Source: Paludibacteraceae bacterium (GTDB lineage: Bacteria; Bacteroidota; Bacteroidia; Bacteroidales; Paludibacteraceae). From it: DNA of 64,000 bases. The position numbers and the translations under genes were made by a program. Below the pieces are notes generated by a model. It saw nothing but the letters and a program-made list of their open reading frames with translations. It did no database searches and was not told where the DNA came from. Positions 1 to 64,000 of the stretch are shown here, piece by piece (position 1 is the stretch's first letter; the number at the start of each line of letters is the position of its first letter). The stretch spans positions 92,023-156,022 of the forward strand of contig JAGBVI010000064.1 in assembly GCA_017630395.1 (NCBI GenBank). Direction: 5' to 3'.

Positions 1-2
1 TT

Positions 3-689
3 TTACTTATAATATCTTATACCATCTTTTTCAAATAGAAACTCAAGTGCTGTACTATGCCAAGAACCGCCATATTCACATGCTTCAAAGTATAAAGCCC
101 CTTGAGTTTCATCCTGTCCATTCAATACCATTTCCATAGCTTCATAAGATTTTTCATTAGGCTCTGCTCTATCATAATTACCATCTATAATAGGAGAAAA
201 TTGTGCTACGCCATCTGTTATCTGAAAGATAACTTCTTCAATAGAATTTGGAAACTTTTCACTCATAACTCTATTTATAATTACGTTTATTATAATTGCC
301 ATACTTTCAACGCTTTCACCACCAGCTTCTGCAATGGCTATCTTATGCAACATTAACGCTTCTCTTGAACCAAACTCTTCACTACCAATTAATATTTCAG
401 GTTGTAGCTGAGGCTCATTTTGAGTTGCAACTTCTTCTATTATCGTTGTAACTTCTTCTGTTGCCACTTCGGTAACTTCTTCTTCAAAACTTGTTTCATT
501 TGTTTCTATTTTATCTATTTGCACATCTGGTTCAGTCTTATGCGTTTTTGATGTATCAATTGTTATAGTAGATTCTGGATATTTTACTTCTGAAGATTCG
601 CTGTGACTACAAAGTGCAATCGATACCATAATTATAAACAATAATATTAAACACAAAGTTATCTTTAATTCCGTTATTTTTACTCTCAT
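3..689 (-). CDS. SleB/CwlJ-like cell wall hydrolase, membrane anchored
   Basis: 228 aa. An N-terminal hydrophobic segment (about residues 8-27) is followed by a Glu/Thr/Val-rich low-complexity linker (about 50-100) and a C-terminal Hydrolase_2 (SleB/CwlJ) domain from about residue 110. That domain shows the family pattern AIAEAGGES, then INVIINRV and later QFSP with the catalytic Glu in the AEAG segment. Such enzymes cleave peptidoglycan; the anchor or signal segment places it outside the membrane. It is the last gene of the leftward arm visible here, preceded by a 45-nt spacer. A lysis or cortex-lytic-like role is an inference; an early-region cell wall remodelling role is also possible. Confidence 0.8.
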   Translation of the reverse strand: MRVKITELKITLCLILLFIIMVSIALCSHSESSEVKYPESTITIDTSKTHKTEPDVQIDKIETNETSFEEEVTEVATEEVTTIIEEVATQNEPQLQPEILIGSEEFGSREALMLHKIAIAEAGGESVESMAIIINVIINRVMSEKFPNSIEEVIFQITDGVAQFSPIIDGNYDRAEPNEKSYEAMEMVLNGQDETQGALYFEACEYGGSWHSTALEFLFEKDGIRYYK

Positions 690-734
690 TATTTCTCCCT
701 TGGTCTTATAATGTTTTATTTTTATATAATTTTT

Positions 735-1100
735 TTAGTTGAAAACAGTTATTCGATAATGTATATTCTGAATATTTAAGATAAATTCAAAGAAGCCGTC
801 AGAACCTTCATAATAACATTCCTTGATTTCAGATAATAAGATATTCATAAAGTATGTATCATAACCATCAATACTCTTTTTTAAAACAAGTCTACTGCCA
901 CTATTTTTAACAAACATTTTCTTTTGGATTGTTCTTAATAGAAGCATGTGTGGGGTTGAAGAAGAAGTAAGAGGATTGGTCGGATAAACATCAATATGTA
1001 TTTCTTTTAACTTGATATCGTTCTTAAATACTTCATTTAATTTTGTATTGTTTTCATCTTTTACAAAGCCAAATTTCGTTAAAATGTCTTTAGTAACCAT
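735..1100 (-). CDS. Hypothetical protein
   Basis: 121 aa from the ATG at 1100 (MVTKDILTKFGF), preceded by AGAAGGG about 13 nt upstream. A longer reading from a GTG at 1175 would translate through a perfect inverted repeat, so the internal ATG is preferred. No recognised domain; mixed alpha/beta composition with a Tyr/Phe-rich C-terminus. Confidence 0.6.
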   Translation of the reverse strand: MVTKDILTKFGFVKDENNTKLNEVFKNDIKLKEIHIDVYPTNPLTSSSTPHMLLLRTIQKKMFVKNSGSRLVLKKSIDGYDTYFMNILLSEIKECYYEGSDGFFEFILNIQNIHYRITVFN

Positions 1101-1139
1101 ATTAATATCTATTCCCTTCTGATTATGTTGTGGCTCGTA

Positions 1140-1170
1140 GCCACGGAGTATATTATATGTACTCCGTGGC
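1140..1170. repeat. Perfect 11-bp inverted repeat in intergenic leader
   Basis: Arms GCCACGGAGTA (1140-1150) and TACTCCGTGGC (1160-1170) flank a 9-nt AT-only loop. It lies 40 nt upstream of the gene at 735-1100 and just downstream of a TATAAT-like box (1184-1189, minus strand). No U-run follows on either strand, so it is not a standard terminator. It could be a 5'-leader hairpin or an operator. Confidence 0.7.
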
Positions 1171-1254
1171 TTCACCTTATAAAATTATACTACTATAATT
1201 TTTAGAATTTTACAATACCCTATAGAACACTTGTTTGATGGTAATTTTATTCAA

Positions 1255-2202
1255 TCAAAAAGAGTCGAGATGCCCTTTTACAAGTTCTCTGAAATTTCCA
1301 ACTTCTATACTGCTATTACAACGAATTAATTCCTTCTGAATAATCAAATGAGCCATTTTATTCCGTGAATTATCAGTAAAGGCTTCTTCTAAAGATATAC
1401 TGTTCTTTTTTAACTCAACCTTAATTCTATGCATAATGCCAGATGTATAAAGCTGAAGAGGTAACAAGCTATGTTCAAGATACTCTTTCGCTATCTTCCT
1501 TAATTTTGAATAATAAGTAAAACGGTAGCTTCCATTAGAAGAGGTACTTCTGTGTTCAACTTTAAATACGCTATCATTGTACGCTCCACGCATTTCTACA
1601 TTACAAATTCCATATCTATTTGGGCGTTGCCACATAGTTATGTCTGCAAGTTTCTTCAAATCCATTGCAAGTCTTTCAGGTATTTTAATTTTATAAGTAT
1701 GATTATTATCTTCGTGCAAGGTTACTATACCACTATCATCGATATCTGATTTTCGCATATTTTTTATCACACTTAAGTCATCGGAATAAATTCCATTCCA
1801 AATACAACTAAACAATAATTCATAGTATAAAGAATTATATTCTTCATATGTAGCAATATCTTTGACAACTCTTTGATAGTCTTTTTCGGATATAAATTTC
1901 TTTTTGGCATTTGGTTTGCATTTCTTCCAAAGCAATTTCTTGTCCAAAGAACTAACTAATTGATATAAATTATCATTATTAACTATGTTTTGTTCTTGCA
2001 ACCATTTACTATAAGAACCTAAAACATAACAAACGGTTATTATTTCTTTTGGAGAATTTGGTTTCCTATCTAATATTAATTGCTCAAGTTTCATTAGATT
2101 ATAATTTTCAATATTATCATCAATATTTTTTAGGGCATATTTTGCAACCTTCTGACTGTTAGATGATTCGATTGAATTTATAAATCGCTCTATATTGGTC
2201 AC
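1255..2202 (-). CDS. Hypothetical protein, possible degenerate tyrosine-recombinase-like fold
   Basis: 315 aa, GTG start at 2202 preceded by AAGGGAAG. Helix-rich N-terminus (about 1-125) resembling a core-binding SAM-like domain, then an alpha/beta half. The order of elements recalls phage integrases, but I cannot find a convincing R...HxxR...Y catalytic set, so enzymatic function is not claimed. It has its own candidate promoter at 2239-2267. Confidence 0.5.
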   Translation of the reverse strand: MTNIERFINSIESSNSQKVAKYALKNIDDNIENYNLMKLEQLILDRKPNSPKEIITVCYVLGSYSKWLQEQNIVNNDNLYQLVSSLDKKLLWKKCKPNAKKKFISEKDYQRVVKDIATYEEYNSLYYELLFSCIWNGIYSDDLSVIKNMRKSDIDDSGIVTLHEDNNHTYKIKIPERLAMDLKKLADITMWQRPNRYGICNVEMRGAYNDSVFKVEHRSTSSNGSYRFTYYSKLRKIAKEYLEHSLLPLQLYTSGIMHRIKVELKKNSISLEEAFTDNSRNKMAHLIIQKELIRCNSSIEVGNFRELVKGHLDSF

Positions 2203-2238
2203 GACTTATCTTCCCTTCGTATTATATTCTTTTCTTTT

Positions 2239-2267
2239 ATAATACCACTTCTCGATAAACCAATCAA
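2239..2267 (-). promoter_or_regulatory. Sigma-A-like promoter
   Basis: Minus strand TTGATT (2262-2267), 17-bp spacer, TATTAT (2239-2244), 37 nt upstream of the GTG at 2202. It would drive the two or three leftmost genes separately from the NAD operon upstream. Confidence 0.55.
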
Positions 2268-2346
2268 CAATATAGACTTGTATGTTGTTTTATGTATATA
2301 TTTAGGAATTAGACAGTAAATAAAACTATGTTTTTAAGTGGTGAAT

Positions 2347-3075
2347 TTACGGCTGAAAACGTGGAATAGGCTGAAGCTTAAATAAGTTCTGATTATGAAG
2401 ACCATCAATCCTTACCTTTGTAGCTTCGTCTTCGCATATACCTGTACGAATATACTTATTCAACACTTCATAAGTAAAACCGAACCTATCTTCGTCTGTC
2501 TTACCACAAAGACCATCAGAAGGAACTTTATGTGTAAGTTCATAAGGAAGACCACAAGCGTCACCAACGGCAACTACTTCTTCGCTTGTAAGATTTGCAA
2601 GGGGGCAAAAATCACCAATATTGTCACCCCATCTGGTTGAGTAACCAATATAGCTTTCGGAAAGATTGTCTGTACAAGCAACACGACCATTAACAGACTG
2701 AGAAACTGCATAAAGAGTAGTCATACGAATACGAGGAGGAAGATTGATAGTAGTTTGATTTGTTGTTTCAATTCCAAGATAATGAAGTCTTCCTAGAATA
2801 TCACCAACGGCATGTCCTATATTAATAGTAAGCAAATCAATGTCAAGATGTTCTGCTACAGCCTGAACATCTGCTATGTCACTCTGCTCAACATTTGGCA
2901 TCGATACACCAATAACTCTATCCTTACCAAGAGCCTCTACACAAAGTGCAGCAACAACCGAACTATCCTTGCCACCAGAAATACCAATTACGGCATTGCA
3001 ACCCTTGCCATTCTCTTCGAACCAATCTCTAATCCACTGCACACAATCATTTTTAACTTTTACTGCATCAAACAT
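2347..3075 (-). CDS. nadE: NH3-dependent NAD+ synthetase
   Basis: 242 aa, usual length for the ammonia-dependent form without a glutaminase domain. It adenylates and amidates nicotinate adenine dinucleotide to NAD+. Visible: the PP-loop SGGKDSS (33-39), RIRMTTLYA (116-124), TDNLSE (135-140, the deamido-NAD/ATP site region) and KTDEDRFGFTYE (192-203). It follows the macro-domain gene with only 2 nt between them and belongs to the NAD+ salvage operon 2347-6356. High confidence in family. As the window also has NAMPT and NadR, NAD+ can be approached by more than one route. Confidence 0.95.
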   Translation of the reverse strand: MFDAVKVKNDCVQWIRDWFEENGKGCNAVIGISGGKDSSVVAALCVEALGKDRVIGVSMPNVEQSDIADVQAVAEHLDIDLLTINIGHAVGDILGRLHYLGIETTNQTTINLPPRIRMTTLYAVSQSVNGRVACTDNLSESYIGYSTRWGDNIGDFCPLANLTSEEVVAVGDACGLPYELTHKVPSDGLCGKTDEDRFGFTYEVLNKYIRTGICEDEATKVRIDGLHNQNLFKLQPIPRFQP

Positions 3076-3077
3076 AA

Positions 3078-3557
3078 TTAGCCTCCATTATATTCACAAA
3101 TCAACACTTCACAATCACTATCTGCAAAAACCTTTTCAATTATCTTGTAGACTATATTCCAGTCTCCGCCGCCACGATGACATCCCATAAGATAGGGAAT
3201 TGCAATTGTTTTATTTGAGTGTCGAAGTTCTACAGTACGAAGCGCATCTTTTAGCTTTTCATAACTAGTGTAACAATTACCATCATAGCCATACTTTTCT
3301 TGTCCAAACAGGTTTTCAATTACTCTGTTTTCATCTATATAAACAGGAAGTGCTACACCTAGCATAATTTCAGGTTTTGCTTTATGTTCTTCTATTACTC
3401 CGATACAAAAATCTCTATAAGTTCCATATACCCAAGGATATTTCTCTCTTACCTGCTTTGCAATACCGCTACCCATAACACCTTGACAGTTAACTTGGTG
3501 GCAAATAACATCGGCACCAGATTTAAAAATATCACATTTAATATGCTTAATCATCAA
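3078..3557 (-). CDS. Macro domain protein (ADP-ribose-1''-phosphate phosphatase-like)
   Basis: 159 aa single macro domain. Signature segments are ICHQVNCQGVMGSGIA (18-33), which forms the ADP-ribose binding loop, and AIPYLMGCHRGGGDW near residues 118-132. This type is closest to Poa1p/Appr-1''-p processing enzymes that dephosphorylate or hydrolyse ADP-ribose derivatives. It overlaps the NAMPT stop by 4 nt (translational coupling) and precedes nadE, so it likely recycles or clears ADP-ribose products in the same pathway. Confidence 0.88.
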   Translation of the reverse strand: MMIKHIKCDIFKSGADVICHQVNCQGVMGSGIAKQVREKYPWVYGTYRDFCIGVIEEHKAKPEIMLGVALPVYIDENRVIENLFGQEKYGYDGNCYTSYEKLKDALRTVELRHSNKTIAIPYLMGCHRGGGDWNIVYKIIEKVFADSDCEVLICEYNGG

Positions 3558-5041
3558 AAATTACCTCCGTGCAATCTATTTCTAATCTCTGCAAGAGACT
3601 GTTCTTTAATCAATATCCCATCTTTGAATACTGTTGTAAGAAGATTAAGTTCGTGATTATAAGCATCTTGCCAATTGTGCCCATCTATATATTTTATCTC
3701 GGTAGCCCAAGTTTTGGTAATCGTACCATATACAATACAACAACCTTTCTGAGACTTTTTAAAACCACCATCTTTAGGATTCTTAAAAATAGGAGTAGGC
3801 TTACCGTCAATCTCACAATAAGTAGCCTTGATGCAAGAACTGAAAGTATCTCTAGTGAAAGGTTTCAAAACACCATCTTCTTCAACACACTGAAATGAGA
3901 ACGAACCAACACCAAGAGCAACATTAGAACAAGCAAATCCATTCTCCATAAGAATCTGATAAATCTGTTCGCAACGCTGAATGGTAATACTATCTCCATA
4001 AATTGCCTTTACATGAGGGTCAAGCACCTTATAACCTTTGCTGTTAACAGTGCCACCAAAGATGTCCCAAAGCTTAAATACTGTCTTGGTTACGACTTCA
4101 ACACAATCACCAGAATCTCCACGCATAAGCATACAACCATTGTGTGCAAGGGTTTCATTCTTAAGTTTTGGAAGAATATTGTCAATCACATTCCAATAAT
4201 CATAAGAATCGAGTACGGCAGAAAAGCTTGTATTAGGATAAATTTCTGTAAGCAATCTTCTAAGAAGAGTCTCTTCATCACCATCAACAGCATAGTTACT
4301 ACACATTACGGAGTGCTCGGTAGAAGGTGAACCAAAAGCTACAGGTTCTTTTGTACAATCACAATTGTAATAAGCCTCAAGATAAGGAATAGTAGGGACA
4401 GTTGCAGTAAGCAAGAATGACAGACACCATCCAGCACCTGCCTTTTCAGCAGACTGAAGACATTCTTCTCCTCTGAAATCAAATGCACCAAGTGCTTTTG
4501 CTCTCGGAATACTATCATCACAAGTAAGGTCGTAATACTTATTAACAATCTCTCTGTATGTATAACCTACCGTTGCAGCAAGCATAGGATGCCACATTTC
4601 AGCAGAAATAAGAGATTCAAGAGACTGAGGCAACCAAGCAAAGTCAGGATGAGTATTTGTAATACCAAACATCGGTACATGCATAGGTACAAGAGTACCT
4701 TCGGGAAGGGCAATAATTTCGATGGGAAGATAACCGAGCTGATGGAGCTTTTCAATCTTATCAATCTTGTAAGCATCCTTGCTAAGAGTAGCATCCATTA
4801 TTCTCTTGTATTCAGAAATAACCTCATCGAAGGGCTTGTTGAAAAACTCATCATTAAAGTAATCAATCAGATATGTCTTGATGAATCCCTGCAAACCAAA
4901 CATTACCACCTTGTCCCATCTCTTTACTCTACTCATGCGAGGAGTAAAATAAGATACAGACTTAGTAATATCTTTGGGAAGCATTTCGGCATGGACAGCC
5001 TTATAAAAATCAATTAGTAGCATAGGATTTGTTCTTTTCAT
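3554..5041 (-). CDS. nadV: Nicotinamide phosphoribosyltransferase (NAMPT/NadV)
   Basis: 495 aa, normal length for NAMPT. It converts nicotinamide plus PRPP to NMN. Visible family segments: MLLIDFYKAVH (7-17), SYFTPRMSR (29-37), AFDFRGEE near residue 187, a central FGSPSTEHSVM block, LMRGDSGDCVEVV and the C-terminal YGDSITIQR plus LGVGSFSFQ segments. Its ATG overlaps the prs stop as ATGA and its stop overlaps the macro gene, so it is the centre of a coupled operon that supplies its own PRPP synthase. Confidence 0.95.
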   Translation of the reverse strand: MKRTNPMLLIDFYKAVHAEMLPKDITKSVSYFTPRMSRVKRWDKVVMFGLQGFIKTYLIDYFNDEFFNKPFDEVISEYKRIMDATLSKDAYKIDKIEKLHQLGYLPIEIIALPEGTLVPMHVPMFGITNTHPDFAWLPQSLESLISAEMWHPMLAATVGYTYREIVNKYYDLTCDDSIPRAKALGAFDFRGEECLQSAEKAGAGWCLSFLLTATVPTIPYLEAYYNCDCTKEPVAFGSPSTEHSVMCSNYAVDGDEETLLRRLLTEIYPNTSFSAVLDSYDYWNVIDNILPKLKNETLAHNGCMLMRGDSGDCVEVVTKTVFKLWDIFGGTVNSKGYKVLDPHVKAIYGDSITIQRCEQIYQILMENGFACSNVALGVGSFSFQCVEEDGVLKPFTRDTFSSCIKATYCEIDGKPTPIFKNPKDGGFKKSQKGCCIVYGTITKTWATEIKYIDGHNWQDAYNHELNLLTTVFKDGILIKEQSLAEIRNRLHGGNF

Positions 5042-5844
5042 AATTCAAATACCTCAATCTTTTCATGTTCCTTTGTAAAAATGCTATTAGTTGTATAAAC
5101 CTTTTCAATCAAACCACTCGTAAGAAGTTCTCCTTCAAGAATTGTATTCTCACAATGGGTTATATAAAGATAAATGTTCTTAGCTCCAGCTTCTTTTAAC
5201 GCTTTAGCAGAATAATAAAAAGTACCACCACGAGAACAAATGTCATCAATAATTAAAACATCTCTATCTTTTACAACATCTTTATTCATTAATTCAAGAC
5301 CAAGAATCTTGCCTGTTTCCCAATCACGCTTTTTAATTCCAAAAGCATAAGCACCTTTTACATAATCTGTACCACGCTTCATTGCACCTTCGTCTGGATA
5401 AAAGGCAACTAGATTAGTATTATCTGGGATAGTTGCAATTGTCTTATTAATCATTTCTTGCGGATGTTTAACCTTGACATTATTAATAAGTGCCGTACAA
5501 ACATTGCTATGTGGGTCAAGAATTCTAACTTCGGTAAAATTTAGACTATTAATAACATCTGCGAAATGCTTCAAAGTAAAAAATTCATTAGAGTTTTTCA
5601 CTCTATCCATACGAGCGTGAGGACAATAAGGCATCTCAAGAATCATATCTTGTCTGTCGAAATGCTTACGAATACAGATTATAGTAAACAGTTCGGCATC
5701 GTTCTCATAATGCCAAGTAAGTATCTTTGCAGTTTGACCAAACTAGTCTAAACTAAAAATAGGCTCTGTATAGTCAGTTTCAATTCTCAAAGAGTTGTCT
5801 GGGAAATGAGCTTGTCTTACAAGTTTATCATTTATTCTAATCAT
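5038..5844 (-). CDS. prs: Ribose-phosphate pyrophosphokinase with an in-frame amber codon
   Basis: Reading from the ATG at 5844 (after GGAGAATAATT) gives a clear PRPP synthase N-terminus (HFPDNSLRIE, then LTWHYENDAEL, then MPYCPHARMDR). A single TAG at 5743-5745 (codon 34) interrupts it, and the frame then continues without a shift to the TGA at 5038. The PRPP-binding loop VLIIDDICSRGGT lies in the C-terminal half. The uninterrupted part from the ATG at 5646 is 202 aa and would lack the conserved N-terminal strands. The protein would be about 268 aa if the amber is read as sense. The role is PRPP supply for NAMPT. Alternatives: amber mutation (pseudogene), suppression, or sequencing error; the rest of the gene is intact. 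Confidence 0.85.
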
Positions 5845-5846
5845 AA

Positions 5847-6356
5847 TTATTCTCCAATTACATTAATCTGACACATCTTCATGGTTGTAAGTGCTGCCTT
5901 ATGACTCTCTGGAGTTACACCAGCACAACAGCTTGCATCAACTGTAATATTAATTTCGGGGAACTGAGCCTTAAGGATGAGTGCATTTGATACAACACAG
6001 ATATCAGTACAAAGACCTACAAGTTCTACCTCTTCGAACTTATATTTTGTCTTCCACAACGTTGTTCCGAAATTCAATTTGTTTTCATGAATACATCCCA
6101 TTGTATCTAATTCATCTGAAATCTCCCATCCGTGTGTATGCTTTATGCAATGCTTAACGGGAAGATGTTTACCTTCGTTGGTTTCAAGATAATCACCATA
6201 ATGGGTATCTCTCGTGAAAATAATTTCATCTCCACGAGTCTTATACTCTTCAATCTTCTTCTTTACATTTGGCACAATTGCCTGTGCCTCTTTAGTACCA
6301 AGAGCACCATCAATAAAATCGTTTTGCATGTCTACTACAATCAATGTTCTTTTCAT
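5847..6356 (-). CDS. pncA: Nicotinamidase (PncA-like isochorismatase-fold amidohydrolase)
   Basis: 169 aa. Catalytic triad candidates are Asp9 (VVDMQNDF), Lys93 (HENKLNFGT) and Cys120 (LCTDICVV); metal ligands sit in TRDTHYGDY (Asp50, His52). The LPVKHCIKHTHGWEI block is typical of nicotinamidases. It hydrolyses nicotinamide to nicotinate. First gene of the leftward NAD operon, directly below the promoter at 6432-6460; prs begins 2 nt after its stop. It could compete with NAMPT for nicotinamide unless host PncB returns nicotinate to the pathway that nadE completes. Confidence 0.88.
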   Translation of the reverse strand: MKRTLIVVDMQNDFIDGALGTKEAQAIVPNVKKKIEEYKTRGDEIIFTRDTHYGDYLETNEGKHLPVKHCIKHTHGWEISDELDTMGCIHENKLNFGTTLWKTKYKFEEVELVGLCTDICVVSNALILKAQFPEINITVDASCCAGVTPESHKAALTTMKMCQINVIGE

Positions 6357-6371
6357 TTCATTTTCTCCTTT

Positions 6372-6390
6372 GTTATACTAATAGTATAAC
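6372..6390. promoter_or_regulatory. Inverted repeat in NAD operon leader (operator or hairpin)
   Basis: GTTATACT (6372-6379) and AGTATAAC (6383-6390) separated by 3 nt, inside the predicted 5' leader between the promoter and pncA. A perfect 8-bp palindrome of this kind fits a dimeric repressor site; an mRNA hairpin is the alternative. Confidence 0.5.
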
Positions 6391-6431
6391 TTTAATTATT
6401 ATTTAAAGGCTTATTGAATTTTTCTGACGAT

Positions 6432-6460
6432 ATTATAACACAAATATTCTGAATTGTCAA
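6432..6460 (-). promoter_or_regulatory. Perfect sigma-A promoter of the NAD operon
   Basis: Minus strand TTGACA (6455-6460), 17 bp, TATAAT (6432-6437). Predicted transcription start near 6425, giving a leader of about 70 nt before pncA at 6356. Confidence 0.85.
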
Positions 6461-6491
6461 TACTTTTTTAAAAAATATTTATATTGAATAA

Positions 6492-6851
6492 TTAATTCGA
6501 AGCATAAATTGCAATTACTTTCTTCCAATAAGGTTCATACTTTTCTATTTCTCTCTTGATAGCTGCCTCATATTCCTCTTCGGATTTATCGTGATATTCG
6601 TCCCAAAGCCTATCGCCAACCAGCTCTTCAAATCTATCCCTATCTGTAAGCACAGTATCGTTATAATCATAAAAATCACAATCAAGAATTTCTTCTATAT
6701 AAAATGAAATTCTACTACAAAATGTCCATCCATAATCCCCAGAAGTAGAATCTTCATTTGCCAAAATCACCATTGGCAACTCTGGATTTTCAAGAATAAG
6801 TTTTTTCAATTCGTCAGTTTCTGTAGCTAAATAGTTTTTTAATATATTCAT
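6492..6851 (-). CDS. Hypothetical acidic protein
   Basis: 119 aa, strongly acidic, with Trp/Tyr-rich C-terminus. No recognised domain. Start preceded by AGAGGTAAAAT. Immediately upstream of the NAD operon promoter. Confidence 0.7.
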   Translation of the reverse strand: MNILKNYLATETDELKKLILENPELPMVILANEDSTSGDYGWTFCSRISFYIEEILDCDFYDYNDTVLTDRDRFEELVGDRLWDEYHDKSEEEYEAAIKREIEKYEPYWKKVIAIYASN

Positions 6852-6861
6852 ATTTTACCTC

Positions 6862-7026
6862 TTACTCGCATAAATCCTCGTACATATACTTATATTCAAG
6901 CAATTCTTCATATTCTTCTTTAGTTAAATAAACACTATCAATATCTTTGTAACTATCACAAATAGGCAATGGCGGAGCACATATAGCACACACTTCAACA
7001 TGAATACAATTTTCACAACTCTTCAT
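6862..7026 (-). CDS. Small Cys-rich protein
   Basis: 54 aa (starts MKSCENCIHVEVCAIC). CxxC pairs at residues 4-7 and 13-16 suggest a metal-binding knuckle; acidic C-terminus. RBS AAGAGGTGATTAA. Tightly packed between neighbours. Confidence 0.65.
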   Translation of the reverse strand: MKSCENCIHVEVCAICAPPLPICDSYKDIDSVYLTKEEYEELLEYKYMYEDLCE

Positions 7027-7030
7027 TTAA

Positions 7031-7141
7031 TCACCTCTTTAATGCATATGCAGTACAATGTCTAAGTTGACCATGCGACCAATTAGGATGTCTCTTTTGA
7101 AGTAGTCTATATACATATGCAAATCTGTTAAACTTCTTCAT
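7031..7141 (-). CDS. Small basic hypothetical protein
   Basis: 36 aa, rich in Arg/His/Tyr. Its ATG at 7141 overlaps the end of the gene at 7128-7493 by 14 nt and its stop sits 4 nt before the next start, the packing expected of a real operon gene. Confidence 0.5.
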   Translation of the reverse strand: MKKFNRFAYVYRLLQKRHPNWSHGQLRHCTAYALKR

Positions 7142-7493
7142 AGAAAGAATCCTTCAAGTCATTATAATAATCAGGAGCCTCGCTGCAATTATACCAACAG
7201 TATTCCACCAATCTCACCTTATCCATATCGATATCTGGAAAAATCTGTTCAAATACCTTTTTATACTTTTCTTTTTCATTCTCGGATAAGGCTCTGTTTT
7301 TACCCCAATCCCCATAACTGCAACCATAGTCGCTTTCTAAAACATAATCGATAAAATTTGAATCTGTTGGTGCTACTTGAAATGAGGGTAGCTCCTTATA
7401 AGTTGTAAACAAATTAGAATACTTCTCTTCTATTTTCCAAGGGTCTTCGTTTATAGGATATCTTAATACCTTTTCTCTACAATAATCACTCAT
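7128..7493 (-). CDS. Hypothetical protein
   Basis: 121 aa, acidic, Tyr-rich, no recognised domain. Preceded by the stereotyped spacer TTTTAAGAGGTAAAT. Confidence 0.7.
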   Translation of the reverse strand: MSDYCREKVLRYPINEDPWKIEEKYSNLFTTYKELPSFQVAPTDSNFIDYVLESDYGCSYGDWGKNRALSENEKEKYKKVFEQIFPDIDMDKVRLVEYCWYNCSEAPDYYNDLKDSFYEEV

Positions 7494-7520
7494 ATAAATT
7501 TACCTCTTAAAATTAAGTTT

Positions 7521-7802
7521 TTAATCGCTCAAATTCTCAAAGTCACTCAATTCTCTAAGTTCTTTATCTTCTTCGGTTTCTCTGTTGTCGATATAATATT
7601 CAATATCTTCTTTGCAATCTTCGCAATACTGCTTTTCAGCATTGAACAATGCCATTAAGTTTGTATTTGAATTTTGAATAGCCGTTGCTGTAGTAACAGA
7701 ATAATCGTTTTTCGGATTAATATCATTCCCATAAATTCTAATTGTATAATATGTAGTTCCTTTAATTTCTTCACCACATCTATCACAATGCATTTTAATC
7801 AT
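7521..7802 (-). CDS. Zinc-ribbon-like small protein
   Basis: 93 aa. N-terminal CDRCGEEI plus a distal CEDC (residues about 68-71) form a four-cysteine zinc ribbon; acidic tail. RBS GGGGGTAAATT. Function unknown. Confidence 0.7.
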   Translation of the reverse strand: MIKMHCDRCGEEIKGTTYYTIRIYGNDINPKNDYSVTTATAIQNSNTNLMALFNAEKQYCEDCKEDIEYYIDNRETEEDKELRELSDFENLSD

Positions 7803-7805
7803 AAT

Positions 7806-8066
7806 TTACCCCCTATTATTAATAAACGGTTTACAAACTTCGTCTATAATTTCTTGTGGTACTCCGCTATAATCATTCAACACAGACAAGTCCGCTCTTT
7901 TTCCACGAATATATTCTTTTTTGCCTATGTTGGAAAATCTTTCTATTATCTCATTAGTCTCATTTTCGAATCTACATTGAGCATCAAAACGCTCTTTTGT
8001 TTGAGTAGGTATTGAAGCGGCGAGTTTGTGCATCGTTTCCTTTAAATACTTGTCTTGTTTTGTCAT
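7806..8066 (-). CDS. Hypothetical protein
   Basis: 86 aa, mostly helical, mixed charge; no recognised domain. Three-nt gap to the zinc-ribbon gene downstream. Confidence 0.7.
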   Translation of the reverse strand: MTKQDKYLKETMHKLAASIPTQTKERFDAQCRFENETNEIIERFSNIGKKEYIRGKRADLSVLNDYSGVPQEIIDEVCKPFINNRG

Positions 8067-8069
8067 AAT

Positions 8070-8297
8070 TTATTCCTCATTATAATTTTCAACCTTAACG
8101 CCGAAACACCATTTCCACATTAGCTTCTGAAACCAATTAAAATGTTGGTCTACTAGCAAAGATGTTCTATAATACTTATCTCCTATCCAAAGAATACACT
8201 GAGGTGGAGGCGGTGGAGTTATTATACCACCAGAAACAAATGGGTCTCGGTCTATAATTTTGTCTATGTCTACATGTACGATATTATCTTCATTCAT
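8070..8297 (-). CDS. Hypothetical protein
   Basis: 75 aa with a central proline run (PPPPPQ, residues 28-33) and Trp-rich C-terminal half. No recognised domain. Confidence 0.65.
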   Translation of the reverse strand: MNEDNIVHVDIDKIIDRDPFVSGGIITPPPPPQCILWIGDKYYRTSLLVDQHFNWFQKLMWKWCFGVKVENYNEE

Positions 8298-8334
8298 ATA
8301 TATTACCTCTTAAAATATAATTTTTATTTCCTCT

Positions 8335-8655
8335 TTATTTAAATTCAACCAACTGTCCACACTTCCAACAATATTGCTTTCTATTGTCTCTGTCTTCATC
8401 TGCGTGATTATAATTAAGCATCTGACCACATCTAGGACAATAACCACACCACCAAACACTGTCATCGACATACCTTTCAATTTTTTTAATCGGCTGCGAA
8501 ATATCTTTTACTCCTACTTCCTTTTCTTCGTAAGCATCAAACCAACATTCATCCTTAAAATGATTATCTTCAAAATAACTTACTCGGTACATGCCACGCT
8601 CTCTATCGTAGTCAACAAACCAATCATCACTGTAACAAATTCTAATTAAAGCCAT
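8335..8655 (-). CDS. Zinc-ribbon protein
   Basis: 106 aa. C-terminal ribbon with CPRCGQML (about 73-80) and CWKCGQLV (about 96-103); the N-terminal half is Tyr/Asp-rich. The ribbon suggests nucleic acid or protein binding. Confidence 0.72.
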   Translation of the reverse strand: MALIRICYSDDWFVDYDRERGMYRVSYFEDNHFKDECWFDAYEEKEVGVKDISQPIKKIERYVDDSVWWCGYCPRCGQMLNYNHADEDRDNRKQYCWKCGQLVEFK

Positions 8656-8666
8656 ATCTTATATCC

Positions 8667-8903
8667 TCAATTCACAATGCACACAGGTGTTACATCTTCC
8701 ACTGTCAAATCATAGTACTCAAGGTATTCTTCAAGGTCTTCTTTATTATGCATCTCGCCATCCTCATCAGCATACATAAAACTTGGGCTATAATATACTT
8801 CTTGATATCCATTACCCTCGTCATCTCTTGCATACCAACAATCAAGGTCTCCATGCTCTGCCTTAAACTCTTCTAAGTTCTTAATCATTTCTGAAATCTT
8901 CAT
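8667..8903 (-). CDS. Hypothetical acidic phage protein
   Basis: 78 aa, begins MKISEMIKNLEEFKAEHGD, a pattern common in small phage proteins of unknown function with an N-terminal helix and acidic beta-rich remainder. Resembles the gene at 35653-35889 in layout. Confidence 0.7.
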   Translation of the reverse strand: MKISEMIKNLEEFKAEHGDLDCWYARDDEGNGYQEVYYSPSFMYADEDGEMHNKEDLEEYLEYYDLTVEDVTPVCIVN

Positions 8904-8920
8904 AATTAATTCTCCTTTAA

Positions 8921-9169
8921 TTATAAATTCAACAACGCATTTTTAATAACTCTTACCACTTCTTCTTCGGTAGCATCAACTTCTACTTGTCCTAAAAAAT
9001 AGTCATATATCAAATGCATAAGGTTATCATTTTCTGCAAGTTTTTTATACTTACTGCTTAGTTCTTCGTCAAAGTGCTTACAGTCATTAACGGAAAAATC
9101 TTTTGATGTATTATACAATGTCTGAAATGCAGTACAATCATGTATCTTTTTACAACGATAACAAATCAT
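8921..9169 (-). CDS. Small Cys-rich protein
   Basis: 82 aa. CYRCKKIHDC (3-12) plus CKHF (30-33) form a possible metal site; helical C-terminus. Confidence 0.65.
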   Translation of the reverse strand: MICYRCKKIHDCTAFQTLYNTSKDFSVNDCKHFDEELSSKYKKLAENDNLMHLIYDYFLGQVEVDATEEEVVRVIKNALLNL

Positions 9170-9186
9170 ATAATCTTACCTCTTTC

Positions 9187-9384
9187 TTATTTCTTTCTAT
9201 CAAACTTATAAGGGTCATCATTATCCCTATATCCATTCACTGCCCAAAAAAGATATTTCTCCCAACATTCGGTACAATCACATTCTGGGTCTTCTCCCAT
9301 ATTACACAAATACATTCTATTATCGGGAGGGCATTGGTCACGATTAATCATTAGAGCAAGTTGAAATATACTTTCTTTTTCCAT
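9187..9384 (-). CDS. Small Cys-rich protein
   Basis: 65 aa with a central cluster CDCTECWEKYLFW (about 35-47) and two upstream cysteines. Same CxxCxxxYL theme as the gene at 9411-9617. Confidence 0.65.
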   Translation of the reverse strand: MEKESIFQLALMINRDQCPPDNRMYLCNMGEDPECDCTECWEKYLFWAVNGYRDNDDPYKFDRKK

Positions 9385-9410
9385 ATAAAGTTACCTCTTA
9401 AAAGTATATT

Positions 9411-9617
9411 TCATTCCCACGATGTTTCCCACTCAAGATACGAATACCCCAAGAAACATTTAAAACATGGCATGTCTAAGCATTCTTCGTAATCATGTTG
9501 CTTACCACAATATCTCTCACAATGACCACACATCTCTTTTAGAATCTCTTGGTCTTCAAGATATGGCTTAATGTGATTGTAGGACTCTTCAAGTTTGCTT
9601 TGTATCTTTTCATTCAT
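9411..9617 (-). CDS. Small Cys-rich protein
   Basis: 68 aa. Start taken at the ATG 9617 (AAGGTGATAGTT upstream) rather than the in-frame GTG inside the RBS. Contains CGHCERYC and CFKCFLGYSYLEW; likely metal-binding. Confidence 0.65.
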   Translation of the reverse strand: MNEKIQSKLEESYNHIKPYLEDQEILKEMCGHCERYCGKQHDYEECLDMPCFKCFLGYSYLEWETSWE

Positions 9618-9641
9618 AACTATCACCTTAAAAGTATATTT

Positions 9642-9863
9642 TTAATAGTTCATAATACGACCAGCTTCATTCTCACGCTCAATTAAATATTCAAGCTGTC
9701 GCTTTAACTTATCTCTTTCTTCAAGTACGGCAGAATACTCTTCCATTGCTCTTGCAACCTTTTGACTTTGGTTCTCTTTTACTCTCAAAATCTCACATTC
9801 AGCATCAATGTTCTTTTCTGCATTTTCTTTAAGAAACTTATATTCTTTTCTGCTAATCCACAT
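9642..9863 (-). CDS. Coiled-coil hypothetical protein
   Basis: 73 aa from ATG 9863 (RBS GTGGTGAGCGAT). Almost entirely charged helix with heptad-like pattern; no recognised domain. Confidence 0.65.
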   Translation of the reverse strand: MWISRKEYKFLKENAEKNIDAECEILRVKENQSQKVARAMEEYSAVLEERDKLKRQLEYLIERENEAGRIMNY

Positions 9864-9889
9864 ATCGCTCACCACTTAAAACTTCATTT

Positions 9890-10234
9890 TTATGTTATTA
9901 GACCAACGCCTACAATCCTAAAGTCAGAAATCTTATTGTCTTCAATTTCATTTACGATGATTTCAGCACCACTACGAAACACAACGCCATCTACTATCAT
10001 TTTACAAACTTGGTTCTCAAAATCCCAAGTAACAATATGTGAATCACCCGTAGTAGTTCCAATAACTTTATCGCCAAAATTGCTTTTATTGTCTCCACAG
10101 ATAATAGGAATATTTGTCGGAATATTGTTGACTGCATTTTCAACAGCTTCTTTAGTAAATACAGTTCCATTCTTATTTGGTCTATCAAATGGAATATGCA
10201 TTGTAAACTTTACTTTCATCATTTCATCTTTCAT
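9890..10234 (-). CDS. Prohead-protease-fold-like early protein
   Basis: 115 aa from ATG 10234 (RBS GGTGACAAT). The stretch with PNKNGTVFTKEAVENAVNN followed by IPIICGD, and the C-terminal ISDFRIVGVGL, parallel the N-terminal domain of the capsid maturation protease at 57693 (NGSIFEKDVVDKAI, IPIVAF, FSFRAAC). The match is by eye. It is unusual to see this fold as a stand-alone early gene; function unknown. Confidence 0.6.
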   Translation of the reverse strand: MKDEMMKVKFTMHIPFDRPNKNGTVFTKEAVENAVNNIPTNIPIICGDNKSNFGDKVIGTTTGDSHIVTWDFENQVCKMIVDGVVFRSGAEIIVNEIEDNKISDFRIVGVGLIT

Positions 10235-10260
10235 ATTGTCACCATTCAAAACTCTATTTT

Positions 10261-10488
10261 TCATTCTATCATCCACTTACGTTTTGCTTCGTTTACTTGG
10301 TAGCAAGAAGGACACACAAAGGAATCATATGAGCAAACACAGTTAGAAACTATAGTCGCACCATTAGAGTGTTTGATTTCGAAACGCTTGTCTTTAACAT
10401 TGATATCACACTCTGAATATTTCAAAACAGCTCCACAATGTTCACATTGTTGAATATAGCACTCTGGTGCTTCTTTTAATATCTGCAT
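10261..10488 (-). CDS. Zinc-ribbon-like small protein
   Basis: 75 aa. CEHCGAVL (15-22) and CPSC (about 59-62) pairs indicate a zinc ribbon; other cysteines in between. Ends in TGA overlapping the spacer of the next gene. Confidence 0.7.
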   Translation of the reverse strand: MQILKEAPECYIQQCEHCGAVLKYSECDINVKDKRFEIKHSNGATIVSNCVCSYDSFVCPSCYQVNEAKRKWMIE

Positions 10489-10519
10489 AATTACACCTCT
10501 TAAAACTTAAAACTTATTT

Positions 10520-10957
10520 TTATTGTATGCTCTTGTCTTCTACTGTGACATCCCAACTGCCAAAAGAACCTTTAAAAATTAATGAACCCATTCTGAAATC
10601 GTCAGCAATTGTATCCCCAACTTCTACACTATCATAATACTCTTTGTCTACTGGAATCTGAATAGAGATATCGTTCATTTCGTCTTTAAGATGCTGACCA
10701 ATATCTAATGTAAAATGACTCTGTTTAATATTAAAAGTTATAACATATTTTGCTGTACCGTTTTCAATTTTAATATCCGTAATCTCGTTTGCAAGTGTAT
10801 TTCTTTCTGCTTCCAAATTAGAAATCTCTGACTTTAATTCAGATACTCTCGCCTCTAATTCTACAATATTACTATTCAGCGTTTCTTCTTCTGTTGCACA
10901 TCCGACAAAAGAAGCACAGATGCACAACACCGTTATAAACATAATAATTTTTTTCAT
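10520..10957 (-). CDS. Predicted lipoprotein with coiled coil
   Basis: 145 aa. N-terminal signal peptide with lipobox FVGC (cleavage before Cys19), then a coiled coil (about 28-60, repeated ELEARVSELK-type heptads) and a beta-rich C-terminal domain. Predicted to sit on the outer face of the membrane; possibly an envelope or superinfection-related protein. Its function is not recognised. Confidence 0.75.
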   Translation of the reverse strand: MKKIIMFITVLCICASFVGCATEEETLNSNIVELEARVSELKSEISNLEAERNTLANEITDIKIENGTAKYVITFNIKQSHFTLDIGQHLKDEMNDISIQIPVDKEYYDSVEVGDTIADDFRMGSLIFKGSFGSWDVTVEDKSIQ

Positions 10958-10970
10958 ATATCTTTACCTC

Positions 10971-11255
10971 TCAAACTCTAATTAACACATAAAAAGGACA
11001 TTCGTCAGCAGACTTATTGCCAAATGTTACATTGTTTCTACACCATTCACACTGTCGTGGAACTACATCATTGATAGTATGTAAATAACATTCGTCGCAT
11101 TTACACATTTTCCATACCGAATCTTTATTAAACGAATAAACACCGTGGTCTTTATCAAGATTAACTACAACCTCGTCATTGTTAATCATTATAACAGTTC
11201 CTCTACCTTTTAAGGTTTGCACTCTATCGCATATATTTATATCTATTCTATTCAT
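10971..11255 (-). CDS. Cys-rich protein with small beta-barrel N-terminus
   Basis: 94 aa from ATG 11255 (RBS GAGGAGTATAT). The N-terminal half (ICDRVQTLKGRGTVIMINND) looks like a KOW/SH3-like small barrel; the C-terminal half carries CKCDEC and CEWC pairs. Possible nucleic-acid-binding role. Confidence 0.65.
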   Translation of the reverse strand: MNRIDINICDRVQTLKGRGTVIMINNDEVVVNLDKDHGVYSFNKDSVWKMCKCDECYLHTINDVVPRQCEWCRNNVTFGNKSADECPFYVLIRV

Positions 11256-11273
11256 ATATACTCCTCTCATTTT

Positions 11274-11495
11274 TTATTGTATGATATTTTTAAACATTTC
11301 TTCATATGTTTCTTTGGCTTCTGCGACTTCTTCTTCGGTGTAGCCATATGTATATCCTTCTGCTAAAAGTGTTTCCTCTGCATCGTCTACTTCATCTACA
11401 TAAAACTTACGAGATTCAACATATTCGCCATTATGATATAACTGAATTATCCATTGAAATCCAACAAATTCAACAAATCTATATTGTTTCTTCAT
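11274..11495 (-). CDS. Hypothetical acidic protein
   Basis: 73 aa from ATG 11495 (RBS GGTGAATTGT). Acidic C-terminal helix; no recognised domain. Confidence 0.65.
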   Translation of the reverse strand: MKKQYRFVEFVGFQWIIQLYHNGEYVESRKFYVDEVDDAEETLLAEGYTYGYTEEEVAEAKETYEEMFKNIIQ

Positions 11496-11524
11496 ACAAT
11501 TCACCATTTAAAACTCTATTTTTA

Positions 11525-11734
11525 TTAGTCGTTTTCCTCTACAACTAATTCGTGCAAAAGCTCACAAAGCTCACCAAATGCTTTCTGAAGCTCCCAGATA
11601 TTTGCAGTTGTTTGACTTGTACCATATGCTCGCATAGGTCTACTATCATAATCTCTGTTATCACTTATTGCTCTATTTAACTTATCTCTTAGCTGCAAGA
11701 ATTTTGAAGTTACTACCTTTGCATCTTTTAACAT
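11525..11734 (-). CDS. Hypothetical helical protein
   Basis: 69 aa, amphipathic helices, RBS AAGAGGTAAATG. No recognised domain. Confidence 0.65.
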   Translation of the reverse strand: MLKDAKVVTSKFLQLRDKLNRAISDNRDYDSRPMRAYGTSQTTANIWELQKAFGELCELLHELVVEEND

Positions 11735-11760
11735 ATCATTTACCTCTTAAAATTTTATTT

Positions 11761-11946
11761 TTAAATGCTCTTTGGTGCTTCTGGTAGATGCATCCAATGA
11801 GTCACTTCTAATTTGTTTGTATAATATCCTGTACTCCAAAAATCCTCAGACATCCAATACCCAATGCATATATGTCCATTTAGCAAACATACAAGATAGT
11901 TATCTTGCACCCAAGGTAATTCATCTTTTACGCTAATCCATTCCAT
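11761..11946 (-). CDS. DUF551 family protein
   Basis: 61 aa from ATG 11946 (RBS GAGGTTGATT). Shows the DUF551 hallmarks MEWISVKDELP at the start and a WMHLPEAP tail. Widespread in phages and prophages; function unknown. Confidence 0.82.
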   Translation of the reverse strand: MEWISVKDELPWVQDNYLVCLLNGHICIGYWMSEDFWSTGYYTNKLEVTHWMHLPEAPKSI

Positions 11947-11970
11947 AATCAACCTCTTAAAAGTTTGTTT

Positions 11971-12174
11971 TTATGCCATCAAATCTTCTTTGATTGTAAA
12001 TACAATACCACCACGATTTTTGTTGTTTGGGTCATCAACATCCACATTCATGCACACATCTTTAATGTCTAAAAATGCAATTACTGGTTTTTTGTAATCG
12101 CAAATTAGAAAATCCATTTGTGCGTTTGGTTTGAGATTGTCTTTTAATAATTTAATAAATTCATTTCTTGTCAT
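11971..12174 (-). CDS. Hypothetical protein
   Basis: 67 aa, begins MTRNEFIKLLKDNLKP. Helix then beta strands; no recognised domain. Confidence 0.65.
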   Translation of the reverse strand: MTRNEFIKLLKDNLKPNAQMDFLICDYKKPVIAFLDIKDVCMNVDVDDPNNKNRGGIVFTIKEDLMA

Positions 12175-12198
12175 AAATCACCACTTAAAATTCGTATT

Positions 12199-12591
12199 TT
12201 ATTTACCAATATCTACACTCGGCTGATAAACAACAGCTCCTTGTGGCACATAAACATACATCTCGTCAGCATTTACTGTATTACTATCTTTTACTTTGAT
12301 ATACGGTTCGCCATCAGTAAATGAGATATTAACATCGCCTTGAAAAGTATGCACATTGCCATTGCAGCAAACTGTCACAACCTCGTAATTGTATGCAGGT
12401 GCTCTTGAATGAGTAGTATAATATATTGCATACACACCATCGCCCATATCGCACAATTTATATTCATATTCTGTGTATTGATTAGTGTAATGAATCATGC
12501 CAACTATAGCAGCAACAATTAGTGATATTACAACCAATACAATTATTAGAGTTATAATTTCTTCTTTGTATTCTTTGTATTCTTTCCACAT
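12199..12591 (-). CDS. Single-pass membrane protein
   Basis: 130 aa. Hydrophobic segment about residues 14-34, short basic N-terminus, then a beta-rich extracytoplasmic domain. No recognised domain. Confidence 0.7.
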   Translation of the reverse strand: MWKEYKEYKEEIITLIIVLVVISLIVAAIVGMIHYTNQYTEYEYKLCDMGDGVYAIYYTTHSRAPAYNYEVVTVCCNGNVHTFQGDVNISFTDGEPYIKVKDSNTVNADEMYVYVPQGAVVYQPSVDIGK

Positions 12592-12614
12592 ACTTACCTC
12601 ATAAAATACGCTTT

Positions 12615-12902
12615 TTATTCAAAATATTTACACATGGTACAGCACCATTCATAACAATTCTTACACGCCAAATACTTTTCAATAGCTACATCTGAAAGAT
12701 ACTTTTCTACATTCTCATAAATATCTTGATGTTTATTTTTAGATTCGCCAGCTCTTGCAGTTCTGTAACAATAAACTTCACTACCAGAAACAATGCCATT
12801 TTCAATTGGGAATATCATAGTTTCAAATAAACCCATATTCTCTATGAATACTGTTGATAGTTGATATTCTTTTTCATTGTATTTGATAATATCTTTGACC
12901 AT
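12615..12902 (-). CDS. Hypothetical protein with C-terminal Cys cluster
   Basis: 95 aa; the C-terminal CKNCYEWCCTMC block is a probable metal site. Start after AAGAGGTTAAT. Confidence 0.65.
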   Translation of the reverse strand: MVKDIIKYNEKEYQLSTVFIENMGLFETMIFPIENGIVSGSEVYCYRTARAGESKNKHQDIYENVEKYLSDVAIEKYLACKNCYEWCCTMCKYFE

Positions 12903-12925
12903 ATTAACCTCTTAAAATATGTTTT

Positions 12926-13114
12926 TTATGTTCCTAAAATTGCAAATACAAACATGTGTGTAATTCCATACAATACGGCAAAAAAACCTGTTATTGAAAA
13001 AATTTCTTCAAATATTGGATACTTCTCATGTAGAAACATTCCTAAGAAAAATCCAATAACATTTAAACCATAGACTATTCTTGCAATTATCCCAAGTATA
13101 TTAAGAAAAATCAT
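12926..13114 (-). CDS. Small membrane protein
   Basis: 62 aa with two hydrophobic segments (about 3-25 and 38-60). Function unknown. Confidence 0.65.
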   Translation of the reverse strand: MIFLNILGIIARIVYGLNVIGFFLGMFLHEKYPIFEEIFSITGFFAVLYGITHMFVFAILGT

Positions 13115-13123
13115 TTGGCATCC

Positions 13124-13444
13124 TCACTCCTTTAACTGCTTCTCCAACGCCTCAACCGCCATCCTTGCATAACTCGTCACAGGCTCCTTGAAGATATCGT
13201 GACTAATGCCGTAATTATAATAATTAATTGCATTCTGGATAGTTATCTCTTTCTTGGCTTCTTCTCTGATATGTGGATAAAAGCTACAATTAATTCTATC
13301 TCCATTACAATCACACGCATCTCTTTCTTGTGTGCCGTTACACACACCATATTCAACATCGTGTCCAATAGGCTGACCAGTAATAGGATGATATGTATAA
13401 CTTATTCTTTTTGCTATATCATAACACTTGCATTTATTTTTCAT
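13124..13444 (-). CDS. Cys-rich hypothetical protein
   Basis: 106 aa from ATG 13444 (RBS AGAGGTATATAT inside the 3' end of the upstream gene, 11-nt overlap). Several spaced cysteines in the first 50 residues (KCKCYD, GVCNG, ACDC), then helices. Confidence 0.65.
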   Translation of the reverse strand: MKNKCKCYDIAKRISYTYHPITGQPIGHDVEYGVCNGTQERDACDCNGDRINCSFYPHIREEAKKEITIQNAINYYNYGISHDIFKEPVTSYARMAVEALEKQLKE

Positions 13445-13700
13445 ATATATACCTCTTAGCCTTTCTATCATTACGTCCGTGTACTTCTATAAATTTAACA
13501 ACTTCTTCTTCTGTATAAATACCGATATCAATTAAATCTTGTACTTCATCAGGAAGTTTGAACATTGAAATATCAAACTCCCCATATCCAATTGGTGTCC
13601 ACAACTCAGAATGATTACAATCAGAACTATGCGGATGCAAGCAGGTGCCAAACATAAAATATTTACAATCAGAACATTCCTGCTTATCAGTATTCTTCAT
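13434..13700 (-). CDS. Small Cys/His-rich protein
   Basis: 88 aa. CSDCKYFMFGTCLHPH (9-24) looks like a small zinc knuckle; acidic helical C-terminus. Confidence 0.68.
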   Translation of the reverse strand: MKNTDKQECSDCKYFMFGTCLHPHSSDCNHSELWTPIGYGEFDISMFKLPDEVQDLIDIGIYTEEEVVKFIEVHGRNDRKAKRYIYEK

Positions 13701-13720
13701 CGCTTAAACCCCCCCCTATT

Positions 13721-13849
13721 TTATTCTCTTTTCGAATTCTTAAACTCATTTATAGTCTTTTCTAATCTATTTATATAATGAAGTAATATTCTATCAATCC
13801 CTATCAATCCTAACAGTATTAAGAATAAGATTGCTGCTATTGTCAGCAT
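13721..13849 (-). CDS. Small membrane protein
   Basis: 42 aa. Hydrophobic residues 2-18, then a basic helix. ATG at 13849 overlaps the upstream stop in an ATGCTGA arrangement; unusual run of eight C (plus strand) just downstream of its stop. Confidence 0.55.
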   Translation of the reverse strand: MLTIAAILFLILLGLIGIDRILLHYINRLEKTINEFKNSKRE

Positions 13850-14133
13850 CGTTCTTCCTCATCTCTACTTTCAAGCCACATCTTAATTACTTGCTTCTCA
13901 TCAGGTATATCACCCATATCTAAAAAGAATCTGCAATTACCATTTAATTCACAATAAGCATGTTCACATTCTTTTTCAAATGCTTCTACATAAGCCGTTT
14001 CTGACTCACACTTTTTGCAATAATTTTCATCCCACCATTTCCACCAAGGAGCATAATCAAATGAACAATGTTCACTGAGCCAATTGACAAATTCATCAAT
14101 GTTCTTATTTTTAATATTTTCAAATACTGTCAT
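13843..14133 (-). CDS. Cys/Trp-rich hypothetical protein
   Basis: 96 aa from ATG 14133. Contains WWKWWDENYCKKC and ECEHAYCELNGNCRFF; repeated Cys spacing suggests metal binding. Family of small phage proteins without known function. Confidence 0.65.
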   Translation of the reverse strand: MTVFENIKNKNIDEFVNWLSEHCSFDYAPWWKWWDENYCKKCESETAYVEAFEKECEHAYCELNGNCRFFLDMGDIPDEKQVIKMWLESRDEEERC

Positions 14134-14144
14134 AACCAACTTCC

Positions 14145-14336
14145 TTAACCTTTCTTAACTCTAATCAGAAAATCATCTGCATCAAAATGATTCTCTCTGC
14201 AAGAATACCAATCATATCCATCTTCAACTTCAATATCCTTAACATTCTCCATATTGTCATCACAAACGATATTCATTACAGGACTAACTTTATAAACTTC
14301 TTTCTTATTCTTGAGCCAAACCGCTTCAAGCATCAT
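14145..14336 (-). CDS. Hypothetical protein
   Basis: 63 aa, RBS GAGGAGGAAATAG. Beta-rich, acidic; no recognised domain. Confidence 0.62.
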   Translation of the reverse strand: MMLEAVWLKNKKEVYKVSPVMNIVCDDNMENVKDIEVEDGYDWYSCRENHFDADDFLIRVKKG

Positions 14337-14365
14337 AACTATTTCCTCCTCTTAAAATAAACTTT

Positions 14366-14683
14366 TTAAGTGTTGCCTGTTTCATAGTCCCATCGCATCT
14401 TTGCAACAAAACAAATAGGTTCATCATTTTCTTCGAAATAAGGTCTTAGAAAATTTTTCTGATATTCAGTTAAAAACCTATCCCAAAAAATATTCTGTTC
14501 CTTTACACCAATCAATGACCTTGTAATTTGTACCCAACCGTGCTCCAACAAAATTTCATCAGCGTGATATTTCGTCCTACTGACAAGTCCAAGGTCATTG
14601 ACAATTTCTTCTGCTTCCGCTATGTGGTCAAATACCGCACACGGATAAAAATCTCCTGCCGTGTCTAACCATCCAGTTTGCAT
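14366..14683 (-). CDS. Hypothetical protein, paralogue of the next upstream gene
   Basis: 105 aa. Shares with 14695-15177 the arrangement of an acidic helix, LLEHGWVQITRSL, then a DRFLTEYQ helix. The pair looks like a duplication. Function unknown. Confidence 0.68.
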   Translation of the reverse strand: MQTGWLDTAGDFYPCAVFDHIAEAEEIVNDLGLVSRTKYHADEILLEHGWVQITRSLIGVKEQNIFWDRFLTEYQKNFLRPYFEENDEPICFVAKMRWDYETGNT

Positions 14684-14694
14684 TTAATCACCTC

Positions 14695-15177
14695 TTAAAT
14701 TACTTCTGTTCCTTTCGGGAATTTTCTCTTATGACATTCACACCAATCCCATAAAGCATCATACTGTCTCTGAGTAAGCCTCTTGTCTTTCCAATTATCA
14801 AATCTAACATCCCACATTAAGCTTGTAGTTGCTCTTACCCAACCCAAGTCTTCAAGATAGTCTTCAGCATAATCCATATCTAAATCTAACCCATAGATAA
14901 CATCACAAATATATTCGGCTTCTACAGCGTGTGCCTCACCATAATAATACTTTCCTTCAGGCGAAATCCAGACATCTCGTTCCCATTTGTCAGTTTCAAG
15001 AGGGCAGAAATGCTTTGCAAGATAGAGTTCGTGCCAACTATCATATTCATAACATTCAACATTACCAAGAGAATTTTCGTTAACATTATTCCAACCACCA
15101 TAATAATTATAGGCAACCATATTCTCTCTATCCCATTTCCACCATTCGTCTGGTCGCAAGTGATTTATAAAAAACAT
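14695..15177 (-). CDS. Hypothetical protein, paralogue pair
   Basis: 160 aa. C-terminal LEDLGWVRATTSL and KRLTQRQYDALW correspond to the same segments in 14366-14683, with an extra Trp/Tyr-rich N-terminal 60 residues. No known function. Confidence 0.7.
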   Translation of the reverse strand: MFFINHLRPDEWWKWDRENMVAYNYYGGWNNVNENSLGNVECYEYDSWHELYLAKHFCPLETDKWERDVWISPEGKYYYGEAHAVEAEYICDVIYGLDLDMDYAEDYLEDLGWVRATTSLMWDVRFDNWKDKRLTQRQYDALWDWCECHKRKFPKGTEVI

Positions 15178-15204
15178 ATACCTTTACCTCTTAAAATATT
15201 CTTT

Positions 15205-15369
15205 TTAATTGCTCAAAATCAAATTAGCAATATCCATTCCAATACATATACTCCACATAGCAGAAGCAAACACATAACAACTTTCTGTGACAATATTTGT
15301 ATTAATAACAGCACACACTCCAAAAAAAATTGCGGCTACAATATGCAATACAAGTAAAGCAATCTTCAT
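15205..15369 (-). CDS. Small membrane protein
   Basis: 54 aa; two hydrophobic segments (about 3-22 and 33-52). RBS AGGAATAATAAG. Confidence 0.58.
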   Translation of the reverse strand: MKIALLVLHIVAAIFFGVCAVINTNIVTESCYVFASAMWSICIGMDIANLILSN

Positions 15370-15406
15370 TTCTTATTATTCCTTTCATCCATTTAAAATC
15401 TCGATT

Positions 15407-15913
15407 TTAATATTCTTCGTAGGCAATAACGCCAAATACAAAAGCTCCAATCCACATAAGCCAAATTAACATCATAGCCCAAAACCAAAAACAATGAGTG
15501 GGATAAAATGAAATCATAGGCGGATGTGTAACCGAACCTTCGGAATCAAGAAGTGTTTCTCTCAGCTTCATAAGAGCGTTGCTTTCTTCTAATTCGGTAA
15601 GTTCTTCCTTGGCGTTAAGCTCCTGCAACTGAGTCTGTGCCGACTTCAAGTTATCGTACCACAAACTTATATCCTTTGTAGGCTTATATACAAGAATCTT
15701 AGTATTACCCTTAGTTAAATTATTTGTTTCAAGATATTCAATTCCAGAAGTTAGATGCTTCTCAGCAAGTTCAACACTATTGGCATCGGCAGCCATTTCA
15801 AAATAACTAATACAATCTGCATCCATTTGGATGCTCTTTACGATTGCCACTCCATAAACAATGAGTGGGATAATAATACAAATAACACACAAAAATACAA
15901 AAAATGCCTTCAT
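15407..15913 (-). CDS. Two-transmembrane protein with periplasmic-side helix domain
   Basis: 168 aa. Hydrophobic segments at about 4-26 and 140-162 bracket a soluble helical domain with coiled-coil character (about 30-120). Likely membrane-embedded; function unknown. Confidence 0.7.
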   Translation of the reverse strand: MKAFFVFLCVICIIIPLIVYGVAIVKSIQMDADCISYFEMAADANSVELAEKHLTSGIEYLETNNLTKGNTKILVYKPTKDISLWYDNLKSAQTQLQELNAKEELTELEESNALMKLRETLLDSEGSVTHPPMISFYPTHCFWFWAMMLIWLMWIGAFVFGVIAYEEY

Positions 15914-15950
15914 AATAATCTCCTTAATTTTTAGTTTTTGATTTATTTCT

Positions 15951-15986
15951 TGGTATAATTATACTCCTAAAATATGTACACCACTT
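15951..15986 (-). promoter_or_regulatory. Possible promoter/operator region
   Basis: The 106-nt gap upstream of 15407-15913 contains a TATAAT box inside a perfect 12-bp palindrome GTATAATTATAC (15951-15962). No good -35 is seen at 17 bp, so promoter status is uncertain. Confidence 0.35.
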
Positions 15987-16019
15987 GAATAAATTGTAAA
16001 CTGTCTGTAAACGCTTACA

Positions 16020-16604
16020 TTATTTTGTTCTATATTTTCTTTTAAATTCATCAATAGCATAATGAACGCCGCTCGTCACATATCCTTTTATTCCTCGTTC
16101 ATCTTTGATTTCAATACACTGACTGTTAATAAATTTATCAAGTTTCTCTAAAACCTCTTGAACGGCTTCGCTTTTTCGTTTTTCTATTACATCGTTCCAA
16201 CAATCACCACTCGGTCTGCGCTGAAATGCATGTTGCATAAGTATATACTCGTTGTCCTTTTTTAACCTATCACATTCTGATTGCAATCTTTCAATCTCAC
16301 TCTCTGCTTCTGAAAGCATAACGGCAAGATGTTCTTTGCTATCATTCAAATCTTCAATATATACTTCAAGTTCTTCAACTTTACTGCTTGGTACAATGTT
16401 ATCCTCAAGCATCCCTACAACATCATTGTAGAAACTCAGTTCTCTGGCACAATCATACAAGAATTGCATTCGTTCAGACGTATACGGTTCATCGGATTTA
16501 ATTTGCCTTTTAAGTCGGTCATATCTCTTCTGAGCCAATTTTCGCTGGTCTACAAAGAATCCAAGTCGCTCGTCTTCATATGAAATTTTTTTAATCTCTA
16601 CCAT
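16020..16604 (-). CDS. Coiled-coil protein
   Basis: 194 aa. Long coiled coil about residues 60-120 (VEELEVYIEDLNDSK and SEIERLQSECDRLKK regions). Similar architecture to many phage-encoded early coiled-coil proteins; function unknown. Confidence 0.7.
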   Translation of the reverse strand: MVEIKKISYEDERLGFFVDQRKLAQKRYDRLKRQIKSDEPYTSERMQFLYDCARELSFYNDVVGMLEDNIVPSSKVEELEVYIEDLNDSKEHLAVMLSEAESEIERLQSECDRLKKDNEYILMQHAFQRRPSGDCWNDVIEKRKSEAVQEVLEKLDKFINSQCIEIKDERGIKGYVTSGVHYAIDEFKRKYRTK

Positions 16605-16605
16605 T

Positions 16606-16908
16606 TTACCAACCCCTTACACACATTCCATACTTTTTAAGGATAAGGTTAATAAAGTAAGAAGGAATCTCAAATTTATTCTTAAACACCTCATTCTCCA
16701 CACACTGTCCATTAGAAAGATGCATAGCATTAGATTGCATTTCATTTAATTCACTCATAAGCCCTTGATTATACCCAAAGGAATTAATAATTACATCGGC
16801 AAGTCTAATAATTTCTTCCTTGCTGCTTCTATAAATAATACAATCTTGATACTGCTCATCAGCTTTAAGAAACTGTAATCCGTAACCATTCTTTGCACTG
16901 TATATCAT
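16606..16908 (-). CDS. Hypothetical protein (nucleotidohydrolase-associated-like)
   Basis: 100 aa. The pattern EEIIRLADVIINSFGY recalls helices of MazG-like proteins, but the protein is too short for a full metal-binding domain. Listed as hypothetical. Confidence 0.62.
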   Translation of the reverse strand: MIYSAKNGYGLQFLKADEQYQDCIIYRSSKEEIIRLADVIINSFGYNQGLMSELNEMQSNAMHLSNGQCVENEVFKNKFEIPSYFINLILKKYGMCVRGW

Positions 16909-16910
16909 AA

Positions 16911-17132
16911 TTAGTTCTCCTTATTGATTGTCTTGGAACTCATATCAACCGAATCATATTGTTTTATATAAATATGGTAGTTCTTATAACCACATAAAGC
17001 ACTTACAATATCACCACAGAGAATTGCATTTTCTCTATCCCCAGCATCATGCTTTTCTTTTTGAATTTCATACATAAATTTAATCATTGCATCAAATTTT
17101 TCAATTTCTTTTGTCATCTGTTTATATGTCAT
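16911..17132 (-). CDS. Hypothetical helical protein
   Basis: 73 aa, all-helical by eye, 2-nt gap to the next gene. No recognised domain. Confidence 0.65.
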   Translation of the reverse strand: MTYKQMTKEIEKFDAMIKFMYEIQKEKHDAGDRENAILCGDIVSALCGYKNYHIYIKQYDSVDMSSKTINKEN

Positions 17133-17161
17133 ATATATATTTACCTCATAAAAATTTGATT

Positions 17162-17617
17162 TTAATTGTTTAATAGTTCAGGGTTATCATAGATATTTCC
17201 AATCACTTCACTAAACACTTCACCATAAGCACTCTCTACTTGAATTTCCGCAAGCTCAATGGTATTAATCAAATGATTGACTTCATAAATAGGAGTGCCT
17301 ATATCAGTTAATTCCCAAGTGAGAGTTTCGTCATTCCAGTGGACATACATAAGTCTTTTGTTTATACCAAATGAAACAATATCGCCCTCGAAAATTCTCT
17401 TGCCATTCTTATCGGTCAACCCTGTGCACTGTCCTACGGTTTCGGGGATAACAAGATGTGTATGATGTTTTATAATTTCATATACAGGCAATGTACTGGC
17501 AGATAGAAAAGGTTCAGCAATAAAAACATATCCACTATCCGTATCAAGTGGTATAACTCCGCCATAAACCCAATCTTTCTTGTTTGCTCTCTTTCCTCTA
17601 AACAAAATTTCTCTCAT
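17162..17617 (-). CDS. YopX family protein
   Basis: 151 aa. Typical opening MREILFRGKR, then WVYGGVI, QCTGLTDKNGKRIFEGDIV (about 62-80) and the C-terminal IGNIYDNPELL. These define the YopX family common in Bacillota phages; molecular role unknown. Confidence 0.92.
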   Translation of the reverse strand: MREILFRGKRANKKDWVYGGVIPLDTDSGYVFIAEPFLSASTLPVYEIIKHHTHLVIPETVGQCTGLTDKNGKRIFEGDIVSFGINKRLMYVHWNDETLTWELTDIGTPIYEVNHLINTIELAEIQVESAYGEVFSEVIGNIYDNPELLNN

Positions 17618-17621
17618 ACAT

Positions 17622-17834
17622 CTATCCTCTTTTAATCTGGTGTTTTATCTCATAGTCTTTTACTTCATCATTATTTTCAGAGTGCCATATTTCCTTGAAT
17701 GACTGTGCAAATCTCACTTGCTCAATACAAGAGGTTTGACATTCTTCACAGTTCCAATAGTTATCATAATTGCCTTTAAAGTTAGTATCTCTATCATCAA
17801 GATACATTTTTGCCCCACATTCTCTACAAATCAT
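17622..17834 (-). CDS. Zinc-ribbon protein
   Basis: 70 aa. CRECGAKM (3-10) and CEEC (about 29-32). Ends with TAG, one of only four TAG stops seen in this window. Overlaps the upstream gene by 4 nt. Confidence 0.72.
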   Translation of the reverse strand: MICRECGAKMYLDDRDTNFKGNYDNYWNCEECQTSCIEQVRFAQSFKEIWHSENNDEVKDYEIKHQIKRG

Positions 17835-18055
17835 TTGTCTTCCCTCTTACATTCACTTGTTATCGGTTCATAATAATCACAGTTTAAACAACGACCATCA
17901 CAGTCAATAAATTTTTTCTCTTTAAATTTTTCACAAGCGGGAGTATCTTCATAACAAAGAAATCCAAACGGATAACCTTCGTGATGTTCGGTACAACATA
18001 AATTCCAATCACCACAGCCTATGAAATGAACACAATCTTTACAAGTCTCATTCAT
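17831..18055 (-). CDS. Cys-rich protein
   Basis: 74 aa with about ten cysteines in repeated CxxC-like spacing (CKDCVHF, CDGRCLNCDYY). ATGA-type overlaps on both sides show translational coupling with its neighbours. Probable metal-binding protein. Confidence 0.7.
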   Translation of the reverse strand: MNETCKDCVHFIGCGDWNLCCTEHHEGYPFGFLCYEDTPACEKFKEKKFIDCDGRCLNCDYYEPITSECKREDK

Positions 18056-18408
18056 TCTTCAACCTCAACTTCTTCAATTTCAAAAGTAGGTTCATCCCAA
18101 GATACTTCCCAATTCTCACAATCTATACCATAGTCATCCTCTATTAATTCTACTTCGTCGCAGTAATCAGAGAATTCATCGACAACGGTGTTGAAGAGAT
18201 TTTCTAAACTAGCAAAGTTATCTTTTGCAATGTCTTTTAGAAACAGACAATTTTGACATCTCTCACTTTTCTCTCTTCGTTTCTTTTCTTCTGCTTCTGC
18301 CTTAGCTTTTTCTTCTTCTGCTCTTTCTTTTCTTAGATAAGAGCCTATGATATGGTCGTAAGTGTCTTCGTATTCACCGCCATATTCGTGCAACTGATAA
18401 ATTACCAT
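18052..18408 (-). CDS. Hypothetical protein with helical hairpin
   Basis: 118 aa. N-terminal VIYQLHEYGGEYEDTYDHII with IGSYL and an Ala/Glu/Lys helix resembles small DUF7336-type phage proteins. C-terminal part acidic with CQNC. Confidence 0.6.
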   Translation of the reverse strand: MVIYQLHEYGGEYEDTYDHIIGSYLRKERAEEEKAKAEAEEKKRREKSERCQNCLFLKDIAKDNFASLENLFNTVVDEFSDYCDEVELIEDDYGIDCENWEVSWDEPTFEIEEVEVEE

Positions 18409-18442
18409 TATACATTTACCTCTTAAAAAATTTGATTTTAAT

Positions 18443-18784
18443 TTATATTTCTTTTTTCATTCGTTCATATTTCTCGACATTACTTTTGTATTCACTCGGT
18501 GGGACAGCGTAAGCATATAAGTCCACCATCTTTACACCATATTTTTCAAAGTGCGACTGTCTCTGAATGTAGAATGGTATCCAACTGTTTCTTATGGTTT
18601 CTATGTCATAAGCATAATCAAGATATTTCCCACCACCGCAGTACCAAGTTTCGATATATAACCCTTCCATTCCGCTGTTTCGGAATTGATAGTAACCAAT
18701 GGGGATGGGTGATAAATTGTTTTGCTTGATTTCTTTCATGGTGATAAGATTACCATTTCGGTTATCTACATAGTATTGTTTCAC
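18443..18784 (-). CDS. Hypothetical protein
   Basis: 113 aa, Tyr-rich (about 14 Tyr), begins MKQYYVDNRNGNLI. No recognised domain. Confidence 0.66.
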   Translation of the reverse strand: MKQYYVDNRNGNLITMKEIKQNNLSPIPIGYYQFRNSGMEGLYIETWYCGGGKYLDYAYDIETIRNSWIPFYIQRQSHFEKYGVKMVDLYAYAVPPSEYKSNVEKYERMKKEI

Positions 18785-18835
18785 TTCGCACCGCCTTTTA
18801 ATAAATTTCTCTTATAACTTAAAATCCTTCTTTTA

Positions 18836-19087
18836 TTATTCAATATAATCTGCCATTTCTTTAAACATTTCTGATAACTCCAAGCATTGTTTCTTGTTTA
18901 ATACTTTACCAAACCATTCATCACAGCATTCTTCTATATAGAATTCATTATTAGGAGAATAGTAAATGCAGAATATTCTTTCAGATGCAAAATCTTGAAG
19001 CAATTCTTTGTGTTTGTATAAAGCTGGATGTTTAATATATTCAGTTACATTTTCACCAGAATTAAGTCTAAATTCAAAATCATCCAT
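18836..19087 (-). CDS. Hypothetical protein
   Basis: 83 aa, acidic, no recognised domain; upstream of it in transcription order lie pnuC and nadR. Confidence 0.65.
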   Translation of the reverse strand: MDDFEFRLNSGENVTEYIKHPALYKHKELLQDFASERIFCIYYSPNNEFYIEECCDEWFGKVLNKKQCLELSEMFKEMADYIE

Positions 19088-19107
19088 ATCAAACGCCTAA
19101 ACCTTTC

Positions 19108-19803
19108 TCATTCATTGCTATTTGCCTTTTCTAACTTACTCCAGTTATACCAACCATAGAAAGCATTAATCGTCCATGCAATATACATAGCAACCATAGA
19201 CCACTGACCAAGGATGATAAACATAATCAAACTAGAAACATCAATTGCAATCCAAATAGCCCACTGCTCTCTATATCTCCATACCATAAGCAACTGAGCA
19301 ATAATTGCGAGAGCAACAGTAAAAGCATCAAGATAAGAAAGTGTACTACCAAGAATGTTATCTCCAAAGTAACCAAGAATAAGAGTGCTTACAATTGTAA
19401 CAATAATAGTTACAACCCAATGCCAAGGCTTAAACTTCTTTGCAATTACTTGCTCACTACCATCTTCATTCTTTGTCATATTCTTCTTCCAAAGAATTAC
19501 ACCAAAAATACAAGCTACAAAATAAAATACCTGTTCACCAAATTCGAGATACAACGAAGCATTCCAACAAATAATCATGTATGTAATCATCTGAATGAAA
19601 TTGAAAATATATGAAGAAATCTTACCCTTTGCCGTCAGAACAACGCAAACAACACCAGCGATACCACATACCATTCCAATAGGAGTATCAGGTACAAAGC
19701 AATATACAATCACCTGAAGTAGCACCATTGAAAGAAGAAACATTCTCTCAAACCAACTATATCCGTTCCAAAATTCGTTTTTAATCCATCTTACCATTTT
19801 CAA
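19108..19803 (-). CDS. pnuC: Nicotinamide riboside transporter PnuC
   Basis: 231 aa, normal length. About seven hydrophobic helices and the family markers NFIQMITY (about 69-76), REQWAIWIAID near 178-188 and NAFYGWYNW near 214-222. It facilitates uptake of nicotinamide riboside across the membrane. Overlaps the 3' end of nadR by 23 nt, so import and phosphorylation are coupled. The intermediate Lys-rich loop (about 105-120) is cytoplasmic by the positive-inside rule. Confidence 0.93.
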   Translation of the reverse strand: MKMVRWIKNEFWNGYSWFERMFLLSMVLLQVIVYCFVPDTPIGMVCGIAGVVCVVLTAKGKISSYIFNFIQMITYMIICWNASLYLEFGEQVFYFVACIFGVILWKKNMTKNEDGSEQVIAKKFKPWHWVVTIIVTIVSTLILGYFGDNILGSTLSYLDAFTVALAIIAQLLMVWRYREQWAIWIAIDVSSLIMFIILGQWSMVAMYIAWTINAFYGWYNWSKLEKANSNE

Positions 19804-20887
19804 TAATCTCCTTTACATCTTCTACGATTCTCTTAAAATTATTCCAATAACCACCGTCAAGGATAGTTACTTTATCCCAATTACCCGAAGCCTTTATGTT
19901 GTTACACAAGATTTCAAACAACTCTCTTCTTTCATCTTCTCCACTAAATGCCATATATCTTGTATGGTCATCTACGAATACTCCATGAGGACAAAGCAAG
20001 TAAATCTTATCCCATCTACATTTCTTTGTAATAGCATCTGCTGCTACTGCAATTTCTTTAAATTCATCTTCTGTCAATTCAAGTTCTGGGTCTTTACAAT
20101 AATATTCTGCATACATACGAGTTGTCATGCTGTCAGAATCCGCAAAGAATATACCTTGATTACTTGGGGAGTTAATCAGTTTTTTATTTAACTGATACTG
20201 ACCGTCAAGGAACGCCATATAATCAGCACCATCAAGTTCCCATTCTGAAATATAACTCTGTTCCATATAATCTCTTGCGTATTCATGAGAATAAGGTGCA
20301 TTAAAATACTTTCCTAAATCCTTAGTCAAAGTTGTCTTACCTTCACTTGCTGTTCCACAAATTAAGATGTTTGTACTAAACACTCTTCTAAAAGGATAAG
20401 TAATCTTGTCCCAGTACTTAATGGGATTTTCTCTAATCATTGTTGCAGAAATAGGATTTAAAGCTCTATCAAGTTTCACAACTTCGTAACAAAGATTGCT
20501 TAAATGTTCATGATACTCATCTTCGCTTACATAAAATACAGCACTACCATTTGCTCCAAGTGAATAGATTCTTTCAACTTCATCAATAAACTTATTCCAA
20601 CCATTCGGATAAGCTTCGATACCAAGTTCGGTTTCATCAATCGGATATACGGCAACCAAATCATCGTCTGCGAAAAATTCTCTCACATATCTATAACGAA
20701 GCTTGAGAGGCATTTCTTTACCGCCTCTATCTCCATCTCGACCATCGACAATCACCATACATCCACCATCGCATTCCTTCTTGGCTTGCATAATCAAATC
20801 CAAATGACCTTGATGTAATGGTGCGAATGTTCCGAAAACTACACCTATTTTATCACCATTTAATTTCTTTTGATATGTATGTATCAT
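19781..20887 (-). CDS. nadR: Bifunctional NMN adenylyltransferase / ribosylnicotinamide kinase
   Basis: 368 aa. The N-terminal nucleotidyltransferase domain has APLHQGH (22-28, HxGH-type) and ISATMIR (146-152). The C-terminal kinase has the P-loop GTASEGKTT (178-186), SHEYARDY, and ADSDSMTTRMYAEYY. No N-terminal HTH, so it lacks the enterobacterial repressor function. It phosphorylates nicotinamide riboside to NMN and adenylates NMN to NAD+, completing both the PnuC and the NAMPT routes. Confidence 0.94.
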   Translation of the reverse strand: MIHTYQKKLNGDKIGVVFGTFAPLHQGHLDLIMQAKKECDGGCMVIVDGRDGDRGGKEMPLKLRYRYVREFFADDDLVAVYPIDETELGIEAYPNGWNKFIDEVERIYSLGANGSAVFYVSEDEYHEHLSNLCYEVVKLDRALNPISATMIRENPIKYWDKITYPFRRVFSTNILICGTASEGKTTLTKDLGKYFNAPYSHEYARDYMEQSYISEWELDGADYMAFLDGQYQLNKKLINSPSNQGIFFADSDSMTTRMYAEYYCKDPELELTEDEFKEIAVAADAITKKCRWDKIYLLCPHGVFVDDHTRYMAFSGEDERRELFEILCNNIKASGNWDKVTILDGGYWNNFKRIVEDVKEIIENGKMD

Positions 20888-20911
20888 ACTTTACCACTTA
20901 AACCTTTCTTA

Positions 20912-21352
20912 TTATTCAATGCCAAGTTTAGCTTTAATTTTCTCTATATCATCTTCAACTGCTTTTAAGACTCTTCGCTTTTCGGAAATAATATCTTCTT
21001 TGCTTTTATAAGTCCTTAATTCTTCTGTTATTCTAAAAATATCAGCAGATGAATACTCTTTAATTAGCCATTCAATAATCCCAACACTTTCCTCAAACGA
21101 CGTATATCTACCAAAATGAAACCCACATTCATCAAACCTACGAATAAAGTTAGTAAAATTGCTGATTAATTCATAACTATTCTTATTAAGTGTTTCAATT
21201 TCATTTTGAATATTATTTCTTAAATCTTGACATTTACGAAGTTGAAGAATTAAATCACAATGCTCATTGTTTCCATCACAGGAACACGGTATTGCAACTT
21301 CTTTTATAATTTCTGTAGACTTCGTATTCTTCTTAAATAAATTTCTGAACAT
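20912..21352 (-). CDS. Coiled-coil hypothetical protein
   Basis: 146 aa from ATG 21352. Basic N-terminus, then CxCDG-like cysteines and a long helix with coiled-coil pattern. Function unknown. Confidence 0.62.
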   Translation of the reverse strand: MFRNLFKKNTKSTEIIKEVAIPCSCDGNNEHCDLILQLRKCQDLRNNIQNEIETLNKNSYELISNFTNFIRRFDECGFHFGRYTSFEESVGIIEWLIKEYSSADIFRITEELRTYKSKEDIISEKRRVLKAVEDDIEKIKAKLGIE

Positions 21353-21374
21353 ATTAACCACTTAATACCTTTCT

Positions 21375-21728
21375 TTATTCTCTTTCTCTTACTATATAAA
21401 TCTTGCCCTCTTGGTCAAGGACTTCGTATTTATCCATAAACTCTGTAAAGTTAATATCTTCGGATACAGTTACTTTGTACTCAATATAATCCACGGTATC
21501 AGTTTCATGTTCGGATATTACACTCCCTAAAAATCCGATAAATACACCAGTAATGGTACATCCAATTATAGTCCAAATATAGTCACTATCAAATCCGAAA
21601 TCAATCCAATTAACAATAGCGACAATTAGACCAATTAACAATCCAACGCCAGCAAATACTGCAATAAGCCAGCAGTATGCCTCGACTTCATAGATTGGTT
21701 TTGAACTTAAAATTTCTACTCCATTCAT
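21375..21728 (-). CDS. Two-transmembrane protein
   Basis: 117 aa. Hydrophobic segments about 17-41 and 50-70, followed by a beta-rich soluble tail. No recognised domain. Confidence 0.68.
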   Translation of the reverse strand: MNGVEILSSKPIYEVEAYCWLIAVFAGVGLLIGLIVAIVNWIDFGFDSDYIWTIIGCTITGVFIGFLGSVISEHETDTVDYIEYKVTVSEDINFTEFMDKYEVLDQEGKIYIVRERE

Positions 21729-21747
21729 ACCACTTAAAACCTTTCTT

Positions 21748-21903
21748 TTATCCGTATAATATTATTTCTAATTCTTCAATTACTTTTCTGTATATCAAGA
21801 GTTCTGTTTGGTCGTAAGTATCTTCACATCTACGCTCATACTCTTCGATTAACTCTTCTATACCATCGCAAACCCATTGTGAGTTGTTACGCTTTCTTTC
21901 CAT
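21748..21903 (-). CDS. Small acidic helical protein
   Basis: 51 aa, begins MERKRNNSQWVCDG, then a Glu-rich helix. Sits directly below the radical SAM gene stop (15 nt). Confidence 0.55.
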   Translation of the reverse strand: MERKRNNSQWVCDGIEELIEEYERRCEDTYDQTELLIYRKVIEELEIILYG

Positions 21904-21917
21904 ATATTAATCCTCGC

Positions 21918-22805
21918 TTATTTCTCACTCAGAATCTTCTGAAACATTTCATCAATATTATCCATAATGGGGTATCTTTCGGTTGCCAAAGAGTTCTTTC
22001 CGAAAGTTCCATCTACCATATCAATGTAAAAGGTAAAACCTCCGTCATCTCCCATATAGAACTCTTCCCAATCCTCTTCGCTCATAAGTCTTTTAACATC
22101 AAGCTGAGTAATTGCCAAGTTATCAAAACTGATTACTTCAAAATGATTGAGCATCTTATCAAGATTTTTCTTCAGCCAATGCTGCAATCCATCAATATTT
22201 TCATGGTCTGTTGTATAATGATTAACACCTCGTCTTAGAAGTTTATATCCAAGAATAAGAATTTTTAAATCATTATCTGCCAGCATCTCTACATCTGAAG
22301 GACTTAGAATGCCATTGATAACATGAATAACCGCATTGGGATAGGTCTTTACAAGAGAAATAAATTCTTCCGTAGGTTCTTTCAGCGAAATACCAAGTCC
22401 ATAAATCAGCTTGTCATCAACCAGCTTACGAATTAAACTCTGATGTCTTTCAAAATGAATCTGATTAACAGTAAGATTCGCTATTACCTTCTTTTCTTTC
22501 AGCTTCATAAGAAAAGGAATTAGGTCTGGATGGCTCATATCGTTACCGTTAATCGCAAGCTCTGTATACGGATGCAGAGTATCTAAAAATTTATAATTCA
22601 GAATATCTCCGTGTCTGCCATTAGGAGTACACCCTTCGTAGCAAAACGGACAACCGCCATCACATTTATCAGTAATCTTGCAGTCACAATTTTCTGCAAA
22701 AGAGGGAATGAATTCATCATCGTTTGTTTCTCTAATCTTAGTACCATCCGACAAAACCTTTACGGTATAATTGCCATTCTTGTATACTCCTAAAAGCTTC
22801 AACAT
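21918..22805 (-). CDS. Radical SAM protein
   Basis: 295 aa. The [4Fe-4S] binding motif CDGGCPFC at residues 48-55 (CxxxCxxC) identifies a radical SAM enzyme; NGRHGDI and ELAINGNDMSHPDL downstream fit the AdoMet-binding barrel. No C-terminal SPASM cysteine cluster is evident. Immediately upstream in transcription are two paralogous genes that share an identical FETNSSSTHS segment, possibly linked to its substrate (inference). Other possibility: a tRNA or nucleotide-modifying enzyme. Confidence 0.87.
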   Translation of the reverse strand: MLKLLGVYKNGNYTVKVLSDGTKIRETNDDEFIPSFAENCDCKITDKCDGGCPFCYEGCTPNGRHGDILNYKFLDTLHPYTELAINGNDMSHPDLIPFLMKLKEKKVIANLTVNQIHFERHQSLIRKLVDDKLIYGLGISLKEPTEEFISLVKTYPNAVIHVINGILSPSDVEMLADNDLKILILGYKLLRRGVNHYTTDHENIDGLQHWLKKNLDKMLNHFEVISFDNLAITQLDVKRLMSEEDWEEFYMGDDGGFTFYIDMVDGTFGKNSLATERYPIMDNIDEMFQKILSEK

Positions 22806-22816
22806 ATCAATTCTCC

Positions 22817-23191
22817 TTAACCATCATAACCATACTCACCAAAGGCAACAATTGTTTCACCAGAGGGAGTTGTAAATTCCTTATAAAAGCTCTCAAGGTA
22901 TTCATTGCCTTCATCATCCCAAGAGATAAAGCAACAATCTCTAAGAGTCTCATCATCAATTTCATCTACATCGTTATAATATTTATTCTTCTTTACAAAT
23001 TCTATAGCTTCATCCCTTGTATAAAGATGATTCTCAACAGGCTTGCTAAACTCCCAACCCCAACCAGAACCATCATATAGATAAAGTTCTTCAGTCTGCC
23101 ATCTCTTATAATCACTCTTCATCATCATTGTAAGAGAATGTGTGCTGCTGCTATTAGTTTCAAAAACGCCTCTTCTAATCTGTCTTTTCAT
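22817..23191 (-). CDS. FETNSSSTHS-motif protein
   Basis: 124 aa. N-terminus MKRQIRRGVFETNSSSTHS is almost identical to that of the next gene; the rest (Trp/Tyr/acidic) is divergent. RBS AAGGAGGAAAG. Such N-terminal motifs recur in phage proteins of unknown function. Confidence 0.75.
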   Translation of the reverse strand: MKRQIRRGVFETNSSSTHSLTMMMKSDYKRWQTEELYLYDGSGWGWEFSKPVENHLYTRDEAIEFVKKNKYYNDVDEIDDETLRDCCFISWDDEGNEYLESFYKEFTTPSGETIVAFGEYGYDG

Positions 23192-23206
23192 AATTAACTT
23201 TCCTCC

Positions 23207-23752
23207 TTAGTTTCCTTTATAAAAATAATCATAATTTTCGGGGTCGTGATAGGGATTGACCACCATCTTATTGCTGCCCCAATCATAATACTCTTCATCT
23301 GCAATATTACAACCATTTGGGCAAGGGGCTTGATTATCATTTCCTGTGTAGACAGTGCTATCACCAAACAGACATCTCATAAGTAAGTCTTCATCATCAA
23401 GAACTGCAAAAATAAATTCTCTTGTCTCATCGCTATGGTCAATATGTCCATTGTCAAGCCATTCATATTCTCCATCTGAAGACTTATAATATTTCGGTTT
23501 TTCAAATTTATATTTTATTGAGTATCTATCTAAAATTCCCTTAAGCTGTTCAAGCATTTCATCTCGCTCATTCTGTTCAAGAATAGCCGTATAAAGATAA
23601 TCTGCCGTGTTTACACAGTCATTTTCCCAATCAAATTCTCCGATGCCAAAGTGAATAGACTTGCCAATCACTGGTTTCTTTTTTGAGATTGCAATACTAT
23701 GTGTACTACTTGAATTTGTTTCAAATACACTATTTCTAATCTGTCTTTTCAT
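23207..23752 (-). CDS. FETNSSSTHS-motif protein
   Basis: 181 aa. N-terminus MKRQIRNSVFETNSSSTHS; the C-terminal part is acidic with ACPNGCNI. A paralogue of 22817-23191, with only the first 20 residues conserved, which points to functional constraint on that segment (leader, recognition or cleavage site). Confidence 0.75.
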   Translation of the reverse strand: MKRQIRNSVFETNSSSTHSIAISKKKPVIGKSIHFGIGEFDWENDCVNTADYLYTAILEQNERDEMLEQLKGILDRYSIKYKFEKPKYYKSSDGEYEWLDNGHIDHSDETREFIFAVLDDEDLLMRCLFGDSTVYTGNDNQAPCPNGCNIADEEYYDWGSNKMVVNPYHDPENYDYFYKGN

Positions 23753-23791
23753 ATAACTTTATTCCTTTCTAAAGGTTATAAAAACCTTATT

Positions 23792-24619
23792 TTATCTGTT
23801 CAAAAAAAGTTGTTCTTGGAAAGTAACTTCTTCTACCTCTTCAATGCCAAGCCGACCACCCTTAATAAAATACTGATTAATAAGAGTGTTAATAATTCTT
23901 GCGCCAAGAGTATTGTGTGTATAGTTCTGCTTCAAAAATTCCTTAATTGTGTTAATAACATCTTCTCTTTTGGCATCTCTAAAAATCTTCAAATACTTTT
24001 CAAGCAAGTCAGAGTTCTCCAGAATCATATATAGATTTTCTAAAGTCAATTTGTTTGTATTATAAATCAAACCAACTCTACCTAAGAACTCAGTCTTTAC
24101 ACCAAAGTTACGCAACTTATCCAATGTAACATGTTCTTCATTATTAAATGCACCAGCAAATACAAACAAAGTCTTGCTAATATCAATGTTGATATACTTT
24201 CCGTAATCACCATATACACAAGCGGTAGGAGATTCAAGCACCTTTAAGAATTCATTCTGAACACCGACAGTAATTTCATTTGCAATCGAAGTGTTAGAAT
24301 TGCTAGAGATAAACAACTTATCAAACTCGTCTACAAACACAACAATCATCTTAGACTTCATATTCATAATAGGAGACAAAGCTTTGCTCAACGAATTTCC
24401 GCTCGTTCCTTCCTTGGTCAACTGAGCTGCATTGATTTCCAACATTTCAATGTCTCTCTGTTTGCAAAGACTCTTAATTGTATAACTCTTTCCAGAACCG
24501 CTCTGACCTGCAAGGATAAAGTGAGGTCTAATCTGACTATCACTTGCTGTAAAAATATCAAGGATTCTACCAATCTCTTTTACAACGGTTTCTTGCCCAA
24601 TAATCTTTTCATTCTTCAT
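23792..24619 (-). CDS. ClpX/HslU-like AAA+ ATPase
   Basis: 275 aa, a single AAA+ domain with no N-terminal zinc domain. Walker A GQSGSGKS (38-45), Walker B VVFVDEFD (93-100), sensor 1 TLFVFAGAFN, an EFLGRVGLIYN segment (ClpX-like arginine finger region) and sensor 2 LGARIINTL near the C-terminus. Predicted ring ATPase for protein remodelling, possibly feeding host ClpP or acting alone. Its place beside the radical SAM cluster may be incidental. Confidence 0.85.
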   Translation of the reverse strand: MKNEKIIGQETVVKEIGRILDIFTASDSQIRPHFILAGQSGSGKSYTIKSLCKQRDIEMLEINAAQLTKEGTSGNSLSKALSPIMNMKSKMIVVFVDEFDKLFISSNSNTSIANEITVGVQNEFLKVLESPTACVYGDYGKYINIDISKTLFVFAGAFNNEEHVTLDKLRNFGVKTEFLGRVGLIYNTNKLTLENLYMILENSDLLEKYLKIFRDAKREDVINTIKEFLKQNYTHNTLGARIINTLINQYFIKGGRLGIEEVEEVTFQEQLFLNR

Positions 24620-24646
24620 ATATATTTACCTCTTAAAATTCTTGTT

Positions 24647-24784
24647 TTATTCCCACATAACACCGACATACATCTTAAGCCATTCGATAGTCACATACTT
24701 AGAAAATCCGTGATGCACTCTAATGGTCGGAATAAGAAACCAATCTTTTATATTTTCGCCTCTTATTATATGAAAATCTTTCAT
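24647..24784 (-). CDS. Small hypothetical protein
   Basis: 45 aa, begins MKDFHIIRGENIKDW; 3-nt gap to the gene upstream in transcription. No recognised domain. Confidence 0.5.
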   Translation of the reverse strand: MKDFHIIRGENIKDWFLIPTIRVHHGFSKYVTIEWLKMYVGVMWE

Positions 24785-24787
24785 ATC

Positions 24788-24982
24788 TTACACTTTCTCA
24801 CACTGACACAGAAGGTCATCACTAACAAACATAAAATCATCGGAATGCACACCATCCTCATTGCTAACATCAACAGCATATCTCATTGCTGGTTCTCTGT
24901 ATACGTTTACATTAACAACCTCGATGTAATACTTTTTTCCGTTTGCTGAATGCAGAATATACTTGTCTCCTACTTTTGCCAT
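24788..24982 (-). CDS. Small beta-rich hypothetical protein
   Basis: 64 aa. VGDKYILHSANGKKYYI suggests a small barrel; the same EYVLH-K-Y pattern recurs in 34189-34539. RBS AAGGAGAATTA. Confidence 0.63.
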   Translation of the reverse strand: MAKVGDKYILHSANGKKYYIEVVNVNVYREPAMRYAVDVSNEDGVHSDDFMFVSDDLLCQCEKV

Positions 24983-25003
24983 ATTAATTCTCCTTTAAAA
25001 TTA

Positions 25004-25243
25004 CTATCTTAAATACAAAGAATGATATTTGTCTGTCAACTCGACTATGAAATCATCAGTTGGAGCGTGAACAAGCATACGATTATCCGATAATATTTCG
25101 CCTTCCCACCAACCATTTGCAACAAAAAACTTTGTTCCTACTGGCAACTTTCGTAAATCTGTTAGTGTGCCACCGTAATCTGGGTCAGAGTTTCCATAAT
25201 AATCTTTATACTCTTCGCACCAAAGCTTGTTATCGTTCTCCAT
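25004..25243 (-). CDS. Hypothetical protein ending in tandem TAG-TAA
   Basis: 79 aa. DLRKLPVGTKFFVANGWWEGEI resembles a small SH3-like barrel. The stop is TAG followed directly by in-frame TAA. Overlaps the upstream gene by 14 nt. Confidence 0.65.
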   Translation of the reverse strand: MENDNKLWCEEYKDYYGNSDPDYGGTLTDLRKLPVGTKFFVANGWWEGEILSDNRMLVHAPTDDFIVELTDKYHSLYLR

Positions 25244-25499
25244 AACACAAATCTGCTTTCATTGTCCAAACTTTTTCAAAATATTCGTCCAACAACGACA
25301 TTAAAAATTCTCCGTTATCTCCGTCTCCACCGCTCTTGAATACAAAGAAATCTCCATTAGCAAAATCTACTTCACTAATAAATTTATATATATCTTTTGA
25401 TACAGGATTATGTTCTACACACATTCCATAATTTTCAATCTTCGGCAGATTGTGCGTCATTCTATATTCTTCTAATTTCATTCTTGTTTCTTCCAACAT
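25230..25499 (-). CDS. Hypothetical protein
   Basis: 89 aa from ATG 25499 (RBS GGTGATTAAT). Helical N-terminus, GGDGDNGEFL segment; no recognised domain. Confidence 0.64.
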   Translation of the reverse strand: MLEETRMKLEEYRMTHNLPKIENYGMCVEHNPVSKDIYKFISEVDFANGDFFVFKSGGDGDNGEFLMSLLDEYFEKVWTMKADLCYGER

Positions 25500-25529
25500 A
25501 TTAATCACCATTTAAAAGATTCTTTTATG

Positions 25530-25949
25530 TTATTCCAAACATTCCAAACTGCGAATAGCCTCGTTTTTTACTATAAAAATTCCACCAGAAGGATATCTAA
25601 AAAAGATATATCCGTTCTCAATAGAAGTTAGTACCGCTGATGTTGTTTGAATTTTTCCATTACCAAGATACCATTCAATATTATATTTCTTTTCATAAGC
25701 TCTATCATCAACTACTTGTCTTACACATTTCATATCTTTATTTTCCTTCAATCTTTCATATTCATCTTTTGTAATAACATAAAGTTTATTTTCGTCATCA
25801 ATGCCATATCCTTTTAGCTTTGACATAGCAATTAATTTTGTTATAAATAAACGCAACAATCTTCCGCTCCTATCATTACTATATAGTTCCATCATAGTTT
25901 CAGAAGATAGTCTACTTATTTTCGATACTTCTTCTTTTGTGTATTCCAT
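25530..25949 (-). CDS. Hypothetical protein
   Basis: 139 aa. Helical N-terminal half, beta-rich C-terminal half; no recognised domain. Confidence 0.66.
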   Translation of the reverse strand: MEYTKEEVSKISRLSSETMMELYSNDRSGRLLRLFITKLIAMSKLKGYGIDDENKLYVITKDEYERLKENKDMKCVRQVVDDRAYEKKYNIEWYLGNGKIQTTSAVLTSIENGYIFFRYPSGGIFIVKNEAIRSLECLE

Positions 25950-25984
25950 ATGTATTCAACCTTTAAAAATCTTCTTTTATGTGT

Positions 25985-26128
25985 TTACTTTTCGTAAACT
26001 ACCAATACTTTTTCGACGGACATATATTTACTCATTGTACATGTGTGGATTTTCCAACCAGATTTAATATGGCTATTCATATCGTTCTTTGCTTTAATTA
26101 AATCAGAATACACTTCTACTTTCTGCAT
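25985..26128 (-). CDS. Small hypothetical protein
   Basis: 47 aa, begins MQKVEVYSDLIKAK; RBS AAGAGGTGGAAG. No recognised domain. Confidence 0.52.
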   Translation of the reverse strand: MQKVEVYSDLIKAKNDMNSHIKSGWKIHTCTMSKYMSVEKVLVVYEK

Positions 26129-26162
26129 ATCTTCCACCTCTTAAAACTCTGCTTTTATGTGC

Positions 26163-26420
26163 TTAATCTTCTGTTATTCTCTTAAAGCACTCTTCTCTTA
26201 AACTGCCATCGACTACACCCATAATGTCCCATTCTGCAATATCTCCACCATTCGAATATGTATATACAAAGTCTGGTGTAGTTCTTACATTAAACCAAAA
26301 ATTTCCGTCATCCACATAATAACCTTCGATAACGCCAACATTAAGTGTCTTAAATTTCTGAAAAATTACTACATCGCCAACATTATATTCTGTTTCATAT
26401 TCTCTAATAACTTTTGCCAT
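26163..26420 (-). CDS. Small barrel-like hypothetical protein
   Basis: 85 aa from ATG 26420 (RBS GTGGAGGAAAAT). NVGDVVIFQKF segment fits an SH3/KOW-like barrel. Function unknown. Confidence 0.64.
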   Translation of the reverse strand: MAKVIREYETEYNVGDVVIFQKFKTLNVGVIEGYYVDDGNFWFNVRTTPDFVYTYSNGGDIAEWDIMGVVDGSLREECFKRITED

Positions 26421-26454
26421 ATTTTCCTCCACTTAAAACTTTACTTTTATGTTA

Positions 26455-26907
26455 TTAATCTAAGTATTCAAAATGATACTCTAGTAACTTTATTTCATCA
26501 CCGCAATCCAGTTCTGGAATTGCATCTTCACCATATTCCCATCTAATAAAAAGGCTTCTGTTACAATCGCAAGAATAATTATTTTCCAAAAACTGAAACT
26601 CCGCACTATCTTCTGGATACTCATATCCAAAGTCATAATGAAGAATAAACTCTTTATCTTTATACTTAAATGTTCCAACAAAGATGGTTCTCTTGTGGCT
26701 CATAACACCATACTTTTCATTTATCATAAGACCTTGATTGCAATAGATTGGATTGTGTAAATGCTTACAAAATTCATTCTTTTCTTCTTCTGTTTTAAAA
26801 TAATGATAACCTTCTTTAATACCCAAGTTCTTTTCAATGGATGGATTAGCATCACTATTCCAAGCACCACCCCATATATGAATCATATATTCTTTTTGAT
26901 TACTCAT
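26455..26907 (-). CDS. Hypothetical protein
   Basis: 150 aa from ATG 26907 (RBS GAGGTGGAAAAT); the upstream in-frame extension only overlaps the neighbour gene and is rejected. Trp/Tyr/Glu-rich; no recognised domain. Confidence 0.66.
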   Translation of the reverse strand: MSNQKEYMIHIWGGAWNSDANPSIEKNLGIKEGYHYFKTEEEKNEFCKHLHNPIYCNQGLMINEKYGVMSHKRTIFVGTFKYKDKEFILHYDFGYEYPEDSAEFQFLENNYSCDCNRSLFIRWEYGEDAIPELDCGDEIKLLEYHFEYLD

Positions 26908-26917
26908 ATTTTCCACC

Positions 26918-27190
26918 TCACAGAATAACCTTTGCTTGTCTTTTAGGCTTTTCTCCAAGTCCCAGCACATACAATGCATAGTCTCTATCGGCTACCAAAT
27001 TAGTGGTATCTTTTCCTTCTGCTTCATACTTCTTAATAACTCTATTTCGTGTATTAATATAGTCAGTAATAAACGATACAAGTTTATCTGCTCTATCAAT
27101 AGTAATAGGAACTTCTCTTGCCATCTGTCTAAGATAAAATCCGTGTTCGTCTTCCATCATTTCTTTTTTATCAAAATCAATAATAGTCAT
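26918..27190 (-). CDS. Hypothetical protein
   Basis: 90 aa from ATG 27190, overlapping the upstream gene by 14 nt. Helical, C-terminus basic. No recognised domain. Confidence 0.64.
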   Translation of the reverse strand: MTIIDFDKKEMMEDEHGFYLRQMAREVPITIDRADKLVSFITDYINTRNRVIKKYEAEGKDTTNLVADRDYALYVLGLGEKPKRQAKVIL

Positions 27191-27458
27191 ACCATAAATC
27201 TCCCATATCAATTAATTCATGTTCTCTGCTTTTAACAATACAATCACACAATCTATCAAAAGTATTTTTACATTCATCTTTAGCATAAAATGTACCAAGG
27301 GTATCGTACAAAACATCTTCAGATACGGCAGGGTACATTGCTCTTATTTCCCAAAATTTATCTGGTTGCTGGTATTGACGATATATCTCTTGTATATATA
27401 TGCTTGCAACATTATTGTAATTAATTAATTTCTCTCCGTCTTTAGATAATATAAACAT
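27177..27458 (-). CDS. Hypothetical protein
   Basis: 93 aa from ATG 27458 (RBS GAGGTGGAAAAT). Begins MFILSKDGEKLINYNNV. In the same frame as the upstream gene, separated from it by a TAG. Confidence 0.64.
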   Translation of the reverse strand: MFILSKDGEKLINYNNVASIYIQEIYRQYQQPDKFWEIRAMYPAVSEDVLYDTLGTFYAKDECKNTFDRLCDCIVKSREHELIDMGDLWYDYY

Positions 27459-27473
27459 ATTTTCCACCTCAAA

Positions 27474-27797
27474 CTATACACCTTTACAAGCATCAATAAT
27501 TGCTTGAGCATTTTCAATCTGTGGCTGCAAATACTTCTTTGCAATCTCTTCATCTTTCCACATAGAACCATCAAGATATTTTCTCAAATAGGTTGCTCTT
27601 TCTTTGGATACCCATCTTACTTCGTCAAGTTTCTCAAATTTGTGGTCAAGACTAAAACCGATAATTTTATATAAGCTATGAATTGTTCTTGGAGATAAAT
27701 TATCTTCAAAATTATCCAAGAAACATTGGAAAATTGTTTCTATATTTTCCGAAGAACAATTATCAAGAACGAGCTGTAATCTTTCTCTATCTGTCAT
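27474..27797 (-). CDS. Hypothetical helical protein ending in TAG
   Basis: 107 aa, leucine-rich helices. The stop is TAG (27474-27476); readthrough would fuse it in frame with the next gene. Confidence 0.65.
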   Translation of the reverse strand: MTDRERLQLVLDNCSSENIETIFQCFLDNFEDNLSPRTIHSLYKIIGFSLDHKFEKLDEVRWVSKERATYLRKYLDGSMWKDEEIAKKYLQPQIENAQAIIDACKGV

Positions 27798-27824
27798 AGA
27801 TTTTCTCCTTTTAAAACCTTTTTA

Positions 27825-28007
27825 TTATTCAAATTCTCCATTTAGGTATACACTTGTCAACTTCTTTTCATATCTTTTACATTTCTTTTTAAGTCTTTCA
27901 ACAAGTTTTTCAAGCTTATAAATCTTCTCGTCTTTTTCTGCAATCATAATTGCACAATCATTTGGTGTCATGTTCATTATTTCTTTTTTAATTATGTCTA
28001 CATTCAT
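27825..28007 (-). CDS. Small coiled-coil protein
   Basis: 60 aa, with a basic coiled-coil stretch (KIYKLEKLVERLKKKC). Function unknown. Confidence 0.6.
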   Translation of the reverse strand: MNVDIIKKEIMNMTPNDCAIMIAEKDEKIYKLEKLVERLKKKCKRYEKKLTSVYLNGEFE

Positions 28008-28033
28008 AATCCTTGCCTCTTAAAATCTGTCTT

Positions 28034-28330
28034 TTATGTTATATTCCAATCAATTCTACCAAAGTCATAACACACATCTTGGCATCCTTTACAGCAAGAA
28101 CAAAAGTTTCTTGGATGGTATCTCTTACTTCTATCAAGACTGAGATACTGATTGTCTTTTCCAAAATATCTAACGGTTAACGCCTTGATTTCATTTATGT
28201 CTGAGTTGCCAGTTCCATAATCGTATTCATAGGCTTTTAGATAGTCTACTAATTTTTCCAACTGTTCTTGATTTGTAAAATGAATTGCAATATGCTCTTC
28301 TTTAATATCACAAAACCTTTTCTTCCCCAT
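28034..28330 (-). CDS. Cys-rich hypothetical protein
   Basis: 98 aa; C-terminal CSCCKGCQDVC cluster implies metal binding. No recognised family. Confidence 0.65.
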   Translation of the reverse strand: MGKKRFCDIKEEHIAIHFTNQEQLEKLVDYLKAYEYDYGTGNSDINEIKALTVRYFGKDNQYLSLDRSKRYHPRNFCSCCKGCQDVCYDFGRIDWNIT

Positions 28331-28343
28331 AACCTTACCTCAA

Positions 28344-28871
28344 TTAATTACTCTTTGATTTATTCATTACATAATTTTTTAACAAGAACATGAATGTATA
28401 TACCTCATAATCATTGTTTAACACAAGGCTGAAATTCTTTTTGTTCCAACTGGTGTAATTTTCATAAATTCTATTGCTTGGGAATCCTTCAAAGTAGCCC
28501 TTGTCATAAGTAATCAATCCCATAAAATCGCACTCAATATCATTTTCCGATTCTACACTTATACACCAATCATAGAAATTATATCTTAATACAATCTTTA
28601 ATCCGATTTTTGATAAATCCATTTCCATAACAGGAAGTAATACACTCTTAGAACGATGTGTCCCTATTACAGACGGAACAAAGGAATCAAATATTTTACT
28701 TCGTTCATCACTAAAAGCCTTATATTTTTTAAAATCCGTTGCTATATCAAGAAACATATTCAACATAAGTACATCTCTAACAAACAAACATTGCTTTCTA
28801 AGACCGTCTTTGTAAATTAAATTTTCGTCTGGTTTATTGTTTGACCACCAATCATTAAGTCTTTCTTTCAT
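28344..28871 (-). CDS. Hypothetical protein
   Basis: 175 aa, mixed alpha/beta, Trp/Asn-rich N-terminus. No recognised domain. Confidence 0.66.
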   Translation of the reverse strand: MKERLNDWWSNNKPDENLIYKDGLRKQCLFVRDVLMLNMFLDIATDFKKYKAFSDERSKIFDSFVPSVIGTHRSKSVLLPVMEMDLSKIGLKIVLRYNFYDWCISVESENDIECDFMGLITYDKGYFEGFPSNRIYENYTSWNKKNFSLVLNNDYEVYTFMFLLKNYVMNKSKSN

Positions 28872-28899
28872 ATTCTTAAATCCTTTTGACTCTTAAAAT

Positions 28900-29112
28900 T
28901 TATCTTTTATTATCCTTTACATTCAATATTTCACATCCATCAAAATAAGTAACATAATGTTCTGCCATACCAAATCCTTCAAGTCTTTGTCCAGTTAGAA
29001 ATATTACATTTTTATCCGTTGCTTCATAGCCCTCGTTTAAGAGATGATTAATAATTATTTTTCCTATATCTTCAGGAGTAAGTGTAATCTTAATATTTTT
29101 CACTATATTCAT
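28900..29112 (-). CDS. Small hypothetical protein
   Basis: 70 aa; begins MNIVKNIKITLTPEDIGK. The first gene below the promoter at 29198-29226. Confidence 0.64.
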   Translation of the reverse strand: MNIVKNIKITLTPEDIGKIIINHLLNEGYEATDKNVIFLTGQRLEGFGMAEHYVTYFDGCEILNVKDNKR

Positions 29113-29197
29113 TTATAGTACCTCTCTTTATATCTTATAACCTTATATCTTATGTATTTCGGAAGCGGAATATTTTTCCACTCCCAACTGTGTATAT

Positions 29198-29226
29198 ATT
29201 ATACACTATTATAATGTAGTTGTCAA
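29198..29226 (-). promoter_or_regulatory. Perfect sigma-A promoter
   Basis: Minus strand TTGACA (29221-29226), 17 bp, TATAAT (29198-29203). The -35 lies inside the 3' end of the DUF262 gene, so this promoter serves the genes from 29112 leftward. Confidence 0.82.
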
Positions 29227-30294
29227 GATGTTTTCTGAATTTTCTTTAAAAAATTCTTTATAAGATTTTCCAAGTGCTTCGTGTCTTGCTACGATAGAAG
29301 CGTTTCTTGCGATAGCATTACTACAAGCTTCCATGTACTCAGCGTACACATCGGAATCATTTTCCGTCTTGAAGAAGTTGATAAGATATTCGGCAAACAT
29401 TGATTCGCTGATATCATTTTCAATTGCTACCTTAACATAAGGGATTAAAGAGATAAGATGTGTTTCGGTATAAAGTTTCTTTGCTACATCCTTCTCCTTG
29501 TTCTCTTTAAGTTCGTCGTGTACATTCACAATGTAGTCAAATACATTAACAAGCTCTACTTTTTCTTCGTCTGTAATTTCAATCTCTTCAATTTGAGGAT
29601 TAAAGTCCTTTGAAGCAAACGAAATATCTTCCACTTCACGATTCATCATAGTCCAAGCCTTAACTACAATGACCGCCTGATTCTTATTGGCACGAGATTT
29701 TTCCGTCAACATTTCTTCAAACAATTCATGAGAGCCAATATCCAAAAGCTCTTCAATATTCTTTGCAGAAGCAAGAGTTCTGTTTTTAGCGGACAATGGT
29801 TTGCCATTATTAAGTCTACGGAACATCTCAGCTTTCTGGTACTGTTCAAGGTTGTCAAAATATTTAACTGTAATGGTAGCATCCTTAATAATATCTTGAA
29901 GCTCTTCCTCTAACTCAGAGAATTTCTTGCCAGATATATCTACTGTACATTCATTGCCATCTTCATCAAGATACGGAATAGGTTTTAATTCCGTCAAAGC
30001 AAATTCATCTTTAAGATATTTGTAAATGGTTGTATTACGCTGTTGACCATCCATTACATCATAAATCTTTACCTTATCATTATCAGATTCTCCACGCTCT
30101 GCATAGATAGGAGGAATAGGATATCCCATAATGATTGACCAAATCAGTTCACTCATTCTATGTCGCTCCCATACAAAACTTCTCTGCACAATGTTTTTAA
30201 AACTAATTGTTTCTTTATCAATCATCTTAACAATTTGCTTGCAAGTCCAAGTGATAGATGAGCCTTCAATCTTTAATACCTTGTCAATAGCCAT
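29209..30294 (-). CDS. DUF262 (ParB/Srx-like) domain protein
   Basis: 361 aa. QRSFVWERHRMSELIWSII with PIPPIYAER (about 37-66) and DVMDGQQRNTTI (about 79-90) are the DUF262 core, the DGQQR motif being the nucleotide-binding/nuclease signature of the ParB/Srx superfamily and GmrSD N-domain. No C-terminal HNH (DUF1524) domain is visible, so it is a single-domain form. Possible DNA/nucleotide-hydrolysing or anti-restriction role (inference). Confidence 0.85.
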   Translation of the reverse strand: MAIDKVLKIEGSSITWTCKQIVKMIDKETISFKNIVQRSFVWERHRMSELIWSIIMGYPIPPIYAERGESDNDKVKIYDVMDGQQRNTTIYKYLKDEFALTELKPIPYLDEDGNECTVDISGKKFSELEEELQDIIKDATITVKYFDNLEQYQKAEMFRRLNNGKPLSAKNRTLASAKNIEELLDIGSHELFEEMLTEKSRANKNQAVIVVKAWTMMNREVEDISFASKDFNPQIEEIEITDEEKVELVNVFDYIVNVHDELKENKEKDVAKKLYTETHLISLIPYVKVAIENDISESMFAEYLINFFKTENDSDVYAEYMEACSNAIARNASIVARHEALGKSYKEFFKENSENILTTTL

Positions 30295-30340
30295 AGTAAA
30301 TTCCTCCGTTTTTATATTTTTACTTATTATAACTTACTTC

Positions 30341-31117
30341 TTAAATAAATTCACTTCCAAGATTCAATCCATTAAATACATCGGACATTTCATCATCAGT
30401 TAATCCAATGTATCTGCTTGTAATCGCTGGAGAACTATGATTAAAGATTGTTTGCAGAATAACCAAAGATTTATTTTTATCTTCTGCATTATGCCATACA
30501 AACCGTCCAAAAGTTTTTCGCAAACTATGACTACCATAGTTGCCTTCTAAGCCAGCATCCTTAGCAGCATCCACGATAATCTTCCATAAAGTTTTTTCTG
30601 TGATTGCTCCACCCTTTCTTGATTTAAATAGGTATTCATCCAAACTCTCAATCGGGTAATCGCTTACATAATTCTCAATAACTTTTTTTACAGTTTGATT
30701 AAAATATAACTTAACAAACTTGTTTGTTTTCTTTGTTTTCTTAGGCTTAAGGCTGTAGAAATCTTTGAAGCTTCTATCGTCATTCATAAAGAAGTTGTAC
30801 TTTAATCCACACAAATCCGAAGCTCTAATGCCCAGATTAATACCGATTAAGAATAACATCTTATTCCGACTAGCAATCCATAATTTATCATCATCAGGAG
30901 CCTCATCAATACGTTTATTAAACACATCAACCATAGCCTTAATTTCTTCTTCCGAAACAAATGGGTATACTTCGCTTGATACACCAGCAACTGCATTACT
31001 ATGTCGTTTATCAACTGTTCCGTCCTTATTAAGCTTAACTTTTTTTTCGGATAATCCACCTTTAATAATGTTAAATTCTATAACATTGTTTGTTGAAGTT
31101 TTTGGTAAAGTATTCAT
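30341..31117 (-). CDS. Tyrosine recombinase / integrase
   Basis: 258 aa from ATG 31117 (RBS AGGAGTGAGACAA). Catalytic residues visible: Arg in GIRASDLCGL, SHSLRKTFG (HxxR) and the nucleophile Tyr in TSRYIGLT. Short N-terminal arm, so XerC/D-like rather than a lambda-type integrase. Its own perfect promoter lies at 31159-31187. Could act in integration, dimer resolution or inversion; no attachment site was identified. Confidence 0.92.
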   Translation of the reverse strand: MNTLPKTSTNNVIEFNIIKGGLSEKKVKLNKDGTVDKRHSNAVAGVSSEVYPFVSEEEIKAMVDVFNKRIDEAPDDDKLWIASRNKMLFLIGINLGIRASDLCGLKYNFFMNDDRSFKDFYSLKPKKTKKTNKFVKLYFNQTVKKVIENYVSDYPIESLDEYLFKSRKGGAITEKTLWKIIVDAAKDAGLEGNYGSHSLRKTFGRFVWHNAEDKNKSLVILQTIFNHSSPAITSRYIGLTDDEMSDVFNGLNLGSEFI

Positions 31118-31158
31118 TTGTCTCACTCCTATCATTAGTTAGTCTTCTTTATGCTTTT

Positions 31159-31187
31159 ATTGTATCACAAGTTATTTACTCTGTCAA
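31159..31187 (-). promoter_or_regulatory. Perfect sigma-A promoter of the recombinase gene
   Basis: Minus strand TTGACA (31182-31187), 17 bp, TACAAT (31159-31164); start codon about 42 nt downstream. Confidence 0.82.
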
Positions 31188-31244
31188 GTAGTTATCTGAA
31201 AATTCAAGATATTTTTTACAAAAATATACCTATATTCTACTTAA

Positions 31245-31634
31245 CTATAGATTACGAAGATATTTGTACTTCTTTTTGATACGTTCCATTTCTTTTTCAA
31301 ATTCTTCAGAAGTCAAATTATATTTTCCTTGTTCAACCCATTTCATTGTCTGTACTGCTCCATGTTTAATTAAATCATCATGGTACAACTGACTATTCTC
31401 AATAATAATTTTTCCATTCACATCTCTATGTGGTTCAGGATAAATTTCTTTTAGTTTATATTTACCATTTTCAACATTTTTCATACGCTGTTCAACAGAC
31501 ACTCCGTTCATCAAATCTTGATAGTAAAGTTCTTTGTTTGCCCAATTCTCTGCTGGAATTGTAGGTTCAAAAGCTTCCTTAATTATCTGTACAACACTTC
31601 CAACAAGAGATGCAATAAATAGTCCATCAAACAT
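31245..31634 (-). CDS. Hypothetical protein with internal duplication
   Basis: 129 aa from ATG 31634 (RBS GGGGGGTGAGAACA). Hydrophobic N-terminal 20 residues, then two copies of a unit of about 25 residues (YYQDLMNGV...VENGKYKL and LYHDDLIKHG...VEQGKYNL). Ends in TAG. Possibly membrane-anchored; short-terminal-repeat (SHOCT-like) organisation is conceivable. Confidence 0.65.
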   Translation of the reverse strand: MFDGLFIASLVGSVVQIIKEAFEPTIPAENWANKELYYQDLMNGVSVEQRMKNVENGKYKLKEIYPEPHRDVNGKIIIENSQLYHDDLIKHGAVQTMKWVEQGKYNLTSEEFEKEMERIKKKYKYLRNL

Positions 31635-31650
31635 TGTTCTCACCCCCCTA

Positions 31651-32034
31651 TTAGTCTCTTATATCTTCAATATTTACATACTCTAATATTAGAGTACGGC
31701 TTGCATATATCTCCATAAAAGCGGTAACTACATGTCTTACAAAGAACTTATCACGCTTACAAGCTGCCTTAAACTCAAGATATATTTCTTTATTGAATGT
31801 TGTATTTAAGGTGCTTACCTTTGCTTTTTTATCCTTAAACTTTAAAATATCTTCTGCGTTTATCTTAAATCTTCCGTTAGTGTATTGTCTCATAAATGTT
31901 TCCAACACTACATTCAAAGAATAGCCTTGTTCTTTACAACAATCCTTAAACTTATCAAAAACTTCCTTGTTTACTTTAGTATTCAAGACGGCTGTTTCTA
32001 CTCTCTCCGCATTGCTACTTACTGGCTTTCCCAA
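31651..32034 (-). CDS. Tandem ribbon-helix-helix-like protein
   Basis: 127 aa, TTG start after AGGAGGAACTTGAT. Two related halves, each with a short strand then two helices (AVLNTKVNKEVFDKFK / STLNTTFNKEIYLEFK), the layout of fused RHH domains that bind DNA as an intramolecular dimer. Candidate regulator of the island 29-32.6 kb. Confidence 0.68.
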   Translation of the reverse strand: MGKPVSSNAERVETAVLNTKVNKEVFDKFKDCCKEQGYSLNVVLETFMRQYTNGRFKINAEDILKFKDKKAKVSTLNTTFNKEIYLEFKAACKRDKFFVRHVVTAFMEIYASRTLILEYVNIEDIRD

Positions 32035-32069
32035 ATCAAGTTCCTCCTAATTAACTTTTTGTCAACTAT

Positions 32070-32098
32070 ATTTTAACACGCTCAACATTGCTTATCAA
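32070..32098 (-). promoter_or_regulatory. Sigma-A-like promoter
   Basis: Minus strand TTGATA (32093-32098), 17 bp, TAAAAT (32070-32075), 36 nt upstream of the RHH gene start. Confidence 0.65.
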
Positions 32099-32145
32099 AT
32101 GTATAATTATTTATACTGTATATTTATTCATAATAATCAGAATAT

Positions 32146-32487
32146 TTATTCATCATATTTTTTCATTTCTTCTTCTTTTAGATGTCCATTCTTATATAAT
32201 TCTTGCTTGTATGCTCTATGTTTTCGTACTGTTTCATTCCATTCTTCACCTTTTCTCTGCCATTCTCTCCAATGTTCCTTGCGATATTCCTTTGCCTTTT
32301 CTGCACTCTCTTTATTAACTATTAAAAGAATTGTTTTCTTGCTAACATTGTATTGATTTGCTAATCCATTCAAGCTATATAATCCAGTAGAATACAACTC
32401 TTTAATTTCTTCCCTCTGTTCATCGGTTAAACGCTTTCTTCTGTCTTGTAAACCTTTTAGCTTAATCTTCTCACTCTTATACGGCAT
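32146..32487 (-). CDS. Helix-turn-helix DNA-binding protein
   Basis: 113 aa from ATG 32487 (RBS AGGGGTGATAATA). LTDEQREEIKELYSTG and LNGLANQYNVSKKTILLIV form an HTH of the resolvase/homeodomain-like type; the C-terminal half is a charged helix. Probable transcription factor. Confidence 0.78.
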   Translation of the reverse strand: MPYKSEKIKLKGLQDRRKRLTDEQREEIKELYSTGLYSLNGLANQYNVSKKTILLIVNKESAEKAKEYRKEHWREWQRKGEEWNETVRKHRAYKQELYKNGHLKEEEMKKYDE

Positions 32488-32583
32488 TATTATCACCCCT
32501 TATTACTTATATATTTATTAGTTAATTATTCAACTGTTACAATATAACCTCCTTTTCAATGTACTACTCCTATCTTCAATTAT

Positions 32584-32612
32584 ATTATACCATAATAAAA
32601 ACAACTTATCAA
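32584..32612 (-). promoter_or_regulatory. Sigma-A promoter
   Basis: Minus strand TTGATA (32607-32612), 17 bp, TATAAT (32584-32589), about 97 nt upstream of the HTH gene. Confidence 0.75.
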
Positions 32613-32627
32613 ATAGTTAATTATGTT

Positions 32628-32897
32628 TTAAAGTATGCCTTCGTCTTCAAGCGCCGTTATTATTCCATCGAATGTTTCACAAATAATTGTCGTGATTGTT
32701 GGGATTACAACCTTCTCTCCAGTAGCTTTCTTCGTGTACTCCTTATTGACAATTTCGACATTATTATCAACCACAAGATAACAAGTTTCATCGCCCCAAG
32801 AGGTATTTTCCAACAGACTATAATTTTTATATGTATCAATTATTCCCCATCTATTATAATATCCGTTAACTTTATATTCAATTTCTTTCTTTAACAT
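32628..32897 (-). CDS. Hypothetical protein
   Basis: 89 aa, beta-rich with acidic C-terminus; no recognised domain. Confidence 0.65.
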   Translation of the reverse strand: MLKKEIEYKVNGYYNRWGIIDTYKNYSLLENTSWGDETCYLVVDNNVEIVNKEYTKKATGEKVVIPTITTIICETFDGIITALEDEGIL

Positions 32898-32924
32898 AAT
32901 TATTCTCCGTATAAAATTGTGTTT

Positions 32925-33158
32925 TTAATCTACCATAATAATTCCACAAATACTTCCGTCTAAATTGCTTCGTACTTCAATTTCAATATACGCTGTTTCA
33001 TCTTCTTTACAAAGCCAATAATATTGTTCTTCCGATATATTATGTTTATTGATATAATCAATAGCTTCTTCTTCCGTATTAAATCCACCACAAATTAAAT
33101 GACTATCAGTTCTGCAAGTCTCATTACAAATACTTGCTATCACATCATAATAATACAT
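32925..33158 (-). CDS. Hypothetical small protein with EEA-type helix
   Basis: 77 aa; strand, then GGFNTEEEAIDYINKH helix, then strands: a small alpha/beta fold recurrent among neighbouring genes. Function unknown. Confidence 0.65.
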   Translation of the reverse strand: MYYYDVIASICNETCRTDSHLICGGFNTEEEAIDYINKHNISEEQYYWLCKEDETAYIEIEVRSNLDGSICGIIMVD

Positions 33159-33185
33159 ATCAAATTCTCCGTATAAAATTATATC

Positions 33186-33437
33186 TTATCTCTCTCTAAT
33201 CTCATAGATACTATATGTATCTACAAAACCATTATCCGTTTCTATTTCCCAATCTGGTTCATCTGCATCACTATTCCAAAACATCGGTCTTACTACTGTT
33301 GCATTGATAAACTTTGCCTTGTTAGGATATTCCATATAAACACAAATTGCAATCTTATCTCCAGCTTCAAGTTCTTTTATCTCCGAAAATTCCATCCGTC
33401 TAAAAGAATATGTATTAGTATAAAAATCCGCTCTCAT
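33186..33437 (-). CDS. Hypothetical protein
   Basis: 83 aa; EIKELEAGDKIAICVYM segment suggests a small barrel. No recognised family. Confidence 0.65.
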   Translation of the reverse strand: MRADFYTNTYSFRRMEFSEIKELEAGDKIAICVYMEYPNKAKFINATVVRPMFWNSDADEPDWEIETDNGFVDTYSIYEIRER

Positions 33438-33448
33438 AATTTTCTCCC

Positions 33449-33712
33449 TTATTTACAACAAGAAATCATATAATCTAAACCACTTCTTATATCTTCTTCG
33501 TTTCCAAAATCATAAGTTCCACATTCAAGTACTTCTTCAAGCGAATACATTCCGTCTATTTCTTCACCAGAATTTAACTCTAAAGATGTAAAATTTTCTC
33601 CGTCATCAACACTCCAATTATCAACGAATAAAAATCTATTATCTGTTATCTTAAACGTATTGGTTTCTTCCATTTCCATCGTCATTATTTCTTTTAATAT
33701 ATTTTCCAACAT
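33449..33712 (-). CDS. Hypothetical acidic protein
   Basis: 87 aa from ATG 33712 (RBS GGCGGTGGTAAAT). No recognised domain. Confidence 0.63.
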   Translation of the reverse strand: MLENILKEIMTMEMEETNTFKITDNRFLFVDNWSVDDGENFTSLELNSGEEIDGMYSLEEVLECGTYDFGNEEDIRSGLDYMISCCK

Positions 33713-33748
33713 ATTTACCACCGCCTATAAACCTATAAATTATTGTTT

Positions 33749-33955
33749 TTAGTCTGTTGTAATATTTTCTAACTGACTCTCAGTTAGTTTCTTGTATACT
33801 CCAAGAATCTCTACATTATTATCATTCATCATTGCTTTATAATTAATTTTAAATGCACAACCTAAAGTCCAAGTATTTATGGTGTTATCTCTTTTATCTT
33901 TATAAATAATTAAATATTCAAATCTTGTATCTAAATCTAAACTTCCAAGTTCCAT
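33749..33955 (-). CDS. Hypothetical protein
   Basis: 68 aa from ATG 33955, whose RBS (CGGAGAATTTGTT) overlaps the end of hicA. No recognised domain. Confidence 0.62.
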   Translation of the reverse strand: MELGSLDLDTRFEYLIIYKDKRDNTINTWTLGCAFKINYKAMMNDNNVEILGVYKKLTESQLENITTD

Positions 33956-33969
33956 AACAAATTCTCCGT

Positions 33970-34164
33970 TCAAACCTTTAAATTATACTGTTTAATTAGT
34001 CTCTGCATTATCATCTTATTGCAATTACAAATGCCTATGGTTAAATGCTGTCCACTTTCATTCTTATAAATCATGTGACTTCCTTTGCAATGATGTAAAG
34101 TCCAACCATTTTTCCGTAGAATCTTCTGGATATCTCTCTTGTTATATGTTGCTGTGCTGCTCAT
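33970..34164 (-). CDS. hicA: HicA-like mRNA interferase
   Basis: 64 aa, usual HicA length. Double-stranded RNA-binding-like fold signature KILRKNGWTLHHCKGSHMIY with the catalytic His in GSH, and a MIMQRLIKQYNL C-terminal helix. In type II toxin-antitoxin pairs HicA cuts mRNA and HicB neutralises it. No HicB is seen next to it, so it appears to be an orphan, possibly a phage-borne RNA degradation tool (inference). Confidence 0.82.
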   Translation of the reverse strand: MSSTATYNKRDIQKILRKNGWTLHHCKGSHMIYKNESGQHLTIGICNCNKMIMQRLIKQYNLKV

Positions 34165-34188
34165 ATTTTCTCCGTCTAAACTATTACT

Positions 34189-34539
34189 TTATACTTCTAT
34201 TTGTTCCAATTCTTCTATCGTGTTGTATGGAATTTTCTTAAAGTTAGTAGCCTTTTCGCTACTTCCAGTACAATTCATACAAATCAACTGTTTATAACGC
34301 TTGTTTCTATTAAGATATTTCAAATGGTCTACAACCTTATCAATAGAAGATTCCTCTATTGGATTCAAACTACTTTGACTACCAAAACACCAATTTTCCC
34401 CATCGTCCGAATATGCTTCATAATAACCCGTTGCATCCGTCCACTCTTTAACTTTGTAGATATGATATTTTTTCCAACAACCACTACAAATATGCAAAAC
34501 ATATTCATCGTCAATGTTAAACTTTACTCTATCAATCAT
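34189..34539 (-). CDS. Hypothetical protein with CxxC pairs
   Basis: 116 aa. CSGC (about 18-21) and CMNC (about 90-93) plus DEYVLHICSG opening. Possible zinc-bound small barrel. Confidence 0.65.
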   Translation of the reverse strand: MIDRVKFNIDDEYVLHICSGCWKKYHIYKVKEWTDATGYYEAYSDDGENWCFGSQSSLNPIEESSIDKVVDHLKYLNRNKRYKQLICMNCTGSSEKATNFKKIPYNTIEELEQIEV

Positions 34540-34577
34540 TGTGATAACCCTCCGTCTAAAATCATTATTTTATAGTG

Positions 34578-34742
34578 TTAATCTTCCAAGATAAAGCCTT
34601 TATGACATATACAAGTTACATCGGATATATAATCACTAATTTCATCCTCGTCTGTCATTCCGTCAGGAATTTCAATCTCTGTCGGTATTGATTCTAAATC
34701 TACATCAAAATCAATATCCCATATAATATTTGTTGCTTTCAT
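34578..34742 (-). CDS. Small acidic protein
   Basis: 54 aa; begins MKATNIIWDIDFDVD. Strongly acidic, CICHKG near the C-terminus. RBS TGGAGGAAAATATT. Confidence 0.58.
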   Translation of the reverse strand: MKATNIIWDIDFDVDLESIPTEIEIPDGMTDEDEISDYISDVTCICHKGFILED

Positions 34743-34782
34743 AATATTTTCCTCCACTTAAAACCACACTTTTATTTGCTTA

Positions 34783-34884
34783 TTACTTGTGAAAATATAT
34801 CCTATATTCAACAGTAGTTTTATTACCGATACGCAATAACCTATTAAAAATGGACTTACAATTCACATATTTTCTATGTTTCAT
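34783..34884 (-). CDS. Very small basic protein
   Basis: 33 aa; begins MKHRKYVNCKSIFNR. Good RBS (GAGGTTAAGATAT) and standard spacers on both sides support it despite its size. Confidence 0.45.
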   Translation of the reverse strand: MKHRKYVNCKSIFNRLLRIGNKTTVEYRIYFHK

Positions 34885-34914
34885 ATATCTTAACCTCGTA
34901 AAATCACTCTTTTA

Positions 34915-35112
34915 TTACCAAAACCAAAGTTGTTCACCACCCCAACTCCATGATAATTCTTGTTCTTCAATTTCTTTTTCATGTTTTTTCAAAAATCTTT
35001 CTACTCCTCTTTTAGTAAGGAAATATAAACTTTGAAAACATTCATCTTTTCCCTTTTCTCTTAAATCTAATTGCCATATAACAATAGATGGAGTCCATTT
35101 TTCTTTTTTCAT
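34915..35112 (-). CDS. Hypothetical small protein
   Basis: 65 aa from ATG 35112 (RBS AAGGTGGTATATT). Helical middle with Trp-rich ends (SWSWGGEQLWFW). Longer in-frame reading only overlaps the upstream gene. Confidence 0.63.
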   Translation of the reverse strand: MKKEKWTPSIVIWQLDLREKGKDECFQSLYFLTKRGVERFLKKHEKEIEEQELSWSWGGEQLWFW

Positions 35113-35137
35113 AATATACCACCTTAAAATCGTCATT

Positions 35138-35365
35138 TTATCTTGCTTCGTCTTGATACACGTCTGCGAATCTCTTGCAAATATGTCCATCTTCATGTAC
35201 TAAGATATCTTCATTATAAAATGAATTAATATCAGCTTCTGTAACATTGTGTTCTTTGTTCCAACTATCTGCTTTGGTGTATGCTTCATCATAATCTGCC
35301 GTTTCTAAAATTGTTTCAATTGTATCACCAGAATAGTAATCTCTAATATCAACACAATAAATCAT
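35138..35365 (-). CDS. Hypothetical alpha/beta small protein
   Basis: 75 aa from ATG 35365 (RBS TGGAGGATTTTGTTT). Strand plus DYDEAYTKADSW helix, similar layout to 35396-35623 and 38582-38797. Confidence 0.64.
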   Translation of the reverse strand: MIYCVDIRDYYSGDTIETILETADYDEAYTKADSWNKEHNVTEADINSFYNEDILVHEDGHICKRFADVYQDEAR

Positions 35366-35395
35366 AAACAAAATCCTCCACTTAAAATTATCCTT

Positions 35396-35623
35396 TTAAT
35401 CTTCTTCGTTTTCTTCTCCGTCAATCAATTCAACTTCGACATCAAATATTGTGCCATCGGCATTTAATTCTGCATCATCATAGTCTACAAATACAGAATT
35501 ACCATTCCATTCGGTTTTGATATCCAGTTCATATCCCATTTCTTCTGCCTCTTCTCTGCTATCGGCTTCAACTTCCATTTCAAAACTAATTGTATATAAT
35601 CCTCTAACCTTATATGTATTCAT
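35396..35623 (-). CDS. Hypothetical acidic alpha/beta protein
   Basis: 75 aa from ATG 35623 (RBS GTGGAGGATTTTAAG). EADSREEAEEMGYEL helix between strands; very acidic tail. Confidence 0.64.
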   Translation of the reverse strand: MNTYKVRGLYTISFEMEVEADSREEAEEMGYELDIKTEWNGNSVFVDYDDAELNADGTIFDVEVELIDGEENEED

Positions 35624-35652
35624 CTTAAAATCCTCCACTTAAAATTACATTT

Positions 35653-35889
35653 TTATATCCAATCATCGTCATTCTCTCCATCATAATCAACAGAGCCACA
35701 CTGACTACCCTCTGTAATTACAACTGCCTCGTAGTCATCACCATAGAAAGCATTGATAGTGTGTTCTTCAATACAACTATCATCAATTTCCATTGCAAAA
35801 TCAGTGCCATATTTCTGCTTCATACCAATTCTAACTTCCATATCTTCATCAAAGTTTTCCAGAATATCAATCAAATCTCTTACCGTCAT
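35653..35889 (-). CDS. Hypothetical acidic protein
   Basis: 78 aa, begins MTVRDLIDILENFDEDMEV, a pattern common in small phage proteins and similar in plan to 8667-8903. Confidence 0.66.
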   Translation of the reverse strand: MTVRDLIDILENFDEDMEVRIGMKQKYGTDFAMEIDDSCIEEHTINAFYGDDYEAVVITEGSQCGSVDYDGENDDDWI

Positions 35890-35925
35890 AGCTAAATCCT
35901 CCGTATAATCTATAAAATAATTCTT

Positions 35926-36159
35926 TTATGCTTCTACAATCATTCCTATGCAATCCACAATCGTGTTTACATATCCTCTAATCGAATACCCATACATTGC
36001 CTTAAAACTTCTAATCTCTTTGTTATACTCTTTTACGGCAAGTTCCGCTTCATATATGCCCATAGGCATTTTTCCGTTGTTACATACCTTGTAGAAATTA
36101 ACTACCTTTTCGGCATAGTTCTGACAATTTGCTAATTCTCCATAGCTTATATTCCGCAT
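35926..36159 (-). CDS. Hypothetical helical protein
   Basis: 77 aa, helical; no recognised domain. Confidence 0.64.
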   Translation of the reverse strand: MRNISYGELANCQNYAEKVVNFYKVCNNGKMPMGIYEAELAVKEYNKEIRSFKAMYGYSIRGYVNTIVDCIGMIVEA

Positions 36160-36171
36160 CTTAAATCCTCC

Positions 36172-36525
36172 TTACAACTCAAAAAACTTTATCAATGCTT
36201 CACACATTGCATTTTCAAGTTTCTCTTTCCATTTAGGATTATTAAAGTCAATCTCGTAATGAACAAATGTGCTTGTATCTGTTTCTATACAATCTTCCTC
36301 TTCGTTATAATCCGTTCTATAAATCGCACTACAATTTATATTTTCGCTGGTAGTATTGTCGATACAGAGATTATATTCAACTCCTATATTATCTCCGAAT
36401 GATACATAAGCAAATCCCCATTCATCAAAGCAATTTGTGTCCGCAATCTCCTCCAATACTCTTTCTTTTACTGCATTACAATACCAAGAATATTCCTCTT
36501 TTTGTTTTAGTTCTTTGATAGTCAT
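36172..36525 (-). CDS. Hypothetical protein
   Basis: 117 aa, acidic, beta-rich centre with flanking helices. No recognised domain. Confidence 0.65.
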   Translation of the reverse strand: MTIKELKQKEEYSWYCNAVKERVLEEIADTNCFDEWGFAYVSFGDNIGVEYNLCIDNTTSENINCSAIYRTDYNEEEDCIETDTSTFVHYEIDFNNPKWKEKLENAMCEALIKFFEL

Positions 36526-36528
36526 TTG

Positions 36529-36717
36529 TTAATTCCTCCATTTTCTATCGTATCTTTTTCCTTCTAATACTCTTTTGCATCGTCTTATTTCACTTTTTAA
36601 TGCTTTGATTCTTAAAGCATGTGTACCTTTAGATTCAAGCTTTTTTAAAAGCTCTTCTTTTTCTTCAAGAAAATCTTCTATAAGATTTCTGCAACTTTCA
36701 TTTACTGTGTCATTCAT
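36529..36717 (-). CDS. Small coiled-coil protein
   Basis: 62 aa, highly charged helix (FLEEKEELLKKLESKG); 3 nt from the next gene. Confidence 0.62.
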   Translation of the reverse strand: MNDTVNESCRNLIEDFLEEKEELLKKLESKGTHALRIKALKSEIRRCKRVLEGKRYDRKWRN

Positions 36718-36732
36718 TATTAAAACCTCTGC

Positions 36733-37110
36733 TTATATTTCGTAACTTGAATAACATTCAAGCAACCAATCAACTAAGCCAACCAAATCCGTATCAAGAT
36801 AAATAGGCATTTCAGTATTGTCTACTTCTCCACTCTCTTCGTCATAAGGCATAAGCCAATCAATCTCATAATCACATTGCATCATGCTATTATAAGGCTG
36901 ATATGCTACCTTTGCACATAGTCTATATGTTCCGTCTGTGCAACTATCATTTTCTTCCTTTTCAAATCCGTCTGCCCATCCAAGCACAATTGCCCAATCA
37001 TTATCATTCTCGTCTCTACCTAAAATCCAATGATATGTTCCGTTATATTTTGTTTCCTTCATATCTTCAACTGCATTTATAAATTCTTTAATTAATGTTT
37101 TTCTACTCAT
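36733..37110 (-). CDS. Hypothetical protein
   Basis: 125 aa. The YHWILGRDENDNDWAIVLGW segment and acidic C-terminus occur in related small phage proteins; function unknown. Confidence 0.66.
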   Translation of the reverse strand: MSRKTLIKEFINAVEDMKETKYNGTYHWILGRDENDNDWAIVLGWADGFEKEENDSCTDGTYRLCAKVAYQPYNSMMQCDYEIDWLMPYDEESGEVDNTEMPIYLDTDLVGLVDWLLECYSSYEI

Positions 37111-37124
37111 TATTAAATCCTCCG

Positions 37125-37271
37125 TTAAATTTTGTTAATAATTTCTTCCAACATTTCTTTCACAATATCAATCTGCGCTTCACCCTCTGGAGCATTATAG
37201 AATAAGTCATCATACTGTGTTTCATTTACTATGTATTTTCTTAAATCTTCGTATAAGTCAATAATGTTCAT
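37125..37271 (-). CDS. Small acidic helical protein
   Basis: 48 aa; begins MNIIDLYEDLRKYIV. RBS GGAGAATGTT and 12-13 nt gaps to both neighbours. Confidence 0.55.
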   Translation of the reverse strand: MNIIDLYEDLRKYIVNETQYDDLFYNAPEGEAQIDIVKEMLEEIINKI

Positions 37272-37283
37272 AACATTCTCCGT

Positions 37284-37484
37284 TTATACAATTCTATATT
37301 CTTTTTCATATTCTTCTTTAGTTAGAATCTTATCAATGAAGTATTCTACTGGATGATAAAAATTATTTGCTTTTACATTTTCAAAGGATTTAATTGCTAA
37401 ATCGTTTGCAGTTTCCCAATCATACCCCTTATCTGCTATCATCCGTGTTGCTTTTTCTATGTTCTTTAATGTTTTATATTTCAT
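37284..37484 (-). CDS. Hypothetical helical protein
   Basis: 66 aa from ATG 37484 (RBS GGAGGAATTTAT). No recognised domain. Confidence 0.63.
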   Translation of the reverse strand: MKYKTLKNIEKATRMIADKGYDWETANDLAIKSFENVKANNFYHPVEYFIDKILTKEEYEKEYRIV

Positions 37485-37515
37485 ATAAATTCCTCCACTC
37501 AATAGTTTTATGCGA

Positions 37516-37713
37516 TTATTCAACTTCAAACAATACGGCTATATTCATATTGTTAAATCTTTCGGATAATGCTACCATTGTCTTGAACAGTTCTCTTTGC
37601 GATGTACGACAATCATATTCCGAATTGGCTCTACATTTGATATTATAAGTTTTTTCTCCTATGGCAAATCCACCGCAATTTATTTCTGATATTGTAAATG
37701 TTAATTCCTTCAT
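37516..37713 (-). CDS. Hypothetical protein
   Basis: 65 aa from ATG 37713 (RBS GGAGGATTTAATAGA). No recognised domain. Confidence 0.62.
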   Translation of the reverse strand: MKELTFTISEINCGGFAIGEKTYNIKCRANSEYDCRTSQRELFKTMVALSERFNNMNIAVLFEVE

Positions 37714-37729
37714 TCTATTAAATCCTCCG

Positions 37730-37930
37730 TCAGTTATTGTCCGCATATTTCTGTGCCTCTCTTAAGGTCTTAAAACTTTCAAACATATTTTCATCGTCAT
37801 TTACTGTATAAAATACTTTGATTCTTCCGCTATACTCTCCCGTAAGAGCATCATATTTCCTATCTTCTTCTCTATTAATAATATATCCATTTCTAACTTC
37901 CAACTGCTCACATTTGATACACTTCATCAT
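37730..37930 (-). CDS. Hypothetical small alpha/beta protein
   Basis: 66 aa; CIKC near the start, strand-rich centre and FKTLREAQKYADN helix at the end. Confidence 0.63.
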   Translation of the reverse strand: MMKCIKCEQLEVRNGYIINREEDRKYDALTGEYSGRIKVFYTVNDDENMFESFKTLREAQKYADNN

Positions 37931-37966
37931 ATTTGTAATTTCTCCGTTAAATAGCTTTATGTGATT

Positions 37967-38146
37967 TTAACAATCAATTTTGTGTAAATCGTATTCGCAA
38001 CAAGGAAAGAATTTAATACCTTCTTCCGTATAAAGCACGAATATCTTTTTTCGTTTTCCTTCAAAGTTATAGTCAATATGCATATGGTATACTTTATCAA
38101 CGGCTTCATATGTTTCGTTTTTCTTATCAAAAAATACAATTCTCAT
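37967..38146 (-). CDS. Hypothetical beta-rich small protein
   Basis: 59 aa; begins MRIVFFDKKNETYEAV. Chosen over a similarly long overlapping frame because it has the RBS (GGAGGATATT) and fits the spacing of its neighbours. Confidence 0.6.
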   Translation of the reverse strand: MRIVFFDKKNETYEAVDKVYHMHIDYNFEGKRKKIFVLYTEEGIKFFPCCEYDLHKIDC

Positions 38147-38178
38147 AATATCCTCCGTCTTAAAATGGTTTTACATGG

Positions 38179-38544
38179 TTAATATCCATAATGTACAATT
38201 TGTATTTCGTCCCACTCACTTTCATCAATGCCTTTGAGCAATCCTAACAGCACATTCAATCTTCTATAACTTTTGCCATCTGCTATAAGTTTTTCCAAAT
38301 AACCAATAACAGTTTTACAATCTGTATAGGTCATTGCATTCCCATACTTATCTGTCTGTGTTGATTCGTCCATACTGTCAACGAAAAGTTCGTAATCAAC
38401 CTTCTTATCAAATAAAGATGTAAATCCATCATACATGCCCGACATCTTAATATCTGCGATTTTGTTTGCCCATACATAAGACATTCCATTGCCGTGATTA
38501 ATTTCATTTCTGTCTACAACAAATATTCTACTCTCATATCCCAT
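38179..38544 (-). CDS. Hypothetical protein
   Basis: 121 aa. ESRIFVVDRNE opening and LFVDSMDESTQTDKYG segment; resembles small phage proteins annotated only as hypothetical. Confidence 0.66.
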   Translation of the reverse strand: MGYESRIFVVDRNEINHGNGMSYVWANKIADIKMSGMYDGFTSLFDKKVDYELFVDSMDESTQTDKYGNAMTYTDCKTVIGYLEKLIADGKSYRRLNVLLGLLKGIDESEWDEIQIVHYGY

Positions 38545-38581
38545 GATAAATTCCTCCGTTTAAAATAGTAGTTTTATGTGG

Positions 38582-38797
38582 TTAAAAATTGTAGGTTTTT
38601 CTTGCTACCAAATATTCTTCTTCATTGTCATACTTTGCAAGCTTCCAATTAAAAGGATAGCTTACTGATTTCCACAACATCATATCGTCCAGCTCTTCGT
38701 GTTCCATCAAATACTTACAAAGTGCTTGTCTTTCGTTCTCTGCGGTTACATAACAATAAACTTCTGCGTATCTGTTGCCGATTTCAAAAACTTCCAT
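38582..38797 (-). CDS. Hypothetical small alpha/beta protein
   Basis: 71 aa from ATG 38797 (RBS TGGAGGAAAAGCAG). Strand then ENERQALCKYLMEH helix; same plan as neighbouring small genes. Confidence 0.63.
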   Translation of the reverse strand: MEVFEIGNRYAEVYCYVTAENERQALCKYLMEHEELDDMMLWKSVSYPFNWKLAKYDNEEEYLVARKTYNF

Positions 38798-38826
38798 CTG
38801 CTTTTCCTCCACTTAAAATGTGATTT

Positions 38827-39015
38827 TTATGTTCCGTAATAAACTTCGCAAATATCATTATCAAATCTTATTTCTTCTAATGTTTTATCTTTCCATAAAT
38901 TATAATCATAGTATGTTCTTTTTAAAATTTGTTCAGCTTCATTCTTATTTGTTGCCCTTACAACTCCTGCAACTTTTTCTCCTTGAATATATCCATAAAA
39001 TCTATAAAATTTCAT
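38827..39015 (-). CDS. Hypothetical small alpha/beta protein
   Basis: 62 aa from ATG 39015 (RBS TGGAGGATTTAATAG). GVVRATNKNEAEQILKR segment; same fold type as 38582-38797. Confidence 0.63.
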   Translation of the reverse strand: MKFYRFYGYIQGEKVAGVVRATNKNEAEQILKRTYYDYNLWKDKTLEEIRFDNDICEVYYGT

Positions 39016-39056
39016 TTCTATTAAATCCTCCACTTAAAATACATGTTTTATTTGTG

Positions 39057-39224
39057 TTAATGAGCTTCAATAAATACTCTTGCTTGAATAATTCCGTCCG
39101 TATCAAGCTTATTTATTTTATCCGTAAATTCTTGTGCTTTCTTTTTACTGGTGTATCTTTCCCACATCAACTCCCTTCTGTTCATTACTCTGTTAAATAC
39201 GCTGATTCTATAAATTTTTCTCAT
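39057..39224 (-). CDS. Hypothetical small alpha/beta protein
   Basis: 55 aa from ATG 39224 (RBS AAGGAGAATTTAATT). Basic; TSKKKAQEFTDKINK helix. Confidence 0.6.
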   Translation of the reverse strand: MRKIYRISVFNRVMNRRELMWERYTSKKKAQEFTDKINKLDTDGIIQARVFIEAH

Positions 39225-39264
39225 AATTAAATTCTCCTTATTTTTGTTTAATAACTCAATTCCA

Positions 39265-39286
39265 TGCAGAAGATTTCTCTTCTGCA
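39265..39286 (-). repeat. Intergenic hairpin
   Basis: Perfect 8-bp stem TGCAGAAG/CTTCTGCA with a 6-nt loop, between the stop of 39322-39822 and the next start. No U-run; may mark an mRNA 3' end or processing site. Confidence 0.55.
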
Positions 39287-39321
39287 CAGTGTTCAATTAT
39301 TAAACCTTATAAACTTATTTG

Positions 39322-39822
39322 TTATTCTTCTTCCTCATAAGGCACATTGCATTTGATATTTGTTAATACATAACTCCAAGCTGTTCCCCAATGAGTTACA
39401 CCCCATACATACATATCAAGTTCTTCATTGTAGTAAACAATTTCATTGATTTCCTTAAGAATTTCCGCTCCATTGTCACTTACAATGTAATACTGAAAAC
39501 ATTCTTCGTTATAAGAATTTTCCTGCTCTTCTTCAAGTTCATTGATTTTATCCTGCAACTCTTCAATTTCTTCCGTATGTTCATCGTTTTCATTGTCAAG
39601 CATCAGTTCTTCAATCTGTTCTTGAAGTTCTTCAATTTCTTCCGTGTTGTCTATTGTTCCGCTTTCCTGTTCCCAATATCCGATATCATAAGTTTTCTGA
39701 ATAATATCGTTATTGAGTACGGCATCAAAGCTCTTTGCTAATGTTCCGTAGTCAACATAACCGTTCTGCTGACCATATTCGCTAATTTCGTTTCCGTAAA
39801 AGTATTTTCCGTGTACTACCAT
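39322..39822 (-). CDS. Coiled-coil acidic protein
   Basis: 166 aa. Central coiled coil (about 60-97) with near-repeat units EEIEELQEQIEEL and EEIEELQDKINEL; Tyr-rich flanks. Function unknown. Confidence 0.68.
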   Translation of the reverse strand: MVVHGKYFYGNEISEYGQQNGYVDYGTLAKSFDAVLNNDIIQKTYDIGYWEQESGTIDNTEEIEELQEQIEELMLDNENDEHTEEIEELQDKINELEEEQENSYNEECFQYYIVSDNGAEILKEINEIVYYNEELDMYVWGVTHWGTAWSYVLTNIKCNVPYEEEE

Positions 39823-39870
39823 TTTTGATTTCTCCTTTTTATATAAGTTTATTTGTTGATTTGTTTAGGA

Positions 39871-39890
39871 GGACGATTTTTCAATCGTCC
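39871..39890 (-). repeat. Intergenic hairpin overlapping a stop codon
   Basis: 8-bp stem GGACGATT/AATCGTCC with a 4-nt loop; the TGA of the gene at 39881-40075 lies within it. Positioned like the ribozyme-linked hairpins further up the operon. Confidence 0.55.
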
Positions 39891-40075
39891 ACTTTAATAA
39901 TGATACAAGGTTTATGGTTTTTAATATCCAAATACCATTTTTCCACCTCATACCCTTCTAATAAGTCATATAGCTCTGGTGTTAATTCCTTTACATATTG
40001 TCCGTAATCAATGTAGACATGTTCAAAATTTTCCAAGCTGTCAAAAAGAAATTCATTCAAAGTCATTTGAAACAC
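39881..40075 (-). CDS. Hypothetical acidic protein
   Basis: 64 aa; begins MFQMTLNEFLFDSLENF. First gene below the promoter at 40115-40143. Confidence 0.6.
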   Translation of the reverse strand: MFQMTLNEFLFDSLENFEHVYIDYGQYVKELTPELYDLLEGYEVEKWYLDIKNHKPCIIIKVDD

Positions 40076-40114
40076 ATCCTTTTCGATTTTGTTGTACTTC
40101 TTATCTTCGATACC

Positions 40115-40143
40115 ATTGTATCACATAAAACATACCTTGTCAA
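40115..40143 (-). promoter_or_regulatory. Perfect sigma-A promoter
   Basis: Minus strand TTGACA (40138-40143), 17 bp, TACAAT (40115-40120). Serves the genes from 40075 leftward; it lies just after the ribozyme-rich segment ends. Confidence 0.82.
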
Positions 40144-40245
40144 GTAGTTTATTGAAAATTCTTGAAAATTCTTGAAAATTTTTTAATGTTTACAAATTGT
40201 TCATAAACAAATTTTCCGTTGTTAATCAATGGATATTGCTATTGT

Positions 40246-40452
40246 TTACTCAATGGTTTTTCCAATAGCGTTCATACAAACCTCACGGAAGAATGTATTT
40301 TTTGCGATTCCATGATTCTCGCAATATGCATTAATTGCTTCGATTTCTTCAATCTTAAAGCATATTGATTGATACTTGAAATTCTTTTCTGTGTATTTTT
40401 TCCGAGCTTTCTTGTTACTTTCAAGCTGGTTTTTCTGTGTATTCTTTGCCAT
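40246..40452 (-). CDS. Ribbon-helix-helix (CopG/Arc-like) protein
   Basis: 68 aa. Very basic N-terminus, then YQSICFKIEEIEAINAYCENHGIAK-type strand-helix-helix ending NTFFREVC. Fits the RH3/CopG family of small DNA-binding repressors. Candidate regulator of the adjacent promoters. Confidence 0.7.
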   Translation of the reverse strand: MAKNTQKNQLESNKKARKKYTEKNFKYQSICFKIEEIEAINAYCENHGIAKNTFFREVCMNAIGKTIE

Positions 40453-40476
40453 TATTTATCCTTCCTTTCCTTTGTT

Positions 40477-40556
40477 AGCATACCCACTACTTTAGATATG
40501 TGGTGTGTAGCTTTAACGGAAAGCGATTAAACTTTCCGCCTATCAGCTTTTATGCT
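40477..40556 (-). ncRNA. Three-stem structured RNA, class A copy 1
   Basis: Read on the minus strand: CTGATAGG, hairpin CGGAAAG/CTTTCCG, TTAAAGCTAC, then CCAC/GTGG stem enclosing the conserved ATATCTAAAGTA loop; outer arms GCATA/TATGC. Fills the junction between genes 40557-40901 and 40246-40452. Confidence 0.68.
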
Positions 40557-40901
40557 TTACTGAATATCCACCGCAAAATCAACTTCATAATCATCACTAA
40601 AAAGTTCGTTATAACCTCTGCTGTCATACTCTGCCGTGATAACAATTCGGTTGATTTCTTCTTCAAAAGTGATTTTTCCAAACTGTGAAAGATATTCTTC
40701 CACTCTTTCCGCATATTCGGGATTACAAGAAACAAAGATTTTGTTAGTTCCGCTGAGATTTTCCAACTTGTAGAAAATATCCTTGTTGTCTCTCACATTA
40801 TTGAAAATGTGCAGAAACGACATAGCATATTGCTGGATATCATTTCCAAGGTCAACAGTAAATTCTATAGCTTTGCTCTTTTCGTGTGAATACTTAATCA
40901 T
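40557..40901 (-). CDS. Hypothetical protein
   Basis: 114 aa from ATG 40901 (GGAAAATATT upstream). Alpha/beta, acidic; no recognised domain. Flanked on both sides by class A RNA elements. Confidence 0.62.
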   Translation of the reverse strand: MIKYSHEKSKAIEFTVDLGNDIQQYAMSFLHIFNNVRDNKDIFYKLENLSGTNKIFVSCNPEYAERVEEYLSQFGKITFEEEINRIVITAEYDSRGYNELFSDDYEVDFAVDIQ

Positions 40902-40928
40902 AATATTTTCCTTTTCTTTTTGTAAATT

Positions 40929-41005
40929 TAGCACCTACCTACTTTGGATATGGTAGCGTAGCTTTAAACAAGCGGATTTTCCGCTTGTCCCATCAGCATT
41001 ATGCT
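40929..41005 (-). ncRNA. Three-stem structured RNA, class A copy 2
   Basis: Minus strand: CTGATGGG, hairpin ACAAGCGGA/TCCGCTTGT, TTAAAGCTAC, then CTACC/GGTAG enclosing ATATCCAAAGTA. The hairpin arms are entirely different from copy 1 yet fully paired (covariation). Confidence 0.68.
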
Positions 41006-41196
41006 TCAAGTTCTTCCGTGTTAATTTCTCTCCCGCTTTTAGTCCAATAAGTTACGCTAATTTCATAACCTTCTGTTTCGGGAAATTTCTCTTTGAATAC
41101 TTTGTATACTTCTTTTAATTTCCGTTCACTTACGATACTACGCTCATGTGTAGCGAAGAAATGTTGTCCATTTAGAGCTACATTGATTTCATACAT
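40999..41196 (-). CDS. Hypothetical protein
   Basis: 65 aa; begins MYEINVALNGQHFFAT. Its stop codon lies inside the class A element. Overlaps nothing upstream (14-nt gap, RBS AAGGAGGCTG). Confidence 0.62.
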   Translation of the reverse strand: MYEINVALNGQHFFATHERSIVSERKLKEVYKVFKEKFPETEGYEISVTYWTKSGREINTEELEA

Positions 41197-41210
41197 TGTT
41201 TTCAGCCTCC

Positions 41211-41543
41211 TTATGCTTCATTATGCTTATCAATAATTTTCTGTAAAGCTGGTGTGATATTTTCCAAGATTGTATATCCGTGATATTCCAAAGCTTCTTT
41301 TGCACCTTCTACAAGAAATAATTGATTAACATACTCATATTGAACATCTTCGACAAATCTGTCCGCAGGGACATATCCTTGAATATCGTTATAATCGGGG
41401 TTAATATAATCTATTCCCGCAACTAATTCAAGCTCCCAAGTGATAAAATCTGTAGCGGAGTATGTTTCAAATTTTCCGACTTTGTACACAAATTTTTCTT
41501 CATTGGTAACATAGAATTTGTGATTTTCAAGATAATGTTTCAT
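41211..41543 (-). CDS. Hypothetical protein
   Basis: 110 aa; begins MKHYLENHKFYVTNEE. No recognised domain. RBS AAGGGAGAGAAAATT follows class A copy 3. Confidence 0.64.
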   Translation of the reverse strand: MKHYLENHKFYVTNEEKFVYKVGKFETYSATDFITWELELVAGIDYINPDYNDIQGYVPADRFVEDVQYEYVNQLFLVEGAKEALEYHGYTILENITPALQKIIDKHNEA

Positions 41544-41570
41544 AATTTTCTCTCCCTTTTCTCTTTTTCC

Positions 41571-41648
41571 ATCTGCCCGTTACTTTGAATATACGGGGAG
41601 TTGGTTTAACATGGAGAATATTTTCTCCATGCTCATCACCTATCAGAT
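41571..41648 (-). ncRNA. Three-stem structured RNA, class A copy 3
   Basis: Minus strand: outer ATCTG/CAGAT, CTGATAGGTGATGA, hairpin CATGGAGAA/TTCTCCATG, TTAAACCAAC, stem CCCGT/ACGGG enclosing ATATTCAAAGTA. The TGA stop of the upstream gene is part of the conserved CTGATAGG box. Confidence 0.7.
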
Positions 41649-41927
41649 TCTCGGTAATAAAATTCTTCCAAGTTTTTTCCGTAATTCTTCAAAAGATTTG
41701 CTCTTGTAATCTGGATTCATCCAAACATATTCAAGCGTATCACTATCAACATCAATTATTCCGTATGCTCCGTGCTGAATACAAGCCTTTTTCGCTTCTT
41801 CAAAAGAATCAAAGATAATAGCGTATTTGATTCCTTCAAAACGCTCTTCATAAAGTGTATTTCCGCAATGCATATAATCCGCTTCGGTCATATCATAGGG
41901 AGCTTTGAGTTTTACTTGATATTTCAT
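41643..41927 (-). CDS. Hypothetical protein
   Basis: 94 aa from ATG 41927 (RBS AAGTGGAGGAAAAT). DSFEEAKKACIQHG helix between strands; first gene below the promoter at 41955-41983. Confidence 0.64.
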   Translation of the reverse strand: MKYQVKLKAPYDMTEADYMHCGNTLYEERFEGIKYAIIFDSFEEAKKACIQHGAYGIIDVDSDTLEYVWMNPDYKSKSFEELRKKLGRILLPRI

Positions 41928-41954
41928 ATTTTCCTCCACTTGATTTTCTAATAC

Positions 41955-41983
41955 TATTCTATCATACTTTACAAGGTATTGCA
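41955..41983 (-). promoter_or_regulatory. Sigma-A-like promoter with overlapping inverted repeat
   Basis: Minus strand TTGCAA (41978-41983), 17 bp, TAGAAT (41955-41960). The -35 region is bracketed by an inverted repeat ACTTTACA (41965-41972) / TGTAAAGT (41986-41993), a candidate operator. The spacer shares TGTAAAGTATGATA with the promoter at 45288-45316. Confidence 0.65.
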
Positions 41984-42037
41984 AGATGTAAAGTTATACA
42001 AAAATTCCGTCTGTGTTTTGTATAACTTGTACAATTG

Positions 42038-42217
42038 TCAGTTCTTAATTTCCATAAAGTCATATCCTCCACAAGTTCCTTTTTCAATTCTCTTGTCAAG
42101 TTTTCTTGTAAAGTCTAATCCTTCGTCTATATTATGAAAAATTTTCTGCTTTTCGTCACCTTGTCCGTTGATATAATAGCAAATCCAAGTTCTTTTATTT
42201 TTCATATTATTTTCCAT
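42038..42217 (-). CDS. Small hypothetical protein
   Basis: 59 aa; begins MENNMKNKRTWICYYI. RBS AAGGAGAAAATCAT. No recognised domain. Confidence 0.58.
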   Translation of the reverse strand: MENNMKNKRTWICYYINGQGDEKQKIFHNIDEGLDFTRKLDKRIEKGTCGGYDFMEIKN

Positions 42218-42243
42218 ATGATTTTCTCCTTTTCTCTTTTTAT

Positions 42244-42319
42244 AAACTGTCCGCTACTTTGAATATGCGGTATGTCAGTTTACAGACGGAAAATTCCGTC
42301 TGTCATCACTTGTCAGTTT
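42244..42319 (-). ncRNA. Three-stem structured RNA, class A copy 4
   Basis: Minus strand: outer AAACTG/CAGTTT, GACAAGTGATGA, hairpin ACAGACGGA/TCCGTCTGT, TAAACTGAC, stem CCGC/GCGG enclosing ATATTCAAAGTA. The junction triplet pair here is AGT/ACT where other copies have GGT/ACC. Confidence 0.7.
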
Positions 42320-42331
42320 TAAAATATGATT

Positions 42332-42484
42332 TTATTTACTGTAATATTCTATTAAGATTTTCACAGCTTTTTCGTCAAGGTTGATGGCGTTTGTGTCATC
42401 ACCTTTAACTCTGCACAGATAAAATTCATCTTGCTTCATAGCGTTTAAAATATCCGTTAAGATTTTTACCTTGTAATCATCCAT
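42332..42484 (-). CDS. Small hypothetical protein
   Basis: 50 aa from ATG 42484 (AAAAGGAAAAAATGTT upstream). Helix then strand; bracketed by a class A element and a twister ribozyme. Confidence 0.55.
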   Translation of the reverse strand: MDDYKVKILTDILNAMKQDEFYLCRVKGDDTNAINLDEKAVKILIEYYSK

Positions 42485-42516
42485 AACATTTTTTCCTTTT
42501 CTTTTTATAAAATTTT

Positions 42517-42575
42517 CCTCACTCTGCATTTATGCGGACTTGTGACCGCTTGACTTTTGTCAAGTTGCATTAAGG
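42517..42575 (-). ncRNA. Twister ribozyme (candidate)
   Basis: Minus strand: TTAATGCA, optional hairpin CTTGAC-AAAA-GTCAAG, then CGGTCACAAGTCCG, AAATGCA and GAGTGAGG. This follows the twister core order; one core C is U here. A 7-bp hairpin (42577-42593) directly precedes it in the transcript. Confidence 0.68.
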
Positions 42576-42601
42576 TGGACGGAAAATCCGTCCGTTTTGG
42601 T

Positions 42602-42772
42602 TTAATATCCTCTGGTATTCCATCTGTTGATTCTATAACGGATATACTTTTCAGATGTAATTTTCCGTATCTCTTGACGGGTTCTCAGCTTGTCAACAAC
42701 AAATCCGATAGTGCCGATAATTCCGCAAATACTTAACAAACAAATCAACCAATAAAGAACAAATTCATACAT
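42602..42772 (-). CDS. Small membrane protein
   Basis: 56 aa; begins MYEFVLYWLICLLSIC. Hydrophobic residues 3-26 then a basic C-terminus. AAAAGGAAAAAATATC precedes the ATG. Confidence 0.58.
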   Translation of the reverse strand: MYEFVLYWLICLLSICGIIGTIGFVVDKLRTRQEIRKITSEKYIRYRINRWNTRGY

Positions 42773-42808
42773 GATATTTTTTCCTTTTCTTTTTATAAAG
42801 ATTTTACC

Positions 42809-42885
42809 AATCTGCCCGATACTTTGAATTTTCGGGGTGTTGGTTTACGGATAGATTTTTTCTATCCGTCATCACCTATCAGATT
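42809..42885 (-). ncRNA. Three-stem structured RNA, class A copy 5
   Basis: Minus strand: outer AATCTG/CAGATT, CTGATAGGTGATGA, hairpin CGGATAG/CTATCCG, TAAACCAAC, stem CCCGA/TCGGG enclosing AAATTCAAAGTA. Abuts the stop of 42886-43062. Confidence 0.7.
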
Positions 42886-43062
42886 TTAATATTCGCTGTC
42901 GTACTCGTCATCTTGCCATGCAAAATTGATTCTTTCTTTAAGTTCTGCGATACTTTCGTCAAGTGAAATTATCTCATTTTCATCGATTGCATTAGCTCTC
43001 AACTCTTTCAGCTCTTCAAGCTCTTTTTCAAGCTTGTAGGGATTTTCATACTGTCTATACAT
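42886..43062 (-). CDS. Small coiled-coil acidic protein
   Basis: 58 aa; begins MYRQYENPYKLEKELEEL. Helical; AAAAGGAAAATTTACT precedes the ATG. Confidence 0.57.
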   Translation of the reverse strand: MYRQYENPYKLEKELEELKELRANAIDENEIISLDESIAELKERINFAWQDDEYDSEY

Positions 43063-43090
43063 AGTAAATTTTCCTTTTCTTTTTGTAAAA

Positions 43091-43139
43091 ATTAGCGTTT
43101 ACCTATCGGGTTTGTGACCGTCTGGCTGACCGCATTAAC
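43091..43139 (-). ncRNA. Twister-like ribozyme (weaker candidate)
   Basis: Minus strand: TTAATGCG, GTCAGCC, AGACGGTCACAAACCCG, AAACGC. The GCC...ACGGTCACAA core matches twister but one core G is A and the usual 3' purine-rich box is not clear. Preceded by a 7-bp hairpin (43139-43154). Confidence 0.5.
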
Positions 43140-43171
43140 GGGGAATTTTCCCCGCCACTCTGCGAAAGTGT

Positions 43172-43540
43172 TTAAATCTCATAACAAGTTAAATTCCAAG
43201 CATTGCCAAGCTGATAATATAAACCGTATTTTGTGAAAATAGCTCTAAATTCTGCCTCATATTTCGTCCAATTGGGGACATATGCATTAAGTACATCATA
43301 TAAACTACCTTCAAAGCTCATGCTCAAAATATGGTTTTCTGCTACATATTCAAAGTATTTTTTCGGGTTGTCTTCAAATTCAAAATACTTGCTTTCGTTA
43401 TAGCAAAATTCGGAATTGTCTTTACTGTTTGTACTCCAACATTTACCATTGAAATAAATATGAACATCTACCCACATTTCATGCTTGACTAAATATTCAT
43501 GGATATCTTTTGCAAGTAATTCTATTTGCTTTTTGTTCAT
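43172..43540 (-). CDS. Hypothetical protein
   Basis: 122 aa; begins MNKKQIELLAKDIHEYL. Tyr/Trp-rich; no recognised domain. Located between two twister elements. Confidence 0.65.
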   Translation of the reverse strand: MNKKQIELLAKDIHEYLVKHEMWVDVHIYFNGKCWSTNSKDNSEFCYNESKYFEFEDNPKKYFEYVAENHILSMSFEGSLYDVLNAYVPNWTKYEAEFRAIFTKYGLYYQLGNAWNLTCYEI

Positions 43541-43566
43541 GGTTCTTCATTTCCTTTTCTTTTTAT

Positions 43567-43622
43567 ATGACCACTCACAATTTTTAAACGGGCTTGTGAC
43601 CGTCTTTGGCTTGTTTAGTCAT
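43567..43622 (-). ncRNA. Twister ribozyme
   Basis: Minus strand: P1 ATGAC/GTCAT, TAAACAAGCC, GACGGTCACAAGCCCG, AAAATTGTGAGTG, with P2 ACAA/TTGT. All core boxes of type P1 twister are present, and scission is expected at the U-A step after P1. A 6-bp hairpin (43623-43646) directly precedes it in the transcript. Confidence 0.85.
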
Positions 43623-43907
43623 GGCGGTTTATTATACGATACCGCCAAACGCTTTACCCGCTCTATTTTCATTATGTCGGGTTTCATTGTTGCGGGTTTA
43701 ACTGATAGCCCGCTTCATACTGACCTTGACTTATACTCTATCAGCCCGAGTGCATACACTATTACAACTCCTATCTGGTATGCGGATAGCTCTTTTCGTT
43801 CGGGTTTATACACCTTTTGCCCGTTGGTGGATTGATTCGGTTTATCGTGCTTGACTCAATCTGGAATAAACACGGGGAATTGCTTTCCTTTTCTTTTAGG
43901 ATTTGAT
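43623..43907. other. Non-coding gap, GC-richer
   Basis: About 285 bp with no convincing minus-strand gene. It contains the hairpin GGCGGT/ACCGCC at its left end and an inverted repeat CTGATAG/CTATCAG near its middle. A plus-strand reading frame is open here but has no RBS and opposes the operon. It may be a decayed gene or a longer structured RNA. Confidence 0.5.
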
Positions 43908-43967
43908 AATCCCAAACGGCATTTATTGCCGTTTTCGTCGCAATTTTCAGCGACTCATCAGGGGATT
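43908..43967 (-). ncRNA. Hammerhead ribozyme (type I)
   Basis: Minus strand: stem I AATCCC/GGGATT; core CTGATGA (43955-43961); stem II GTCGC/GCGAC; core GAA then stem III AACGGCA/TGCCGTT closed by the A-U pair; cleavage residue U at 43914. Every invariant hammerhead core position is met. Lies just downstream of the stop of 43969-44157. Confidence 0.88.
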
Positions 43968-43968
43968 T

Positions 43969-44157
43969 TTAGTCTTTAAATTTAGCTCCCGCAATAATAA
44001 GAGAGGCTATGATAACTTCTGTTTCAGCTATACCGAATCTCATACGCTCACGGAGCATTGCATACATTTGGTCTCTTGTCATACTTTCATCAAAATATGC
44101 AGTATTATTTTTTTCACGCTCTACAATCTTTTTTGCAAGTGTTTTTGTCATCTTCAT
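43969..44157 (-). CDS. Small helical hypothetical protein
   Basis: 62 aa; begins MKMTKTLAKKIVERE. Helical; sits between class A copy 6 upstream and a hammerhead downstream. Confidence 0.6.
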   Translation of the reverse strand: MKMTKTLAKKIVEREKNNTAYFDESMTRDQMYAMLRERMRFGIAETEVIIASLIIAGAKFKD

Positions 44158-44187
44158 TTTTTTTGTTTCCTTTTCTTTTTTTTGTTT

Positions 44188-44259
44188 ACCGTCCGTTACT
44201 TTAGATATACGGATGTCGGTTTAACACGGGATTTTCTCCCGTGCCTATCGCCCGTCGGT
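44188..44259 (-). ncRNA. Three-stem structured RNA, class A copy 6
   Basis: Minus strand: outer ACCG/CGGT, GACGGGCGATAGG, hairpin CACGGGA/TCCCGTG, TTAAACCGAC, stem TCCGT/ACGGA enclosing ATATCTAAAGTA. The most divergent copy, but all stems remain paired. Confidence 0.66.
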
Positions 44260-44265
44260 ATAATG

Positions 44266-44538
44266 TTAATTGTTTGTGATAAGATAGCTATTATTTGCCG
44301 TTTCAATTCTTGTTCCCTCTTCTGTTTCCCAAGCTACAGAAAAGTTGAAAGTATTATGTGAACAGATATGAAAGTTATAGCCGTTTTCTTTTGCACACTG
44401 GGCAAGGCAATAATTATACGCTTTTTCTTTAGCATATGAAAAATTGCCGTATACATCCCGCAAAGAATAACCTTCGTTATAACTTGCATTGTTTAACATT
44501 GTCTGTCCTCTTTTTGTTGTTGCTTTAATTGTTGTCAT
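44266..44538 (-). CDS. Hypothetical protein
   Basis: 90 aa from ATG 44538 (RBS GAGGAAAAAATC). Tyr/Asn-rich; no recognised domain. Begins right after the hammerhead at 44578-44632. Confidence 0.62.
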   Translation of the reverse strand: MTTIKATTKRGQTMLNNASYNEGYSLRDVYGNFSYAKEKAYNYCLAQCAKENGYNFHICSHNTFNFSVAWETEEGTRIETANNSYLITNN

Positions 44539-44577
44539 GATTTTTTCCTCTTTTCTTTTTATTTTTTTATGGGTGTT

Positions 44578-44632
44578 ATCCCGATACCCTTTCGGGTATT
44601 TCGTCGTAATTTTCAACGACTCATCAGGGGAT
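44578..44632 (-). ncRNA. Hammerhead ribozyme (type I)
   Basis: Minus strand: stem I ATCCC/GGGAT; CTGATGA (44621-44627); stem II GTCGT/ACGAC; GAA; stem III ATACCC-GAAA-GGGTAT; cleavage after the C at 44583. Stem II and III arms differ from the copy at 43908 in compensatory fashion. Abuts the stop of 44633-44785. Confidence 0.9.
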
Positions 44633-44785
44633 TTACTTTTTTATGCTTTTGTTAATGTTGTCGAGTCTATCTTGAAGTGTTGCGGGTTTGGGTTCGTTGG
44701 CTTTCTTTTTGTTGTATTCGTCAACGCTTTTGTTATGCTCCGTCATGAGTCTATCCCATTTTGCTTCAAAATCAAACATTGTCAT
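44633..44785 (-). CDS. Small helical protein
   Basis: 50 aa from ATG 44785 (RBS AGAGGTATAAAAAA). Charged, Lys/Asn-rich; first gene of the leftward arm downstream of the tandem promoters. Confidence 0.55.
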   Translation of the reverse strand: MTMFDFEAKWDRLMTEHNKSVDEYNKKKANEPKPATLQDRLDNINKSIKK

Positions 44786-44818
44786 TTTTTTATACCTCTT
44801 TTTTCTTTTTATTTTTTT

Positions 44819-44873
44819 GTGTCTATCACTTTTTTTCAAACGGGCTTTAGACCGTCTACGGCAAGTTTAACAC
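44819..44873 (-). ncRNA. Twister ribozyme
   Basis: Minus strand: P1 GTGT/ACAC, TTAAACTTGCC, GACGGTCTAAAGCCCG, GAAAAAAAGTGATAG. P2 CTT/AAG-type pairing. A 9-bp hairpin CCGTATAAC/GTTATACGG (44874-44898) directly precedes it in the transcript. Confidence 0.8.
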
Positions 44874-45003
44874 CCGTATAACCTTAACAGTTATACGGAT
44901 AATAAAAAGATAAAGGAAAAGGAAATTTAACGCCACCCGATACATTTTTACTTGTTTGCAAGTGTTCGCTTTATGCGTAACTTTTAAAACTTGCTTTCGT
45001 TCT

Positions 45004-45069
45004 CACGCTTTCGGGTTCGGCTATTTGGTTTTCAATGAGCTTTCGTTACTCAGTACACGCTTTCGGGTT
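45004..45069 (-). repeat. Direct repeat in early leader
   Basis: 14-nt perfect direct repeat (plus strand CACGCTTTCGGGTT) at 45004-45017 and 45056-45069, flanking the boxA-like element, in the leader of the leftward transcript. Confidence 0.55.
45028..45042 (-). promoter_or_regulatory. boxA-like element in leader 1
   Basis: Minus strand AGCTCATTGAAAACC. Resembles the NusB/NusE-binding boxA of Gram-positive rRNA leaders (GTTCTTTGAAAACT type). Present in an almost identical context below each of the two tandem promoters. Confidence 0.45.
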
Positions 45070-45104
45070 TATGTTACCTTTCGCCGTGTTCTTTTGACAT
45101 TCTC

Positions 45105-45133
45105 ATTATAGCATACCTTGCAAGGTTTGTCAA
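45105..45133 (-). promoter_or_regulatory. Perfect early promoter PL1 with spacer palindrome
   Basis: Minus strand TTGACA (45128-45133), 17 bp, TATAAT (45105-45110). The spacer contains a perfect 12-bp palindrome ACCTTGCAAGGT (45115-45126), a likely repressor site between -35 and -10. Confidence 0.87.
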
Positions 45134-45210
45134 TATGGCATTTTGCACAAACTTTTTTGTTGTTTTTTGTGCATTTTGCCGAATTGGTTTTTTGCTTGTT
45201 TGATATGCTA

Positions 45211-45225
45211 TTTTCAATGAGCTTT
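45211..45225 (-). promoter_or_regulatory. boxA-like element in leader 2
   Basis: Minus strand AAAAGCTCATTGAAAA, second copy of the leader element, below promoter PL2. Both leaders also share GACAAAAGAACAC or TCAAAAGAACAC shortly after the start site. Confidence 0.45.
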
Positions 45226-45287
45226 TAAACGCTGGAGCACTTGACCGCTTGCCGTGTGGCTTGTGGTGTGTTCTTTTGTCTGTATAC

Positions 45288-45316
45288 ATTGTATCATACT
45301 TTACAAACTATGTCAA
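45288..45316 (-). promoter_or_regulatory. Perfect early promoter PL2
   Basis: Minus strand TTGACA (45311-45316), 17 bp, TACAAT (45288-45293). Upstream partner of PL1; shares spacer sequence TGTAAAGTATGA with the promoter at 41955. Confidence 0.85.
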
Positions 45317-45391
45317 TATGGAATATTAAACAAAATTTTTTGATTTTTTGGGCTGTTTTTTGTGTAATTTGACGAAATGGTCAAATGATGA

Positions 45392-45419
45392 TTTTAGAGG
45401 TTCACGTGAACCTCTAAAA
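45392..45419. repeat. 28-bp perfect palindrome
   Basis: Each 14-nt half is TTTTAGAGGTTCAC, meeting without a spacer at CACGTG. Suits a symmetric protein site; as RNA it would be a long stem without loop room, so an operator or origin element is more likely than a terminator. Confidence 0.7.
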
Positions 45420-45486
45420 CGGTCAAGCGAACCGAAAAATTGTTATTTTAAAAAATAGCCCTGCAGTACATACGAAATTTTGTTCG

Positions 45487-45555
45487 GAACATTTGTTCGG
45501 TTAAAATTGAATGTGACATTTTGAGCAAAAGTCAAATTGAAAAGAACAGATGTTC
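45487..45555. promoter_or_regulatory. Two LexA/DinR-like boxes
   Basis: GAAC-N4-GTTC occurs at 45487-45498 (GAACATTTGTTC) and 45544-45555 (GAACAGATGTTC), each followed by GG. The Bacillus-type SOS box is CGAAC-N4-GTTCG; each site has a one-base deviation in the flanks. A third TGTTCGG precedes the first. Confidence 0.5.
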
Positions 45556-45642
45556 GGACGGGGGTAGTTTACATTTTTTAACATTTTTTTGGCAGACGGG
45601 GGACGGTAATGTGGTCTATCTATTCCTCAACAACAAAAATAA

Positions 45643-45767
45643 TCTCCCATCGTCTCCCATCGTCTCCCATAATTTCTCTTCATAATCTCCCATAATCACT
45701 TACAAATACCTGCACAAACAACCAAAATATAAAGTCCTATATCCATCCTATATCCATCCTATATTCG
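45643..45767. repeat. Iteron-like tandem repeats (origin candidate)
   Basis: TCTCCCAT at 45643, 45653, 45663 (10-bp period) and 45686; then three 11-bp units TCCTATATCCA-type at 45735, 45746 and 45757. Period near one helical turn, AT-rich flanks and the nearby winged-helix gene suggest initiator binding sites. Confidence 0.5.
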
Positions 45768-46433
45768 TCATATATTTACCCCATATTTGCCATACTCTAT
45801 TTCATACTCATCCCATACTCCACTCTATTTTATCTCCAGTCATTTTCTTTATCCATCCTATTAAACCTATGTTTTAACTTCATATTTTTCTATAATCTTT
45901 TCTTAATCTTCTCTTAATTTTATTTTTTTATACCAATTAATTATTAAATTATTATCAAAATATCCTTAGCTATTTTTAATTTTTTTATCTTAAAATTCAC
46001 TAAAATAATCCAAAAACAATCCAAAAACATAATAAAAATTTACGGTGATTTTACGGAATAAATAAAAGTACGATACAAAACAAAATCATAAAAATGCTAT
46101 CATAACAACCTTAAAACAAAGCCGTCTGGAAAGAACCATCAATCCTTAAATGAACTACTCAATGGTCAGAACCAAAATTCTTAAACGAAAAATATTCATC
46201 AAAATATTATTATTTGATACTAAGACCAATTGAAATATAACCTTAAATTAAAGCAATATAAATTTTCGAATACAAAATAAAGTAACATATCTTCCGTGAA
46301 AATATGCCGTAACCCAAATAAATGACATTAAATAATGCCTTATAATAAGGTTTTATTAATATACAATATGTACAATCTCCGTAAGCCTAAAATATTATAA
46401 AAAAAATATTATAAAAAATTTTCTAAAAACCTA

Positions 46434-46462
46434 TTGACAAGTAAGTATTTTTAGTGTATAAT
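46434..46462 (+). promoter_or_regulatory. Perfect rightward sigma-A promoter
   Basis: TTGACA (46434-46439), 17 bp, TATAAT (46457-46462). Gives a 350-nt leader before the gene at 46819. Confidence 0.87.
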
Positions 46463-46602
46463 AACTACAGTATATACAAAATATACTTATCTGCATAAAA
46501 TATATTTCTTTATAACTATTAATGTTATATAATATAATCATATGGACTATTAATTATATCCGTATTAATTTTTAATATATTTTATATTAAAAGTAGCAGC
46601 AC

Positions 46603-46746
46603 ATGAGCGAAGCTCATTAGTATACTTATATATATCTAGGTATACTTATAGGATAGAAGTCGAAAAAAGTACCTCCAGAGGTACCAAAATGTCTTATAAT
46701 GTGCAAATTGAGTCAAAATGGTACCTCCAGAGGTACCAAAATGTCT
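46603..46746 (+). repeat. Leader hairpin and duplicated palindromic element
   Basis: A hairpin ATGAGC-GAA-GCTCAT (46603-46617) is followed by a 26-bp perfect direct repeat at 46669-46694 and 46721-46746. Each copy holds the palindrome GTACCTC-CA-GAGGTAC and ends AAAATGTCT. Likely operator or RNA control sites for the gene below, possibly autoregulated. Confidence 0.65.
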
Positions 46747-46818
46747 CGAATGATATTTAATGATATTTTATGTGGTTTATAAATATTGTAAATTTGATAA
46801 GTTAGGAGGTGAAAAAAT

Positions 46819-47691
46819 ATGAATGAAAATAACAATGACAGAAGAGATTATAAATATGAATATACCAAAACTCTATTATCAGAATCAGAATCAAAATATA
46901 TATACATCCCCTTATCTGTCATTGTGAACAATAAGATGGATGCTAAAAGAATTGGCTTATTTACTTATTTAAGAATACATTGTGGATTAAATAATCTGAT
47001 TGGATTTACTATTCCAGATATGGTTTCTTGGTGTGGCATGAAACCAAACAGTAGAGAAGGAAAGATTAATGATAAGTTCTTGAGTATTATAGACGAATTG
47101 AACAACGAGGGGTATTTAACATATCTAACAAAAAAAGATAAAAATGCCTACATGAAGTGTCAATTTAATTTGGAATATTATTACACTCAATGCTCAAAGG
47201 GATATGCTATTGTATATTTGGATGAGATGCAAAAAATAATGGATTATAAAAATTTGCAAGGAAATTCTATTTCTAACATAACTCTTCTTCTTGTGTTTTC
47301 GTATTTTAGAAATAAGATACGTAGAAGACCAAATGAATTAAACCCAGAAGAAAGAACTTTGGACGGTATTAAACAAAGAAGAGAAAGACTTCCAGATGCA
47401 TTTGATAGTAATATAATATCTATTGCTGATGAATTAGGTATACATAAACAAACAGCATCCAAAGCCATTGACATTCTTGAACAAGAATTAAAATTAATTG
47501 TAACTGATAGAGCATATAGAATAAAAACAGAAGATGATGAATTTAGAACATTACCTACTATTTTTGCAAATGCTTATAAAAGAGAAGATAAATATCTTTT
47601 AAATACTGATGAAGATTACAGCAGAATAGAAATTGAATTAAAAGCTGAAAACATAAAAGATTATAGGATAGACAAAAGAAAAAGAAGATAA
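46819..47691 (+). CDS. Winged-helix replication initiator or regulator
   Basis: 290 aa, RBS AGGAGGTGAAAAAAT. The N-terminal half has IPLSVIVNNKMDAKRIGLFTY (about 31-51) as seen in plasmid/phage RepA-like and replisome-organiser winged helices. A second HTH is at about 195-220 (IISIADELGIHKQTASKAI), followed by a basic tail. Next to iteron-like repeats, so an origin-binding initiator is the favoured role; a transcription factor controlling the rightward arm is the alternative. Confidence 0.68.
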   Translation: MNENNNDRRDYKYEYTKTLLSESESKYIYIPLSVIVNNKMDAKRIGLFTYLRIHCGLNNLIGFTIPDMVSWCGMKPNSREGKINDKFLSIIDELNNEGYLTYLTKKDKNAYMKCQFNLEYYYTQCSKGYAIVYLDEMQKIMDYKNLQGNSISNITLLLVFSYFRNKIRRRPNELNPEERTLDGIKQRRERLPDAFDSNIISIADELGIHKQTASKAIDILEQELKLIVTDRAYRIKTEDDEFRTLPTIFANAYKREDKYLLNTDEDYSRIEIELKAENIKDYRIDKRKRR

Positions 47692-47715
47692 TTAAAAGAA
47701 AGGAGAACCCGTATT

Positions 47716-47955
47716 ATGAATAATACTTATAAATTGGAATGCCTTTTAAATCAATATGGATTCCATCTGGAAAATGAATTTTATGAAGCAGACGATAATA
47801 CATATCATGAAGATAGTAATGATTTTTATTCATCATTAGAAGATAACCGAGTATGGACTTCAAATGTTGAAGATATAAATGGCGGAGATAATTTCGCAGA
47901 TTTCTGTGAGAATTACTTTAAACTGCTTGAAGAAGAAGATTATTTTGAAGACTAA
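47716..47955 (+). CDS. Small acidic protein
   Basis: 79 aa, RBS AAAGGAGAACCCGTATT. Extremely Asp/Glu-rich; no recognised domain. Acidity resembles DNA-mimic proteins, but that is speculation. Confidence 0.62.
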   Translation: MNNTYKLECLLNQYGFHLENEFYEADDNTYHEDSNDFYSSLEDNRVWTSNVEDINGGDNFADFCENYFKLLEEEDYFED

Positions 47956-48034
47956 TTTAAACTATTAATGTTATAAGAAAATAGTTAAACTTGAATAAAA
48001 GTATATTTTTGTTAAAATATCGGAGGTAATATGA

Positions 48035-50965
48035 ATGCTTGATGTTCAAGTGCAAATTCTAAGCGTTGACACAGGTGATTTCTATAGTAATCGTGAAGCA
48101 ACATTACATTGGTTAAATCATAAACTTAGAATTGAAAGAAATGAATTAAAGAAAAAAGAAAAAGATATTATAAGCAAACTGTCCGAATATGGAATTGACG
48201 AAAGCAGTCTAAAGTTAATCTTAAATTATGAATATGATTACAGTTTGTTAGAGAATAATGCTGTTGCTGCTTCTAATCTTGGAAATGAATATTGCAGAAT
48301 TATAGATTTGATTAAACTTAAAAATGAAAAGATTAAAAACTCAAAAAATAAATTACTTAATCTTTTGGCAAATAAAATCGAATCTAATGAAAAAACAAAT
48401 GGCAAACATCATATTAGAGAATTAAGAAATCTTAATCCCTCTGGAGACAAGTGTAATATATATAAATATGCAAAAGAGCCTTTTAATGATAAAAAAATTA
48501 TTTCAGTATTTGATTCTGCATTTACAAGAATGATTGGAGCAAAGCAAGATGAATTAAGTGAAGATTTTATGGTAGTACAGGTTTATTACTTTGATATCAT
48601 AAAAGACTTAATCTATCATGGCTTTACATATAAAGGAGAAAAATATATTTACTTTACTTCTTCTGCTGGACAAATCAGAACAAAGAAAACCGTATTTATA
48701 AAAGAATCTGTTTGGAAAAAGTACGAAAAAACAATTATGTGTGGCTTAACAATGGATTCTATTAATGCTAAAGGTGGTAACAATCCTAATAAGCATTTGG
48801 CTTATATGGCTTTGACTAATTCAGCTACTGATATTTGGGAAGAGTTTGATATTGACAAGTCAATTGTAGTTGACGATTTTGAAACAGATGTATATGGTAC
48901 ATACGATTTAGTAGATGATGCTGATTACTCTATCAAAAGAGTATCCGATTATGTTCCTATTGCTCATACTGATGGTGCAGGTATGATGCTCCCCTATGCT
49001 TTTGGAAAAGAACAAAAGAATCAAATGGTAAGACTTCCTTGGATAAAAGGTCTTCTTGGAGTTTTTGATTTTAAAAAATTTATAGAAGTTAATAATTGTT
49101 CTTCTAAAATTGTAGATATCTATGGTAAGACTTGGGATATTATAGAAGATGATATTCAAGTAATATTTACAAAGAGCCAAACAAAGATGTGGAAATATTA
49201 TGACTCTTGGGAACAATATAAAGAATACTATGGACAATATAATTGTACTGCTGGATATACAAATAAAGAAGAAGATAAAATTAAAGACGCATCTATTAAT
49301 TATCAAATGTTGCAAACTCTTACAGAAGCAAAAGACGAAGATATAGATAAGATTATAAAGAAATCAAATGATAAATTAAAAAATCTGTGTTCATCTATAC
49401 AATCTATGAAATCTGCTTTTGGTATAACTCCCGATTCCTGTGATGATAATATGACATATTTGCAAAGAGCGATTAAATTATATCCTGATTTGATGAATGA
49501 TGAATGGCTGAAAATCACCTTGAGACAAATTAAAGATAGTATGGTAAAAAACTATAAGGCAGGAGCTTTATCTATTGATGGCAAATACACATTTTTGTTG
49601 CCAGACTTTTATGCAGCTTGTGAATATTGGTTTATGGGTAATAAAAATCCAAATGGATTATTAAATGACCAAGAAGTTTTTTGCTGGTTGTTTAGAAAGG
49701 CGAAAGAGCTTGATTGTTTGAGAAGTCCTCATTTATACAAGGAACACGCAATAAGAGAAAATATTGCTTGGAATGGTAATAAAGAAAAACAACAACAAAT
49801 TAGAGAATGGTTTACTACTAGCGCTGTTTATACAAGTTGCAAAGATTTGATTAGTAAAATTCTACAGTTTGATGTTGACGGAGATAAGTCTCTTGTGGTG
49901 GCAGACGAGAATATTGTAGAAGCTGCCAAGAATAGTATGCAAGATATTGTTCCTCTTTATTACAATATGAGAAAGGCTTCACCTGTTCAATTAAATAATA
50001 AAACAATCTATGATGGTCTTAACGCTGCTTTCGTTGGCGGTAATATTGGCATCTATAGTAACAATATATCGAAAATTTGGAATAGCGATATTTTTATAAA
50101 TGGCTTAGAAGAAGAAAAATTAGAAGCAGTAGATTTAATTAGGTTATTGTGTATGGAAAATAACTTTGTTATTGATTTTGCCAAGACTTTATATAAGCCA
50201 GAAAGACCAAATTTTATACACGATAAAATTACGAGTTTTACAAATAAGAAACTCCCCCACTTCTTTACATATGCAAAGGATAAAACAATCGACCAAGTTG
50301 AAGATATTAATGATAGTTTGGTTAATAAGTTGGACTCGAAGATTATTAATCCAAGGATTAATTCTCGTAGTGTTGGATTGAAACAAATTGATTATACTAA
50401 ATTAGTAAGTAATCCTGATATTGAATGTCGTGTGGTATTTAGTAAAAATGGAAAAATCAATGAAGAGTTATCAGACCCTATGATTGTTAAATATTATGAA
50501 TTAAATCAGCAATATCATTTCAAAGTTAATATGGAGTGTGCTGAATTAACAAGGGGCGATTTATTAAGCAATACTCAGTATAAACAAGATTTATTCTTTA
50601 AGAAAATTTCTAATGAAATTAGATTTGAACTTTCTCAGTTTGGTTACAGTGAATCTGAAATTGTTGATATATTAGTTAAACTTTTGTATCATGTTAAACC
50701 AAGTAAACACAAAAGCGTTCTTTGGTTTTGTTATGGAAAATATATTTTTGAGAATATAGAAAAAAATATCAAGTCTAAGACCAAAGTTATTCAATGTATT
50801 GATTGTGGTAAATGGATTGAAATTAACTCAAAAGATAATGAAACTTGCAGATGCGATGAATGTTATTCTGAATATAGAAAGATTTATTATAGAGAAAAAA
50901 AACGAGAACAACGATTAAAAGGGAAAATGTCCACAGCACAAAATAACTCTATAAATGACATATAA
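48035..50965 (+). CDS. YonO/QDE-1-like two-barrel RNA polymerase
   Basis: 976 aa, RBS GGAGG 8 nt upstream. The catalytic loop LQFDVDGDKSLVV carries DVDGD at residues 613-617, the metal-binding DxDGD of the single-chain two-barrel polymerases (fungal QDE-1, SP-beta YonO). GGNNPNKHLAYMALTNSA (about 245-263) and DGAGMMLP (about 313-320) fit the first barrel region. Residues about 918-950 form a zinc ribbon (CIDCG...CRCDEC) with a basic tail. Placed directly before the morphogenesis genes, it is the likely late-gene RNA polymerase. Family by motif; function inferred from YonO. Confidence 0.82.
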   Translation: MLDVQVQILSVDTGDFYSNREATLHWLNHKLRIERNELKKKEKDIISKLSEYGIDESSLKLILNYEYDYSLLENNAVAASNLGNEYCRIIDLIKLKNEKIKNSKNKLLNLLANKIESNEKTNGKHHIRELRNLNPSGDKCNIYKYAKEPFNDKKIISVFDSAFTRMIGAKQDELSEDFMVVQVYYFDIIKDLIYHGFTYKGEKYIYFTSSAGQIRTKKTVFIKESVWKKYEKTIMCGLTMDSINAKGGNNPNKHLAYMALTNSATDIWEEFDIDKSIVVDDFETDVYGTYDLVDDADYSIKRVSDYVPIAHTDGAGMMLPYAFGKEQKNQMVRLPWIKGLLGVFDFKKFIEVNNCSSKIVDIYGKTWDIIEDDIQVIFTKSQTKMWKYYDSWEQYKEYYGQYNCTAGYTNKEEDKIKDASINYQMLQTLTEAKDEDIDKIIKKSNDKLKNLCSSIQSMKSAFGITPDSCDDNMTYLQRAIKLYPDLMNDEWLKITLRQIKDSMVKNYKAGALSIDGKYTFLLPDFYAACEYWFMGNKNPNGLLNDQEVFCWLFRKAKELDCLRSPHLYKEHAIRENIAWNGNKEKQQQIREWFTTSAVYTSCKDLISKILQFDVDGDKSLVVADENIVEAAKNSMQDIVPLYYNMRKASPVQLNNKTIYDGLNAAFVGGNIGIYSNNISKIWNSDIFINGLEEEKLEAVDLIRLLCMENNFVIDFAKTLYKPERPNFIHDKITSFTNKKLPHFFTYAKDKTIDQVEDINDSLVNKLDSKIINPRINSRSVGLKQIDYTKLVSNPDIECRVVFSKNGKINEELSDPMIVKYYELNQQYHFKVNMECAELTRGDLLSNTQYKQDLFFKKISNEIRFELSQFGYSESEIVDILVKLLYHVKPSKHKSVLWFCYGKYIFENIEKNIKSKTKVIQCIDCGKWIEINSKDNETCRCDECYSEYRKIYYREKKREQRLKGKMSTAQNNSINDI

Positions 50966-51128
50966 TTAAGGTTATATATCATTTTAAACGTTAATAAATA
51001 TAACCTTAAATTAAGGTGTTTTATATCTTGTACATTTAGCCCCTATAAGGGAAACACCCTTAAAACAAGCAATCTTAAAGGTTGCTGGCAGAAAGTACTA
51101 ATTAGAAACTACAGATAACCTTTAAGAT
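50966..51128 (+). other. Structured intergenic region
   Basis: Three inverted repeats in 163 nt: TTAAGGTTATAT/ATATAACCTTAA (50966-50977, 50998-51009); AAGGTGTTT/AAACACCCTT around 51014-51063; ATCTTAAAGGTT/AACCTTTAAGAT (51072-51083, 51117-51128) enclosing CTGGCAGAAAG. A partly similar block lies at 46106-46180. May be a small RNA or a cis element of the HU-like gene. Confidence 0.5.
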
Positions 51129-51177
51129 ACTTTGTTGTCTTATTATAATTTTATGTGAAAATGTTTGAGGTGAATTA

Positions 51178-51486
51178 ATGAGAGAACCAATTAAATTTAC
51201 AAAAGAATGCCTTATAAAAGACATTGCAAAATCAACCAATAATAATGTATCTGATGTAAGAAATATCTATAATGCATTAGAAAAGGATATTTTTGACATC
51301 CTCTCCTCTGTTGATAAAGATAGAGATGTATGTATCAAATTATTTGAAGGTATTAGTTTGGATGGAGTTTATGTGCCAGAAAAAACAAAGAAAAATAATT
51401 TGACTGGAGAAATGAGTTTTGTTGAAAGTAAAATTAAACCTAAATTTAATATTACTCGTTCTTACATCGAAAAATTAAATATTTAA
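51178..51486 (+). CDS. HU/IHF-like DNA-binding protein
   Basis: 102 aa, RBS TGAGGTGAATTA. Helical N-terminus with DIAKSTNNNVSDVRNIYNAL (about 16-35), then the strand pair KLFEGISLDGVYVPEKTKKN and a FNITRSYIEKLN tail, the plan of bacteriophage HU-family proteins such as TF1. Likely nucleoid/packaging DNA bender. Confidence 0.78.
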   Translation: MREPIKFTKECLIKDIAKSTNNNVSDVRNIYNALEKDIFDILSSVDKDRDVCIKLFEGISLDGVYVPEKTKKNNLTGEMSFVESKIKPKFNITRSYIEKLNI

Positions 51487-51520
51487 TATAATCAGTGGAA
51501 ACACTGTTTATATACATGGT

Positions 51521-51556
51521 CGCAGCTGCCTAATAAGGTGGCTGTGGCTTTTTCTT
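51521..51556 (+). terminator. Rho-independent terminator
   Basis: 10-bp stem with G-U pairs (CGCAGCTGCC 51521-51530 / GGTGGCTGTG 51537-51546) followed by GCTTTTTCTTTT. A GAAA-capped hairpin CAGTG/CACTG (51493-51506) lies just before it. Ends the transcript through the HU-like gene. Confidence 0.75.
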
Positions 51557-51561
51557 TTCAT

Positions 51562-51640
51562 TCATTTTACCTTTCTTAATTTGTTGGTTGCCTATCCCAT
51601 ATGGATAGGTGGCTAACAAATTGTAAGATTTGTAAAATGA
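51562..51640 (+). repeat. Long imperfect hairpin before the tRNA
   Basis: Core 20-bp arms (51578-51597 and 51603-51622, centred on CATAT) extend outward to CATTTTAC/GTAAAATG. Total about 79 nt, between the terminator and tRNA-Leu. Confidence 0.6.
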
Positions 51641-51659
51641 AAATTTTATATTTAAAAAT

Positions 51660-51745
51660 GCCACCGTGGTGGAATCGGCAGACACCTTGGACTTAAAATC
51701 CAATGCAATGAAAATTGCGTACCAGTTCAAGTCTGGTTGGTGGCA
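51660..51745 (+). tRNA. tRNA-Leu (anticodon UAA)
   Basis: 86 nt. Acceptor GCCACCG/TGGTGGC with one G-U pair, D-loop with GG, anticodon loop CTTAAAA giving UAA, a class II long variable arm (TGCAATGAAAATTGC), T-arm ACCAG-TTCAAGT-CTGGT. CCA is not encoded. It reads UUA, the dominant Leu codon of most genes here. Confidence 0.93.
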
Positions 51746-51800
51746 TAATTTAATTGCAAGTGTTTATTTTGTAGAAGTTTGGAGGTTAAATGGATTAAAT

Positions 51801-52997
51801 ATGGAAGAATTTAAGAGATTAGATGGTGAGAACTATCATCAATATATTTGGCGTATGGACGGATTGATTCAATCTGGTAAATATAAAAATTGGAAGGAAA
51901 TAACTCTTTTTGTTAATGAAGAATTATTTGGAGATGATGAATCTCAATATAGAGATGAATCAGCTTATAGAAAAGCTGCAAAATATGCGAGAGATTTCTA
52001 TGAAGCAAATGTATTTGGTATTAAAGATGAATACTATAAGAAGTTGCAATCTGAAAAACGAGAATTAGAACGAGCAAAAATTAAATTTCGTGATGAAAGA
52101 ATTGCTTGGAATAAACAAAATTATATTGATGCAAGAGTCGAAGAGAAACTTGATTTATTAGAAAAAGAACTATTGTCTCAAGGAAAAATTAATTTTGATA
52201 TTCATGAAAATGTTAATATTGCATCCGATAATGATGTTCTTGTCATTCTTAGTGATTTTCATATTGGTCAATGTTTTCATTCTGTGTGGGGCGAATATAA
52301 TTCTGAAATTGCTAAGAAAAGATTAAATCAATTATTAAATGAAATTATTGCCATTCAAAGAATGCATAATTCTGAAAATTGTTATGTATCATTGCAAGGT
52401 GATATGTTGAGTGGAAATATACATAGAACAATTCAAGTAACAAATAGAGAAAATGTAATTGAGCAAATTAAAATAGCAACTGAATTGATTTCTTCTTTTT
52501 GTTATGAACTTTCAAAAGTATTTAATAAAGTATTTATGTCTAGTGTAGTTGGAAATCATTCTCGTATGGATAGAAAAGATGACGCTCTTCATGACGAAAG
52601 ATTGGATGATATTATCTCTTGGGGAGTAGAACTTTCCTTGAAACATATTAATAATTTCTATATATTAAATAAAAAGTATGATAATGGCATTGCAGAAATG
52701 AATATTCGTGATAAAGTCTATATTAATGTACATGGTGATTATGACAGATATACTAATGCTGGTGTATCTAATTTATGTATGCATTTAGGTTTTATTCCCT
52801 ATGCTATTACATATGGACATTTGCATACTTGTGCAGTTGACGAAGCAAACGGCGTTAAAATGATTCGTGGTGGTTCTCTTGCAGGAAGTGGTGATGATTA
52901 CACCATTGAAAAACGATTGTCTGGCGAACCAAGTCAAATGGTATGTGTGTGTAATAACAAAGGTGTAGTTTGTTATTACCCTATTCAGTTAAATTAA
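51801..52997 (+). CDS. Calcineurin-like metallophosphoesterase
   Basis: 398 aa from ATG 51801 (GGAGG 15 nt upstream); earlier in-frame starts fall within the tRNA gene and are rejected. Helical N-terminal 130 residues, then metal motifs LSDFHIG, QGDMLSG, VVGNHSR, VHGDYD and YGHLHT in the correct order. Often found beside phage terminase genes; probable DNA-processing or phosphodiesterase role. Confidence 0.9.
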   Translation: MEEFKRLDGENYHQYIWRMDGLIQSGKYKNWKEITLFVNEELFGDDESQYRDESAYRKAAKYARDFYEANVFGIKDEYYKKLQSEKRELERAKIKFRDERIAWNKQNYIDARVEEKLDLLEKELLSQGKINFDIHENVNIASDNDVLVILSDFHIGQCFHSVWGEYNSEIAKKRLNQLLNEIIAIQRMHNSENCYVSLQGDMLSGNIHRTIQVTNRENVIEQIKIATELISSFCYELSKVFNKVFMSSVVGNHSRMDRKDDALHDERLDDIISWGVELSLKHINNFYILNKKYDNGIAEMNIRDKVYINVHGDYDRYTNAGVSNLCMHLGFIPYAITYGHLHTCAVDEANGVKMIRGGSLAGSGDDYTIEKRLSGEPSQMVCVCNNKGVVCYYPIQLN

Positions 52998-53040
52998 ATT
53001 AAAAGAAATAAAGTTATAAAATATGGAGATAAATTAAATA

Positions 53041-53235
53041 ATGGAAAATGTAAAGCTTTATTGCTGCTATTCCTTAAACCTTAGAAAATTTCTCTATAAT
53101 AATGGTGTAGAATATGAATTAGCAGCATTAAATCCTAATAGTAAAAGTCTATTTTGGATTTATGTTAAAACAGAAAAATTAGATAAATTATTAAGCGAGT
53201 GGTCTGCTAATAAACAGATTACTTTTGGTAGATAA
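53041..53235 (+). CDS. DUF5659-like small protein
   Basis: 64 aa. CYSLNLRKFLYNNGV with ALNPNSKSLFWIY matches the DUF5659 pattern as I know it. Function unknown. Confidence 0.65.
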   Translation: MENVKLYCCYSLNLRKFLYNNGVEYELAALNPNSKSLFWIYVKTEKLDKLLSEWSANKQITFGR

Positions 53236-53269
53236 ATATTTTATGTAGAAATAATGTGGAGGTGATTAA

Positions 53270-54265
53270 ATGCCAAAAACAACAAAAGCAAAATTTACTT
53301 GTTTTTATTGTGGTAATGAATATGTTGAAACAAATTTCTACAAATCTTATAGTGATTTTTATAGCAATATAGGCAAAATTCCTTATTGTAAACAATGCGT
53401 AGAAAAATTCTATCAGCAATATTTTGATAGATATACAAATGAAGGCTGTTTGACACCTGAAAAAAAAGCGGTTCAAAGATTATGTATGATATTTGATATT
53501 TATTATAAAGATGATATTTTTATTTCTGCTATGAATAAAATAAAAACAAGCGGTATGAATATATCACCCATGTTTCAATACATAAAACAAATACAACTTC
53601 AACAATATAAAAATAAATCATATGAAAATACCATAAGTGAAGCAGAACAAGAAAGTTTTGCTATGGCATCTATTTCAGATTTATCTAGTGAAATAACCGT
53701 TGACCAAAAGACAATTGATTTCTTTGGTAGTGGATTTACTGATGAAGATTATAAGTATTTAAAAAAAGAGTATGATGATTGGACGGCTAGGCATGAGTGT
53801 AATACTAAAGCCCAAGAAGAAGTAATTAAAGATATATGTTTTAATAGGCTTCAAAATTTAAAGGCTTTACGAAAAGGCGAAGATACGAAAGATATTACAG
53901 CTTCATTTCAAAAGATGTTGGACGCTGGTAAATTACAACCAAAACAAAATGCTGGTGATACAACGGCAGATAATCAAACATTTGGTACTTTGATTGACAA
54001 GTGGGAAAATGAAAGACCTTTACCAGAAATTGATGAAGAATTAAAAGATGTTGATAAGATAGGATTTTACATCGACACATTTTTCAAAGGGCATACTTGT
54101 AGAATGTTGAATGTAAAAAATGCTTTTTCAAATTTATATTCTTCTATGATGAAGAAATTTACAGTCAATAAACCAGAATATAATTTGGATGAAGATGATT
54201 ATGATTCAGAAATAAATTTTGATGCAATATTCGGCGACCAATCTTCTGATTTGTTTGATAAATAA
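53270..54265 (+). CDS. Zinc-ribbon protein, probable terminase small subunit
   Basis: 331 aa, RBS GTGGAGGTGATTAA. N-terminal zinc ribbon with CFYCGNEY (about 11-18) and CKQC (about 41-44), then a largely helical body with acidic C-terminus. Its place directly before the large terminase suggests the DNA-recognition subunit; no sequence signature proves it. Confidence 0.65.
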   Translation: MPKTTKAKFTCFYCGNEYVETNFYKSYSDFYSNIGKIPYCKQCVEKFYQQYFDRYTNEGCLTPEKKAVQRLCMIFDIYYKDDIFISAMNKIKTSGMNISPMFQYIKQIQLQQYKNKSYENTISEAEQESFAMASISDLSSEITVDQKTIDFFGSGFTDEDYKYLKKEYDDWTARHECNTKAQEEVIKDICFNRLQNLKALRKGEDTKDITASFQKMLDAGKLQPKQNAGDTTADNQTFGTLIDKWENERPLPEIDEELKDVDKIGFYIDTFFKGHTCRMLNVKNAFSNLYSSMMKKFTVNKPEYNLDEDDYDSEINFDAIFGDQSSDLFDK

Positions 54266-54277
54266 GGTTGGTGTTGA

Positions 54278-56056
54278 ATGAGTATGCAACATAAAAAATC
54301 AGAAAAACAGTTAGCGAATGAAAAATCTGAAAGGATTATGAATGGAGTTGCTTATTGGGCTAGTTTTTACCGTTGTAATCCGCATAGATTTGCAAAAGAT
54401 TATTTAAATATTAATTTAAAATTATTTCAAAAGATATTATTATATATGATGATGTGCATGAATTTTTTCATGTACATTGCTTCTCGTGGACAGGGCAAAA
54501 CTTGGCTCACTGCTCTATTCTGCGTTATACGATGCATATTATTCCCAAAAACTAAAATTGTAATTGCTTCAGCAACCAGACCGCAAGCAAATGAAGTTTT
54601 ACTTAAAATAACAGATGACTTTATGAAGAACTATGGTTGGGGTTCTGATAATTTAAGACGAGAAATTACATATGCATCTGTTGGCGCTAATAAGGCGGTA
54701 ATTGAATTTGCAAACGGTTCTTGGATAAGAGTTGTTACGGCTTCTGATTCTGGACGAGGTGCCAGAGCCAACATATTGATTTGTGATGAGTTCCGTATGG
54801 TTGATTTAGATACGATTAATACCGTTCTTAGGAGATTTTTGACTGCCCCAAGACAACCTAATTATTTAAATAATCCTAAATATGCTCATTTATTAGAGCG
54901 TAATAAAGAAATATATATGAGTTCTGCTTGGTATAAGTCGCACTGGTCTTTTGATAAAGCAAAAGCATATTTTAAAAATATGTTAGATGAAACAAAAAAA
55001 TATTTTATATGCAGTCTGCCTTATCAAATAGCAATAAAAGAAGGTTTATTGTCGAGAGAGCAAATCGAAGATGAGATGTCGGAATCTGACTTCGATGCGA
55101 TGAAATTTTCTATGGAGATGGAATCGTTATTTTATGGGGATACAGATGGAGCTTTCTTTACATTTGATGATATTTCTAATCGTAGAAAATTAAAAACTGC
55201 TGTTTATCCTACTTCGTTAATTGGAAATGGTAGAAATCTAAAAATTCTAGATTTAGTTCCCAATGAACGAAGAATACTTTCTGTGGATATAGCATTGATG
55301 GCTTCTAAAAAACAAAATAACGACGCCAGTGCAATTATAATTAATAGTGCTATTCCAACAAACAATGATAATTATACATCTAATATTATTTATATGGAAA
55401 ATCACGAAGGTTTAACAACAGATGAATTGGCGTTGGTAGTTCGTAGATTATATGATATGTACAAATGTACAGATTTAGTTATTGACTGTAACGGCATTGG
55501 ATTGTCTGTGTTTGATATGCTTATTCAAGATATTGTTGACCCTACTACTGGAGAATTATATCCAGCTCTTTCTTGTTGTAATGACAAGACTATGGCAGAA
55601 AGATGTAAAGTGGATAATGCACCAAAGGTTATTTGGTCAATTAAAGCAAGTGCTACATTTAATAATGAAATTTGCACTCTCCTTCGTAGTGGCTTTCAGA
55701 ATGGTAAGATTAATTTACTTGTTTCTGAATTTGAGGCAGAAGAAATCTTAAAAGATAAAATTAAAGGTTTTGCCAAAATGTCAGCTTATGAGCAAATGCA
55801 ATATAAGCTACCTTATATTCAAACAACATTGCTTGTTTATGAATTAATAAATCTTGAATATGAGATTAAAGGCACAAATGTCAAGATAACTGAAAAAAGT
55901 GGTATGCGAAAAGACCGATACTCTTCTCTCGCATATAATTATTGGGTTCAGTGCCAACTTGAGCGAGAAATGTTAAGAAAACAAAAAACTGGTTTTGATG
56001 CCAACGACTTCGCATCAAAACTAAGAAAACTTAATCAAAGACCTACTATGTATTAA
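54278..56056 (+). CDS. terL: Terminase large subunit
   Basis: 592 aa. Walker A SRGQGKTW (69-76), Walker B NILICDEF (165-172), and the RNase H-like nuclease with LSVDIA (Asp337), LVIDCNG (Asp403) and KDRYSSLAYNY near 573. It packages the genome using ATP and cuts concatemers. Starts 13 nt after the putative small subunit. Confidence 0.96.
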   Translation: MSMQHKKSEKQLANEKSERIMNGVAYWASFYRCNPHRFAKDYLNINLKLFQKILLYMMMCMNFFMYIASRGQGKTWLTALFCVIRCILFPKTKIVIASATRPQANEVLLKITDDFMKNYGWGSDNLRREITYASVGANKAVIEFANGSWIRVVTASDSGRGARANILICDEFRMVDLDTINTVLRRFLTAPRQPNYLNNPKYAHLLERNKEIYMSSAWYKSHWSFDKAKAYFKNMLDETKKYFICSLPYQIAIKEGLLSREQIEDEMSESDFDAMKFSMEMESLFYGDTDGAFFTFDDISNRRKLKTAVYPTSLIGNGRNLKILDLVPNERRILSVDIALMASKKQNNDASAIIINSAIPTNNDNYTSNIIYMENHEGLTTDELALVVRRLYDMYKCTDLVIDCNGIGLSVFDMLIQDIVDPTTGELYPALSCCNDKTMAERCKVDNAPKVIWSIKASATFNNEICTLLRSGFQNGKINLLVSEFEAEEILKDKIKGFAKMSAYEQMQYKLPYIQTTLLVYELINLEYEIKGTNVKITEKSGMRKDRYSSLAYNYWVQCQLEREMLRKQKTGFDANDFASKLRKLNQRPTMY

Positions 56057-56127
56057 AAATGATACAAAAATATTATAAATAAATTTATAAAAAATAAATC
56101 AAATTCTAAAGAAAGGTGGTGAGATAC

Positions 56128-57681
56128 TTGGGCAAAAAGAAAACTGCAAAAACTACGAATGTTTCTATTTATACTAAAACAGATTATAAGAATGACCAAG
56201 ATAGATTTGATAAATCTATGAAAGATGGAAAACTTGACCTATCGTCATTCCAGCGTTTGATGATAAATGATATTTGCAAACATACAAGTGTTATTGAAAA
56301 TGGTTGCATTGGTGACATAAGTATGCGTGATATAGAGATGGCGTTAAAGCATCCGAAGCAACATTGGAAAATATTATTATTACTTTCGGATACACTCATG
56401 CGTATCTCACCCCATTATCTTAGAATGAATACTTTGTATTCTAATATGGCTCTGTTTTGTTGGGGGTTAGATTTATATGATGTTAAAGAAAATGTACAAA
56501 TTGATAAGGCAAAGAAGACTTATTCTGCTCTCGCTGCTAAATTGGAGAGTATGAATTTAAAACATGAATTTTCAAAAATAATGAAGATTATACCCTATCA
56601 AGATATTTATTGTGGATTAACATTTGAAAATCAATCTGATTTTTTCATTCAGCAAATAGATTATAAAATTTGTGAATTATATGGAATTCAAGATGGTTTG
56701 TATAATTTTAAGATAGATTTAACTCAGATAAGTGCGACAAATCTTAGTGCATACCCTGATTATGTTCAAAGAGCTTATATTGATTACATGGAAGGTATAA
56801 AACAAGGAATATCAAAATCTCAATGGTATAGTCCACCTGCTGATAAACAAATTTGTTTAAAGTTAAATAGTCAGTGGACTTATCCATATCCTATCCTCAT
56901 TGGATTAATTAAAGATATTCTTGATTTGGATGTTTATAAAAAATTAAAATTACAGTCTGCAAGAACTGATAATTATAAAGCTATTGCAGTTGAAGTTCCT
57001 ATTGATGAGAATACAGTTGATAAGCCATTGCTTACTCCTGAAACACTTGGCATTTTTGCGGAGATTAACAGAGAAAGTATGACAGATGATATTGGATTAC
57101 TTCATACTTTAGGGTCTAATGCAACACCCATCAGTTTCAAGGATTCAAACAATACAAGAAACAATGTGAGTGATTCTGTTGATGAAATATATAATTCTGC
57201 TGGTATCTCAAAAGAGCTTTACAATGGAAGCAGTAGTGGAACAGCAGTAACTTTTTCAATCGAAAATGATTCAGGTTTTGTTTATGGATTGTATAGACAG
57301 TTTGAAAGATGGATGAATAGGTTTATTAAAATCAGAAAATATAACAAGCCTACATTTAAATTTTCATTTTATCTTTTAGATATTACTATTTTTAATAGAA
57401 AAGATGTAACTAATAGATATAAAGAATCTCTTGCAATTGGTACAACAGTAATAGATAAGTATTTGGCTGCATTGGATATGACCCCCTCTCGTACTCTTGG
57501 TTCATATATTACTCATGAAATTATATTTGATTTTAAAAATCATTTTATACCTTTGCAAAGTGCTTTTAATTCTTCTATTGACAGCAGTAATAATGGGAGA
57601 CCAACTAATGAGAGCAAGGGTGAAACGCTTGATAAAGCTGGTGAAAAAACCAAAGACCTTGATTCAAACATAGATAGATAA
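56128..57681 (+). CDS. Portal protein
   Basis: 517 aa from TTG 56128 (RBS AAAGGTGG, 8-nt spacing); a GTG at 56116 lies within the RBS. Long helices and TWPYPILIGLIKDILDLDVYKKLK-type wing, SAGISKELYNGSSSGTAV (typical portal barrel segment, about 360-377) and a C-terminal Ser/Asn/Asp-rich tail. Position after terL and before the protease confirms the role. Confidence 0.88.
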   Translation: MGKKKTAKTTNVSIYTKTDYKNDQDRFDKSMKDGKLDLSSFQRLMINDICKHTSVIENGCIGDISMRDIEMALKHPKQHWKILLLLSDTLMRISPHYLRMNTLYSNMALFCWGLDLYDVKENVQIDKAKKTYSALAAKLESMNLKHEFSKIMKIIPYQDIYCGLTFENQSDFFIQQIDYKICELYGIQDGLYNFKIDLTQISATNLSAYPDYVQRAYIDYMEGIKQGISKSQWYSPPADKQICLKLNSQWTYPYPILIGLIKDILDLDVYKKLKLQSARTDNYKAIAVEVPIDENTVDKPLLTPETLGIFAEINRESMTDDIGLLHTLGSNATPISFKDSNNTRNNVSDSVDEIYNSAGISKELYNGSSSGTAVTFSIENDSGFVYGLYRQFERWMNRFIKIRKYNKPTFKFSFYLLDITIFNRKDVTNRYKESLAIGTTVIDKYLAALDMTPSRTLGSYITHEIIFDFKNHFIPLQSAFNSSIDSSNNGRPTNESKGETLDKAGEKTKDLDSNIDR

Positions 57682-57692
57682 GGAGGGATATT

Positions 57693-59213
57693 ATGTCAGA
57701 ATCGAAACTTAAAAAAACTGCATTGTCCTTCCCTGTTACTTTTGAAAAGGTTGAAGATATTGAAGGTGCAGATGGCAGATTTACTAAGGTAAGAATTTGG
57801 CTGATGCATCTTGGAGAGAACTTTAATGGAAGTATATTCGAAAAGGATGTTGTGGATAAAGCTATTCCGACTTTAGAGTATATACCGATTGTTGCCTTTA
57901 TAGAAGACAACAAATTTGGAGAAAAGGATTGTTCTAATCATAGATATGTTATAACCAAAGACGAAAAAGGTATCCGTAGAAAATATATGGGGAATGCCTA
58001 TGGAGTTGTGATGTCATCAGAGGATAATAATGCTCATTATGAAGATAGATTATGTGACGATGGCGAAACTCGAACATTTTTAGTTGTTGATGGTTTAATT
58101 TGGAATATGTTTGAGGATAGTTCTGAAATTATTAATAGAGATTTAATCAAGAATCAATCTATGGAATTATGGGATGATGGTGTCTCTATTGAGGGTTATG
58201 AAGATGAAAATGAATTATTCCATTTTACTAAGTTTTCATTTAGAGCTGCTTGTATTCTTGGAGATGATTATGAGCCAGCTATGATTAACTCTACTGTTGA
58301 AGTTCAGTTTACAATGAGTGATTTTGTAAAAAACATTCAAAGTGAACTTAACGATAAATTTATAGCTTTCACCAAAATGGTGAATGAAAAAACTAATCAA
58401 GGAGGTATTGAAACTATGTCAAATACGGATTTCACTCAAACTCTTCTGGCGCAGTTTGAAGATATCTCTGCAATGGTAAGACAGCATGAAACTTTTGTTG
58501 ATAGATGGGGCTATGAATGCTCTCGTTATTATGCTGTAGATATTCAAGAAAATGAAGTGATTGTTGTTGATGCAAAAAATAGCTATAATTACTTCGGTCT
58601 TTCATTTACCATGAATGGCGACAAGGCAGAGATTGATTTTGATAGCGCTAAGAGAAAGAAGCTTCGTTATGAAGACTACGAAGACGGTTCTTCTGTAGAA
58701 GGTACATTTAATTTTGGAAAGCATATTGAAGAAATTGAAAATACTGCTTTTGCAAAAGTTGAAGAAGCAAATACAAAAGCTTCTGATGCTGAAACCAAAG
58801 TGTCTGAGTATGAAGCAAAGGTTTCTGAGTTTGAAACAGCTAAAAATGAGATTGAAGAAAAGTTTAATCAGATTAATGCTGAGTTTGAAGAGATGAAGCC
58901 CAAGTATGAAGGCTATGTTAAGGCTGAACAGGCTCGTATTGAAGCTGAGTTAGATGCTCAGAAAGATGCGGAATTTGCTAAGTATGAATCTGTTTTAACT
59001 GATGATACTGATTTTGCAGCTATCAAAGAAAAGAAAGCTGAAATGACAGTTAAAGAGATTGAAAGTGAATGCGCAATTCTGTTTGCAAGAAAGAGTCTTG
59101 CAAATGCCAATTTTAGTAAGTCTGATAGTGGAAATATGGTAGCAGGACTTACTGATACTGGCGAAAAAGATGGCTACGTAGCAACCAAGTATGGTTACAT
59201 TCCCGTTAGATAA
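57693..59213 (+). CDS. Prohead protease-scaffold fusion
   Basis: 506 aa, RBS AAGGAGGGATATT. Residues about 10-210 form a prohead-protease-like domain (LGENFNGSIFEKDVVDKAI, YIPIVAF, FTKFSFRAACILG). From about 240 the protein is scaffold-like, with a coiled coil at about 350-420. An internal RBS and ATG at 58416 predict a separate scaffold product. The protease would cut the scaffold during capsid maturation. Confidence 0.8.
   Translation: MSESKLKKTALSFPVTFEKVEDIEGADGRFTKVRIWLMHLGENFNGSIFEKDVVDKAIPTLEYIPIVAFIEDNKFGEKDCSNHRYVITKDEKGIRRKYMGNAYGVVMSSEDNNAHYEDRLCDDGETRTFLVVDGLIWNMFEDSSEIINRDLIKNQSMELWDDGVSIEGYEDENELFHFTKFSFRAACILGDDYEPAMINSTVEVQFTMSDFVKNIQSELNDKFIAFTKMVNEKTNQGGIETMSNTDFTQTLLAQFEDISAMVRQHETFVDRWGYECSRYYAVDIQENEVIVVDAKNSYNYFGLSFTMNGDKAEIDFDSAKRKKLRYEDYEDGSSVEGTFNFGKHIEEIENTAFAKVEEANTKASDAETKVSEYEAKVSEFETAKNEIEEKFNQINAEFEEMKPKYEGYVKAEQARIEAELDAQKDAEFAKYESVLTDDTDFAAIKEKKAEMTVKEIESECAILFARKSLANANFSKSDSGNMVAGLTDTGEKDGYVATKYGYIPVR
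58416..59213 (+). CDS. Nested in-frame scaffold protein (internal start)
   Basis: 265 aa in the same frame as the protease gene, beginning MSNTDFTQTLLAQFED at fusion residue 242. AAGGAGGTATTGAAACT gives a strong RBS with 10-nt spacing in mid-gene. Analogous to lambda Nu3 inside gene C. Contains the coiled coil (about residues 115-180 here). Confidence 0.65.
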   Translation: MSNTDFTQTLLAQFEDISAMVRQHETFVDRWGYECSRYYAVDIQENEVIVVDAKNSYNYFGLSFTMNGDKAEIDFDSAKRKKLRYEDYEDGSSVEGTFNFGKHIEEIENTAFAKVEEANTKASDAETKVSEYEAKVSEFETAKNEIEEKFNQINAEFEEMKPKYEGYVKAEQARIEAELDAQKDAEFAKYESVLTDDTDFAAIKEKKAEMTVKEIESECAILFARKSLANANFSKSDSGNMVAGLTDTGEKDGYVATKYGYIPVR

Positions 59214-59276
59214 AAATAAGAAATAAAAAAAATAAAACAAAAAATAAACTTTATATAATAATTGGAGGATAAAATT

Positions 59277-59807
59277 ATGGCAGTACATGCAGTTTGCGAA
59301 ACTACCAACCTTAGAGCTACGCATTATGCAGAGCGTATTTGGGATGCAGTTTCTACAGAAGATGTTGATAATGGTACTTTTGGCTACCTTGATGGTGTTG
59401 AGACTGAGGGTGGCGTAATTTATAACTTTGTAAAGGGAACTAAGGAAGGTGCTCCCGTAGTAATGGCTCACAATCCTGAGTGGACTGAGGATACTTCTCG
59501 TATGACAAATCAGAGAAAGGATAAGTTCTTCATTCCCGCTGGTGTTGTTTTCCGTGCATACACTCTTCACAATGGTGATGAGATGGCTCTTTCTGCTGAA
59601 GGTTTTGAGGGAACTCCCGAAATCGGCAAGTATGTTTCTATTGGCACAAGTGGTAAGCTTGTTGTTGCTGATGCTCCTGTAGAGGGCGCAGTAATGGTTG
59701 GCAAGATTATGAGAAAGCGTCAGATTGGCTCTGTTCTTAAGACTGGTATTCGTGATTACGGTTACGCTCGTATGATGTATACAGTTAAAGTAGAGACATT
59801 GGCTTAA
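59277..59807 (+). CDS. Capsid decoration/stabilisation protein
   Basis: 176 aa from ATG 59277 (RBS GGAGGATAAAATT). Beta-rich with Gly-turns; located between scaffold and major capsid gene where head decoration proteins usually sit. Codon use shifts to AAG, GCT and CTT as in the capsid gene, indicating high expression. Confidence 0.7.
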   Translation: MAVHAVCETTNLRATHYAERIWDAVSTEDVDNGTFGYLDGVETEGGVIYNFVKGTKEGAPVVMAHNPEWTEDTSRMTNQRKDKFFIPAGVVFRAYTLHNGDEMALSAEGFEGTPEIGKYVSIGTSGKLVVADAPVEGAVMVGKIMRKRQIGSVLKTGIRDYGYARMMYTVKVETLA

Positions 59808-59834
59808 TTAATTTAGTATAGGAGGAAATTAAAT

Positions 59835-60869
59835 ATGAGAACTAATTTTAGTACAGAAGAAATGAAGGTTTTCGACCTTGCTAATGATTTAGCCAGAGGT
59901 GATTTTTCTCTTCATGTAGATAAGGATAAGGTTACTCGTGCTGACCTTGAGAAGTATCTTAGAGATACAATTAACAACGATATCCTTAAGGGTGCTACAC
60001 TCTTCCAGGCTTATCGTCGTAACAATATCGTTCTTTTCGAGATTATTGAGGAGATTGTTAACCTCACTATCTCTAACGATTTCGCTGACATTCCCTTTAT
60101 GGATGCTTTCGTAGAGTTTAAGAACCGTGCTCTTGGCGACAAGACTCTTTGGTATTCTGAAGGTAAGAGCTATGTAACAGTTGCATCTTTTGCTGGTAAT
60201 CACTGGGATACTAACCGTGAGGCTCTTGATGCAGGTGAAGAGTATACTCTTGATAAGGAATGGGTATATATCCATGTTTATGATGAGTTTGAAAGATTCC
60301 TTCTTGGTATCGCTTCTCTTGAGAGACTTACTGATGTAATTTACAAGTCATTCAACAAGTACCTCAAGGAAAGAACATATGTAATGTTCCAGTCTGTAAT
60401 GGACGTTGTTCCTGTTGAGTTCACCGCAAATGGTAACTCTGAGGAAGCAGTAGGCGACCTTTGTGACCTTGTTATGGCTGCTGGCGGTTATTCTAGCCTT
60501 ACTATTGCTGGTACAAATGGCGCTCTTAGAAAGCTTGCAAAGATTGTTCCTGATAATTATTTTGCAGATTCTCAGCGTGAGGCTAAGGCAAAGACTGGCA
60601 ATATCGGCGAGTGGGAAGGCAAGCGTCTCATGGTTATTCCTCAGGTAATTAAGGAAGGTACTTTTGAGCTTGCTCTTGATAATGACACTCTCTTTATTAT
60701 GGGTGGCGATGTTAAACCTATTAAGGTTGAATTTATTGGTGATACTCGTACTCAGAATGTTACAGACCACAGAGTTAACAATGATATGACATACGACCTT
60801 CAGGTTCAGACTCTCTTCGGTATGGGATTTGAGCTTCCTCAGGCATTTGGTATGTTTAAATTTGCTTAA
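59835..60869 (+). CDS. Major capsid protein (HK97 fold)
   Basis: 344 aa, RBS AGGAGGAAATTAAAT. N-terminal helix (FSTEEMKVFDLANDLA), E-loop-like region, spine helix around DEFERFLLGIASLERLTDVI and a C-terminal A-domain ending QTLFGMGFELPQAFGMFKF. Strongly biased codons (AAG over AAA, CTT, GTT, CGT) mark it as the most highly expressed gene. Confidence 0.9.
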   Translation: MRTNFSTEEMKVFDLANDLARGDFSLHVDKDKVTRADLEKYLRDTINNDILKGATLFQAYRRNNIVLFEIIEEIVNLTISNDFADIPFMDAFVEFKNRALGDKTLWYSEGKSYVTVASFAGNHWDTNREALDAGEEYTLDKEWVYIHVYDEFERFLLGIASLERLTDVIYKSFNKYLKERTYVMFQSVMDVVPVEFTANGNSEEAVGDLCDLVMAAGGYSSLTIAGTNGALRKLAKIVPDNYFADSQREAKAKTGNIGEWEGKRLMVIPQVIKEGTFELALDNDTLFIMGGDVKPIKVEFIGDTRTQNVTDHRVNNDMTYDLQVQTLFGMGFELPQAFGMFKFA

Positions 60870-60926
60870 TAATAAGGTTATATAATTATATAAAAATATT
60901 TGGATTTGAAAGAAAGGTGATTAGTT

Positions 60927-61481
60927 ATGGCAAGAACCTCAACTAAGACTGCTGTTGAGAACATTATTGATGTCGATACAGTAGAAGAAATGAATGAAGA
61001 AATAACAAAAACAACAAAGGAAACAATTAAGGTAAAACCCTTGGAAGATTCTGATGAAATTGAAGTGGTTTCTCTTGTGCCTAATGTTAGTTACAAGGAT
61101 AGTAAAACGCTTGATATGTATGAGTGGCGTGAAGCAGGTCATTCTGAATATATGACTTTTGATACACTTAAAAATTTATGGAGAAATAATAAGGGTTACT
61201 TTAAGAATCTTTGGCTTAAGCCTATGGACGATAGAGTCATTAATAAGTTTGGTTTGACTAAGACATTTGAAAAATATGAGTATCTTATGGATGGTTCTAA
61301 TTACACTAAGAAGAACATTCAAACTATTTGTGACGCTATTAAAGGAACACCCAATGGTTTGAAGTTCTCAATTTGTAACAAGGTTAAAAATCTTGTTATT
61401 GGCGGTGAAATTACTAATGTGTTTGTCATTAGGGAACTTGAAAAGCATTTACAGATTGACTTAATTGATTTTCTTGATTGA
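60927..61481 (+). CDS. Hypothetical head-region protein
   Basis: 184 aa, RBS AAAGGTGATTAGTT. Acidic/Thr-rich N-terminus (1-45), then an alpha/beta domain with YEWREAGHSEYMTFD. Placed between the capsid and connector genes; probably virion-associated. Confidence 0.68.
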   Translation: MARTSTKTAVENIIDVDTVEEMNEEITKTTKETIKVKPLEDSDEIEVVSLVPNVSYKDSKTLDMYEWREAGHSEYMTFDTLKNLWRNNKGYFKNLWLKPMDDRVINKFGLTKTFEKYEYLMDGSNYTKKNIQTICDAIKGTPNGLKFSICNKVKNLVIGGEITNVFVIRELEKHLQIDLIDFLD

Positions 61482-61516
61482 TTTTAATTTATAAAATATG
61501 AGAGGTGGATTTAGGT

Positions 61517-61978
61517 ATGCCAACTTCATATGAAAAACTTTATGAAAATCTTTTACCTAAATTCCGTAGTTATGAAATCCCTCTTATGTCTACTGAAGAA
61601 GTAAAAGATTATTTACATGATTTTCTTATACCTGCAATTTCAAGATTTCATGTTTGTCGTAAAAATTTAAACGATAGAGATGATATCTTACAAAGATTCA
61701 ATATCGAATTGTCAGATATTGAGATTGAAATACTTAGCAATTATTTACTTATTGAATATATCGATAGTGAATACATTAGAACTCCTACTATTTTAAAGGT
61801 TCAATTGCCTTCAAATGATTTTAAGGTGTTTAGCCCTGCTAATTTTCTTGACAAATTGGTTGCGATGCGTACAACTTACACAAGAGAAAATGAAACTCTT
61901 CTTACTCGTTATGCGTGGTTAGGAGCAAAAGAATTAGGAGCAAAGCTTGGTGCTGGGTATAAAAAGTCAAAATTTTAA
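61517..61978 (+). CDS. Putative head-tail connector protein
   Basis: 153 aa from ATG 61517 (RBS AGAGGTGGATTTAGGT). Mostly helical with a C-terminal helix and basic tail (LGAKLGAGYKKSKF). Position fits an adaptor/head completion protein; identity unproven. Confidence 0.65.
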   Translation: MPTSYEKLYENLLPKFRSYEIPLMSTEEVKDYLHDFLIPAISRFHVCRKNLNDRDDILQRFNIELSDIEIEILSNYLLIEYIDSEYIRTPTILKVQLPSNDFKVFSPANFLDKLVAMRTTYTRENETLLTRYAWLGAKELGAKLGAGYKKSKF

Positions 61979-62007
61979 TAATAATTTAAATGAAAGGTGG
62001 TGGGTCG

Positions 62008-63099
62008 ATGAAATGTTTAGATAAGTTTAATAAACGAATGAGCTTAAGTGGTGGGACTTTAAGAAATGAGTATATTTTTAATACGAAGCAGTTGTTAAAT
62101 GAAATATTTTCAGACGACCCATCCTTGACATTGGGTATTTATTTTTGGAGATTAGGTTTGAAAGAATATCAAAATGAAACACCAATTAATATTAGATTAT
62201 ATGATAGGAAATTTTCTGCTGCTAATGGTGTAACTGTAAAATTTCAAACACTTTATAATACTCCTGTAGTTGTTGGAGATGTTATTTATGATGCTAATAA
62301 AGATGAGTATTTGATTTGCACAGAGGCATTCGATATAGATGGTATAAACTACGAAGGTAAATTTACATTATGCAATTGGATGTTAAAGTGGCAAAATAAA
62401 CATGGAAGAATTCTGGAGTATCCTTGTTATGATATGAACTCTACACAGTATAACTCTGGTGAACAATCTAACAGAAATTTTACTATAGAATCTTCACAAC
62501 ATATGTTAACTTTGCCTTGCGATGAAAATACTGTGGAGTTAAGTACTCCACAAAGATTTTATCTTGATAAAGCAAAGATTAATCCTACAACTTATATTGT
62601 AACTCAGAATGATACAACGAGTTATAATTATGGTAAAAAAGGCTTGGTTAAGGTTACGGTGTTTGCAAGTCCACATAATTTTAATTCTAATCGACCTGAC
62701 AGACCCGATAGACCTGATTTGGGTATTTGTGATTATATTGATATGAGTGCTGGAAGCAATGATGCTGGAACTACAGTTAAGGAGACTTGTTGTAGGGCTT
62801 CTAAAGCAGTTATTGAATATGATACATCTGTTATTAAATCTGGTGGTGATTTACAAGTATTTATTGGTAAATTCTATGATGAAAATGAAAATGAAGTTAC
62901 AGACATAGAACCTCATTGGACTATAGATTGTGATTTTCGTGATAAATTAATATGGAAAGAAATTGACAATAAATTGAGTATAGGAATAGATGATGACGCT
63001 TATATTGATGAAAGATTTAAAATTACATGTTCTGACAACAATAAGGAAAGCAATATTATCCCCTCTACTTTGGTTGTTAAGGTTGAGTCGTTGTTATAA
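62008..63099 (+). CDS. Structural protein with Ig-like C-terminus
   Basis: 363 aa from ATG 62008 (RBS AAAGGTGGTGGGTCG). The N-terminal 130 residues resemble a head-closure-type barrel (VKFQTLYNTPVVVGDVIYD). A linker with RPDRPDRPD precedes a C-terminal beta sandwich (VIEYDTSVIKSGGDLQVFIG) that looks Ig-like. Ends overlapping the next start. Confidence 0.65.
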   Translation: MKCLDKFNKRMSLSGGTLRNEYIFNTKQLLNEIFSDDPSLTLGIYFWRLGLKEYQNETPINIRLYDRKFSAANGVTVKFQTLYNTPVVVGDVIYDANKDEYLICTEAFDIDGINYEGKFTLCNWMLKWQNKHGRILEYPCYDMNSTQYNSGEQSNRNFTIESSQHMLTLPCDENTVELSTPQRFYLDKAKINPTTYIVTQNDTTSYNYGKKGLVKVTVFASPHNFNSNRPDRPDRPDLGICDYIDMSAGSNDAGTTVKETCCRASKAVIEYDTSVIKSGGDLQVFIGKFYDENENEVTDIEPHWTIDCDFRDKLIWKEIDNKLSIGIDDDAYIDERFKITCSDNNKESNIIPSTLVVKVESLL

Positions 63100-63608
63100 T
63101 GGCAAATTCATCAATTATTAGAAAAGCAAAAAATAAAATTATCAGAGAATTTATCAAAGACCCAGATATTATAGCTGCTATTAATAGTAGTAAAATTAAG
63201 CCTAATGAATCAGAAAAACTTATTAATACACATATTTTTAACTATAACCAAAACCCCCACACTTTGGATACAGTTGGAACATTTATAACCATTCAAGTGC
63301 ATATACCACATGATTATTATACTGATTATAAAGCTTCGGCTGCTCGTGTAAGACCTACTATTGAAATTTGGATTATATCTCATGAACAACATATGAAAGT
63401 TGATAATATTCCTAAAATTACTCAAAACCGAAATGATTATTTATCTGAGTTAATTGACAATAAGATAAATGGCAAGACTGGTTTTGGCATTGGTGAAACG
63501 GTGCTATTGAGCAATGTTGAAGGTGCATTTCAACAAGATTATTTGTTTAGAAAAATGATATTCCAATGCGTAGATTTTAATTGGTCTTTATGTGAAGAAG
63601 ATGAATAA
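63099..63608 (+). CDS. Putative neck/tail-completion protein
   Basis: 169 aa; ATG overlaps the previous stop (TAATG). Alpha/beta with TVGTFITIQVHIPHDYY and a C-terminal beta hairpin, consistent in size and position with a neck or tail terminator component. Confidence 0.62.
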   Translation: MANSSIIRKAKNKIIREFIKDPDIIAAINSSKIKPNESEKLINTHIFNYNQNPHTLDTVGTFITIQVHIPHDYYTDYKASAARVRPTIEIWIISHEQHMKVDNIPKITQNRNDYLSELIDNKINGKTGFGIGETVLLSNVEGAFQQDYLFRKMIFQCVDFNWSLCEEDE

Positions 63609-63635
63609 TGTAGAAATAAATGAGGTAATGTGCAA

Positions 63636-64000
63636 ATGTTTGATATAGATGAATTAAAAATTTATAGAGGTTCTGATATACCGATTACTGACAAAATAAT
63701 TGTCATACAACCTACGATTGACCAAATTATAGAATTTGGCGAAAAGAGATATTTTCAAACAGTGCATTGTTTGACAGGTGTAGGTGCGGATTTTAAATGG
63801 CAATTATGGGATTATTTCAATACAGATTATACTACGATTGATGATTTCGAATTATTCAAGAAAATGATTTGGAAAAGTTTAAGTAGTAAAAAGCATATCT
63901 ATAAGGAATTAACGGAAAATCGAGAACTATATGCAGAACAATTAAAAAATATATCAGAAGAGGAATTGGCTGATATGTTAGTCAATCCCCTCTCTCTTAC
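63636..64000 (+). CDS. Partial gene, likely tail-region protein
   Basis: ATG 63636 (upstream GAGGTAATGTGCAA); open for 121 codons to the window edge. Begins MFDIDELKIYRGSDIP; contains FQTVHCLTG and DYTTIDDFELFKK. Truncated by the window; function not recognised. Confidence 0.65.
   Translation, partial: MFDIDELKIYRGSDIPITDKIIVIQPTIDQIIEFGEKRYFQTVHCLTGVGADFKWQLWDYFNTDYTTIDDFELFKKMIWKSLSSKKHIYKELTENRELYAEQLKNISEEELADMLVNPLSL

Follow-up and report, generated by a model that had tools for sequence, protein, structure and literature searches.

Why does a bacteriophage interrupt an operon with self-cleaving RNAs at one gene junction after another, and does it matter which RNA stands at a given junction? 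The question is raised by the window, that is, the whole stretch of 64,000 nucleotides of DNA from a Paludibacteraceae bacterium that was analysed here, in which terminase and portal matches mark the genes of a large phage. Its large terminase is SPbeta-like, being 48.5% identical to the yonF product of SPBc2 with 95% of the query covered. The minus strand carries a series of small genes that form one operon, presumably an early one; the timing is an inference that is consistent with a perfect sigma-70-type promoter (TTGACA-17-TATAAT) at 45133-45105, upstream of the operon, which agrees with the consensus at 12/12 positions and ranks first of 33 in 40000-45500. The sequence-only reading of the operon had described a set of genes with ribozymes of different classes standing between them. 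This description is correct, but its inventory was incomplete, as six of the 12 junction elements belong to a further RNA, here called X, and one of the twisters is of type P5.

The genes that serve as landmarks all lie on the minus strand. Specifically, a small gene at 44266..44538, for which neither Pfam nor PHROG gave a match at E 0.01, has its ortholog at 6511-6780 of the related phage L320, and a second small gene at 43969..44157 has its ortholog at 5393-5599 of the same contig. These are followed by gene A (43172..43540, phrog_35453), gene B (41211..41543, phrog_3653) and gene C (40557..40901), the latter with orthologs in L320 (4379-4720) and in L322 (5714-6061). The minus-strand segment 43622..43905, between the second hammerhead and a twister, contains no evident gene and no listed Rfam match; its tail, AAGCGTTTGGCGGTATCGTA, is found again in four other phage contigs.

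The known ribozyme classes were verified by Rfam scans of both strands over 36000-46500 and by direct reading. Two type I hammerheads had been proposed at gene junctions of the minus strand and both, HH1 (44578..44632) and HH2 (43909..43966), are complete by eye: each has the CUGANGA core sequence (here CUGAUGA), stem II, GAAA, stem III, a U-H cleavage position and an open stem I. The Rfam check was less generous, with a weak match of 20 bits at 44595-44637 and none at the second site. HH1 retains its place at the same junction of L320 with a stem III that is altered yet still pairs. A hammerhead model, R2, made from HH1, HH2 and six L320 copies, detects hammerheads outside its seed, namely five in L322, one in L327 and a weak one (23 bits) in L332.

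Four twisters had been read as well, again at minus-strand gene junctions; three of them are recognized by Rfam models and the fourth is weak, with a counterpart in L320. In particular, the two stronger type P1 elements, at 42516..42576 (57.3 bits, E 5e-11) and 43568..43621 (45.7 bits, E 1e-7), remain under the Rfam cut-off of 67.2 bits. The element placed at 43091 and labelled the weaker one lies in fact at 43106..43164, is of type P5, and is the sole twister above its cut-off (52.2 bits, E 9e-9; cut-off 37.6 bits). The truly weak one is the first element of the operon, a type P1 candidate at 44823..44873 (20.7 bits, E 1.6), which is backed by its counterpart in the related phage L320 (7266-7320, 28.5 bits, E 0.042); by eye, both sides of P1 and of P2 have changed between the two.

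The six structured elements that had been overlooked are copies of X, an RNA of about 77 nt at junctions of the operon on the minus strand. All six are seed members of model R1: X1 (44186..44261, 70.9 bits), X2 (42809..42885, 85.0 bits), X3 (42244..42319, 81.1 bits), X4 (41570..41649, 92.9 bits), X5 (40929..41006, 65.7 bits) and X6 (40477..40556, 87.4 bits). In its fold P1, P2/P3 and P4 meet at a three-way junction, and the P4 loop forms a 3-bp pseudoknot with the left shoulder of the internal loop between P2 and P3. The sequence comparison shows that X is conserved, that it covaries and that it contains the pseudoknot. Across 26 copies (25 distinct), six of which defined the structure, 96.2% of cells are paired, and 250 cells carry double changes as compared with 71.2 in shuffles, none of 500 shuffles reaching 250; for two of the five measures of covariation the signal is weak, with 10 and 54 of 500 shuffles reaching it. 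The pseudoknot was excluded from the X search model; one of its three pairs never varies, and the other two, in which G-C and A-U replace each other, are intact in 49 of 50 cells. RNAalifold recovers P1 to P4 on an alignment that was itself fitted to the model, a first version having been made by hand; for one base of the pseudoknot, however, it chooses an invariant U as the partner. Moreover, single-sequence folds have a mean z of -3.5. A compact, conserved and covarying fold with a junction or a pseudoknot is a usual trait of self-cleaving ribozymes and no proof of one, and the alignment does not point to a cleavage site.

Beyond the window, 20 further copies of X occur in 13 other stretches, 12 of them viral records and one a contig of an uncultured Ruminococcus MAG (L220/L321), which is the one confident MAG match and came from the pattern scan. 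A first loose DNA pattern applied to viral contigs returned mostly chance matches, and 120 pattern stretches were filtered with R1 in batches of 97 and 23. Matches below 30 bits were dropped before counting: two in relatives, two in the order search, nine more from the larger batch, four from the smaller one, three elsewhere, seven at E >0.03 and two in L358. One of the dropped rows, L221, may be a genuine diverged copy. The copy in L331 (31.6 bits) has one pseudoknot pair broken and was retained as a misfit, and L357 (30.3 bits) was left out of the set; scores of 21-22 bits in the control loci L006, L007 and L019 are regarded as chance. X was found in none of 15 bacterial congeners at E 0.001 and, among 395 genomes of the class, besides its own genome only in the weak match L357. 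A search of cultured phages by way of neighbouring proteins gave distant protein relatives only, or none.

The position of X resembles that of the ribozymes. The junction elements mostly begin at the stop codon of a gene and reach almost to the ribosome-binding leader of the gene that follows, and X mostly occupies positions of this type: its start falls within -14 to +12 nt of the upstream stop codon in 21 of 25 copies, and all but two of the 25 have an ATG 16-48 nt downstream. In addition, 12 of the 15 X-bearing stretches contain a twister, pistol or hammerhead when scanned in a laxer Rfam E-value mode, and nine still do at the strict cut-offs applied to 17 control loci without X, which are chance pattern matches unmatched for phage host. 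Twister-P5 exceeds its cut-off in six of 13 X-bearing viral records, compared with none of 30 others. In three X stretches (L323, L330, L331) no trustworthy known ribozyme was found, and a search of the whole records with Twister-P5, pistol and R2 returned none except one R2 match of 15.9 bits.

A further observation comes from orthologous genes. Fourteen gene flanks were compared between the window and L320, and seven differ in the class of element, five of these being X against pistol or hammerhead; the exchange is documented in one close relative and, for one gene, in a second (L322). Specifically, beside the orthologs of the genes that flank X1, L320 has a pistol, and it has a hammerhead before the ortholog of the gene preceded by X4. 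X5 is replaced by a hammerhead before the gene C ortholog in L320 and, read by hand, in L322, and after that ortholog the counterpart of X6 is a hammerhead in L320 and an X in L322. In other words, X is exchanged with known ribozymes beside orthologous genes and co-occurs with them. The alternation of two classes, on which the sequence-only reading had placed the weight, is not the main point. The relative swaps classes beside orthologous genes, pistol included, with X on an equal footing.

The best explanation, to which we assign a probability of roughly 0.62, is that X represents an undescribed class of self-cleaving ribozyme that helps to cut the phage polycistron into single-gene mRNAs. 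At most junctions between genes the transcript would be cleaved by a small RNA that cuts itself, that is, a hammerhead, a twister or X, with both the cleavage by X and the location of its cut as presumed steps. Given that the elements mostly fill the space between a stop codon and the following leader, the products would be monocistronic mRNAs with similar short leaders, and, by analogy, their 5'-OH and 2',3'-cyclic phosphate ends might shape mRNA stability or translation. A cautionary precedent is provided by ten structured RNAs that another study had found by their association with ribozymes and that failed to cleave in vitro (PMC10085705).

The same placement and fold could also suit an RNA that does not cut. 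Exonuclease-resistant RNAs have, in outline, a three-way junction with a pseudoknot. X, which shares this architecture and sits where ribozymes sit, might block exonucleases or tag the mRNA for a host or phage nuclease, as the protein-dependent equivalent of a ribozyme; a protective element, however, would be expected beside ribozymes, whereas X and ribozymes substitute for each other beside orthologous genes, and this non-catalytic role is considered unlikely. Its location just upstream of the ribosome-binding site, its conserved unpaired bases and its pseudoknotted fold would also be compatible with a riboswitch or a phage-protein binding site controlling the downstream gene, but six copies stand before different genes of one operon and a relative has another class before the same gene, which makes regulation of this kind distinctly improbable. 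Slightly less probable again is that X derives from a known ribozyme class by divergence or permutation. Set against the pistol topology described in PMC4604425, the layout of X recalls a pistol whose hairpin stands on the 3' instead of the 5' side; by eye, nevertheless, the two differ in loop lengths and in conserved bases, and no Rfam ribozyme model matches the 27 copies submitted to E-value scans. Finally, several copies follow one another, but every helix shows compensatory changes, and this covariation essentially disposes of the idea of mobile or structural DNA repeats with no RNA role; the six copies of the window also share a single orientation, that of transcription, and have a mean column identity of only 62%, which likewise speaks against it.

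Returning to X as a self-cleaving RNA, its relation to described systems can be stated more precisely. None of the 27 copies exceeded any Rfam cut-off or matched a ribozyme family; chance-level overlaps were confined to X2 (mir-363), X3 (osmY) and X4 (TeloSII_ncR30, on the other strand), the other 24 copies having none. As possible identities of X, hatchet, pistol, twister-sister and permuted hammerheads were rejected by eye and by Rfam. Pistol (RF02679; PMC4604425) is likewise phage-associated and about 70 nt long, and it too has a hairpin loop that forms a pseudoknot with the left shoulder of P2/P3, but its hairpin lies 5' of P2/P3 and that of X lies 3', junction lengths and conserved bases differ, and RF02679 matched at no copy scanned. 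Twister-P1 and Twister-P5 (RF03160, RF02684) stand next to X, sharing its operons and its type of junction, and have a different fold and core. The type I and RAGATH-1 (RF03152) hammerheads are both its neighbours and its replacements; X lacks the CUGANGA...GAAA core, and in its pseudoknot GAURR is paired with YYA of the P4 loop. The HRIMA motifs are comparable as structured RNAs near ribozymes and candidate ribozymes themselves, but they are almost all metatranscriptomic (PMC10085705), and this sets them apart from X, which comes from DNA phages. X appears to be new and has no Rfam counterpart; other published motif collections may contain it.

Clusters of ribozymes as such have a precedent in hammerheads that flank single genes of prophages (PMC3088659). 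There too ribozymes stand at successive phage gene junctions, and processing into single-gene or operon-length mRNAs was proposed. Unlike those clusters, the present operon combines two known classes with X, and classes are exchanged in a relative.

A weaker lead concerns the purpose of the cuts. On the minus strand, between the promoter and the first twister, a pyrimidine stretch at 44901..44925, termed the anti-leader, complements the common polypurine leader of the genes and is followed by a hairpin (44874..44898, read directly); L320 has a near-identical stretch and an equivalent hairpin. Among 10,662 window segments the anti-leader is the top same-strand complement of 11 leaders. This promoter-proximal leader, once released by the first twister, might act in trans on the polypurine leaders of the single-gene mRNAs. 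The complementarity is a lead and not a result, and it is weakened by L319 and L332, where no 5'-leader site was found and where the best sites elsewhere score -16.3 and -15.1 kcal/mol, equal or near to the -16.3 of the window. The combined proposal, in which X is a new structural ribozyme class interchangeable with hammerhead and pistol and the twister-freed leader is a trans antisense RNA that switches the whole operon, is accordingly doubtful as a whole.

If X cuts, another class would be added to the short list of natural self-cleaving ribozymes, one that offers six native copies in a single operon and more beside orthologous genes. That unrelated classes replace one another beside a single gene points to the cut itself, and not the particular RNA, as what is kept. 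For the purpose of cutting, the anti-leader provides a concrete, still weak hypothesis, and, should X prove to cleave, the question of why phages put ribozymes between their genes would become testable.

Four twisters and two hammerheads had been recognized in the minus-strand operon by the sequence-only reading, and this observation stands. Three of the twisters have strong Rfam E-values (42516-42576, 43106-43164 and 43568-43621) and the fourth is a weak match (44823-44873), the curated cut-off being passed by the P5 twister at 43106-43164 only. Both type I hammerheads (HH1, 44578-44632; HH2, 43909-43966) are complete by eye, one of them, at an Rfam score of 20 bits, being hardly detected. 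Both the first hammerhead and the first twister have counterparts at the corresponding places of the related phage fragment L320, with compensatory changes as read by eye, and the counterpart of the twister reaches 28.5 bits in Rfam. Phage transcripts punctuated by ribozymes are an already known kind: PMC3088659 describes prophage genes flanked by several hammerheads, proposes that these process the transcript to short mRNAs and reports in vitro cleavage for three tandem sets, and PMC4604425 reports phage genes often near pistol RNAs. Between HH2 and a twister, about 285 nt of the minus strand (43622-43905) contain no evident gene and may possibly be a ribozyme-bounded noncoding RNA. Its tail, AAGCGTTTGGCGGTATCGTA, also occurs in L363, in L322 after a hammerhead, in L361 behind a sequence resembling a hammerhead (17.9 bits in R2, the hammerhead model built from two window and six L320 copies) and in L362 between repeats resembling a tRNA 3′ half. 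Elsewhere in the window, phage NAD salvage genes (3554-5041 and 19781-20887) are assigned by PHROGs to nicotinamide phosphoribosyltransferase and nicotinamide-nucleotide adenylyltransferase.

The sequence-only inventory missed, however, six copies of another RNA, X, which emerged from reading the other junctions of the operon, all on the minus strand: X1 (44186-44261), X2 (42809-42885), X3 (42244-42319), X4 (41570-41649), X5 (40929-41006) and X6 (40477-40556). Hand alignment of these copies gives four helices, namely P1 at the ends, P2 of 3 bp, the variable hairpin P3, and P4, whose 12-nt loop is conserved and in most copies reads AWAUYYAAAGUA. With R1, the covariance model derived from the six copies, the host assembly yields six hits with E no higher than 1, every one inside this operon. 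Further copies came from pattern scans of viral and genome contigs, filtered with R1, and from searching 15 entire records or genomes reached via their loci. The resulting alignment, A4, comprises 26 copies, of which 25 are distinct; 6 come from the window and 20 from 13 further stretches, made up of 12 viral records and L321, a contig belonging to an uncultured Ruminococcus MAG. L328 was omitted, being near-identical to L325.

Pairing is kept in 96.2% of the cells of A4 and falls to 30-42% when partners are slid by 1-3 columns; the fitting of this alignment, six seed copies included, to the model biases it in favour of P1-P4. Changes on both sides occur in 250 cells, against a shuffled mean of 71.2, a value reached by none of 500 shuffles; two of the five measures are weaker, pairs changed on both sides (10/500) and further pair types (54/500). 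The pseudoknot, absent from the model used for fitting, joins GAU-RR beside P3 to YY-A of the P4 loop. Of the three pairs, one is invariant and the two variable ones are kept in 49 of 50 cells (G-C 14 and 19, A-U 10 and 5, G-U 1; L331 breaks one). Supplied with no structure, RNAalifold recovers P1-P4 from A4 and pairs the second pseudoknot R instead with an invariant U beside P3, which leaves unexplained the covariation of this R with the P4-loop Y. Single sequences fold with a mean z of -3.5 (-1.0 to -5.5), recovering 119/156 pairs of P1, 60/78 of P2, 179/187 of P3 and 124/130 of P4. X is a genuine structured RNA that no Rfam 15 family matches above its cut-off: none of 27 copies scanned reached one, and the sub-cut-off matches overlapping X2 (mir-363), X3 (osmY) and X4 (TeloSII_ncR30, other strand) look like chance. 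A text search of the literature, which cannot retrieve motifs by structure, gave no paper recognizable as describing X; the thousands of candidate RNAs listed in PMC8040213 may include it.

X sits mostly between the stop codon of one gene and the start of the next. Considering, for 25 copies, the longest ORF ending from 130 nt before to 16 nt into the element, X starts within -14 to +12 nt of the upstream stop codon in 21, the other four lying 37, 69, 113 and 122 nt away, and an ATG gene start follows 16-48 nt downstream in 23 (search range 75 nt). For 35 known ribozymes treated likewise, 23 start within the same range, 7 farther and 5 have no such ORF, with an ATG 22-71 nt downstream in 31.

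Moreover, X keeps the company of known ribozymes. According to Rfam and R2, twister, pistol or hammerhead is present in 12 of 15 X-bearing stretches (the window and L319-L332, with near-duplicates L324/L326 and L325/L328). Specifically, Twister-P5 is found in the window, L319, L321, L322, L324, L325, L326 and L328, and just below cut-off in L329; twister-P1 in the window, L320 and L332; pistol in L320 and L322; and hammerhead in the window, L320, L322, L327 and, weakly, L332. No trustworthy known ribozyme was detected in L323, L330 and L331, the last with a 15.9-bit hammerhead-model match. Among 13 X-bearing viral records, 6 carry Twister-P5 over cut-off, versus none of 30 viral records from chance pattern matches, 2 carry pistol and 5 have R2 hammerhead matches (2 weak, and one, G432, by construction). 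Of the six X-bearing records above 100 kb, five (108-167 kb; G429, G431, G430, G427 and, just below cut-off, G435) have Twister-P5 at a distance of roughly 0.3 to 4 kb from an X copy, and G433 has no such match. All ribozyme controls are unmatched for host; they include 17 non-X viral loci with no ribozyme at Rfam cut-offs and 12 loci with a gene-A relative and no X, also with none. The product of gene A (43172-43540) shares 34-36% identity with hypothetical proteins of the Bacillus jumbo phages AR9, PBS1 and Goe21.

The window operon and L320 have seven genes in common (36-71% identity), and their 14 flanks were compared by hand. At three of them neither phage has an element, and at one the window alone has one; the class agrees at three (one hammerhead, two X) and differs at seven. 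Where it differs, X1 faces pistols on two flanks (one window element, two L320 pistols), X4, X5 and X6 each face an L320 hammerhead, and so do two window twisters. As gene order differs, X5 and X6 are each counted twice, exchanged once and kept once, and one L320 hammerhead is also counted twice. In L322, the ortholog of the small operon gene C is preceded by a hand-read hammerhead with a long stem III and followed by X. Different ribozyme classes and X thus substitute for each other.

A possible reason for the cuts, a lead and not a result, is pairing between leader and anti-leader. Most genes downstream of elements share a ribosome-binding leader resembling AUAAAAAGAAAAGGAAA, whose strict form occurs seven times in the window, always on the minus strand and directly after an element. 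Upstream of the first twister, whose cut would free the upstream leader, UUUCCUUUUCCUUUAUCUUUUUAUU and then a hairpin lie behind the region's best promoter. This anti-leader (44901-44925) is the best same-strand complement of 11 leaders among 10,662 window segments and ranks 29 of 21,324 on both strands, where the 25 better segments listed are antisense to the leaders themselves. The corresponding L320 place is the best complement of 2,243. In L322, the best site lies within stem-loop III of a hammerhead, and the second-best is the stretch before the first placeable gene, also followed by a hairpin; this stretch scores -17.0 kcal/mol with L322 leaders and only -9.9 with window leaders, and the window stretch -16.3 with its own and -14.6 with L322 leaders. 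Against this lead, the best sites of L319 (-16.3) and L332 (-15.1), neither in such a leader, score about as well. At L322 5603-5690, a hand-read hammerhead has a long stem-loop III with a stretch complementary to ribosome-binding leaders of its own operon, reaching -32 kcal/mol with one. On the window minus strand, similar promoter-like sites at 45288-45316, 41956-41984 and 40115-40143 (TTGACA or TTGCAA, spacer 17, TACAAT or TAGAAT, the second hexamer being preceded by TG) suggest a common promoter type.

The L319 and L332 scores lower the odds of the bolder case, a new class X plus a predicted antisense leader, which appears improbable. Ten ribozyme-associated motifs that failed to cleave, as described in PMC10085705, are a fair warning for X. 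Taking position, company and exchange together, the best explanation, with a probability of about 0.6, is that X is a new class of self-cleaving ribozymes.
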